A stretch of DNA of 35,763 nucleotides, taken from Methylobacter sp. (GTDB taxonomy: Bacteria; Pseudomonadota; Gammaproteobacteria; Methylococcales; Methylomonadaceae). The translations under genes were made by a program, and so were the position numbers. Location of the stretch: positions 1 through 35,763 of the forward strand of contig SCPZ01000013.1 in the NCBI GenBank assembly GCA_004299305.1, written 5' to 3'. Every line of letters begins with the position of its first letter. The stretch's first letter is position 1. Below the pieces are notes generated by a model. That model saw nothing but the letters and a program-made list of their open reading frames with translations, did not search any database and had not been told where the DNA came from. Of this stretch, positions 1 through 35,763 are shown one piece after another.

Positions 1-17
1 GTGAATGCTTGATTTCA

Positions 18-152
18 TTGAGCAATTCCTGTGGCGAGACTTGTTGCCTACTTCAGTATGCCATCCATGGCTTCTGGATCCCGGCAATCCCTGCCGGGAT
101 GACGTGCTTTGAAATACTTGCGTATAAAGATGAGCGCGCTGCGTGGGAACGA
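18..152. repeat. Left-end copy of dispersed hairpin repeat (family A)
   Basis: This stretch reappears in reverse complement at 35629-35763, with about five differences over 135 bases. It contains the inner palindrome built from GTCATCCCGGCA and its complement, and ends in the TATAAAGATGAG...GTGGGAACG arm that is also present in the elements at 9326-9462 and 15902-16038. The outer left arm of those elements is here replaced by unrelated sequence that also includes a small palindrome around CCATGG. No coding sequence is visible before the MFS gene at 174. Confidence 0.85.
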
Positions 153-173
153 TAAATAAACGATAAATTTTGA

Positions 174-1340
174 ATGATGTCAATTCCATACTGGCGCCTG
201 TCAGGCTTTTACTTCTTTTATTTTGCCACGGTAGGGACTTTTCTCCCCTACTGGAGCCTCTATTTAAAGGCAAGCGGTTTTAATCCTGTTCAAATCGGCG
301 AACTTTTTGCGCTGCTGGGCGGCACAAGAATTATCGCGCCGATGCTATGCGGCTGGATTGCCGATCATACCGGTAAAAATTTACGCATTATCCGCATAAC
401 CTCTTTTTTAACCGCTTTGCTGTTTGCCGGTTTTATAGTTGTTCATGGTTATTCCTGGTTTGCCTGGCTAACGATTGCCTTTGGCATTTTTTGGAACTCC
501 ACGCTGCCGCAATTCGAAGCGGTAACCTTATTCCATTTAAAAGACCAAGCGCATCGCTACAGCCGGATAAGGCTATGGGGATCTATCGGTTTTATTGTTT
601 CGGTGCTGGGCGTAGGCCGGTTATTGGATCACCTGCCGTCCGACATAATCCCGGCAGCGGTTACTTCATGGATGACGCTGATTTGGCTGGTCAGCTTGAT
701 GACGCCGACGGCGCAAGCGCCCCATCACGAAACTGCCGCCATCGGCATCCTGCAAATCATAAAAAGACCGGAAGTAGTGGCGTTTCTGCTGGCTAGCATG
801 TTGTTACAGTTCGCCCATGCACCGTATTACGTTTTTTATTCAATCTATTTAAAACACTACCAATACTCGGCGAGCTTGACCGGGTTTCTTTGGGCGCTGG
901 GTGTTTTTGCCGAGATTGTTTTATTTATTTACATGCGCCATGTGTTGAAACGGTTCTCCCTGCGGGCAATTTTATTGTCCAGCAGCCTGTTGTCGATAGT
1001 TCGCTGGTTGATAATTGGCTGGTGCATCGATTATTTTTGGCTATTAGTTTTTGCCCAACTATTACATGCGGCAACCTTTGCAGGCATTCATGCCGCCGCC
1101 ATTCATTTGGTTCACCAGTATTTTGGCGACCGGCATCAGGGCAAAGGCCAAGCGCTTTACGCCAGCTTGGGTTTTGGTCTGGGCGGAATGCTGGGCAGTT
1201 ACTATAGCGGTTATTATTGGGAGTCGTTGGGAGCTGAGTTCGTCTATTCAATGGCGGCGGTTTTTTGTAGTATTGCTTTTGTGATTGTCTATATCTGGGT
1301 TGGACGGGAAAGTTCTCAAGATAAAGCGGTCTTAGGTTAA
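174..1340 (+). CDS. MFS permease, HcaT/LacY-like (MFS_1_like)
   Basis: This is a 388-residue integral inner-membrane protein with about twelve hydrophobic segments, the usual size for the major facilitator superfamily. The N-terminus (MSIPYWRLSGFYFFYFA) and the following TVGTFLPYWSLYLKASGF resemble the phenylpropionate permease/nucleoside symporter branch (HcaT, MFS_1_like). A loop of the R-x-G/S type follows helix 2 (CGWIADHTGKNLRI). The substrate cannot be read from the sequence. Two adjacent ATG codons (174 and 177) are possible starts and neither has a clear Shine-Dalgarno. It ends about 50 bases before exbB and could be co-transcribed with the envelope genes downstream. Family assignment is good; function is open. 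Confidence 0.85.
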   Translation: MMSIPYWRLSGFYFFYFATVGTFLPYWSLYLKASGFNPVQIGELFALLGGTRIIAPMLCGWIADHTGKNLRIIRITSFLTALLFAGFIVVHGYSWFAWLTIAFGIFWNSTLPQFEAVTLFHLKDQAHRYSRIRLWGSIGFIVSVLGVGRLLDHLPSDIIPAAVTSWMTLIWLVSLMTPTAQAPHHETAAIGILQIIKRPEVVAFLLASMLLQFAHAPYYVFYSIYLKHYQYSASLTGFLWALGVFAEIVLFIYMRHVLKRFSLRAILLSSSLLSIVRWLIIGWCIDYFWLLVFAQLLHAATFAGIHAAAIHLVHQYFGDRHQGKGQALYASLGFGLGGMLGSYYSGYYWESLGAEFVYSMAAVFCSIAFVIVYIWVGRESSQDKAVLG

Positions 1341-1389
1341 AATAGCGCCGGATTACCTTAATCAGGCTTGCAATTTTTCGGGAAATAAT

Positions 1390-2004
1390 GTGTTTGAAAT
1401 TATAAAAAGCGGCGGCTGGATGATGCTGCCAATCATACTGTGTTCCATTGGCGCTATGGGTATTATTGCGGAACGGTTTTGGTCCTTGCGTAGAAAGAGG
1501 ATTTTGCCGCCTGAACTGGTTGCACAAGTTTGGCGATTATCCCGCGAAAACAAGCTGGATGATGTCACTTTGCGGCACTTGAAAAACAGCTCGCCGCTCG
1601 GCTGCATTTTAGCCGCCGGTCTTGCCAATAGCCATCATGGCAGGAAATTCATGAAGGAATGTATTGAAGAAACCGGCCGCAGGGTCGTGCATGACCTGGA
1701 ACGCTTCCTCAATACCTTGGGCACTATCGCCGCAGTCAGCCCATTACTGGGTTTATTGGGCACCGTATTCGGCATGATTGATATTTTTTCCGCCCTGCTG
1801 CTGCATGGCGCCGGTAATCCCTCTGTTTTAGCCGGCGGCATTTCGGTCGCGCTGATTACTACGGCGGCAGGTTTGACGGTCGCTATTCCCAGCCTGATTT
1901 TTCATCGCTATTTTGAACGACTGGTCGATGAATATGTCGTTACCATGGAAGAGGAAGCGTTGAAATTAGTCGATATTTTGCACGAAGACCGGAAAGCGTC
2001 CTGA
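1390..2004 (+). CDS. exbB: ExbB/TolQ/MotA-family proton channel protein
   Basis: This 204-residue inner-membrane protein has hydrophobic segments at about residues 10-28, 108-138 and 150-172. The last two carry the family core (GTIAAVSPLLGLLGTVFGMI and then SVALITTAAGLTVAIP). Such proteins form the proton-driven motor with ExbD that energises outer-membrane receptors through TonB. The start is GTG at 1390; an overlapping ATG at 1388 is out of frame. It overlaps exbD by one base (TGATG), so translation is likely coupled. The exbB-exbD-lpxK order is common in gammaproteobacteria. The paralogue identity (ExbB rather than TolQ) is inferred from lpxK next door and the absence of tolA/tolB. Confidence 0.9.
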   Translation: MFEIIKSGGWMMLPIILCSIGAMGIIAERFWSLRRKRILPPELVAQVWRLSRENKLDDVTLRHLKNSSPLGCILAAGLANSHHGRKFMKECIEETGRRVVHDLERFLNTLGTIAAVSPLLGLLGTVFGMIDIFSALLLHGAGNPSVLAGGISVALITTAAGLTVAIPSLIFHRYFERLVDEYVVTMEEEALKLVDILHEDRKAS

Positions 2005-2435
2005 TGAAATTTCAACGCAAAAAAAGAGACAATGTCGATATTACCTTGATCTCAATGATCGATGTGCTATTTGTGCTGTTACTATTTTTCATGGTTTCTA
2101 CAACGTTTAACCAGCATACCGAAGTCAATATCAAACTTCCCGATGCGGAAGGAACAGAAGCCACCGAACATCCTAAAACGGTATCCTTGATAATTGATGC
2201 AGACGGCATTTACTCGCTGATCGGTGACGACGGCTTACCTCACCAATTAATCAATCAAAACCGGGAAGGCTTAAAACAGGAGCTGGGTAAACTCGCAGTA
2301 AGTTCTAAAGATATTCCTTTTGTCATCAATGCCGATGACAAAACGCCAAATAAAGCGGTCATGACAGCGTTGGATATTGCAGGGCTAGAAGGATTCAGTC
2401 ATATCACTTTTGCAACCCTGCATCCGGCCGACTAA
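2004..2435 (+). CDS. exbD: ExbD/TolR-family protein
   Basis: This 143-residue protein has a short basic cytoplasmic N-terminus, a single membrane helix at about residues 16-35 and a periplasmic domain. The helix includes the conserved proton-path aspartate (D20 in LISMIDVLFVLLLFFM). ExbD partners with ExbB to harness proton-motive force for TonB-dependent uptake. The start codon shares a base with the exbB stop, and lpxK starts three bases after its stop, indicating one transcription unit. No tonB gene is present in the window, so the TonB partner for the two receptors downstream must lie elsewhere. Confidence 0.92.
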   Translation: MKFQRKKRDNVDITLISMIDVLFVLLLFFMVSTTFNQHTEVNIKLPDAEGTEATEHPKTVSLIIDADGIYSLIGDDGLPHQLINQNREGLKQELGKLAVSSKDIPFVINADDKTPNKAVMTALDIAGLEGFSHITFATLHPAD

Positions 2436-2437
2436 GC

Positions 2438-3430
2438 ATGAAAAAAACCTTATCCCGATGGCTACTGGACATCTGGTACAAAGACCCGTTTATCGGCGTG
2501 TTCTTAATGCCGCTGGGTTTTTTATTCAGTGATTTCGTTAAATTCAGGAAATTTTTATACCGTATTGGCTTGTTAAAACAACACACTTTGCCGGTTCCTG
2601 TCATCGTGATAGGCAATATTACCGTCGGCGGCACCGGCAAAACGCCGTTGCTTATCTGGCTGGCCAAGTTGCTTAAAAGTGAGGGTTTTAAACCTGGCAT
2701 TATCAGCAGAGGTTACAAAGGACAAGCCGAAGCCTGGCCGCAATGGGTCGATGCGGACAGCACTGCCGAACAGGTCGGCGATGAAGCCGTGTTGATTGCC
2801 AAACAAACCGGCTGCCCTATGGCCGTAAGCCCGTTACGGGCCGATGCCGCTAAATTGGTGCTTGAAAAATCGGATTGCAATGTCATTTTGTCCGACGATG
2901 GCTTGCAACATTACGCGCTGAACCGGGATATTGAGATTGCCGTGATTGACGGCGAAAGGCGCTTCGGCAACAGCTACTGCCTACCGGCCGGCCCCTTGCG
3001 CGAACCGATAGAAAGGTTGCAAAGCGTCGATTTTATCGTCGTAAATGGAGAAAAATCGGAAGACAACGAGTTTTCGATGCAACTCAGCGGCAATATCGCG
3101 ATAAATATGCTTAGCGGGGAAGAAAAACCATTGCAGGAATTAACTGCAAGCAACTGTCATGCCCTGGCGGGCATAGGCAACCCCGAACGATTTTTTAAAC
3201 TGCTGGAGTCGGTCGGGTTGAGCTGCAAAACCCACAGCTTCCCGGATCATTATAAATTCCAATCCAGCGACATCTCATTCCCAAACGCCGACTTGGTATT
3301 AATGACCGAGAAGGACGCAGTAAAATGCATAACCTTTGCAGGCAATCAACATTGGTACGTCCCCGTAACAGCCGTTCCTGAAACAGGTTTTGCTGATAAA
3401 TTATTAGACTTGTTAAGTAAAAAACAGTAG
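2438..3430 (+). CDS. lpxK: Tetraacyldisaccharide 4'-kinase (lipid A biosynthesis)
   Basis: This 330-residue protein phosphorylates the 4' position of the tetraacyldisaccharide lipid A precursor at the inner membrane. It shows the P-loop GNITVGGTGKTP (residues 60-70, Walker A) and the LpxK-specific DDGLQHY motif (153-159), with a hydrophobic N-terminal segment at about 17-31 for membrane attachment. Its length matches the family. It follows exbD with only two intervening bases. No strong ribosome-binding site is visible, so coupling to exbD is likely. This marks the cell as a Gram-negative with lipid A. Confidence 0.97.
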   Translation: MKKTLSRWLLDIWYKDPFIGVFLMPLGFLFSDFVKFRKFLYRIGLLKQHTLPVPVIVIGNITVGGTGKTPLLIWLAKLLKSEGFKPGIISRGYKGQAEAWPQWVDADSTAEQVGDEAVLIAKQTGCPMAVSPLRADAAKLVLEKSDCNVILSDDGLQHYALNRDIEIAVIDGERRFGNSYCLPAGPLREPIERLQSVDFIVVNGEKSEDNEFSMQLSGNIAINMLSGEEKPLQELTASNCHALAGIGNPERFFKLLESVGLSCKTHSFPDHYKFQSSDISFPNADLVLMTEKDAVKCITFAGNQHWYVPVTAVPETGFADKLLDLLSKKQ

Positions 3431-3479
3431 TTACTCGCCCTTAGCTGACACCCGCTCCGACGTATCGGCAAACATACTG

Positions 3480-3631
3480 GTAACTATTCAGCAGATAGAA
3501 AATGGAACACGGATTAGACTGATAAACGCGGATAAAACCAATGAATGGGCTGTCCATCGACTCGTTTAAATCCGTTTAATCCGTGTCATCCGTGTTCCAT
3601 TAATCATTTTTAGCATACGCTGAATAGTTAC
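3480..3631. repeat. MITE-like inverted repeat (family B)
   Basis: The element begins with GTAACTATTCAGC and ends with GCTGAATAGTTAC. Inside are AATGGAACACGGAT on the left and ATCCGTGTTCCATT on the right, so both halves are imperfect inverted copies of each other. A related element lies at 13673-13930, and the ATCCGTGTTCCATTA motif recurs at about 30464. No ORF of interest is inside. The rest of the 381-base gap between lpxK and the receptor gene (3632-3811) holds the presumed receptor promoter. Confidence 0.75.
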
Positions 3632-3724
3632 ACATATTGTTTGAATCTTACGGTTCAAAGCTTCCGCCCCTCGTCAACTGCTCCTGCATCCATATAGGTA
3701 ATGAGCCGACCAGGATGGGTATTA

Positions 3725-3753
3725 CGAAAAAAAATCAACAAACATTGTCCAGT
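3725..3753 (+). promoter_or_regulatory. Possible FecI-type (ECF) promoter for the receptor gene
   Basis: A CGAAAA hexamer (3725-3730) lies 17 bases before TCCAGT (3748-3753), and the context ATTGTCC resembles the -10 region of the E. coli fecA promoter as I recall it (GGAAAT, 17-base spacer, TCCTTT). The match is partial (four of six in the -35). It is suggested because the gene behind it encodes a FecA-type transducer and a fecI/fecR pair lies downstream. It is weakly supported without transcript mapping. Confidence 0.22.
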
Positions 3754-3811
3754 TTGGAAATGCTCAAACGTCTTTATGGAGTTACATTAAAACTCACTAA
3801 GGACTCCAAAA

Positions 3812-6133
3812 ATGAAACAACTTGCTTTGCCGTTAATCGCCAGTCTGTTCTATTGTCAGAACGCACTGGCCGAACAGGAACTGCGCGTCGACATCCCCTC
3901 TCAACCATTAGCAACCGCGCTGGAGCAGTTTGAACAACAAACCGGCGTACAAATTCTCTATGCCGCTGATGCATTGTCAGGAAAAACATCGACGCAACTT
4001 GCAGGGCAATATACGGCGAAACAGGCGTTAAAAATCCTGCTGGACAAATCGGAGCTTGCCTACCGGTTTACCGATGATCATACCGTTGCAGTTAAGCGCG
4101 TCGATCCGGCTCACGTCAATGACGTCGCCGAGGATAAAAAAAATACCGTTCATCAATTAGACACGATAGTGGTGACTGCCACCAAAACCGAACGCCCGAT
4201 CTCGGAAGTGCCGGCCACCACGGCGGTTATCGATGACGAACAGATCGCCAATATGTACAGCCGCGACAGCACCGATGTGCTGACGCGTGCGACCGGCGTC
4301 GATATTGCCCGTAGCGGCACGAGCGGTTTTTCGACGCTTAATATTCGCGGTACCGGCTCGCGTCGCTCCTCGGTTTTGGTCAATGGTCAATACGCGGAAT
4401 TCATCGACACCAACATCGCCAGCCGCAACACATTGCAGACTGTCGACTGGGACGACATCGAACGGGTCGAAGTCGTTCGCGGCGCGGGTTCGGCGCTGTA
4501 TGGCCCCAATGCAATGGGTGGCATGGTCAACGTCATTACCAAGGAAGCGCCCAAGGAAAAAAATGTAACGCGGCCATTCTTTGTATTCGATAGCTTACCC
4601 ACCTACGGCGGCGGCGCATCGACGGGCGGCACCGTGGATGACGTCAGTTACCAGCTCAATGTCAAACACCTGAGTTCGGACGGCTATAAAAGCATACCGA
4701 AACCCGCCTTATTTCCCGGTTCTACCGGAACAATATCACATTCTCTGCAAAACGGAGGCTGGGACAAAACCATGTTGGGCGGGCGTCTGGGCTATCGCTT
4801 ATCCGAACAATCGAAACTGAAGTTTGCATTCAATTATATGGATGAATCCGATCTGGCGTTCGACCGGGTTAATACCCCGCAAAACGGCCAATACGGCCAG
4901 TACAGCCTGGAATTCAAACACGATTTTTCCGACCGCTTCGATGTGACCGCCACGCTCAGCCATCGCAGCCATGTCGCTGACCTGACCTTTGACAATTACT
5001 TTTATCCGTTTACAACCACTAATATCATACCGAGCACAACCTTATTCGAGGATGCGCAAAAACTCACCGGAGAAGTCCGCGCCCGCTGGATGCCGGCGCA
5101 AGGACATACCCTGCTGTTTGGTTATAACGCCGCCCAGGATTGGACCAAGGTTCGTAACATTACCTCTTTGACCGGCATCGAAACAGATCATCGCAATGCG
5201 GAAATTCAAAATCACGGTTTGTATTTGCAATACGAACTGGAACTCTCGAAAAAACTGTTCGTATCGATGGGCGGTCGTTACGATTGGTTCGATTACGATG
5301 TCAATGCCAATATTGCCGCTTCCAATACCCAGCGGCTCAGTAAAACCAAGTTCGACACCTTTAATCCCCGAGGCGGCATCCGCTACAAGTTTAACGACGA
5401 TATTTCGGTTCACGGCAGTATCGGCACCGGTTTTCGCGCCCCCGAACCCAGCGCAGTGGTCGGCGGCACCAACAGCGCATTTGTTGAAGTACAGCCCAAT
5501 GCCGGTCTGAAACCGGAAACCTCGGACAGCTATGATCTGGGACTCGACTTTGACACCCCGTTCGGTCTACATGCCGGTGCGACCGGTTTTTTCAACGATA
5601 TTTCCGATTACATTCTGGCATCGAGAAACCTCGTGGCTAATAAAACAACCATCCAATCCCAAAACTTGGCCAAGGTGCATACCTACGGTGCGGAACTGGA
5701 GTTGACCCAGCAAATTACCAATCAGTTCAGCCTGTTCACCAATTACACCCACACTATCGCCCGAACCGCAGCGCCGTTGTTGGCCACTGCCAGCGGCTTG
5801 CCGCAAGAAGGCTATCAACTGCCCAATGTTCCCGAACATAAAGCGGCTTTCGGCCTACTGTTCGACTCCTCGCGTATCAGCGGTCGCCTGGAAGGGCGTT
5901 ATGCCAGTCGGCGGTTCATCAGTGGCGACGCCAGAAACCAAGCTGCTTATGCCTTATCGTCTTATGTCGTGGCCGACATCAATGCCACCTATCGGCATCC
6001 GATCGGCAATAAAAAGACGCTGGATTTTACCGCCGGTATTAACAACATCCTTGATCGGCAGTACGAATCTCGCAGTAACGGTTACTACAACGAGCCGCGG
6101 ATAGGCTTCATCAGGCTAGGACTTGAATTCTAA
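3812..6133 (+). CDS. TonB-dependent receptor/transducer with N-terminal STN domain
   Basis: This 773-residue outer-membrane receptor is of the FecA/FpvA signalling type. A signal peptide spans about residues 1-20 (cleavage after ALA). An STN signalling domain (about 22-95, LRVDIPSQPLATALEQF and following) contacts a FecR-type anti-sigma factor. A TonB box (DTIVVTA, about 117-123) precedes the plug (about 130-240, with LNIRGTGSRR and YGPNAMGGMVNVI) and a 22-strand barrel ending in aromatic F. AAGGA eight bases before ATG supports the start. The peptide and radical SAM genes follow on the same strand, so the ligand may be the modified peptide or its metal complex. The likely signalling partners are the sigma/anti-sigma genes at 13173-14990. 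Ligand identity is inferred, not seen. Confidence 0.93.
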   Translation: MKQLALPLIASLFYCQNALAEQELRVDIPSQPLATALEQFEQQTGVQILYAADALSGKTSTQLAGQYTAKQALKILLDKSELAYRFTDDHTVAVKRVDPAHVNDVAEDKKNTVHQLDTIVVTATKTERPISEVPATTAVIDDEQIANMYSRDSTDVLTRATGVDIARSGTSGFSTLNIRGTGSRRSSVLVNGQYAEFIDTNIASRNTLQTVDWDDIERVEVVRGAGSALYGPNAMGGMVNVITKEAPKEKNVTRPFFVFDSLPTYGGGASTGGTVDDVSYQLNVKHLSSDGYKSIPKPALFPGSTGTISHSLQNGGWDKTMLGGRLGYRLSEQSKLKFAFNYMDESDLAFDRVNTPQNGQYGQYSLEFKHDFSDRFDVTATLSHRSHVADLTFDNYFYPFTTTNIIPSTTLFEDAQKLTGEVRARWMPAQGHTLLFGYNAAQDWTKVRNITSLTGIETDHRNAEIQNHGLYLQYELELSKKLFVSMGGRYDWFDYDVNANIAASNTQRLSKTKFDTFNPRGGIRYKFNDDISVHGSIGTGFRAPEPSAVVGGTNSAFVEVQPNAGLKPETSDSYDLGLDFDTPFGLHAGATGFFNDISDYILASRNLVANKTTIQSQNLAKVHTYGAELELTQQITNQFSLFTNYTHTIARTAAPLLATASGLPQEGYQLPNVPEHKAAFGLLFDSSRISGRLEGRYASRRFISGDARNQAAYALSSYVVADINATYRHPIGNKKTLDFTAGINNILDRQYESRSNGYYNEPRIGFIRLGLEF

Positions 6134-6322
6134 AAACTGTTTGCGGCGCCGAGGCAACCCGGCGCTTCCGGTATCAGGACGGTATCGGCTTGTTTCCAAA
6201 CGCTTTGCCGTTTGGAAGTAACGGAGTGTCGGCCAACAAACCAACACTCCAGCGGACAGCATCAAAGAGGATTCTGTCCGTATTCCGCCCTTAAGGGCAT
6301 TATTAATAATGAGGTATTAACC
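6134..6322 (+). promoter_or_regulatory. Stem-loop-rich leader between receptor and precursor peptide
   Basis: This 189-base gap contains four separate dyads: GCGCCG/CGGCGC (6146-6165), TTCCAAACG/CGTTTGGAA with a 6-base loop (6194-6217), CGGACAG/CTGTCCG (6253-6280) and the 12-base palindrome GCCCTTAAGGGC (6287-6298). None is followed by a clear T-run. Possible roles are receptor-mRNA 3' protection, attenuation, or setting the peptide:receptor ratio. The dyads are read directly; the role is inference. Confidence 0.45.
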
Positions 6323-6430
6323 ATGTTAAATGAAATCAAAATCGACGATCTTAGTGTAGCTATCAAAAACAGCATCCATACCGCAATGTGCTGCCATGGA
6401 CCTATGTGCGATACGGATTGCGCACACTAA
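6323..6430 (+). CDS. Candidate RiPP precursor peptide, Cys/His-rich core
   Basis: This 35-codon gene has GAGG eight bases before ATG. The product has a charged/aliphatic leader (about residues 1-20, containing EIKIDDLSVAIKNSI) and a short C-terminal core AMCCHGPMCDTDCAH with four cysteines (C23, C24, C29, C33) and three histidines in the last 17 residues. It sits directly upstream of a radical SAM/SPASM enzyme and downstream of a TonB-dependent receptor, the layout expected for a ribosomally made, post-translationally modified peptide. Cys and Asp/Thr residues offer sites for thioether cross-links, and the Cys/His content suggests metal binding. The core is analogous in composition to, but not homologous with, methanobactin precursors. 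It is too short for most gene callers. Sequence and context are clear; chemistry and role are inferred. Confidence 0.8.
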   Translation: MLNEIKIDDLSVAIKNSIHTAMCCHGPMCDTDCAH

Positions 6431-6441
6431 CCTTGTCATTC

Positions 6442-6469
6442 GATCGGGAAACCTTCGGGTTTCCCGGTC
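6442..6469 (+). terminator. UUCG-loop hairpin between peptide and enzyme genes
   Basis: Arms CGGGAAACC and GGTTTCCCG close a TTCG tetraloop (6445-6466). Three further pairs extend the stem to 6442-6469, including one G-T. The sequence after it is CCTCTT, a weak U-tract. It begins 12 bases after the peptide stop and ends before the radical SAM ribosome-binding site (TTGGAG at 6479). A partial terminator or mRNA-stabilising hairpin here would give more peptide than enzyme, as is usual in RiPP operons. Confidence 0.7.
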
Positions 6470-6491
6470 CCTCTTACGTTGGAGTTTGTTA

Positions 6492-7880
6492 ATGGATAAA
6501 TTACTAAAAGAGTTTCATGTATTAGGCACACGAATCGGTCCGGTCGGTTTTCATGGCCCGTCTGCCAAGTTTTTCGAGTTGTCGCCCGACATTGCCGCAA
6601 CCGTGTTGTCGTTGGAAAAAGACGAACAATCCTGGTACGCGCTGCCGTCGATGGAACGCGAACGCATTGCGCTGGCTTTGCAGGCGGCGTTACCGGATGA
6701 GCTGGACTCAAGAACCAACCTGTTAGGAGAAAGTAACCGTTTGACCGGTTTTTATTTATTCGTCAGCCAGGAATGTAATCTGGCGTGCAGCTATTGTTAC
6801 GGCGACGGCGGCGAATATCGCAAAGGCAAAATGATTATGGACGAGCGCACTGCCGACAATTTTATCGACAAATTCATTACCGACAAGAATCCCGGCTACC
6901 TGATCAATTTTTTCGGCGGCGAGCCCTTGCTTAACCTGCCGCTAATCCAAAAAATCATTGATCGCGTTCGGGCCAAAACCGAACCGCTCGGCATCCGCAC
7001 GGTGTTTAACATGACCACTAACGGCACCGTCTGGAGCAGCAAGATTGCCGATTTTGTCGACAAAAATATCGATACCCTGACCGTCAGTCTCGACGGCCCC
7101 AAAGACATTAACGATGCGCAACGGCCCGCATGCGGCAATTTCTCGGCTTACGACAAGACTGTGCGCACTATCGGCGACCTCAAGGAACAAGGGTCGCGCT
7201 ACACCATACGCACCATCATGACCAAAAACAGCTTTGGCAGGTTAAAGGAAATTTACAGCCATAATTCCGAACTGGCCGGCAAAGGCGGCGTCGGCTTGAG
7301 TACCGTCGATGTCGGCGACGACCATGCGCTGGGCTTGACCGATCCTGAACACTGGGCGCTGGTCGATGAAATCGTCGAAATCAACTCGGAGAGTTTACGT
7401 TCGCTGGCGGACAGCGCCAACCCGCAATTCAACGAATACACCAGCGAGTTGTGCAAGTTGCTGTTCGGTCGGCAATACCGGCCGCGCCCCTGCAATGCCG
7501 GACAAACCGTGCTGGCGGTAGCCGCCGACGGCGAGCTGTATCCCTGCCACCGCTTCGTCGGCTATCAGGAATTTTGCGTCGGCAATGTCAACGATGAGCA
7601 ACCGCTAAACGCCAACTACACCGAGCTTTGCCGGTCGTTCAAGGAAACCTCGGTCGATAAAAATCCCTATTGCAGCGGCTGTTGGCTACAGCATCTGTGC
7701 GGCGGCAGCTGTTATGTCATTTCCCATTTGCGCGAAGGCGACGTGTTCAAGCCGCCCGCCCGCTATTGCCACCTGAAAAAAACGGTTTACGACCGTTTGT
7801 TAAGCGAATTTGCCGAAATCATGGCCGATCCGGCCAGAAAAGTCCGGTTTGTCGACAATGTGACCGGCTACTTCCACTAG
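6492..7880 (+). CDS. Radical SAM/SPASM peptide-modifying enzyme
   Basis: This 462-residue protein has the radical SAM cluster motif C95-x3-C99-x2-C102 (CNLACSYCYG) and the SAM-binding GGEPLL (142-147). It also has a full seven-cysteine SPASM domain: C334-x12-G-x4-C352, then C394-x2-C397-x5-C403-x3-C407, then C426, predicting two auxiliary Fe-S clusters. The first 80 residues lie outside the radical SAM core and may bind the leader peptide. Enzymes of this build install thioether, C-C or related cross-links on peptides. The general layout resembles the QhpD/sactisynthase group, but the exact reaction cannot be told. ATG 6492 is chosen because TTGGAG lies eight bases upstream; an extended reading from 6396 would run through the precursor gene. 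Its substrate is most likely the 35-residue peptide just upstream. Confidence 0.93.
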   Translation: MDKLLKEFHVLGTRIGPVGFHGPSAKFFELSPDIAATVLSLEKDEQSWYALPSMERERIALALQAALPDELDSRTNLLGESNRLTGFYLFVSQECNLACSYCYGDGGEYRKGKMIMDERTADNFIDKFITDKNPGYLINFFGGEPLLNLPLIQKIIDRVRAKTEPLGIRTVFNMTTNGTVWSSKIADFVDKNIDTLTVSLDGPKDINDAQRPACGNFSAYDKTVRTIGDLKEQGSRYTIRTIMTKNSFGRLKEIYSHNSELAGKGGVGLSTVDVGDDHALGLTDPEHWALVDEIVEINSESLRSLADSANPQFNEYTSELCKLLFGRQYRPRPCNAGQTVLAVAADGELYPCHRFVGYQEFCVGNVNDEQPLNANYTELCRSFKETSVDKNPYCSGCWLQHLCGGSCYVISHLREGDVFKPPARYCHLKKTVYDRLLSEFAEIMADPARKVRFVDNVTGYFH

Positions 7881-7894
7881 CAAGAGACTACATT

Positions 7895-9289
7895 ATGAAA
7901 AAAACGCTTTATTGGCTGTCGGCCATGCTGCTGGCAGTATTGACGCAAAACTGCTTTGCCGCCGCCTGCGGGCCGGTCTATGGCGCAGACAGTATCGCCG
8001 AGGATAAGGACGGCAATATCTGGGTCACCCATTATGAGGATGTCCGTTTGGGCCGCCTGGAGCCCAACAGCGGTCGTTTCGAGGAATATCTGCCCACTAC
8101 CCAGGCCAATTCGGCGGTATTGAACCGGAATGACAAAGACGGCTTCAGCTATAAATTCGATTTCGGTTTCAACGGCTTGGCGCTGGACGATAAACGCGGC
8201 CTGGTTTGGTCGCTGATCTTCAATTCCGATAAGGCGACACGTTTTTCCCGTAGCGACCGGCTGTTTACCGACATCGAGTTGCCGGGGCGCAGCTTCGGCC
8301 GTTTCGTCTTGCCTATCGACGGCGAAGGCAATCTGTGGATATTGGCCGGGCCGTGCTGCGGTCAGGAAGGCGCTATGCAGTTAGTAAAGATAAACCCGGA
8401 CGCCACAAAGCAGGTATTTCAACTGCAAGTGAAGCGCGCCATTGCACCCAGCGTGGCGTTTGCCAAGAACGGGCAAGGCTGGGTGTCGCTGACCCAGGAC
8501 GATGAAAAGCAGGCCGCGCTGTATGCCTTCCGTAACCAGCGTTTCGAGCGCATCGCCCTGCCCGCCGAAATAGGCCGAATCATCACCCGTTTGCATGTCG
8601 ATGCACAAGGCGATTTGTGGCTGGCAGAAGGCGACGCTATCTGGCGCTTGCACAATAAGGAATTCAAGCGCTATACGCCACCGACTCCCAGCGCTCATCC
8701 CTCGGTTTTAGCCGACGATGGCCGTGGCAATCTATGGTTTACCGAGTGGCGCGGCAATAAAATAGGCCGAATTTCCGCTACCGGCGAAATCAGCGAGTTC
8801 CCGATCCCGCCTGAAGAAGAGTCGCCATTGGCGCTGACCGTTGCGGCTGACGGTAAAGTTTGGTTCTCGGCAATGTTCAATTACGAGCTGTTCCGTCTCG
8901 ACCCGGCTACCGGCAATATCCAGAGCTTTCCGCTGCCGACGCCCGGCAACTGGTCGAAAAATGCCTCCGAAGGCCTAAGCGCCTGCGTAATTAAACCCAA
9001 GGATGCCTTAACCATGGCGGCGGCCAAAGCCTCCCCTGTTCTTACAAAAACCAAACCGGTACGCCACCCCAAGGGCTATCCTGACGAACCCGGCGCGGCG
9101 GCATTCGAGCAGAATTGCCACACAGCTTGCCACAGCTGGTATCGGGTGGATAAGGCGGCGGATCGGCGTAGCGATTGGCGTCCGACCGTGGAACGGATGA
9201 TAGATTTCAACAAGGCCGCTATCGCAAACGAACAACGCGAGCTGATTGTCGATTACCTGAACCGGAATTACACGATGGCTAAACATTGA
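7895..9289 (+). CDS. Periplasmic streptogramin-lyase-like propeller with C-terminal cytochrome c site
   Basis: This 464-residue exported protein has a signal peptide at about residues 1-23 (MKKTLYWLSAMLLAVLTQ, then CFA/AA). Seven Vgb-type blades can be counted, each with a D/G-x-G-N-x-W-type turn, for example DGNIWVTHY, EGNLWIL, RGNLWFTEW and DGKVWFSA. The C-terminal 60 residues form a small cytochrome-like domain with CHTACH (408-413), a CX3CH variant of the usual CXXCH, followed by WYRVD and a candidate axial Met435 in VERM. This tail resembles the haem domain of quinohaemoprotein amine dehydrogenase alpha subunits. A role in oxidising or processing the peptide or its metal in the periplasm is possible but unproven. 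It lies 14 bases after the radical SAM gene. Confidence 0.85.
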   Translation: MKKTLYWLSAMLLAVLTQNCFAAACGPVYGADSIAEDKDGNIWVTHYEDVRLGRLEPNSGRFEEYLPTTQANSAVLNRNDKDGFSYKFDFGFNGLALDDKRGLVWSLIFNSDKATRFSRSDRLFTDIELPGRSFGRFVLPIDGEGNLWILAGPCCGQEGAMQLVKINPDATKQVFQLQVKRAIAPSVAFAKNGQGWVSLTQDDEKQAALYAFRNQRFERIALPAEIGRIITRLHVDAQGDLWLAEGDAIWRLHNKEFKRYTPPTPSAHPSVLADDGRGNLWFTEWRGNKIGRISATGEISEFPIPPEEESPLALTVAADGKVWFSAMFNYELFRLDPATGNIQSFPLPTPGNWSKNASEGLSACVIKPKDALTMAAAKASPVLTKTKPVRHPKGYPDEPGAAAFEQNCHTACHSWYRVDKAADRRSDWRPTVERMIDFNKAAIANEQRELIVDYLNRNYTMAKH

Positions 9290-9325
9290 TGCTTAGGATT
9301 TGGCAAAAAATAACTTCCTCTTATG

Positions 9326-9462
9326 GTTCCCACACGGAGCTCTCATCTTTATGCACAAGTATCCAAGTAACTCGTCATACCCGCCGGGAAGCGGGTATCC
9401 CTGCCGGGATGACGGTGTCCTGTAGGCACTTGTGTATAAAGACGAGCGCGGAGCATGGGAAC
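9326..9462. repeat. Family A hairpin element inside the RiPP cluster
   Basis: Imperfect arms begin GTTCCCACACGGAGC and end GAGCATGGGAAC, each including a TCTTTATGCACAAGT-type segment or its complement. A GTCATxCCxGC / GCCGGGATGAC palindrome lies in the centre. It occupies most of the 200-base gap between the propeller gene and the second receptor and could act as an mRNA 3'-end structure. It is related to 15902-16038 and to the window-end repeats. Confidence 0.75.
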
Positions 9463-9489
9463 GATAAGTTCAAGTTTCGGGAAGTTATT

Positions 9490-11373
9490 GTGGCCCAAAT
9501 CCTTAGACGCATGTTCCGGGCTTGCCTGCTGCTATGTTGCTTGGGCACAGCCTTGGCCGACAACAGCCGCGAAATCATCAGCGCCGCAGAGATCGAGCGG
9601 GAAAAACCGGCCAGCCTGATGGAGTTATTACGCAAACGCGGCGGCCTCGGCGACAGCTCCGGGGCGCTGAGTTTACGCGGCGTACCCAAGGTGGCGCTGT
9701 ATATCGACGGCTTTTCACGCGGCGGCGCAGTAACCGAACTGGAAAAAATCAAACCGCAGGATGTCGCGAGCATCGAAATTATCCGCGGCGCCGCCTCCAA
9801 CCGCTACGGCGCCGACGCCTTGGGCGGGGCGATCATCATTACCACGCTGCAAGCCAAGTCGCAATGGGAGCTGGGACTGGTGCAAGGCTACGATAGCCTG
9901 GACAGCCACTACAGCCGGGCCATTGGTTCAGGCGCTATCGGCGGCATCGATGTTCGGGCCAGCTTCGAAGACAGTCTCAGCAACTTGTGGATGGTTCAGC
10001 GTAACGACAGTCCGCTGCTGTCGATGGCGCAAACCCAGCATAGCGGGTTCGCCAAGCGCGGCGGCGACATCAAGGCCAGCTATCGCAACGATTGGCTGGC
10101 CGCCGGAGCGGAACTCAACTATCTGGAACAAGGCCGCAATTACGGCCGTCCCAATAATTACAACGAATACACCACGGTGCGGCCGAAGCTGTTCTCGGAA
10201 ATGCGCTTTAGCGAACTGAAACTGAACGGCAAGCTGATGTATGAAGACAACCGTACCGATGTGTTTCGCGACGTCGGCGGCACACGAAATTTGGCGCTGT
10301 ATATGCAAGGCCCCGAAACCGAAAACACCGTCAATCTGGAAGTGCAGGCCGATTACCGCAGCTTTAACGCCGGACTGGTCTACGCACTTACTCAGGCCGG
10401 TATAGAACAACGCTTGGCAAGCAACGGCCAACGCTTGTTCACGATGGACAGCACGGTGAACCGGATCGGCCTGTTCGGCGGCTACGGGCTGGATTTTTGG
10501 CAGGATTGGCGTCTGGATGCCAGCGGTCGCTACGACCAATACGATTATTCCGGCATCTCGATTTACGATGCGGGTTTGGACAGCCGCGAGCCGGATGCCG
10601 CCAAGAAAGCCTTCAATCCCAAGCTGGCGTTATCCTGGAAAACCTTGTCCTGGCTGACCTTGCGCAGTTCGGCAGCCACCGGCTTCATGCCGCCCGATCC
10701 GGCCACGCTGTATTTCCGGCAGACACGGCCTAATTACGTAGTGCTGCCCAACCCCACGTTGAAACCAGAGCAATCGACCACCTTGGATTTTGGCAGCGAG
10801 GTCAGCTGGCAGGGCGGCAAGGCGGAATTGACCTGGTTCTACACCCGCTGGACCGACAAGATGGAAAGCCTGGTGACGTCCGGTGCGCCGAATATCAAGC
10901 AGACCGTCAATCTCGGCGCATCGGAATCGAAAGGTCTGGAATTGAGCGTCAATCAAAGCCTGTTGGACGCTTTGAATCTGGCGCTTAATTACACCTTGAC
11001 TACGACTAAAATCACCGAGAGCCTCAACAGCGCGATTATCGGCAACGAACTGGCGTTCCAACCGCGCCACCGCTTCAACGCGGCGCTGACTTACACCGGT
11101 ATTCCCGGCCTGACGACCCGGCTTAACCTGCACCATGAATCGGAGCAATATATGGATTTTCGCAACCTGAGCCGCGACGCTGGCGGCCATGCCTGGCTTA
11201 ACAAGGCTTACACCATGCTGGATTTTTTGATCACTAAAAAAATCGGCATCGACAAGCACAGTATTAACCTGACCCTGGCGGTCAACAACCTGCTCGATAA
11301 CCGTTTTGAAAAAAACCTGTTCCAAAGCGATCCGGGTCGTATCGTGCGTGGCGAAATAGGAGTCAATTTTTGA
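9490..11373 (+). CDS. TonB-dependent outer-membrane receptor without signalling domain
   Basis: With the GTG start at 9490 (GGAAG six bases upstream) the protein is 627 residues. The signal peptide is MAQILRRMFRACLLLCCLGT followed by ALA. The plug spans about residues 28-122 (SLRGVPKVALYIDG, IEIIRGAASNRYGADALGGA), and a barrel ends in GVNF. An ATG at 9511 is the alternative start but has no ribosome-binding site. Unlike the receptor at 3812, there is no STN domain, so this one should transport but not signal. It overlaps the ABC ATPase gene by four bases, tying uptake and export to one transcript. It could re-import the matured peptide or its metal complex; the substrate is inferred from context. 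Confidence 0.9.
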   Translation: MAQILRRMFRACLLLCCLGTALADNSREIISAAEIEREKPASLMELLRKRGGLGDSSGALSLRGVPKVALYIDGFSRGGAVTELEKIKPQDVASIEIIRGAASNRYGADALGGAIIITTLQAKSQWELGLVQGYDSLDSHYSRAIGSGAIGGIDVRASFEDSLSNLWMVQRNDSPLLSMAQTQHSGFAKRGGDIKASYRNDWLAAGAELNYLEQGRNYGRPNNYNEYTTVRPKLFSEMRFSELKLNGKLMYEDNRTDVFRDVGGTRNLALYMQGPETENTVNLEVQADYRSFNAGLVYALTQAGIEQRLASNGQRLFTMDSTVNRIGLFGGYGLDFWQDWRLDASGRYDQYDYSGISIYDAGLDSREPDAAKKAFNPKLALSWKTLSWLTLRSSAATGFMPPDPATLYFRQTRPNYVVLPNPTLKPEQSTTLDFGSEVSWQGGKAELTWFYTRWTDKMESLVTSGAPNIKQTVNLGASESKGLELSVNQSLLDALNLALNYTLTTTKITESLNSAIIGNELAFQPRHRFNAALTYTGIPGLTTRLNLHHESEQYMDFRNLSRDAGGHAWLNKAYTMLDFLITKKIGIDKHSINLTLAVNNLLDNRFEKNLFQSDPGRIVRGEIGVNF

Positions 11374-12128
11374 ACACGACAACGAGCATCCATCGCCGCT
11401 GGGACATCGATGCCGAGGGTATAAGCAAGCGTTATCCCAACGGTCATCTCGCCCTCGACGGCATCAACCTGCAAGTAACCAAAGGCGAAGTGCTGGGACT
11501 GCTGGGCCAAAACGGCGCAGGCAAAACCACCTTGCTGAAAATACTCTGCGGACTGCTGCAACCCAGTCGGGGACGCTTGACGATGCTGGGCATAGACAGC
11601 CGTAATAAAGCCCATGAAATCAAACGGCATTTGGGCGTCGTTTCCCAGGACATTAATCTCGACCAGCCGTTAACGGTACGTAAAAACCTGGAGCGCCATT
11701 GCAGCTATTTTTCCGTTCCGCGTCGCGAAGCCAAGCGGCGTATTGACGAATGGCTGGCTTTGCTCCAGCTTGAACAAGCCGCGCAGCAAACGATTCATCA
11801 ATTATCCGGCGGCAACAAACGCAAGGTGATGATCGCGCGCGCCTTTATCACCGAGCCTCAATTATTGATTCTTGATGAGCCGACCAACGCGCTAGACCCG
11901 TCGGTTCGAGCCGTGGTTTGGGACAGGATTAGGGCTTTTTCGCAGACCGGCGGCACGACGCTGTTGTCCACCCATCATTTCCAGGAAGCCGAGCAATTGT
12001 GCAATCGCGTCGAATTGATCCACCAAGGCCGACTGCTGAAGTTGGACGGCGAGGAATCGTTGGAAAGCCTTTTCCATGCACTGACGGCCGAGCCTTCGCC
12101 ATTGACGGACTGCGAGGCTGAGCGATGA
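11370..12128 (+). CDS. ABC transporter ATP-binding protein (ABC-2/DrrA/NodI type)
   Basis: This 252-residue ATPase has intact motifs: Walker A GQNGAGKT (46-53), Q-loop Q93, signature LSGGN (145-149), Walker B LLILDE (165-170) and H-loop H202. The start is TTG at 11370, overlapping the receptor stop (TTGA), with AGGAG seven bases upstream. It overlaps the permease gene by four bases (ATGA). The pair would form an exporter of the ABC-2 class. In this setting the natural cargo is the modified peptide or an intermediate. There is no C39 peptidase domain, so leader removal must be done by another protein, none of which is visible nearby. Confidence 0.93.
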   Translation: MNTTTSIHRRWDIDAEGISKRYPNGHLALDGINLQVTKGEVLGLLGQNGAGKTTLLKILCGLLQPSRGRLTMLGIDSRNKAHEIKRHLGVVSQDINLDQPLTVRKNLERHCSYFSVPRREAKRRIDEWLALLQLEQAAQQTIHQLSGGNKRKVMIARAFITEPQLLILDEPTNALDPSVRAVVWDRIRAFSQTGGTTLLSTHHFQEAEQLCNRVELIHQGRLLKLDGEESLESLFHALTAEPSPLTDCEAER

Positions 12129-12877
12129 GCGGGTTTTGGGCGTTTGTCGGCCGCGCCTTGGGCGAATCTTTAGACAACTGGCGTTCTGCGCTGTTTCGGA
12201 TGTTATTCCAGCCTCTGGTTTACCTGCTCGTTTTCGGCAAGATTCTGGGCCGGGCACTACCGGATAGCGGTTATTCGCTGGTTGTCGCACCCGGCATCGT
12301 CTCGATGCTGGTGATGAGCGCGGCGCTGAGCAATATCGGCGGAATATTGACCCGAGGTTATTATTTTCGCAGCATGGAAAGCTGGCTGCTGACGCCGTTG
12401 ACGCTTAGGAGCCTGATGCTGGCCTGGATTACCGGCACAGCATTAATCGCAACCGCCGCCGGCTTGATCGGAAACCTGCTGGTTTACGGCTTATTGGGCT
12501 ATGTGCCGTTATCCTTGCCTGCCGACCTGATTTGCCTGATCTACGGCGCGACGGTTTTTTCACTGCTCGGCTGCATCGGTTACACCTTGCCGCAGACGCC
12601 CGCCAAAGCCCAGGACTTCATCGCTTTTTTACTGATGCCGATGATGTTTCTCGGCTGCACTTTCTTTAGTTACGCGATGCTGCCCGAGCCTTGGAACCTC
12701 GTGGCCTTGCTGATGCCGACCACCTACCTTAGCGAGGCCCTGCGCATCGTTTACGGCAGCCATTCGTCCAGCCTTGATCCGGCACTTATCGCCGTCGGCG
12801 GGATTTGCGCGCTATTGCTGTTATTCGCCATTGCCGACTGGTCGTTTAGGCGCAGGTTTCGCAATTTCCTCTGGTAA
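12125..12877 (+). CDS. ABC-2 type transporter permease
   Basis: This 250-residue inner-membrane protein has about six hydrophobic segments and the ABC-2 family signature region FIAFLLMPMMFLGCTFFS followed by MPTTYLSEALRIVYG. This layout is typical of NodJ/DrrB-type permeases. It is translationally coupled to the ATPase upstream. It closes the run of genes beginning with the receptor at 9490. No clear terminator follows. The 295-base gap downstream contains a small imperfect palindrome and the presumed promoter of the ECF sigma gene. Confidence 0.92.
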   Translation: MSGFWAFVGRALGESLDNWRSALFRMLFQPLVYLLVFGKILGRALPDSGYSLVVAPGIVSMLVMSAALSNIGGILTRGYYFRSMESWLLTPLTLRSLMLAWITGTALIATAAGLIGNLLVYGLLGYVPLSLPADLICLIYGATVFSLLGCIGYTLPQTPAKAQDFIAFLLMPMMFLGCTFFSYAMLPEPWNLVALLMPTTYLSEALRIVYGSHSSSLDPALIAVGGICALLLLFAIADWSFRRRFRNFLW

Positions 12878-12964
12878 TGATAAAAAATCACTTAGCCATT
12901 AAAGGGTTCGTTTAGAATTTTTTATGCTTAAATCATCCTATTGAAAAATATAGTGTTCTGCCAA

Positions 12965-12995
12965 GACCTTCCAGATTTTAAAAACCTGGAATGTC
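12965..12995. repeat. Imperfect palindrome after the exporter genes
   Basis: GAC-TTCCAG-TTTT pairs with AAAA-CTGGAA-GTC around a single-base centre, with two internal mismatches. It may end the exporter transcript on either strand, or be another small REP-like element. No T-run follows on the plus strand. Confidence 0.45.
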
Positions 12996-13116
12996 TAAAT
13001 ACGGTCGGGGTCTGAAAGATACCTAAAAATAAGTCATATCCCCTACTTTATGTTTTTTCACGCAGTAAACTGTTTAGATAAATAATTAAGTTATTGAAAT
13101 TTAGTTAATGTAATGT

Positions 13117-13132
13117 TGGCCCGCATCCTGCT
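13117..13132 (+). promoter_or_regulatory. Putative sigma-54 promoter upstream of ECF sigma gene
   Basis: TGGCCCGCATCCTGCT matches the sigma-54 consensus TGGCACGN4TTGCW in all but two informative positions and keeps the invariant GG and GC at the correct spacing. It lies about 40 bases before the ATG of the ECF sigma gene. An activator gene of the NtrC type is not present in the window, which weakens the call. Confidence 0.4.
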
Positions 13133-13172
13133 TGTCTAGCTTAAATAATATGCCGACAAAGGACGCCCGATT

Positions 13173-13676
13173 ATGACCGAAAAAATATCCCGCAACATTT
13201 TGCAGGTTTGGTTTCAACATTATTCATCCGATCTGCTGATATTTTTTTGTCGAAAGGTTGGCGAACCGGACGCCGATGACCTGGTTCAGGAAGTGTATTT
13301 ACGGGCCTTGACCTATCCGCTGTCATCGACCATTCTCAAGCCTCGCGCCTTTTTATTCAGGATAGCCACCAATCTGGTCGTTGACCATGTCCGCAAACAG
13401 AGTTACCGCCAACACGATAATTATGAAGAGATTGAATGCAGGACGATTACCAATATGCTGGGACCGGAAGATAGCGTATGCGGGGCTGAGCGCTTGAAAA
13501 AATTTCGCGATGCCCTGGCGCAGTTACCGGCAGACCACCGGCAGGCATTCCTGCTGAATCGTTTCGACGGCCTGTCGCATGTGGAAATCGCCCAATTCAT
13601 GGGAATTTCCGACAAAACAGTGCAGCGTTATATTGCTAAAGCTTTCGATCATTGCCTGAGCTGTCTTGAGTTTTAG
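13173..13676 (+). CDS. ECF RNA polymerase sigma factor, FecI-like
   Basis: This 167-residue protein has a sigma-70 region 2 (about residues 8-80, with DADDLVQEVYLRAL and a PRAFLFRIATNLVVDHVRK helix) and a region 4 helix-turn-helix (about 115-163, LPADHRQAFLLNRFDGLSHV...ISDKTVQRYIAKA). This build is typical of FecI-type sigma factors controlled by cell-surface signalling. The ATG has GGA eight to ten bases upstream. The likely partners are the FecR protein at 14031 and the STN receptor at 3812. Target promoters are probably those of the receptor/peptide genes. The gene is separated from fecR by 354 bases of repeats, which is unusual. Confidence 0.93.
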   Translation: MTEKISRNILQVWFQHYSSDLLIFFCRKVGEPDADDLVQEVYLRALTYPLSSTILKPRAFLFRIATNLVVDHVRKQSYRQHDNYEEIECRTITNMLGPEDSVCGAERLKKFRDALAQLPADHRQAFLLNRFDGLSHVEIAQFMGISDKTVQRYIAKAFDHCLSCLEF

Positions 13677-13930
13677 TAACTACGGATAGGACGGATTTAA
13701 ACGGATAAGGAACGGGCAATCGCCTAAGTTGAACAGCTTGTGTCGTATATTTGTAGCCGGAGTGCAAGCTTCGCCTAAAGCGCCTACTGTTGGTGCTTGT
13801 GCTGGCAGGCGAAGCTTGCACTCCTGCTATTGGCGCCTTGTCCGCCATTCCTAACCAAGTTTTTAAATCAGTGTTTATCCGTTTAATCTGTGTCATCCGT
13901 GTTCCATTTCTCTATGTGCTGAATAGTCTC
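13673..13930. repeat. Family B element nested with a family C hairpin, between sigma and anti-sigma genes
   Basis: The outer part begins GTAACTACGGATAGGACGG and ends with ATCCGTGTTCCATTTCTC, then TGCTGAATAG, matching the element at 3480-3631. Inserted in its middle (13759-13824) is a hairpin with perfect 18-base arms, GGAGTGCAAGCTTCGCCT and its complement. This hairpin recurs at 21000-21063. The nested arrangement suggests successive insertions. The remaining bases up to 14030 hold no gene. Confidence 0.75.
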
Positions 13931-14030
13931 AACCGTTGTTTATTAAAAAGTGTCTGGGAACCGCGATATAAGGTTTTTAAACGGCTCTTCGCAAGTATAA
14001 TGTTGGCTTATCGAATAATAATAACTATTT

Positions 14031-14990
14031 ATGATAGAACAACCGCAGTCCACCACCATCCGTCAGCAGGCCATCGACTGGTTGGTACGCAAACAGTCCG
14101 GTGCTTTCGCCGTTGCCGAGCGGCAAAGATTTGAACAGTGGCTCGCCGCCGATCCTTTACACCGCCGTATCTATGAACAAGTCGAGCGCGTCTGGCTAGG
14201 TTTGCCTTGCCCGCAAGCCGAATTATCCGCCGCCCGTAAAAAAACCAGCCGGTTACGGTTGTTGCCCAAAAGCCTGGTCTTGGCTAGCGCGGCCAGCCTG
14301 TTATTCGCCGTCGGTCTCGGCATCAGGGAAGGCTGGCCTTTAGTCGATGGCCGCGTGTTGCAGACTGCAAAAGGCGAATTGCGGCAAATAACCCTAAGCG
14401 ATGGCTCGCTGGTTGATCTTAACTCGGACACCGAGCTCGCTGTCCATTATGGTTGGCTTGGCCGGTCGCTGGAGCTGGTGCGCGGCGAAGCCTTGTTCAG
14501 TGTGGCGCCCGCTAAACTGCGTCCGTTTGAAGTATCGGCCGGAGGCGGCAAGCTTCGCGACATCGGCACCCGTTTCAATGTCGCAATCGGCCCTTCGGCA
14601 AACCGGATTTCGGTACTGGAAGGCGCGATTGTTCTTAATTTACCGGCGACAGGCGAGCAACGCCAAACCAAATCAGGTCAGATGATGACCTATAATGCCG
14701 TGACCGTCCTTTCAGAACCTGTAGCCGCCGATGTCAAAACCTTTGCCGTTTGGCGGAATCGCAAACTAATTTTCCGCAATACACCATTGTCGGAAGTGGT
14801 CAGGGAGCTGGAGCGTTATCATCCCGTGCATGTCCGTCTTATCGACCCTTCCCTTGGCGGTTTGACCCTTGGCGGGGTTTTCGATAATAACGATCTTGAT
14901 CGTTTTCTCACCACCTTGGAAGCGGTTTTGCCGGTTGACATCAAGCGCGACAAAAACGGCGACGTAATGATTAAGCGCCGCAGATCCTGA
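14031..14990 (+). CDS. FecR-family anti-sigma factor/signal transducer
   Basis: This 319-residue protein has a cytoplasmic DUF4880 domain (about residues 10-50, AIDWLVRKQSGAFAVAERQR), one membrane helix (about 81-98, SLVLASAASLLFAVGLGI), a periplasmic FecR domain (about 112-205, TAKGELRQITLSDGSLVDLNS) and a C-terminal DUF4974-like segment (about 250-316). Such proteins hold the sigma factor inactive until an STN domain of a loaded outer-membrane receptor contacts the periplasmic part. The ATG has no convincing ribosome-binding site. The pairing with the sigma gene upstream is by position and family. The receptor partner is inferred to be 3812-6133, the only STN receptor in the window. Confidence 0.93.
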   Translation: MIEQPQSTTIRQQAIDWLVRKQSGAFAVAERQRFEQWLAADPLHRRIYEQVERVWLGLPCPQAELSAARKKTSRLRLLPKSLVLASAASLLFAVGLGIREGWPLVDGRVLQTAKGELRQITLSDGSLVDLNSDTELAVHYGWLGRSLELVRGEALFSVAPAKLRPFEVSAGGGKLRDIGTRFNVAIGPSANRISVLEGAIVLNLPATGEQRQTKSGQMMTYNAVTVLSEPVAADVKTFAVWRNRKLIFRNTPLSEVVRELERYHPVHVRLIDPSLGGLTLGGVFDNNDLDRFLTTLEAVLPVDIKRDKNGDVMIKRRRS

Positions 14991-15132
14991 TCCATAAAGT
15001 TATAAACCGAAGCGTACCCACACGGCAGAATCGTATTTACGAACTGCGTATTCTTGAGCGGCATGGACGTTAGCGTTGCTTTATTGGATAATGGCTTAAA
15101 AGTATCATTAACCACAACAAACGAACGTTTTT

Positions 15133-15888
15133 ATGACTTATTGTATTGCAGCGTCTATAGATGAAGGACTTATTCTGGTTTCCGACTCAAGAACCAATGC
15201 CGGTATTGATAACGTCAGCACTTACGGCAAAATGCATGCATTTAAAACCAGCGATGACCGCAAAATTGTCTTGCTGTGCGCTGGTAATCTTGCTACCACT
15301 CAAGCCGTTTTGGAGCAGCTGCACCGCGATAAAATCAAGAATGCCGGCGTCAATCTCAATAATGTGGAATGCTTATCCGAGGCGGCCGCCTATCTGGGCC
15401 ATGTCAGCGTCGAAAAACAAAAACAACATATCTCAGCCGAAGGGCAATCGGCATTTAATCCCTCGGCCAGTTTTATTTTAGCCGGTCAAATCGGCGACGA
15501 GCCGCATGGCGCTTATATGGTTTATGCAGAAGGCAACAGCATAACCAGTTCGGCCAATACGCCTTTTTTGCAAATTGGCGAGAGTAAATACGGCAAGCCA
15601 ATATTGGATCGTTTTCTTAAGTTAGGCACATCGATAGACGAAGCGGCGCGCTGCTGCCTGGTGTCGATGGACTCGACCATCCGTAGTAACGCCAGTGTCG
15701 GACCGCCTGTAGAAATGCTGATTTACCGTAAAAATAGTTTCAGCTTCGACGAGTATTATTGTTTCGACGGCGATGACGATTATTTGCTGCAACTTCGTCG
15801 CAGTTGGGAAGCCAAGCTTCGTGAAGCGATAGGCGCATTGCCCAGCCTCAATAAAGAAGCGGTTAAGGTCATGCGGGTTGATTTGTAG
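15133..15888 (+). CDS. Anbu-type proteasome-like peptidase
   Basis: This 251-residue protein is of the Ntn-hydrolase fold. Removal of Met1 would expose Thr2 (MTYCIAASIDEGLILVSDSR), the expected nucleophile. The DSRTNAG and LLCAGNLATTQ segments are typical of the bacterial Anbu (ancestral beta subunit) family, related to HslV and 20S proteasome subunits. Anbu genes usually sit with a circularly permuted ATP-grasp, alpha-E and transglutaminase genes. Those partners are here too, but about 11 kb away on the other strand (26919-30400 and 32188-35586). Substrate and role in the cell are not established. No strong ribosome-binding site is visible before the ATG. Confidence 0.88.
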   Translation: MTYCIAASIDEGLILVSDSRTNAGIDNVSTYGKMHAFKTSDDRKIVLLCAGNLATTQAVLEQLHRDKIKNAGVNLNNVECLSEAAAYLGHVSVEKQKQHISAEGQSAFNPSASFILAGQIGDEPHGAYMVYAEGNSITSSANTPFLQIGESKYGKPILDRFLKLGTSIDEAARCCLVSMDSTIRSNASVGPPVEMLIYRKNSFSFDEYYCFDGDDDYLLQLRRSWEAKLREAIGALPSLNKEAVKVMRVDL

Positions 15889-15901
15889 CTTGCGCCAGCT
15901 G

Positions 15902-16038
15902 CGCTAGTTCCCAAGCTCCAGCTCTCATCTTTATACACAAGTCTTTAAGAGCACGTCATCCCGGCAATCCCTGCCGGGATGACGGTGTCCCCCAGACACT
16001 TGTGTATAAAGATGAGAGCTGGAGCTTGGGAACCAGCG
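15902..16038. repeat. Family A element with 36-bp perfect arms
   Basis: The arms at 15907-15942 (beginning GTTCCCAAGCTCCAGC) and 15998-16033 are perfect complements over 36 bases. A second inner stem, GTCATCCCGGCA with its complement, sits in the centre. The stem continues outward with one G-T-type mismatch. It lies between the convergent Anbu (+) and glucokinase (-) genes, so it could serve as a bidirectional transcription stop. Confidence 0.85.
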
Positions 16039-16099
16039 TAATCTTAAAATTCAAAGCCAGCTTTGGACGCTTTCAATATTGACGTTCGCAGCCGGATTT

Positions 16100-17074
16100 T
16101 CACAGGTCAAAATAGTTAATAGCGCCAATCAAAGGCGTGCGCGAATTTAATGACAACTTCACCGAAACTTTATCGAGCAAAGGCAGAAACCGGCCTTTAG
16201 CTTTAAACGCCTGGATGAAGTTACCGTTCTGCAATGCAGGCAATATTTTTGGGCCAATTCCCCCGCCGATAAAGACTCCACCCATCGCAAGCGACTTTAA
16301 TGCCAGATTGCCAGTTTCAGCCCCATAAAGTTCAACAAAAAACCTGACCGCCTCCGCGCATAAAGGATCGTCACCGGAAACCCCCAGCCCGGAAATAACG
16401 GCATTTCTGTCAACATCGCTGTTTATATCGGAAAGATCAGCGCAAGGCGGCGCAAATCCCTGCTCACAAAGAAAATCATACAAATGGCTAAAGCCGATAC
16501 CCGACAGGATGCGTTCGCAGCTGACATGATCCGGGTAAATTCTCCTAAGATACGCTAGCAACTGATCCTGTTGGGGATTTTGAGCGGCGAAATCACTATG
16601 GCCGCCCTCAGTAGCTATGGGATAGTGTTTGTTGCCGTCCCAATAAAGGATGGCTTCGCCCAAGCCTGTGCCTGCCGCTATAACAGCGATATTGCCTGCT
16701 TGAATTTCCGCATTAGGGTTTAGTTCCACCAGATCATGTTCGGGCAGGTATAACATGCCCAAGGCCATGGCTTCCAGGTCATTCAGGAGCTTTACCTTGG
16801 AAGTGCCCAGTTTTATTTCCAGCGCTGCCGCATCCAGCAACCACGGCAAATTGGTGGTCTGGCAACGTTGATTAACGACCGGACCGGCAACACCGAAACA
16901 CGCCGACTTAATATGAGCGTCCGCAGGTAAAAAGGCGGCCAAAATATCGTCAAATTCCGAATATTGTTGGCTTGAGTAGGTTTGTTCCTGCAAGCAGGTC
17001 AGCGAACCGTTGCTATCCCTGGTCAAAATAGATAATACCGTTTTCGTTCCGCCTATATCTCCGGCCAGTATCAT
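16100..17074 (-). CDS. glk: Glucokinase
   Basis: This 324-residue enzyme phosphorylates glucose with ATP to glucose-6-phosphate. Visible motifs are the phosphate-binding GDIGGTKT (5-12), LPWLLDA, the catalytic-region NDLEAMALG, and AAGTGLGEA. This pattern is that of the bacterial Glk family of hexokinases rather than ROK kinases. Its start overlaps the stop of the GH15-like gene by four bases. The pair therefore forms one unit in which a glucan-acting protein and a glucose kinase are made together. This suggests channelling glucose from glycogen or related glucans into metabolism. Confidence 0.95.
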   Translation of the reverse strand: MILAGDIGGTKTVLSILTRDSNGSLTCLQEQTYSSQQYSEFDDILAAFLPADAHIKSACFGVAGPVVNQRCQTTNLPWLLDAAALEIKLGTSKVKLLNDLEAMALGMLYLPEHDLVELNPNAEIQAGNIAVIAAGTGLGEAILYWDGNKHYPIATEGGHSDFAAQNPQQDQLLAYLRRIYPDHVSCERILSGIGFSHLYDFLCEQGFAPPCADLSDINSDVDRNAVISGLGVSGDDPLCAEAVRFFVELYGAETGNLALKSLAMGGVFIGGGIGPKILPALQNGNFIQAFKAKGRFLPLLDKVSVKLSLNSRTPLIGAINYFDL

Positions 17075-20000
17075 GATGTTTCCTTCTCGTTATTGTTAAG
17101 CAGGTGTTTTAAAGAGTCGAGGATGCCATTGGCAACTTGGTGCGGCGGTAATCGATAAAAATCTTGCCATGCCAATGACACGCACGCGTCGTAATTTTCT
17201 TTATTTTCAGGATGGGATTGCAACCAGCTGATTCTTACGGCATGACCGATAATAACGTCCGTTAACAAGGTATCGTCAATTTGCAACGATGGATTTTCAC
17301 GAAAGATGGATGCGATTGTTTTTAACGCTTCTACGGTTAATTGACGATAAACCGAGGCTTGGATTTTATTAAGTAAATGGTTGACGTGTAACTTGAAGCT
17401 TTGCTCGCCCGCCGTTGATTGCGACAAGGTTTCCCCGCTATCCATCCGGTTTTTACTGTTGAGTTTGTCGCCTATCGTTAAGCCTTTGCAATGATGCAGG
17501 ATGTCCCAAACGCTGGCGAAAAAAGCATCGTTTTCCCGACCGACGCTGCCTTGCTGTTCGCGCCATCCGTACCAACCATCGGTTTCCGGATGATCTTTCG
17601 GGTCCATATTCTTTGGAAAGCGCGCACTGGTTAACTCCTTACAATCACCTTCATAGTGCAGCGTTTCAGCTAAACCCAGTTGATCTGCTGTACTGCCATA
17701 GTCCAGCAGCGTTTCTTTTACTTTCCCGGACAATTGATAAGGCGGCAAAGCAAGAATTTCATTAAAAGCCAGGTCTAATGTAGCGCAGCCTGATTCTCGT
17801 TTTTGTCTGGCAACAAGCAACTGTAGGATATGCCCCACTCGCACCGTGTGCATATCGGTAAACAATTCCGGGTTAGACTTAATCAACATGCCCAAATAAA
17901 TAATCAATTCCTGAATAATAATACGCTCGCTGGCATCATTATTGTAGGCGCGGATAGTTTGCAAAATTTCCGAAGAATCGGCGGGGCGCGTCAAGGTTGC
18001 CTTGCCGCTGTAAGCGCGACCTAAGGTTAGTGCATGTTGCCGAACCAATATATCGGTGGCGGCCTGTTCCAGGTTAATGTCGTACTTGTCCAACAAACCG
18101 GCGCAACGCCTGACAATATACCAATCATGTTGGTCCCCTGCCCGCTGGTAAATTTCTTCCAGCAAGTCACGCACACACCCGGCCGCGCCATTCATCGCGG
18201 ATAATCCGGTGTCGTAATCCAGGCCGTGACGAAGACTCAGTAACGTTAATACTTCAAGTTGTGCATAAAGATTAGCATGGGTTCTTAGTTGCTCGATCAG
18301 CGCTTCATCAGCTCTGATTTCCCATTCTGTCGCGGTGTAAGCATCCAATGATGCGGATGGGATGGTGTTTATCGCTAACGTCTGGAAAAAAGGCCGCTCA
18401 GCCTCCTCCCAAGTGGCTTTAGAAAATTGAAAATCATGCAGATAGTTAATTTTTTCATGACTTGAGGTTTCTGAAAAATCGAAAAGCGTACCGAGTTGTA
18501 CAGGAATATCCAGCGTAGAACCTTGTTGCAGTTCCCTGATAAATTCAATCAGGATTTCACGGTTATGGCTGCCCAACATATTCTGTTTTATGGTCATAAC
18601 CACCAAAGGATTACCCGGCCTGTCCCAATGCTTACAGATATAAGCCAATTCCAGCCGCAGGCGCTGAATCAACATACGGTTGTCCATCGCAAGATAGAAG
18701 CCTTTTTGATTAAGGCATTGCGGCAAGAACAGCAATCGCTCGCCTGCCAGTATATACATCTTAGAGGTTGCCAGTGTGCGTAACTGCCGTAGCGGTCTGC
18801 CTGTTAAGCCGATACGGTCATTCCTGCCAACATGCGTGTAGGCGTCGGCAAGTTCATTGGCTTCCCTGATCTGGATAGGGGCCATTGCCGCAAGCGTTTG
18901 AGTGCGAATGCCGTATTTCATTAAGCTGTTTTGTACGGCTTCATCCTGGGCAAGCAACTGAATTTGCAGCGTGCAATCACGGGCTTGCTCGACAACTTTA
19001 TGGCGGCCTAAAGGGTCGATGTCCTCAATGCCGAGCAAACCATCCTGAATAAGACTGCCCAACACAAAAAGACTTTGCGCCCAAACCAAGGGTATATTTT
19101 CATTCGGGACACGCTCCTGGCTGTGCGGTTTTGCTTTTTCCGCCGCGATTAATTCTTTTGGGACTCTATAAAGTTCCGGCAATAAGTAGCGGCCATCTTG
19201 TTCAACCTGTAGGCTTTCCAGTCGAGTGCGATAACGCAAGGCGGCTTCGTCATCGCCGATGAATAAGTTGTTCAGCAGTAAATAGGTAAAAAACAGCGGC
19301 CATTCACACTCAATGTCCATGAATTGTTTTAATTCATGCGGATCGTAATGAAGACGATGACTATCTTCTATGGCGGTTTGGTGACCGTCCAACAAGAAGC
19401 GTTTGCAGCCATACCGGCCTTCGAGTTTCTCGCAAATAATCGCTTCCGTTTTTGCCCTGATTACCGGGTTATCAACAGCGAAAGCAGGAAATCCGGTGAT
19501 GCTGAGCACGGCGGAATCCGCTTCTTTAGAAAGAGATTCCCTGGGCAACAGGGATTCCAGGGTAATCCGCGTTCTAGCGATGTCGTCGCTGATCACATGG
19601 ACAACGGATGCCTGTCCGCCCTCCTTACCGAATAAATTAAAGCCGGACAGCGCTTCCAACGCCGCTTTTGCCATGCCGATTGAGCTGGCATTCAATTCGG
19701 CAATGCCGTTATTGATTTTGTGGCCGCGCTCCCAGATACCATAGTCCGGTGTTCGGTAAGTCCGACTGATATAGTGAACCAAGTTCTGCACAAAATTGAC
19801 TTCGTCAATCGTAAACACAATGCGTAAGCCGGATGCGATCATTTGCGCCAGCATCAACAGGAATAACGAGGTAGCGTCCAATTGCAAATGTCCCCATTCA
19901 TGATCGCCGACGACTACAGCGCCGGTTTTTGTGTCGTATTTGGCATGCAAGGCATCCAAGGGATTCTGCGACTGCTTAAATTTCTCGACTTTGGGCGCTT

Positions 20001-20307
20001 GGCGCATCATCGCCGTCAGCAGTCCGCGCATCAGCTTGACGACGCTTTGCTCCAGCAAATACGCTCGTCCACTATTTGTTTCAGCCTGACTGTCTTCAGC
20101 ACGCCGGTAAGCAAGCGCCAGTCCCCATGCTGAAAGAATACTGTATACGTTATCCCTTACCCAGGCATCGGTATAATCGCCATGCACATTGACAGCGGTA
20201 CTGGCCGGCAATAAGCCGGTCACCCAATCCTGGCGACTTAGGATGATGTCCTGTACCTGCTGGAAATAAGTTTCTAGTTTGTCGTGTTGAGTCGGTTTCA
20301 TGTTCAA
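17071..20307 (-). CDS. GH15-related protein homologous to phosphorylase kinase alpha/beta subunits
   Basis: This 1078-residue protein begins with an (alpha/alpha)6-barrel glucoamylase-like region. Segments such as TDAWVRDNVYSILSAWGLAL, GIAELNASSIGMAKAALEAL and IECEWPLFFTYLLLNNLF match very closely, from memory, the regulatory alpha/beta subunits of animal phosphorylase b kinase. The C-terminal half (about 700-1070) is helical, as in those subunits. Animal versions are regulatory scaffolds; the bacterial protein may be a glucan hydrolase or a regulator of glycogen use. It is the first gene of a two-gene unit with glk. The ATG lies after a 950-base gap with no other gene. Family is confident; activity is not. 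Confidence 0.88.
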   Translation of the reverse strand: MNMKPTQHDKLETYFQQVQDIILSRQDWVTGLLPASTAVNVHGDYTDAWVRDNVYSILSAWGLALAYRRAEDSQAETNSGRAYLLEQSVVKLMRGLLTAMMRQAPKVEKFKQSQNPLDALHAKYDTKTGAVVVGDHEWGHLQLDATSLFLLMLAQMIASGLRIVFTIDEVNFVQNLVHYISRTYRTPDYGIWERGHKINNGIAELNASSIGMAKAALEALSGFNLFGKEGGQASVVHVISDDIARTRITLESLLPRESLSKEADSAVLSITGFPAFAVDNPVIRAKTEAIICEKLEGRYGCKRFLLDGHQTAIEDSHRLHYDPHELKQFMDIECEWPLFFTYLLLNNLFIGDDEAALRYRTRLESLQVEQDGRYLLPELYRVPKELIAAEKAKPHSQERVPNENIPLVWAQSLFVLGSLIQDGLLGIEDIDPLGRHKVVEQARDCTLQIQLLAQDEAVQNSLMKYGIRTQTLAAMAPIQIREANELADAYTHVGRNDRIGLTGRPLRQLRTLATSKMYILAGERLLFLPQCLNQKGFYLAMDNRMLIQRLRLELAYICKHWDRPGNPLVVMTIKQNMLGSHNREILIEFIRELQQGSTLDIPVQLGTLFDFSETSSHEKINYLHDFQFSKATWEEAERPFFQTLAINTIPSASLDAYTATEWEIRADEALIEQLRTHANLYAQLEVLTLLSLRHGLDYDTGLSAMNGAAGCVRDLLEEIYQRAGDQHDWYIVRRCAGLLDKYDINLEQAATDILVRQHALTLGRAYSGKATLTRPADSSEILQTIRAYNNDASERIIIQELIIYLGMLIKSNPELFTDMHTVRVGHILQLLVARQKRESGCATLDLAFNEILALPPYQLSGKVKETLLDYGSTADQLGLAETLHYEGDCKELTSARFPKNMDPKDHPETDGWYGWREQQGSVGRENDAFFASVWDILHHCKGLTIGDKLNSKNRMDSGETLSQSTAGEQSFKLHVNHLLNKIQASVYRQLTVEALKTIASIFRENPSLQIDDTLLTDVIIGHAVRISWLQSHPENKENYDACVSLAWQDFYRLPPHQVANGILDSLKHLLNNNEKETS

Positions 20308-20474
20308 TTAATGCGTCATTTTAGAAATAGACTCTTAGGATAGCCGATCAACCCTATCTAGGCTCGACTATACCTTCCCTTGTACTTGAAATAATTAGCA
20401 AGTAATGCGCCAAACTCATGCTCATCAAGAGAAAGAGTCCTGTTCTTTATGCATAAGTATCTACACAAGTACCG

Positions 20475-20570
20475 GCTCCTTCTCCCTTGAGCGAGAAGGT
20501 TGGGATGAGGGGGATATAAATGCTTGTTTTTATTCTCCTCACCCCAACCCTCTCCAGCAGGAGAGGGAGC
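20475..20570. repeat. Imperfect palindromic repeat
   Basis: The left half reads GCTCCTTCTCCCTTGAGCG then AGAAGGTTGGGATGAGG. The right half is its imperfect complement (CCTCACCCCAACCCTCTCC then AGCAGGAGAGGGAGC). This is a well-known style of dispersed repeat in proteobacterial genomes. Confidence 0.65.
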
Positions 20571-20999
20571 TAGGTCAGCTTGCAACTCATTGTATTTATA
20601 CTATAAAAAAGTTATGTAGATAGTTATGGTTCTTTATGGCTACACTTACCCTCACTGCTCGATTTAAAGCAATAGAAGCAATCCTCGCAATGATTTGCAC
20701 CAATTTGATATGGAAACGTGTTTCCTGCACTAAAAATGCCCGGAAATATCGCCTATCGATTCTCAACAATAGATTCCCCCTACTGTGCTGCATGTACCGG
20801 GTGTCGGCTATGAAGAAAACAACTATTGGTTTGATTATTGCTTTCTGCTGATGGGATGGGCCTTGTTAAATTGATATAAATAGTCGTTCAAAAGCCTTTT
20901 AACATTTTTTAGTAAGCACCAGGGCATAAAGTTACAGCATTTTCAAATCCCGTTAATTACTAAAAGAGCTGCGATGCTTATTGAAACTATGAGGGGAAA

Positions 21000-21063
21000 G
21001 AGTGCAAGCTTCGCCTAAAGTGCCTACTTTTGGTGCTTGCTAGCGCAGGCGAAGCCTGCACTC
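21000..21063. repeat. Family C hairpin, second copy
   Basis: GAGTGCAAGCTTCGCCT on the left is complementary, with one mismatch, to AGGCGAAGCCTGCACTC on the right. The loop carries GCCTACTTTTGGTGCTTG. It matches the hairpin at 13759-13824, and the loop motif GCCTACTTTTGG recurs inside the palindrome at 30443-30472. Confidence 0.75.
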
Positions 21064-21164
21064 CAGCGACCATGACAACGACATGGCTTTTAATTGTTAG
21101 CAACTAATTTAAATTGAAAACGCTGTAACTATTCTTCGTCTTCCAATTTAAACTGGACGAACCT

Positions 21165-21197
21165 ACAGATAACATCCCTCAAAGGGATGTTATCTGT
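21165..21197. repeat. Family E hairpin, copy 1
   Basis: A 15-base-pair perfect stem (ACAGATAACATCCCT and complement) with a 3-base loop CAA. It lies about 60 bases before the ParA-like gene. The same structure recurs at 26826-26858 with one compensated base-pair change. Confidence 0.8.
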
Positions 21198-21259
21198 CCC
21201 GGCTTGAGTATGCAGCTAATCAAACCATGAACCTGAAATTCTAACTTAATGGAGCAATA

Positions 21260-21955
21260 ATGAGCGCTATTCATCTTATCGGCGGCGAAAAAGGCGGCGT
21301 AGGCAAATCTGTCGTCGCACGCGTGCTGGCTCAATACATGATAGACCATGAAATACCGTTTATCGGTTTTGACACGGACCGTTCGCATGGTTCCCTGCTG
21401 CGTTTTTATACCGACTATGCATCGCCTACCGTCATTGATGATTACCAAAGCCTGGATGCCATCATGGAAACGGCCTTAGCCAACCCCGAACAGCGCATCC
21501 TGGTCGATCTCGCCGCCCAAACCCATTATCCGCTGACAAAATGGATAGATGAATCCGGGGTGTTGGAATTGGCGGAGGAGCTGGGCATTACCCTGTACTA
21601 CTGGAACGTGATGGACTCGGGCAAAGATTGCGTGGATTTGCTTGACAAGCTGCTCGACCAATACGGCTCGCGATTGCGTTACATATTGGTACAGAACCAG
21701 CTTCGCGATGATAATTTTACTATTTTAGAATCATCAGGGGTTAAGGAGCGTGCATTATCATTGAATGCCGGGGTGATTACCTTGAAACGGCTTCATGCCC
21801 CGGTAATGACCAAGATTGATGGCAACAGTTCCAGTTTTTGGGCGGCCAAGAACAAGGATATTGAAAACCCAAACGCTCTGGGTTTATTGGAGAGGCAGCG
21901 TGTCAAAATATGGCTGGGTCACGCTTATAACCAGATTCAAGCGCTGGGGTTTTGA
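21260..21955 (+). CDS. ParA/MinD-like P-loop ATPase
   Basis: This 231-residue cytoplasmic protein opens with a deviant Walker A, GGEKGGVGKSVVAR (about residues 8-21), the hallmark of the ParA/MinD/CobQ group. D39/D41 in GFDTDRSHGSLL and VDLAAQTHYPL correspond to the switch regions. The C-terminal half is atypical for chromosome ParA, and no parB gene is adjacent. It is closer in look to the orphan nucleotide-binding proteins found on accessory DNA. GGAG six bases before ATG supports the start. The transglutaminase-like gene follows after 46 bases on the same strand with a similar GGAGCAAT ribosome-binding site, so the two may be one operon. Confidence 0.85.
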   Translation: MSAIHLIGGEKGGVGKSVVARVLAQYMIDHEIPFIGFDTDRSHGSLLRFYTDYASPTVIDDYQSLDAIMETALANPEQRILVDLAAQTHYPLTKWIDESGVLELAEELGITLYYWNVMDSGKDCVDLLDKLLDQYGSRLRYILVQNQLRDDNFTILESSGVKERALSLNAGVITLKRLHAPVMTKIDGNSSSFWAAKNKDIENPNALGLLERQRVKIWLGHAYNQIQALGF

Positions 21956-22001
21956 TGTCTATAGCTGCAAGCTCCGGTTGTTTTAAAGGAGCAATATCAC
22001 T

Positions 22002-22787
22002 ATGAGATTGAACGTCAGTTGCGATCTTTATTTTCAGGTAGACGACCCGACAGCCTTAATTTTGATGCTGCGCCCCTTCAGTGACGCACAGCAATGGATA
22101 ACAAGATCCAGTTATATTGTTGAACCTGTTGTACCGATAACCGAGAGCAAGGACAGTTATGGAAATTTCTGTCAACGCCTGGTTGCTCCTCCAGGAGAAT
22201 TTATTATTCATACGGCCTCTGAGGCCATCACTGCTGAACATATTGATAGTGCGCCGGGGGCTTGTTTTGTTGAAATCCAGAATCTCCCCGATCAAGTTTT
22301 GCCTTACCTATTGCCGAGCCGCTATTGCGAATCGGACCGGTTTGGCGATCTTGCCCGAGAAATAGTCGCCGATGCGCGTCCTGGCTACGACCAAGTTAGC
22401 AGAATTGTTGCTTGGGTTCGCCATTCCATCCAGTACATTCCCGGTTCCAGCGATGTTCCGTTATCGGCGGTTGAGGTTCATCATCGTGGCTATGGCGTAT
22501 GCAAAGATCTTGCGCAACTGGCCATCACCTTATGCCGAAGTATCAGCATCCCTGCGCGGCTGGTAGCGGGGTATTTGTATCGGCTTGAACCTATGGATAT
22601 GCATGCCTGGTTTGAGGCCTATATCGGCGACCGCTGGTATGCTTTCGATCCCACTCAGAACGATCTACAGGGAGGCAGGGTGATTATTGCTTTTGGACGC
22701 GATGCGGCTGATGTGTCGATATTTCATCAGTTCGGCCTAGGTTGTGTTTTGAAGCGCATGGATGTTCGGGTCGAAATGTGTAGTTGA
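22002..22787 (+). CDS. Transglutaminase-like cysteine peptidase family protein (small)
   Basis: This 261-residue protein has a beta-rich N-terminus typical of bacterial transglutaminase-like proteins and then the papain-like catalytic core. Cys167 is in GYGVCKDLAQLA, His201 in MDMHAWFEAYIG and Asp216 in AFDPTQN, so the triad is complete. No signal peptide is seen. AAAGGAG precedes the ATG at good spacing. It is the third such protein in the window, with 26919-27845 and the N-terminal part of 32188-35586. Substrate is unknown; proteins of this type associate with ATP-grasp/alpha-E peptide-modifying systems, whose genes lie 5 kb away. Confidence 0.88.
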   Translation: MRLNVSCDLYFQVDDPTALILMLRPFSDAQQWITRSSYIVEPVVPITESKDSYGNFCQRLVAPPGEFIIHTASEAITAEHIDSAPGACFVEIQNLPDQVLPYLLPSRYCESDRFGDLAREIVADARPGYDQVSRIVAWVRHSIQYIPGSSDVPLSAVEVHHRGYGVCKDLAQLAITLCRSISIPARLVAGYLYRLEPMDMHAWFEAYIGDRWYAFDPTQNDLQGGRVIIAFGRDAADVSIFHQFGLGCVLKRMDVRVEMCS

Positions 22788-23247
22788 GCCACAGATGAAC
22801 AGCGGGATACCTCACAAGTGATAATCGCGTTGGCAATGGCGGAAGGCGCAACTGTTGACGCTGCGATCTTAACCCATATTTAACACTTGACACGCATAAC
22901 ATGTTGATAAAAAACAATAAAAAAATATTTTAGCACTACAGTGATAGAGTTGGAACGATTTATAATTGTTGTAAATCAATGAATTAAGCCCTATGGCACT
23001 ACAAATGTTAAACTTGGACTAAAGAGGCTCGGCGGCAAAGGGCTTTGAAGGAGAGGGGAATATATACAGCAACCAGATAATAACTTGTTAGCGCTCTCAG
23101 GAAATTTACTACAAATTGCCCTGTCCATCATGGGATTCATACTTATGGGGAGCTCTATTAATTCAATTTTGAAAAATTAGTTCTTATAAACTTCAATGAC
23201 TTATCTTCGTCAATATTGTGAAAAAAGCAATTTTTAGAGGTTCCCTT
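22788..23247. other. AT-rich intergenic region before the HEPN gene
   Basis: This 460-base gap has noticeably lower GC than the flanking DNA. It includes TTGACA at about 22887 and an A/T-rich run after it. A possible microprotein lies at 23064-23180 (listed separately). Otherwise nothing recognisable is seen. Together with the following gene it may mark the edge of acquired DNA. Confidence 0.4.
23064..23180 (+). CDS. Possible hydrophobic microprotein with non-standard start
   Basis: A 38-codon frame begins at ATA (23064) ten bases after AAGGAG and ends with TAG at 23180. The product has a polar start (QQPDNN) and one hydrophobic stretch (LLQIALSIMGFILMGSSI) ending in SILKN, like a small membrane peptide. 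An ATA start is rare, and an in-frame TTG at 23085 is the alternative. It precedes the HEPN protein gene by 67 bases. It may be chance; the strong ribosome-binding site is the main support. Confidence 0.25.
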   Translation: MQQPDNNLLALSGNLLQIALSIMGFILMGSSINSILKN

Positions 23248-24600
23248 ATGCCAGACCAAACTAAGTTGTCAGCTAGCCAATCTAAAGGCCTTGCAGATAT
23301 TGTCCGCCAACAAATAGAAGCTACGCTCGCAGAACTTGTTTTACTCTGGCAATCGGAACCACCTGCCGATTGGAAGCGAGTAGTCCGGCCAACAGGAGAT
23401 GGAAGCTTTTCTATTAATATAGAATCATATTGCGGTTTTAAGTCATCAATTAATTTCCGTAGTAAGATTGCCGGAAGAGAAAGCCTATCTCTGCTCGATA
23501 AGGTCATTCGTGCAAACCAACCTGTACTGTTGGGGTACGTGTCTTACTCTGGTAGAGGTGAGGTAATTCAAGATGTAGTTAACCTGTCGACATCTTTGTG
23601 CCATGCAGCACTACGTTACATGGATACGCGAATTTCTGCCGAAGATGCGATTAAACGCGTAATGACAGAACTTGATCAAATCTTGGTAACAAGCTGTGTA
23701 ACCCATGAATCATTGATCCCACTCAGTGGCTTAAAGTTACCCGAAGAAATCGAGCCGATTAGTCTTGGAAGCAACATTTGCATTCGAAACCTAACAGCGG
23801 AAGAGGTATCAGATATAGGAAGCAATGACATCTCATCTGAGAGTCAACATAGCATTGTTTCGAGACCTGTCACCACAGCACTTGTTATCACTCGCAAGGT
23901 TCGTTTCACCCTAAGTGAGCGATACGAAGAACAAACATCTGATTTGACATTCCTTCAAGAAGAGCAAGATCATATAGACGCTTTTCTTTGCAGTCTACAT
24001 ATTCTCAAGACAGGGCGAGTCGGCGTTGTTGCGAGCTTTACAACACTCCGTCCAACTATATTACCGAACATGGGAGGTCATAGCTGGGCTCCGCTTGTGG
24101 TTAACCCATTTGGATTCATGAAGTTGACTTGCGAAGAAATTGAAACGTTTGTCGACTTACACCAAAAGATCACTTCAAACCAACGTAATGAGGTGCGAAT
24201 TGCTGCAACACGCCTACTTGATGCGGAAAGCCGCCTATCTCCCGTTGACTCATTGTTAGATGCAGTTATTGGGCTTGAAGTGCTTCTGAATCCGAATGAC
24301 TATGCCGAGCTATCGTTTCGCGTTGCATTAAATTATGCGTATTTGGGGAATTCGACCGACCGTCGAAAACGATATGAAAATGTTCGTGATATTCAAAAAA
24401 CTCGCAACCGTGTTGTACATGGCGGACTAAATCTAAAATCAAAAGATGCTGCACTTATTCACAAACATGCCGAATTAGCGAAACAATGTTTGCGGGATTC
24501 TGTCCAACATTTCCTCAACGATAAAGCTTTTGCAGGAAATGTTAAGCTAGACGTTGATTTTTGGTTAGATAGAGTAATTCCACCAGATTTAGTTTTGTAG
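23248..24600 (+). CDS. HEPN-domain (ApeA-like) protein of unknown function
   Basis: With ATG 23248 (AGAGG seven bases upstream) the protein is 450 residues; a GTG at 23218 would add ten. The C-terminal about 130 residues look like an Apea-like HEPN domain: LLDAVIGLEVLLNP, a helix, then the Rx4H motif R386-NRVV-H391 followed by GG. In HEPN ribonucleases that motif is catalytic, and many act in defence or toxin systems. The N-terminal 300 residues show no familiar domain. The gene is clearly more AT-rich than its neighbours and is flanked by a regulator remnant, suggesting acquisition by transfer. No antitoxin-like partner is evident apart from the doubtful upstream microprotein. Confidence 0.7.
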   Translation: MPDQTKLSASQSKGLADIVRQQIEATLAELVLLWQSEPPADWKRVVRPTGDGSFSINIESYCGFKSSINFRSKIAGRESLSLLDKVIRANQPVLLGYVSYSGRGEVIQDVVNLSTSLCHAALRYMDTRISAEDAIKRVMTELDQILVTSCVTHESLIPLSGLKLPEEIEPISLGSNICIRNLTAEEVSDIGSNDISSESQHSIVSRPVTTALVITRKVRFTLSERYEEQTSDLTFLQEEQDHIDAFLCSLHILKTGRVGVVASFTTLRPTILPNMGGHSWAPLVVNPFGFMKLTCEEIETFVDLHQKITSNQRNEVRIAATRLLDAESRLSPVDSLLDAVIGLEVLLNPNDYAELSFRVALNYAYLGNSTDRRKRYENVRDIQKTRNRVVHGGLNLKSKDAALIHKHAELAKQCLRDSVQHFLNDKAFAGNVKLDVDFWLDRVIPPDLVL

Positions 24601-24652
24601 ATACACTGTGCGTACCTTTATTTGCTTTTAGATTGAGCTAATAATTATCTGA

Positions 24653-24766
24653 AAACATGACAAGATAAACTTAGGCATAGAACGCGCGAAAGTTTTAGCA
24701 AAAGCGCTTAAATGCCATCCTGCGATATTAGTTTTTCCTGGATGGGATGCTGAGATTGCCGCCTAA
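24653..24766 (+). pseudogene. C-terminal remnant of an XRE-family regulator
   Basis: The frame before TAA 24766 reads HDKINLGIERAKVLAKALKC then HPAILVFPGWD and AEIAA. The ERAKVLAKALxxHPAxLVFPGW pattern is typical of the C-terminal part of the helix-turn-helix domain in short XRE regulators. An in-frame stop at 24650-24652 and the absence of a start show it is a fragment. The rest of the gap to 25042 holds no convincing gene. Confidence 0.6.
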
Positions 24767-25042
24767 CATGGCAGAAAGATGCTCCATCCTCACTTGCCCG
24801 CCCACGCCGCTCATATCCATGCAGCAACTTGATGTTACAGCTTGGCTGATTGCCATCAATCTTGCTATGCCTGTACCGCTCCTTAAAAAATTACGTAAAT
24901 TTAAATTACAAAGTTGTAACAATCAGAAAAATTCCACTAAAATCGTAGAGCTATATAAAATTGGCAAAAGATAGGCACACTGGAACGGCATAAAACCACG
25001 TCTTGATGTGTTATTTATTCACCCTGACGCGGAGATTTTCCT

Positions 25043-26734
25043 TTGCAATTTTCAAACGGATTTTTCATTCAATTCATTCGGTTGGCAGGGCCTTTCTGGC
25101 ATTCTGAAAACAAATCCACTATCCGCAGCCTGGCGCTGGCTTTACTGATGCTCACCGTGATGCAGATTGGTATTGCCGTCGTCATTACGGTGTGGAGCGC
25201 CGATCTTTTCAATGCGCTTGAACAACGCTCAATGAGCGGGTTATTTACGCAGATCGGCCTCATCGTGTTGATTTTTGGCGCCAATATAGCGGTCACCACC
25301 GCCCATTTTAAAGTTAAGCGGCGTTTGCAACTGGACTGGCGCAGCTGGTTAACACAGCACTTAATCAGTAAATGGATGACCGAGGGTCGTCATTATCTGG
25401 TCACACACATTGAAGGAGCGCACGATAATCCTGATGGACGCATTGCTGAAGATATCCGTATCGCGACTGAAGCCGCCCTCGATCTTGGTCACTCCTTAAT
25501 TTATTGTTCGTTGGTATTGATTAGCTTTACCAAAATTCTTTGGACGCTTTCCGGCACCGTTACGCTTAATCTGTTGTTTTTTGACATCCCCATTCACGGA
25601 CACTTGGTCTGGCTGGCTATAATCTATGCGGCTTGCGCGTCTACATTGGGTTGGTGGCTAGGCAAGCCCTATACCCTGGCGACTGATGCAAGACAAACCG
25701 TAGAAGCTAATTTCAGGTTTGGCTTGGTAAGCGCACGGGAAAATTCCCTGGCGATTGCGCTGGTTCATGGCGAAACCAATGAGCGACACCGTTTCGTTGG
25801 ACTTTTTAGGGATATTGTCCACGCCTGGCAGCGGCAAACCCTGGCTTGGTCGCATCTGTTCATGCTCACGTCCGGTTATTCGGTGTTGTCGATGGCATTT
25901 CCCATCCTGGTGTCCGCACCGCGTTATATTCTGGGAAGCATCACGCTCGGCGCCTTGATGCAATCGGCCCAGGCCTTCCAGCAAACCGCTGGAGCATTGT
26001 CCTGGCCGGTTGATAATATGGCCAGAGTCGCAGAATGGCGGGCTTCGGTCGAACGTATCTTGGGATTGGTTAACGGCCTGGATCGTCTGGAACAAGAAAT
26101 CGTCCGTCATGATCCGCATCGAATTCACCTGAAAAAAACCGAACAAAATGTTTTGCGTTTTTCCGATCTGTGTATTATTAGGCTTGACGGCATAGTGTGC
26201 GTATCGTCTATCAATGCCGAAATCATGCCGGGAGAACACGTATTAATTGCCGGTAATGCCTTTACCGGCTCCAAGTTATTCAAGGCGATAGTCGGTCTTT
26301 GGCCTTGGGGTGAAGGGTCTATTGAATTACCGAACGATCCGGTATTTTTTATGCCGCCCCGGCCTTATTTGCCCACCGGAACTTTACGGGCGGCAATCTG
26401 TTATCCGTCAACCCGCGCAGAATATACCGAGTCTGCGATTGAGGAGGCGCTTGAACTGGTAGAGCTGGAAGACATGAAGGGTCAACTTGACAACGAAGAT
26501 AATTGGGCCAGTGCGCTTTCCCGTGAACAACAACAGCGTTTGGGCGTAGTTAGATTGCTGTTGCAACGCCCCCAGTGGATATTGTTGCAGGAGTCGATGG
26601 ACTCGCTTGATTCATCGCACGAAATGAAAATGCTGCGTTTGATAGCCCAAAAACTGCCTAATGCCGCGATACTGACGATTACCAACGAACCGATGGCGGA
26701 GGCGTTTCATCAGCGGCGGATTGTGTTGATGTAA
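25043..26734 (+). CDS. SbmA/YddA-like ABC protein with degenerate ATPase domain
   Basis: This 563-residue protein has an N-terminal membrane domain (about residues 27-320, with VWSADLFNALEQR and DNPDGRIAEDIRI typical of the SbmA/BacA and YddA group) and a C-terminal ABC ATPase-like domain (about 370-563). The nucleotide-binding motifs are altered throughout: Walker A is GNAFTGSK (404-411) without GK[ST], the Q-loop is FMPPRPYLP with P for Q439, the signature is LSREQ (492-496), Walker B is WILLQE with Q for D516, and the H-loop His is N548. The start is TTG (25043) with GGAG eight bases upstream. It may not hydrolyse ATP normally. Transport of peptides or fatty acyl compounds is possible by family. 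Confidence 0.85.
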   Translation: MQFSNGFFIQFIRLAGPFWHSENKSTIRSLALALLMLTVMQIGIAVVITVWSADLFNALEQRSMSGLFTQIGLIVLIFGANIAVTTAHFKVKRRLQLDWRSWLTQHLISKWMTEGRHYLVTHIEGAHDNPDGRIAEDIRIATEAALDLGHSLIYCSLVLISFTKILWTLSGTVTLNLLFFDIPIHGHLVWLAIIYAACASTLGWWLGKPYTLATDARQTVEANFRFGLVSARENSLAIALVHGETNERHRFVGLFRDIVHAWQRQTLAWSHLFMLTSGYSVLSMAFPILVSAPRYILGSITLGALMQSAQAFQQTAGALSWPVDNMARVAEWRASVERILGLVNGLDRLEQEIVRHDPHRIHLKKTEQNVLRFSDLCIIRLDGIVCVSSINAEIMPGEHVLIAGNAFTGSKLFKAIVGLWPWGEGSIELPNDPVFFMPPRPYLPTGTLRAAICYPSTRAEYTESAIEEALELVELEDMKGQLDNEDNWASALSREQQQRLGVVRLLLQRPQWILLQESMDSLDSSHEMKMLRLIAQKLPNAAILTITNEPMAEAFHQRRIVLM

Positions 26735-26787
26735 TTGTGCGTATCTTTAGCAACGAGCATGAATAACTTGAGCAAATTTTATTTCCG

Positions 26788-26858
26788 CTCGTTCCAGCGT
26801 GGGAACGAGAAATTTTAGTAATTGCACGGATAACATCCCTCAGAGGGATGTTATCCGT
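26788..26858. repeat. Two adjacent hairpins (family A fragment and family E copy 2)
   Basis: CTCGTTCC / GGAACGAG (26788-26809) is a short family A-like end. At 26826-26858 a 15-base-pair stem (ACGGATAACATCCCT and complement, loop CAG) repeats the hairpin of 21165-21197. They lie between the convergent ABC gene (+) and transglutaminase gene (-), where a bidirectional terminator would be useful, but no T-run is seen. Confidence 0.75.
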
Positions 26859-26918
26859 ATCATCGAAGATGGAAATTATTTATCTGAAAGTCTATATGCC
26901 AATATTCAATGGGCTTGG

Positions 26919-27845
26919 TTATTCCAACCTAAGCACATCCACCGACACCGACAAGGTATGTTGCCCCCCGCCAAAGGCAATGCCCTTTAGCGGAGTGACA
27001 TCCGTATAATCCCGCCCCCAAGCCAAGGTAATATGCTGGTCGAACGGCAATTTATTATTGGTGGGATCAAACTCCAGCCACCCTAAGCCCGGCACATAAA
27101 CTGCAAACCAGGCATGTGAAGCATCCGCACCGACCAAACGCTGCTTGCCCGGTTCGGGTTGCGTTTCCACATACCCGCTGACATAACGCGCGGCAATCCC
27201 CATGGAACGCAAGCAAGCAATCGCCAAATGGGCAAAATCCTGGCACACGCCGCGCCGGAAATGAAGCACCTCGGATAACGGCGTGGCAATCGTGGTAAAA
27301 CTCGGATCATAAGTAAAATCGACATGAATACGTTGCATCAGGTCAGCCACGACTTGCACCAAGGGCCGATTGGGCAAAAATGAACGTTGCGCGTAATCGG
27401 CCAGTTCCGCACTGGCGCTCACCATCGGCGAATCCAGCAGGTACAACTTGGCATCGAGCAGTTCATCATAGCTATCTTGCTGCTGAGACTGGCCTTGCGA
27501 TTGCGTCTGTATTTGTTCATGACCTCCTTGCAAGCGCTCACGCACTTGCTCCCAAGTCGTTAAATCAGCCAAATCGCCGCTACTTTGCCTGGGGAATACC
27601 ATGACTTCACTGACTGCGGTAACCTCCAAGCGTTGGTGCGCTTGCTGTATGGCAAAATATGCGACGCGATTGCCGAAAAAATCCCGGCGTTCGTGAAAGT
27701 CGCCAGGCTCGGGATTAATCTCAAAGCGACTGCTTTGACATTGCTGCCGCCAGAAATCGCGGGGTTGCAACCTCGCTTCATTCTGGCACAGGCCGACCAA
27801 CTGGCTGTATTGATAGAGAGTGCTGTGGGTAATACGGTATTTCAC
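26919..27845 (-). CDS. Transglutaminase-like family protein
   Basis: This 308-residue protein has an N-terminal bacterial transglutaminase-like domain (about residues 1-85, MKYRITHSTLYQYSQLVGLC) and a catalytic core with Cys201 (GVCQDFAHLA), His244 (ASHAWFAVYVP) and Asp260 (EFDPTNN). A Q/S-rich linker lies at about 110-124. The start is GTG, overlapping the stop of the ATP-grasp/alpha-E gene by four bases (GTGA), so the two are translationally coupled. This pairing is a conserved one and is thought to make or remove peptide/isopeptide linkages. No signal peptide is seen. Confidence 0.93.
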   Translation of the reverse strand: MKYRITHSTLYQYSQLVGLCQNEARLQPRDFWRQQCQSSRFEINPEPGDFHERRDFFGNRVAYFAIQQAHQRLEVTAVSEVMVFPRQSSGDLADLTTWEQVRERLQGGHEQIQTQSQGQSQQQDSYDELLDAKLYLLDSPMVSASAELADYAQRSFLPNRPLVQVVADLMQRIHVDFTYDPSFTTIATPLSEVLHFRRGVCQDFAHLAIACLRSMGIAARYVSGYVETQPEPGKQRLVGADASHAWFAVYVPGLGWLEFDPTNNKLPFDQHITLAWGRDYTDVTPLKGIAFGGGQHTLSVSVDVLRLE

Positions 27846-30400
27846 AACTCATCCTCCGCTTGGGTTGGCGTCATCAGTTGAGGCATTTGAGAGTGACTGA
27901 AATAGGCTTGGGCAAGCACTTCATAAAGCCGCCATAAGCGCTCCGTCATGGTCGATAAAACGCTTTCCAGCTCAGTATAAACGCCGGTCTCGTCATCGAC
28001 TTTAATCAATTCGGCCACCGTAACCAAACGTAAATCGGTGTAGGCCCTGAGTATCAAACGCTCTTCTTCGCTCAACCTCCCCTTGCCGCGTTCTCTCGGC
28101 AATTCGCTGATATGGCTGGACAATTGGTGCAATTGATAGGCCAACGAACGCGGATGGGTTTCATCCATCAGCAATAATTCCAACACCATCGGCAACTGAA
28201 TAAACGAGCGGTAGCGACGCCGATAAATACTCAAACTGTCGGTGGAGACTAACACCGCTTCCAGCAGCTGGTTTTGCAATACCGGCTCATGACGTTGCAC
28301 CACCGTGGCGCGCAGCAATGCGACCAAGGTCAGCGCGCCTTCCAAACGACGGCCGCCATCCAGCATCAACCACCCGGCTTCTCGAGTCATGCTTTCGGTG
28401 GTTAAACCGATAAATGCGACAAAGCCGGTAATTAAATCGTCCAGCTGTTTTTGCAGTTGCTCCAGGTCGCAATCGCTATTCACTACCCGTTGCTGCCAGC
28501 GCCGTTGGATATTATCGACGCAACGCCAGGTATCCTGGGACCAGACATCGCGAATGCTGAACGCGGTCTGGGCAAAAGCCTGGATATTGGCCGCCAGCGT
28601 TCCGGCGCGCTGGACATTTTTAGCCAAGGCCAATAATTCGTTCCGGGGGTCTTTTAATACCGACGCATCGCTCTGAATAAAGCCCGGATAAGTGCCGGTT
28701 ACCTGGGTTATCGCGCACAACAACACATCCAGGCATTGGCTGCACAGCAGATCGTTAGGCTCCAGGGTTTCCGTTAACGTGAACAATATCGTGCGCATCA
28801 AGCGGGTAGCCGCCTTGATACGCTCCAGATACCTGCCGACCCAAAACAGGTTATTGGCGGCGCGACTGGTTAAGGCTTCGGTGACCGCCGACAAGACCAC
28901 ATTGCGACCGGGCTGCAACCACAAACTAACCTGCCGGTCCGGCTCGTCAGCCAACACCCAGGTGTCTTTGCTGATTCCGCCCGCCTGATTCGACACGATA
29001 AAATCGTCCTGCTGCCGGGCAACCCGCGTCAGGCCGCCGGGCATCACCTGGTAGCCATCGCCTCCGGCAACCACAAAATTCCGCAACACCGCAAAGCGCG
29101 GCTCAATATGATGGTCGACAAAGGCCGGAACCGTAGAAAAACTGACATATTCCTGGCCGACATAACTATGCGGCTTGGCGATAATCGCGGCGCGCAACTG
29201 CTCTTTTTCCTTGCCGCTTAACAAGCCGCCAAAAAGCGCGTAATTGCCTGCGTTGCGATTGATCGGCTTGATAACCAGCCGGTCAATGTTTTGCAACACA
29301 AAATCCCGCTCCCGGCGCTGACCGCACCACCAAGTCGCAACCGAAGGCAACAGTAATTCCTGGTTTAAAAAGTAGCGTGAAAGCCTGGGTAAAAATGCCA
29401 ACAGTCCCGGATTTTCCAAAACGCTGCTGCCCAGAGGATTGGCAATCGCGACATTGTTTCGGCGCACGGCTTCAAGCAGCCCAGCAACGCCCAAGCGGGA
29501 CGCGCTGCGCAATTCCAAGGGGTCGCAGAAAGAATCGTCAACGCGGCGCAAAATAACATCGACCGGTTGCAAGCCATCCAACGATTTAAGCCAGACTCGG
29601 CCGTCACGCACCGTCAGGTCGTCGCCCTGAACCAGGGTAAAGCCGAGATAAGACGATAAATAGGCATGTTCAAAATAGGTTTCGTTCAGAGAACCCGGCG
29701 TCAGTATGACGATACGCGGGTCTTCCTTCATAGGAGCCAAATCCATCAAGCCCTTACGCAAGGCCTTAAAAAACCCGGATAGTCGATGCACTTGGGTTTC
29801 CCGAAATATGTCCGGCAGCACCCGCGTCATCACGGTGCGATTTTCCAAGGCATAACCGGCGCCGGAAGGCGCTTGGCTGCGATCGTCCAACACCCACATC
29901 CGGCCATTATGACCGCGGGCAAGGTTAGCCGAATACACAATCAATTGGCGCTGCCTGTTTGGCAGCGTACCTACGCAAGGATGCAAAAAACCGTCGTGCG
30001 CCAACACCAGCTCACTCGGTAACAGGCCTTTTTTCAACAGCTGCTGTTTGCCGTAGATGTCTTTTAAAATCAAGTCGAGCAGCTCGGCCCGTTGTTTAAG
30101 ACCGGCGTCAATATGCAGCCATTCTTCACTACTGATCAGTAACGGAACAGGATCCAGACGCCAGGGCCGGGTGAGTTTTTGGCTATCGCCATAAACATTG
30201 TAGGTGACGCCGTTTTCCCGCAGCAGCCGCTGAGCCTCGCGGCGGCACAACTCCAGTTGTTCGCCGCCCAATGCGGCAATGGCGCCCATAAAGCGCTCCC
30301 AGTGCGGCAGCACTTTATGTTCTTTGGCGACCATTTCATCGTAAACGCCAAGTTTAGTGGCGTAAAACTGCGCGCCAATATCGTTGGCTGACTCGTTCAT
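27842..30400 (-). CDS. Fused circularly permuted ATP-grasp and alpha-E protein
   Basis: This 852-residue protein combines two usually separate proteins. Residues about 1-505 are the circularly permuted ATP-grasp domain (COG2308 type; WRLDPVPLLIS, VYSANLARGHNGRMWVLDDR, NPLGSSVLENPGLLAFLPRL, VIKPINRN). Residues about 511-840 are the alpha-helical alpha-E domain (LTSRAANNLFWVGRYLERI). ATP-grasp enzymes of this group are predicted to ligate amino acids or peptides. Alpha-E is an all-helical partner of unknown function. Transglutaminase follows with a four-base overlap. Related partners in the window are the Anbu peptidase (15133) and the DUF2126 protein (32188). The start ATG has only a weak GAG nearby. 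Confidence 0.92.
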   Translation of the reverse strand: MNESANDIGAQFYATKLGVYDEMVAKEHKVLPHWERFMGAIAALGGEQLELCRREAQRLLRENGVTYNVYGDSQKLTRPWRLDPVPLLISSEEWLHIDAGLKQRAELLDLILKDIYGKQQLLKKGLLPSELVLAHDGFLHPCVGTLPNRQRQLIVYSANLARGHNGRMWVLDDRSQAPSGAGYALENRTVMTRVLPDIFRETQVHRLSGFFKALRKGLMDLAPMKEDPRIVILTPGSLNETYFEHAYLSSYLGFTLVQGDDLTVRDGRVWLKSLDGLQPVDVILRRVDDSFCDPLELRSASRLGVAGLLEAVRRNNVAIANPLGSSVLENPGLLAFLPRLSRYFLNQELLLPSVATWWCGQRRERDFVLQNIDRLVIKPINRNAGNYALFGGLLSGKEKEQLRAAIIAKPHSYVGQEYVSFSTVPAFVDHHIEPRFAVLRNFVVAGGDGYQVMPGGLTRVARQQDDFIVSNQAGGISKDTWVLADEPDRQVSLWLQPGRNVVLSAVTEALTSRAANNLFWVGRYLERIKAATRLMRTILFTLTETLEPNDLLCSQCLDVLLCAITQVTGTYPGFIQSDASVLKDPRNELLALAKNVQRAGTLAANIQAFAQTAFSIRDVWSQDTWRCVDNIQRRWQQRVVNSDCDLEQLQKQLDDLITGFVAFIGLTTESMTREAGWLMLDGGRRLEGALTLVALLRATVVQRHEPVLQNQLLEAVLVSTDSLSIYRRRYRSFIQLPMVLELLLMDETHPRSLAYQLHQLSSHISELPRERGKGRLSEEERLILRAYTDLRLVTVAELIKVDDETGVYTELESVLSTMTERLWRLYEVLAQAYFSHSQMPQLMTPTQAEDEL

Positions 30401-30442
30401 ACTTACTACTCAGTGGTTAGAAAAATAGAACACAGATGCCAA

Positions 30443-30472
30443 AAGTAGGCGCCTACTTTTGGCATCCGTGTT
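30443..30472. repeat. Perfect palindrome with family B/C motifs
   Basis: ATGCCAAAAGTAGGC is followed directly by its complement, forming a perfect inverted repeat. It is followed by CCGTGTTCCATTA, and preceded by TAGAACACAG, linking it to family B. The GCCTACTTTTGG arm links it to the loop of family C. Confidence 0.7.
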
Positions 30473-30503
30473 CCATTATAAAATTGGTCCTGCGAGTAGC
30501 GCG

Positions 30504-30558
30504 GTAGGGTACGCTGTGCGTACCATTGAATGCTGAAGGTACGCACAGCGTACCCTAC
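30504..30558. repeat. Family D hairpin, right of gltA stop
   Basis: Perfect 21-base arms, starting GTAGGGTACGCTGTGCG and ending with its complement, around a 13-base loop ATTGAATGCTGAA. It lies just after the gltA stop on the minus strand. The same element occurs inverted at 31924-31978. Confidence 0.85.
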
Positions 30559-30576
30559 GCAAGCGTTTACCATGGC

Positions 30577-31881
30577 TCAAGGCCGTTGTTCAATAGCCTG
30601 ATAGTGACGTAACGGCTCGCCCACATAAATCTGGCGCGGGCGGGTAATAATCACCTGCTCGCCGTGCAGCATTTCCCGCCAATGGGCCAACCAGCCGGGC
30701 ATCCGGCCGATAGCGAATAATACCGTGTACATATTGGTGGGAATGCCGGCGGCTCGGAGAATCAAGCCGGAATAAAAGTCAACATTGGGATACAGTTTCC
30801 GGGAGATGAAATAGTCGTCTTTTAAGGCGATTTCTTCCAGCTTCCTGGCAATATCGAACAACGGATCGCTAACACCCGCCTTGTCGAATAACTTATCGCA
30901 TTGTTTTTTCAATACCATCGCGCGAGGATCGAAATTTTTATACACGCGATGACCGAAGCCCATCAGTCGGCTTGGGGAATTTTTGTCTTTTGCCTGATTG
31001 ATAAATTCAGTGCCGTCACCGCCGCTCGCATGTATTTGTTCAAGCATCTGAATAACTTGCTGATTGGCCCCGCCGTGACGCGGCCCCCAAAGCGCCGAAA
31101 TGCCCGCCGAAGCCACCGCATAGACATTAGCCATACTGGAGCCTGCGGTACGCACCGACGAGGTGCTGCAATTTTGCTCATGGTCGGCATGTAGGATCAG
31201 GAACATATCGATGGCCCTGACAATATCTTCATCCAATTGATAATCGCGCACCGGCGATGAAAACATCATGTTCAGGAAATTGCGCACGTACTTAAGCTTA
31301 TAGGACGGATAAATCAGCGGTTCGCCAATCGATTTCTTATAAGAAAAAGCCGCGATAGTGCGTACTTGGGATATTAAATTGATAACAATTTGCTGTTCCG
31401 TCGCCGCATCAAGCCGGTCTGGAATCGGGTAGAAGGTCGATAACGAGGCCACCATAGTCGCCAAAATACCCATCGGGTGCGAGCCACGCGGAAAGCCGTT
31501 AAAGAAATGATGCATGTCCTCATGAATGATCGAAGACTCATTAAGGTTGGTCGAAAACTCCAATAATTGTTGGCTGTTAGGCAGCTCGCCATTCAGCAGC
31601 AGATAGGCTACTTCAACAAAGCGTGAATTTTCGGCCAATTCTTCAATGGGGTAGCCGCGATAACGTAGTATGCCTTTCTCGCCGTCGATATAGGTAATGG
31701 CGCTCTCACAGCTGGCGGTATTGCCATAGCCTTCATCCAAGGTCACGTAACTACTTTGATTACGCAATTTGGAAATATCGATGGCTTTTTCGCCCTCAAC
31801 CCCTATCAAAGTGGGTAATTCGTAATTTTTATCATCCAGCGTCAAGATGGCCGGGGGTAGTTGTTTTAATTTATCGGTCAT
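30577..31881 (-). CDS. gltA: Citrate synthase
   Basis: This 434-residue enzyme condenses acetyl-CoA and oxaloacetate to citrate in the TCA cycle. The type II (hexameric, NADH-regulated) pattern is clear: YRGYPIEELAENSRFVEVAY, the active-site region LHADHEQNCSTSSVR, and GFGHRVYKNFDPRA with the catalytic His/Asp area. ATG at 31881 is preferred because GGAG lies nine bases upstream; a TTG at 31890 would be too close to that site. It is not coupled to its neighbours. Inverted copies of a hairpin element flank the gene. Confidence 0.97.
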   Translation of the reverse strand: MTDKLKQLPPAILTLDDKNYELPTLIGVEGEKAIDISKLRNQSSYVTLDEGYGNTASCESAITYIDGEKGILRYRGYPIEELAENSRFVEVAYLLLNGELPNSQQLLEFSTNLNESSIIHEDMHHFFNGFPRGSHPMGILATMVASLSTFYPIPDRLDAATEQQIVINLISQVRTIAAFSYKKSIGEPLIYPSYKLKYVRNFLNMMFSSPVRDYQLDEDIVRAIDMFLILHADHEQNCSTSSVRTAGSSMANVYAVASAGISALWGPRHGGANQQVIQMLEQIHASGGDGTEFINQAKDKNSPSRLMGFGHRVYKNFDPRAMVLKKQCDKLFDKAGVSDPLFDIARKLEEIALKDDYFISRKLYPNVDFYSGLILRAAGIPTNMYTVLFAIGRMPGWLAHWREMLHGEQVIITRPRQIYVGEPLRHYQAIEQRP

Positions 31882-31923
31882 TTGAATCAATCTCCAAAGC
31901 TGATGGAACTACCATCAGTTAAT

Positions 31924-31978
31924 GTAGGGTACGCTGTGCGTACCTTCGGCATTCAATGGTACGCACAGCGTACCCTAC
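31924..31978. repeat. Family D hairpin, upstream of gltA
   Basis: The same perfect 21-base arms as at 30504-30558, around the loop TTCGGCATTCAAT. This is the complement of the other copy's loop apart from one base, so the copies are inverted relative to each other. It lies about 40 bases before the gltA start and may affect its transcription. Confidence 0.85.
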
Positions 31979-32110
31979 GCGGTTATATCTGCACACACCG
32001 GCATTACCCGCCTCGGTGCCGCAAGTCCATTGTAAACGGATATTCGTGATTTAGCTCCTCCATGGGCGAGGCCATCGGTCTCGGCACGGCTTCGTTGACG
32101 CTGAATTTTG
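31973..32110 (-). pseudogene. Duplicated 3' end of the transglutaminase-DUF2126 gene
   Basis: This stretch repeats 32157-32294 with about nine differences, at an offset of 184 bases. Read on the minus strand it encodes FSVNEAVPRPMASPMEELN then HEYPFTMDLRHRGG and a stop, a variant of the real C-terminus (…RPMSPPMEEPSQEYPF…). It has no start of its own. Between the two copies sits a short palindrome (32117-32137, TTCCCACGCG and complement) of the family A type. The duplication fills the 306-base gap with the family D hairpin. Confidence 0.85.
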
Positions 32111-32156
32111 TTCTCGTTCCCACGCGCCGCGTGGGAATGCAGTGCTGGACGCACAA

Positions 32157-32294
32157 CCCTACGCGGTTATATCTGCACACACCGGCATTACCCGCCTCGA
32201 TGCCGCAAGTCCATTGTAAACGGATATTCCTGACTTGGCTCCTCCATGGGCGGCGACATCGGTCTTGGCACGGCTTCGTTGACGCTGAATGTTG
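32157..32294 (-). repeat. Direct repeat unit at the 3' end of the DUF2126 gene
   Basis: The coding copy of the 138-base direct repeat. It covers the last 35 codons or so of the gene and about 30 bases after the stop. The downstream partner is at 31973-32110. Confidence 0.85.
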
Positions 32295-35200
32295 CCGATA
32301 CTGGTTGGTCGGATGCCGCAACAGTCGGCATGATCACCGGCGGCCGCTCGATAACGCCGGGCGTGTGGCCGAAATCCCAAAAGCGGGTGACGCGCCGGGC
32401 TTCAGCCTCATAGCTGTTCACCGGAAATGCATCGTAACTTCGGCCGCCGGGATGGGCGACATGATAAGTACATCCGCCCACCGAATGCCCGTTCCAGGTG
32501 TCGATCACATCTATCACCAAGGGTACATGCGGGCTGATAGTGGGATGCAAGGCGGACGGCGGCTGCCAGGCGCGGTAGCGCACACCGGCGACATATTCGC
32601 CCTTGCGACCGGTATTGCGCAACGGCAAGCGCCTGCCGTTGCAGGTCAACACATAGCGACCTTCGGTAAAACCGGTCACCTTGACCTGCGCACGCTCTAC
32701 CGATGAATCCACATAACGCGCGGTGCCGGTGCTGCCGACTTCTTCACCCAACACATGCCAAGGCTCTATCGCAAAACGCATTTCCAGGTCTATGCCGTCG
32801 ATGAAAGCATTGCCGTAACGCGGAAAGCGGAATTCAAAAAACGGCTCCAGCCATTCCAGCTCAAAACCGTAGCCGGCCCGCTGCAAGTCTTTGGCGACCT
32901 GCTTCATATCCTCGCGGACATAATGCGGCAACATAAAGCGGTCGTGTAATTCGGTGCCCCAACGGATTAAATCGTGTTTGTAAGGTTCGCGCCAAAACCA
33001 GGCAATCAACGAGCGCAATAGTAAGGTTTGCACCAGCGACATCCGGGCATGAGGCGGCATTTCAAAAGCGCGTAATTCCAGGATGCCCAAGCGTCCGGTC
33101 GAACTGTCCGGCGAATACAGTTTATCGATACAAAACTCGGAACGGTGGGTGTTGCCGGTGATGTCGGTCAACAGATGCCGCAACAAGCGATCCACCAGCC
33201 AAGGCTCGGGCACTTCACCTTCAGGCATTTGCTGGAAGGCGATTTCCAGCTCATAGAGTTTTTCGTCCCTACCCTCATCAACACGCGGCGCCTGGCTGGT
33301 CGGGCCGATGAACATGCCGGAAAACAAGTACGATAAGCCCGGATGATGCTGCCAGTAGGTCACTAGACTGCGTAATAAGTCGGGACGGCGCAGCAACGGG
33401 CTATCGGTCGGCGTCTCGGCGCCCATTGTGATATGGTTGCCGCCGCCGGTTCCGGTATGGCGGCCATCGAGCATGAATTTTTCGGCGCCCAGCCTAACTT
33501 GGTGCGCTTGTTCATAAAGAATAGTGGTTTTTTGCACCAATTCGGACCACGTTTTCGACGGATGGATATTGACTTCAATCACGCCGGGATCGGGCGTCAC
33601 CATCAAGCGCTCGATGCGATAATCCCGTGGTGGCTCATAGCCTTCCAGCACCACCGGGATAGCCAGGTTTTCCGCAGTGGCTTCAACGGCGGCGATCAGT
33701 TCCAGGTAATGCTCCAGCAAGGTCAGCGGCGGCAGGAATATATGCACGCGGCCGTCGCGGGCTTCAACGCAAACCGCGGTATGCGGCACCTCGGCTTGGA
33801 TGGTTTGATCATCGCCTGCATCCTGTTCGCTAAGCTCGGGATGAGCCTTGAATTTTTTCTCGATATGGCTGTAACGGCGCGTGACTTCGCCGTAATAATC
33901 GCCGAGTTCGGGCAGCGCCTCAAACAGGCTTTGCTGTTCCTGGCTGTCGCGTTTATCCGGCGCAACCCACGGTAAACTGCCTAATGGCAAGCGCATCCCG
34001 ATCGGCGAATTGCCGGGAATCAAAAACAGCTGGCCACGGCGAAAATCCCAGGGGCCGCTTTGCCATTTTTGTTGGCTCCAGCTCCACTTAATCGGCAAGG
34101 TAAATCCTGCGGGGCTGCCTAGATCCGCATCCAGCAGCTGCGCCAAGGTCTTGCGTTCAATCGAATCTTTCAGGTTGCTTTGTAACGGATCGATATTGTC
34201 CGGCAACGTTCCTTCCTGCCAGAGATAGTAAAAACTGTCTTCAAAAGCCGTTTTGATATAGCGCGGTTGCAGGCCCAAGCGTAAGGTCAATTGCTTGATG
34301 AACGATTCGGCCTGTTCAACGGTATGGCCGTAATCGCGGTTAATATCGGCCAGCAATTCGGGATTGCGCCAAACCGGTGCGCCGTCTTTGCGCCAGAAAA
34401 TACCGTACTGCCAGCGCGGCAAGGCTTCGCCCGGATACCATTTGCCCTGTCCATAATGCAACATAGCGCCTTTGGCGAATTCATCGCGCAAGCGTTTGGT
34501 TAGTTCATTGGCCCGCTCGCGCTTATGCGTGCCGTCGGCATCGACATTCCATTCCGCGCCTTCCATATCGTCAACGGAAACAAAGGTCGGTTCGCCGCCC
34601 ATGGTCAAGCGCACATCGTCATCATGCAATTGCCGGTCAACCTGTTGGCCCAGCGCGTCGATGCGTTGCCATTGCTCATCGGTATAAGGCTTGGTGACGC
34701 GCGGGTCTTCATGAAGGCGCAGCACCGTGTTGCTGAATTCGAATTCCACTTCGCACTTATCGGTACCGCCGGTAACTGGGGCCGCGCTGGCGGGATCGGG
34801 CGTGCAAGCCAAGGGAATGTGCCCTTCCCCGGCCAATAAGCCGGAGGTTGGGTCAAGCCCTATCCAACCGGCTCCCGGAATATACACTTCAGTCCAGGCA
34901 TGCAAGTCGGTGAAATCCTGTTCCGGCCCGGAGGGGCCGTCCAGCGATTTGACATCGGCGGTCAACTGCACCAGGTAACCAGACACAAAGCGAGCCGCCA
35001 GTCCCAAATGACGGAGTATTTGCACCAGCAACCAGGCCGAATCCCGGCACGAGCCGCTGAGCTTACCCAGCGTTTGCTCGCAGCTTTGAATGCCGACTTC
35101 CATGCGGATGTTGTAGCCGACCGTCTGAAAAACGCTACGATTAAGGTCAACCAGGAAGTCGTTGATATTACGTTTATCGAGATTAAAACCGGCCAGCCAT

Positions 35201-35586
35201 TGCTTGAGTAAGGGGCCTTGCTCGGTGATTTCCAGGTAAGGCTGCAATTCTTTCAGCAATAGCGCATCGTATGTAAACGGGTAATGTTCGGCATAATCTT
35301 CAACGAAAAAATCAAAGGGATTGATTACCGTCATATCGGCGATGACTTCAACCTCAACGCTGAGTTTTCGGCATTTTTCGGGAAACACCACCCGCGCCAG
35401 CAGGTTGCCGAACGGATCCTGCTGCCAGTTGATGAAATGGTTTTCAGGCTCGATGCGTAAGCTGTAGCCCTTAATCGGCGTTCGGCTATGCACCGCCGGA
35501 CGTAGCCTGAATACATGCGGCGACAGGAATACCGGTCTATCAAAGCTGTATACGGTTTTGTGACGGACAGCTACTCGAATGGTCAT
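32188..35586 (-). CDS. Transglutaminase-DUF2126 protein
   Basis: This 1132-residue protein has an N-terminal transglutaminase-like part (about residues 1-290) with Cys180 (LSGSCRDSAWLL), His229 (DLHAWTEVY) and Asp245 (GLDPTSG). A DUF2126 region follows (about 320-1110, starting near DVRLTMGGEPTFVSVDDMEG and including GGRHTGTGGGNHITMG, written here without its first residues). The length is typical of the family. Such proteins accompany the ATP-grasp, alpha-E and Anbu genes. The ATG has AGGA about seven bases upstream. The citrate synthase gene separates it from the ATP-grasp gene, so it is probably a separate unit. The end of the gene is duplicated downstream. Confidence 0.93.
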   Translation of the reverse strand: MTIRVAVRHKTVYSFDRPVFLSPHVFRLRPAVHSRTPIKGYSLRIEPENHFINWQQDPFGNLLARVVFPEKCRKLSVEVEVIADMTVINPFDFFVEDYAEHYPFTYDALLLKELQPYLEITEQGPLLKQWLAGFNLDKRNINDFLVDLNRSVFQTVGYNIRMEVGIQSCEQTLGKLSGSCRDSAWLLVQILRHLGLAARFVSGYLVQLTADVKSLDGPSGPEQDFTDLHAWTEVYIPGAGWIGLDPTSGLLAGEGHIPLACTPDPASAAPVTGGTDKCEVEFEFSNTVLRLHEDPRVTKPYTDEQWQRIDALGQQVDRQLHDDDVRLTMGGEPTFVSVDDMEGAEWNVDADGTHKRERANELTKRLRDEFAKGAMLHYGQGKWYPGEALPRWQYGIFWRKDGAPVWRNPELLADINRDYGHTVEQAESFIKQLTLRLGLQPRYIKTAFEDSFYYLWQEGTLPDNIDPLQSNLKDSIERKTLAQLLDADLGSPAGFTLPIKWSWSQQKWQSGPWDFRRGQLFLIPGNSPIGMRLPLGSLPWVAPDKRDSQEQQSLFEALPELGDYYGEVTRRYSHIEKKFKAHPELSEQDAGDDQTIQAEVPHTAVCVEARDGRVHIFLPPLTLLEHYLELIAAVEATAENLAIPVVLEGYEPPRDYRIERLMVTPDPGVIEVNIHPSKTWSELVQKTTILYEQAHQVRLGAEKFMLDGRHTGTGGGNHITMGAETPTDSPLLRRPDLLRSLVTYWQHHPGLSYLFSGMFIGPTSQAPRVDEGRDEKLYELEIAFQQMPEGEVPEPWLVDRLLRHLLTDITGNTHRSEFCIDKLYSPDSSTGRLGILELRAFEMPPHARMSLVQTLLLRSLIAWFWREPYKHDLIRWGTELHDRFMLPHYVREDMKQVAKDLQRAGYGFELEWLEPFFEFRFPRYGNAFIDGIDLEMRFAIEPWHVLGEEVGSTGTARYVDSSVERAQVKVTGFTEGRYVLTCNGRRLPLRNTGRKGEYVAGVRYRAWQPPSALHPTISPHVPLVIDVIDTWNGHSVGGCTYHVAHPGGRSYDAFPVNSYEAEARRVTRFWDFGHTPGVIERPPVIMPTVAASDQPVSATFSVNEAVPRPMSPPMEEPSQEYPFTMDLRHRGG

Positions 35587-35628
35587 GATTTTTCCTATTG
35601 CCTAAGTGTTGGGCGTTGTAATTTCCTC

Positions 35629-35763
35629 TCGTTCCCACGCGTTGCGCTCATCGTTATACACAAGTATTTCAAAGCACGTCATCCCGGCAGGGATTGCCGG
35701 GATCCAGAAGCCATGGATGGCATACTGAAGTAGGCAACAAGTCTCGCCACAGGAATTGCTCAA
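35629..35763. repeat. Right-end copy of family A repeat, inverted relative to left end
   Basis: The reverse complement of 18-152 with about five substitutions. It includes GTTCCCACGCGTTGCGC, CACAAGTATTTCAAAGCACG and the GTCATCCCGGCA palindrome. It runs to the last base of the window, so its outer end is not seen. Confidence 0.85.

Follow-up and report, generated by a model that had tools for sequence, protein, structure and literature searches.

The question raised by this locus is what a short peptide encoded beside a radical SAM enzyme does among genes for export, TonB-dependent uptake and cell-surface signalling. The locus lies in a Methylobacter genome (G000), and the window is the whole stretch of 35,763 nucleotides that was analysed. 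The answer favoured here, with a probability of roughly 0.6, is that the locus makes a thioether-forming RiPP that would be secreted and re-imported with FecIR feedback, and that would most likely serve as a metallophore. The features of the locus are as follows:

3746..3774 (+), candidate ECF (FecI-type) promoter TGTCCA-N17-CGTCTT upstream of receptor 1, shared by producers; presumably controlled by the cluster's sigma factor
3812..6133 (+), TBDT1, TonB-dependent receptor with STN signalling domain (Pfam STN, Plug, TonB_dep_Rec)
6323..6430 (+), 35-aa precursor peptide ORF from the ORF list, GAGG just upstream
6442..6469 (+), stem-loop with a 12-bp stem between the peptide and radical SAM genes
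6492..7880 (+), peptide maturase of the radical SAM/SPASM type, RRE-like domain at the N-terminus
7895..9289 (+), Vgb-type beta-propeller, exported, fused at the C-terminal end to a cytochrome c domain with a single CxxCH
9511..11373 (+), TBDT2, the other TonB-dependent receptor, matched by Pfam Plug and TonB_dep_Rec but not by STN
11370..12128 (+), ATPase of an ABC-2 type exporter (Pfam ABC_tran; the NCBIfam DrrA-like model scores 227 bits against a cut-off of 312)
12125..12877 (+), permease of the ABC-2 type exporter (Pfam ABC2_membrane)
13029..13046 (+), degenerate inverted repeat ATAAGTCATATCCCCTAC upstream of the sigma-54-like element, a weak candidate for an activator site
13116..13133 (+), sigma-54-like -24/-12 element TTGGCCCGCATCCTGCTT ahead of the ECF sigma gene (expected 0.18 times in the window)
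13173..13676 (+), ECF (FecI-like) sigma factor (Pfam Sigma70_r2/r4_2; NCBIfam superfamily TIGR02937 over cut-off)
14031..14990 (+), FecR-type sigma regulator (Pfam DUF4880, FecR, FecR_C)

The sequence-only reading had described a RiPP locus with a radical SAM enzyme and a link to signalling at the cell surface, and every feature it named from the STN receptor to FecR is recovered in its place by ORFs, Pfam and NCBIfam, including the exporter, both TonB receptors and FecIR. The radical SAM gene starts at 6492, because homologues align from there, and the longer ORF from 6396 has the wrong start; TBDT2 probably starts near 9511 rather than with the ORF opening at the TTG at 9286. On the ECF sigma factor, the NCBIfam FecI families score below their own cut-offs. 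The profile scan of window genes covered up to 27.9 kb, and Rfam gave 0 matches in the window at gathering score. The exbB/exbD/lpxK genes and a proteasome-like gene are rejected as parts of the system, having no match in the examined stretches of the other loci (20 window proteins searched).

All the roles recur in the seven radical-SAM loci with readable flanks, six in the order and one in another family, and these loci show at least three gene orders; an eighth radical-SAM locus is cut by a contig end and stands outside the seven. In the locus outside the order the radical SAM has 35% identity, three radical SAMs stand in tandem, and the Cys-rich peptide is of another kind. A short ORF lies upstream of the radical SAM gene, between it and the STN receptor gene, in 7/7 readable loci, the arrangement by which a RiPP locus is recognised. 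Co-occurrence of radical SAM, short ORF, STN receptor and FecIR had been proposed as a check on the window, and it holds throughout the seven. Homologous loci without a short ORF adjoining the enzyme had been named as the observation that would tell against the proposal, which withstands it because the ORF sits between receptor and enzyme in every case.

Across the order, the radical SAM is found in 6/311 genomes and the Vgb-cytochrome in 7/311, namely the same six and G123. The locus is present in Methylobacter tundripaludum SV96, and in the seven order loci both TBDT1 (52-91% identity to the window) and TBDT2 can be aligned. Only 2 genomes make up the family and order of G786, and both match; phylum samples give 1/398 each, the own genome only (thresholds 1e-80 and 1e-40). 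Plasmid-borne relatives gave no match with the radical SAM at 1e-40 or the Vgb-cytochrome at 1e-30. A contig scan with two peptide patterns finds 3 loci only, a count that says little because the patterns are strict.

G123 keeps TBDT1, the Vgb-cytochrome, TBDT2, the sigma factor and FecR, and the peptide, radical SAM and exporter have no match in the 12 kb examined of its 25-kb contig; the radical SAM gives no match in G123 at E <= 1e-100. This apparent uptake-only state, read from one fragmented genome of 450 contigs, makes G123 a candidate for scavenging. Three gene trees rooted on L039 place G123 among the producers with moderate support, and its partners differ among the three trees.

Homologues of the 35-aa peptide occupy the equivalent place in all six order producers and share the motif MC-x2-3-GPMC-x5-H-stop, in which M, C, G, P, M, C and the terminal H are fixed. 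Between the window and SV96, the peptide ORF has 4 nucleotide differences, of which 4 are silent and 0 are replacements. Richness in cysteine by itself is rejected as evidence after a chance control, in which 4/158 window ATG ORFs of 25-60 aa, the peptide included, have at least 4 Cys in the last 22 residues; what exceeds chance is conservation, that is, the 7/7 placement and the silent-only changes. A second type of the peptide has two cysteines only, and the core is conserved within each type. No NCBIfam, Pfam or PHROGs family matched the 35-aa peptide, and no gene for a leader-removal peptidase is seen among the cluster's assigned genes. Downstream of the peptide ORF, a stem of 10-12 bp lies at the equivalent place in 6/6 loci; the stem sequences differ among the six, with z of -2.1 to -4.0 against mononucleotide shuffles, and the stem-loop is a probable partial terminator or transcript-stabilising element.

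The two types can be followed in M. marinus A45 (G147), where the radical SAM has 81% identity to G090 and 58% to the window, TBDT1 71% and 54%, and TBDT2 63% and 55%, respectively. Its peptide, radical SAM and both receptors are thus nearer the second type, and its sigma factor and FecR are nearer the first (84/81% to the window), which indicates that the receptors travel with the peptide. This matching of peptide and receptor types is also what would be seen if the modified peptide were a pheromone-like signal, with export, TBDT1 and FecIR giving autoinduction and with TBDT2 and the Vgb-cytochrome taking up or clearing the signal. The FecIR genes, the patchy distribution (6/311) and the apparent uptake-only locus of G123 fit such a signal as well. 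On the contrary, two TonB receptors and a redox protein exceed the needs of a pure signal, the fixed core residues include three kinds that are common metal ligands, and TonB-driven import is typical of nutrients, so that a signal is considered unlikely.

The enzyme resembles those that make ranthipeptides, peptides in which a thioether links Cys to a non-alpha carbon: it has the CxxxCxxC radical-SAM motif and SPASM cysteines, with Pfam SPASM matched in the window protein, and Cys95/99/102 together with 334, 352, 394, 397, 403, 407 and 426 are invariant in six aligned sequences. The equivalog cut-offs are not reached by PapB NF047865 (216.5 of 340 bits) or SCIFF TIGR03974 (178.5 of 425). Among the matches listed, the best structural match of the enzyme model is CteB, whose structure is titled in the PDB as a thioether maturase, and the N-terminal region of the model is aligned with CteB from its residue 1 (first-last range). 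The N-terminus of CteB is presumably an RRE. The structure models are of moderate confidence (mean pLDDT 75 and 70). The maturases PapB and CteB resemble the present enzyme in the RRE-like domain, the radical SAM and SPASM cysteines, and the Cys-containing short substrate encoded adjacent, and by this analogy the core cysteines are probably joined in thioether bridges. In contrast to them, the present enzyme has scores below cut-off, a peptide in no family, and a TonB/FecIR setting.

The Vgb-cytochrome owes its name to the streptogramin B (virginiamycin) lyase Vgb, from which it differs by its signal peptide and fused cytochrome c domain. In 7/7 order sequences the residue that aligns with His270 of S. 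aureus Vgb, residue 313, is Leu or Met, by a hand count on a repeat protein in which blade register is a caveat. Vgb H270A is catalytically inactive according to a PDB title, and a streptogramin lyase function is rejected on the basis of this residue. The C-terminal domain has a weak resemblance to the QHNDH alpha cytochrome, and the radical SAM gene adjoining it matches QhpD TIGR03906 at 190.3 bits, which would suit a locus that supplies the Vgb-cytochrome with a redox cofactor or a small modified subunit, comparable to QhpD/QhpC in quinohemoprotein amine dehydrogenase. However, that score is far under the 453-bit cut-off, G123 has the Vgb-cytochrome with no peptide in its examined 12 kb and no radical-SAM match at E <= 1e-100, and the scheme leaves FecIR and two TonB receptors without a role, which makes it quite improbable.

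Some Cys-rich radical-SAM peptides are antimicrobial, and the exporter ATPase is DrrA/NodI-like at a score below cut-off, so the product might be a modified antimicrobial peptide with the uptake receptors as self-protection or targets. Against this, no cluster gene is assigned as an immunity protein, the STN receptor and FecIR suit import and sensing of the product, and the core is conserved within each peptide type; an antimicrobial is put at similarly long odds. The least probable alternative, in which the genes for uptake (TBDT1, Vgb-cytochrome, TBDT2 and FecIR) are there for an unrelated ligand from the environment and the peptide, radical SAM and ABC genes are a separate cassette inserted by chance, accounts for the uptake genes standing alone in the examined stretch of G123 but not for the same combination in a distant family, the co-varying receptors and peptide type of M. 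marinus, or the place of G123 among producers in the outgroup-rooted trees.

The closest known system is the Group I Mbn operon (MbnA, MbnB, MbnC, MbnT, MbnI, MbnR, MbnM; MbnH/MbnP in some), for which PMC3621798 proposes that the peptide is secreted, that CuMbn is re-imported and that feedback is FecIRA-like. Both systems have a short Cys peptide, an exporter, a TonB receptor with N-terminal extension, an ECF sigma factor, an FecR-domain protein and, in some Mbn operons, a c-type cytochrome. The present locus has instead a radical SAM/SPASM enzyme and no MbnB, an ABC-2 exporter in place of MATE, a propeller-cytochrome in place of the MbnP/MbnH pair, and two TonB receptors. The claim of a methanobactin-like logic without MbnB is borne out, since MbnB (TIGR04159) passes its 325-bit cut-off in 0/9 genomes, and membership of the methanobactin family is rejected for the same reason. 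Weak MbnB matches (<=74.5 bits) occur in 8/9 genomes; that of G000 is on a different contig (C131), and one in M. marinus, of 56 bits, is some 8 kb past the sigma gene of the cluster. As for MbnC, within the cluster every gene except the peptide is otherwise assigned.

The earlier interpretation holds for the type of locus, with its 7/7 co-occurrence, and is weakened in its strict form of copper supply for pMMO. The two genomes of family f174 with radical-SAM relatives are without a PmoA match, and the peptide of the second type carries just two Cys. A pMMO-copper role is not general, because G786, G903 and G123 lack a PmoA match.

In the favoured scheme of a secreted and re-imported metal carrier, the radical SAM/SPASM enzyme would bind the leader via its RRE-like domain and probably crosslink the short Cys core by thioether bridges, and the ABC-2 pair would carry the modified peptide into the periplasm. 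Once outside the cell, the peptide would most likely bind a scarce metal, and the loaded form would be recognised by TBDT1, whose STN domain would signal through FecR to the ECF sigma factor, which would read its own operon's promoter. TBDT2 would be the main or an alternative importer, and the Vgb-cytochrome would take over the peptide after its import into the periplasm and may free the metal by redox chemistry. This is the best explanation because the same roles persist in the seven readable loci across gene orders and at 35% identity, the short ORF keeps its place, the best match of the enzyme model, CteB, is titled as a thioether maturase, the radical SAM and Vgb-cytochrome co-occur with G123 alone extra, G123 keeps uptake genes and branches among producers, the receptors travel with the peptide in M. 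marinus A45, and the two promoter-like elements are conserved.

If the scheme is true, methanobactin-like logic arose with two unrelated chemistries, and the locus is a candidate non-Mbn carrier in other gammaproteobacterial methanotrophs. A search of titles and abstract openings found no description of it; supplements and preprints were outside that scope, so a cluster table could be missed. A bolder claim, offered tentatively and at below even odds, is that the product is a ribosomal metallophore, a chalkophore or a carrier of another metal, and the first to be made by a radical SAM enzyme. It would belong to gammaproteobacterial methanotrophs and share no chemistry with methanobactin; an apparent uptake-only relative would import the product without making it, and control would run as a cascade from sigma-54 through the ECF factor to a single operon.

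The candidate ECF-type promoter before receptor 1 and the sigma-54-like element before the ECF gene are newly found here. An STN receptor, FecR and an ECF sigma factor, the set of FecIRA-type surface signalling, are found by Pfam in the window and as tblastn homologues in 7 other loci, and a candidate target promoter precedes the receptor gene as in that system. Unlike FecIRA-type systems, the operon also encodes the presumed ligand, and its ECF gene has a sigma-54-like element. TGTCCA-N16/17-CGTC is present upstream in six order producers, with 1 match in the window where 0.09 would be expected, and the exact site before receptor 1 is the single one genome-wide in G000. The exact site is absent from SV96 and G123, and that of L039 is divergent; with a relaxed pattern in eight loci, 8/17 sites precede TBDT1 and 9 lie elsewhere.

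Sigma-54 may form a second layer by setting transcription of the ECF sigma gene. The element occurs before this gene in 8/8 loci, with about 0.01 expected per 60 bp; in 7/7 order loci GG-N10-GC is at -52 to -57 relative to the sigma start, and in L039 it is 94-95 bases upstream. In the eight loci, 8/51 sites of the pattern are those before the sigma gene. The inverted-repeat pattern upstream of it also occurs, with 1 mismatch, at 2610 and 20742 of the window, and M. marinus alone has a perfect 18-bp palindrome, ATAGGTGATATCACCTAT, at the corresponding position.

The genes at 3812-14990 are those described in the sequence-only reading: window gene calls and domain searches find an STN-type TonB receptor (TBDT1), a short peptide, a radical-SAM enzyme, an exported Vgb-type propeller-cytochrome c (Vgb-cytochrome), a second TonB receptor (TBDT2), an ABC-2 ATPase and permease, an ECF sigma factor and FecR, every gene on the + strand. 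The window is contig C26 of G000, a genome of the order Methylococcales, and Methylobacter tundripaludum SV96, of the same genus, is its closest named relative. The peptide region is arranged as follows.

6323-6430, + strand: 35-codon ORF MLNEIKIDDLSVAIKNSIHTAMCCHGPMCDTDCAH, with GAGG eight bases 5' of the ATG
6442-6469: 12-bp stem-loop, on the 3' side of the 35-codon ORF
6492, + strand: start of the radical-SAM gene, after the stem-loop

A short ORF lies between TBDT1 and the radical-SAM gene in all six producers of the order. Type I peptides (window, SV96, G048) end in AMCC(H/T)GPMCD(T/V)DC(A/T)H, type II peptides (G090, G113, M. marinus) end in (A/S)MCSNPGPMCPPG(Q/E)(V/I)H, and MC-x2-3-GPMC-x5-H-stop is common to all six. 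Window and SV96 are separated here by 4 synonymous substitutions and no amino-acid change, and the ORF is identical in G090 and G113. With L039, the locus of G786 outside the order, where MELSEMKIVEIEFEPLEGFEDEFHEMTACACCGTQGGMKCGCGPRF occupies the same place, the predicted pairing of short ORF and radical-SAM gene holds in 7/7 readable loci; the eighth (G903) is unreadable, its contig beginning at the first of three radical-SAM genes. Since 4/158 window ATG ORFs of 25-60 aa, counting the 35-codon ORF, carry four or more Cys among their final 22 residues, the case for the peptide rests on position and conservation and not on Cys content. The intergenic stretch between receptor and peptide (6134-6322) is strongly conserved in SV96, may form hairpins, and has no match in Rfam.

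The radical-SAM enzyme was found in 6/311 genomes of the order (profile search, E ≤ 1e-100), in 4/101 relatives in an earlier single-protein search (E ≤ 1e-30), and in 3/369 genomes of a class sample (E ≤ 1e-45), namely its own genome and G786 and G903 of another family, f174. The named scan returned M. tundripaludum SV96, M. marinus A45, and a MAG titled Methyloversatilis universalis (L011/G113); this public name looks wrong, G113 being placed in the window's own order. Comparison of 20 window proteins with the locus neighbourhoods by tblastn showed identical gene content and order in SV96 and G048. In G090 and G113, sigma and FecR come first and the ABC genes precede TBDT2.

All roles are also present in M. 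marinus by tblastn, and its genes fall into two groups. Radical SAM (81% vs 58%), TBDT1 (71% vs 54%), and TBDT2 (63% vs 55%) are closer to G090 than to the window, while ABC ATPase (46% vs 58%), Vgb-cytochrome (53% vs 58%), and sigma/FecR (56/51% vs 84/81%) are closer to the window. Because peptide and receptors travel together in M. marinus, they are argued to be a ligand-receptor pair. The M. marinus permease gene is interrupted by a transposase-like ORF of 448 aa, and remnants of a second ABC pair adjoin the sigma gene. These fragments, beside a Methylobacter-type sigma gene, and the split permease (5023-7206 and 15692-18027 of L010, the M. marinus A45 locus) are signs of cassette replacement and a broken exporter in this strain.

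The Vgb-cytochrome occurs in 7/311 order genomes by profile search, the six radical-SAM genomes and G123, which the order-wide radical-SAM search (E ≤ 1e-100) did not return. One G123 contig carries TBDT1, Vgb-cytochrome, TBDT2, sigma, and FecR, with ~20 bases separating the first two. Searches of 12,000 of its 24,974 bases gave no match to the peptide, the radical SAM or the ABC genes, and the Cys threshold applied to the window (four or more in the final 22 residues) is reached by 0/49 ATG ORFs of 25-60 aa. In trees rooted with L039 as outgroup, Vgb-cytochrome puts G123 with G090 (support 87), TBDT1 puts it next to G090 and M. marinus (73), and TBDT2 puts it with M. marinus (89). Loss of the production genes, the exporter having been sought in the 12,000 bases read, is the simpler reading, with moderate support. 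On account of G123, re-use of the product by other bacteria is argued.

Upstream of TBDT1, five order producers have TGTCCA-N17-CGTC and M. marinus has TGTCCA-N16-CGTC. The exact TGTCCA-N16/17-CGTCTT occurs at 9 sites on both strands of 7 genomes, 5/9 at this operon; the pattern read backward gives 5 sites in the same genomes, so the other 4 are taken as background. In G000 the operon site is the only exact match. SV96 (CGTCGT) and G123 (TGTCCG-N17-CGTC, from a loose pattern expected 1.17 times per locus) lack an exact match owing to these variants, and L039 has GGTCAG-N17-CGTC. A pattern relaxed to fit all variants gives 17 sites in eight loci, 8/17 preceding TBDT1. The element is the putative promoter read by the ECF sigma. 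A sigma-54-type GG-N10-GC lies 52-57 bases 5' of the sigma start in 7/7 order loci, and TGGCACCGGCCTTGCA ~95 bases 5' in L039. The fuller sigma-54 pattern has 51 sites in eight loci (~0.01 per 60 bases of strand), 8/51 of them before the sigma gene; as the loci are related, these are not eight independent events. A palindrome 5' of this element is perfect in M. marinus only. The two promoter-like elements are named after the sigma-54 and FecI-type consensus letters.

L039 is a distant relative, with identities to the window of 38, 33, and 33% (radical SAMs), 53 and 43% (ABC pair), 32% (TBDT2), 25% (Vgb-cytochrome, haem motif CLACH), and 36 and 37% (divergent sigma-FecR pair). TBDT1 has 27% identity, and since the alignment begins at residue 18 it spans the STN region. 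This f174 locus also has:

L039 6466-10347: a single Cys-rich peptide followed by three radical-SAM genes in tandem

This suggests a relative whose peptide may be more heavily modified.

Cys/Met/His content and receptor class are consistent with a product that binds a metal. No PmoA match was found in G786, G903 (87% complete) or G123 (fragmented), absence being soft in the latter two, and G000 has one; this counts against a strictly pMMO-related copper role. The cluster resembles methanobactin Group I operons in logic, following the operon model proposed in PMC3621798. Methanobactin membership was rejected, as MbnB (TIGR04159) exceeded its cut-off in 0/9 genomes; weak matches below the cut-off occur in 8/9. 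One in M. marinus (G147 C1:1472429-1473019; 56 bits vs 325) lies outside the cluster, ~8 kb past its sigma gene. The radical-SAM enzyme sits in the neighbourhood of the ranthipeptide maturases PapB/SCIFF and scores below the equivalog cut-offs. Across the genus Methylobacter, a 2025 study counts nearly eight BGCs per genome, and its main text has no mention of 'RiPP', 'methanobactin', 'TonB' or 'radical' (PMC12810054). A 2025 methanotroph BGC study mentions RiPP-like clusters, and neither 'ranthipeptide' nor 'radical' in the sections available (PMC11964084).

Just past FecR (15133-15888) lies a proteasome-subunit-like protein (PF00227, below cut-off), and ~10 kb downstream of the cluster (25043-26734) an SbmA/BacA-like ABC transporter, of a class able to import peptides; both are unmatched in the compared stretches of other loci. 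ExbB-like and ExbD-like genes, then lpxK, lie immediately upstream of the cluster (1390-3430). Because these had no tblastn match in the SV96 stretches compared, the insertion site appears to differ between window and SV96. An imperfect inverted repeat of ATCCGTGTTCCA type, 5' of the operon at 3486-3606, resembles by eye a small repeat element.
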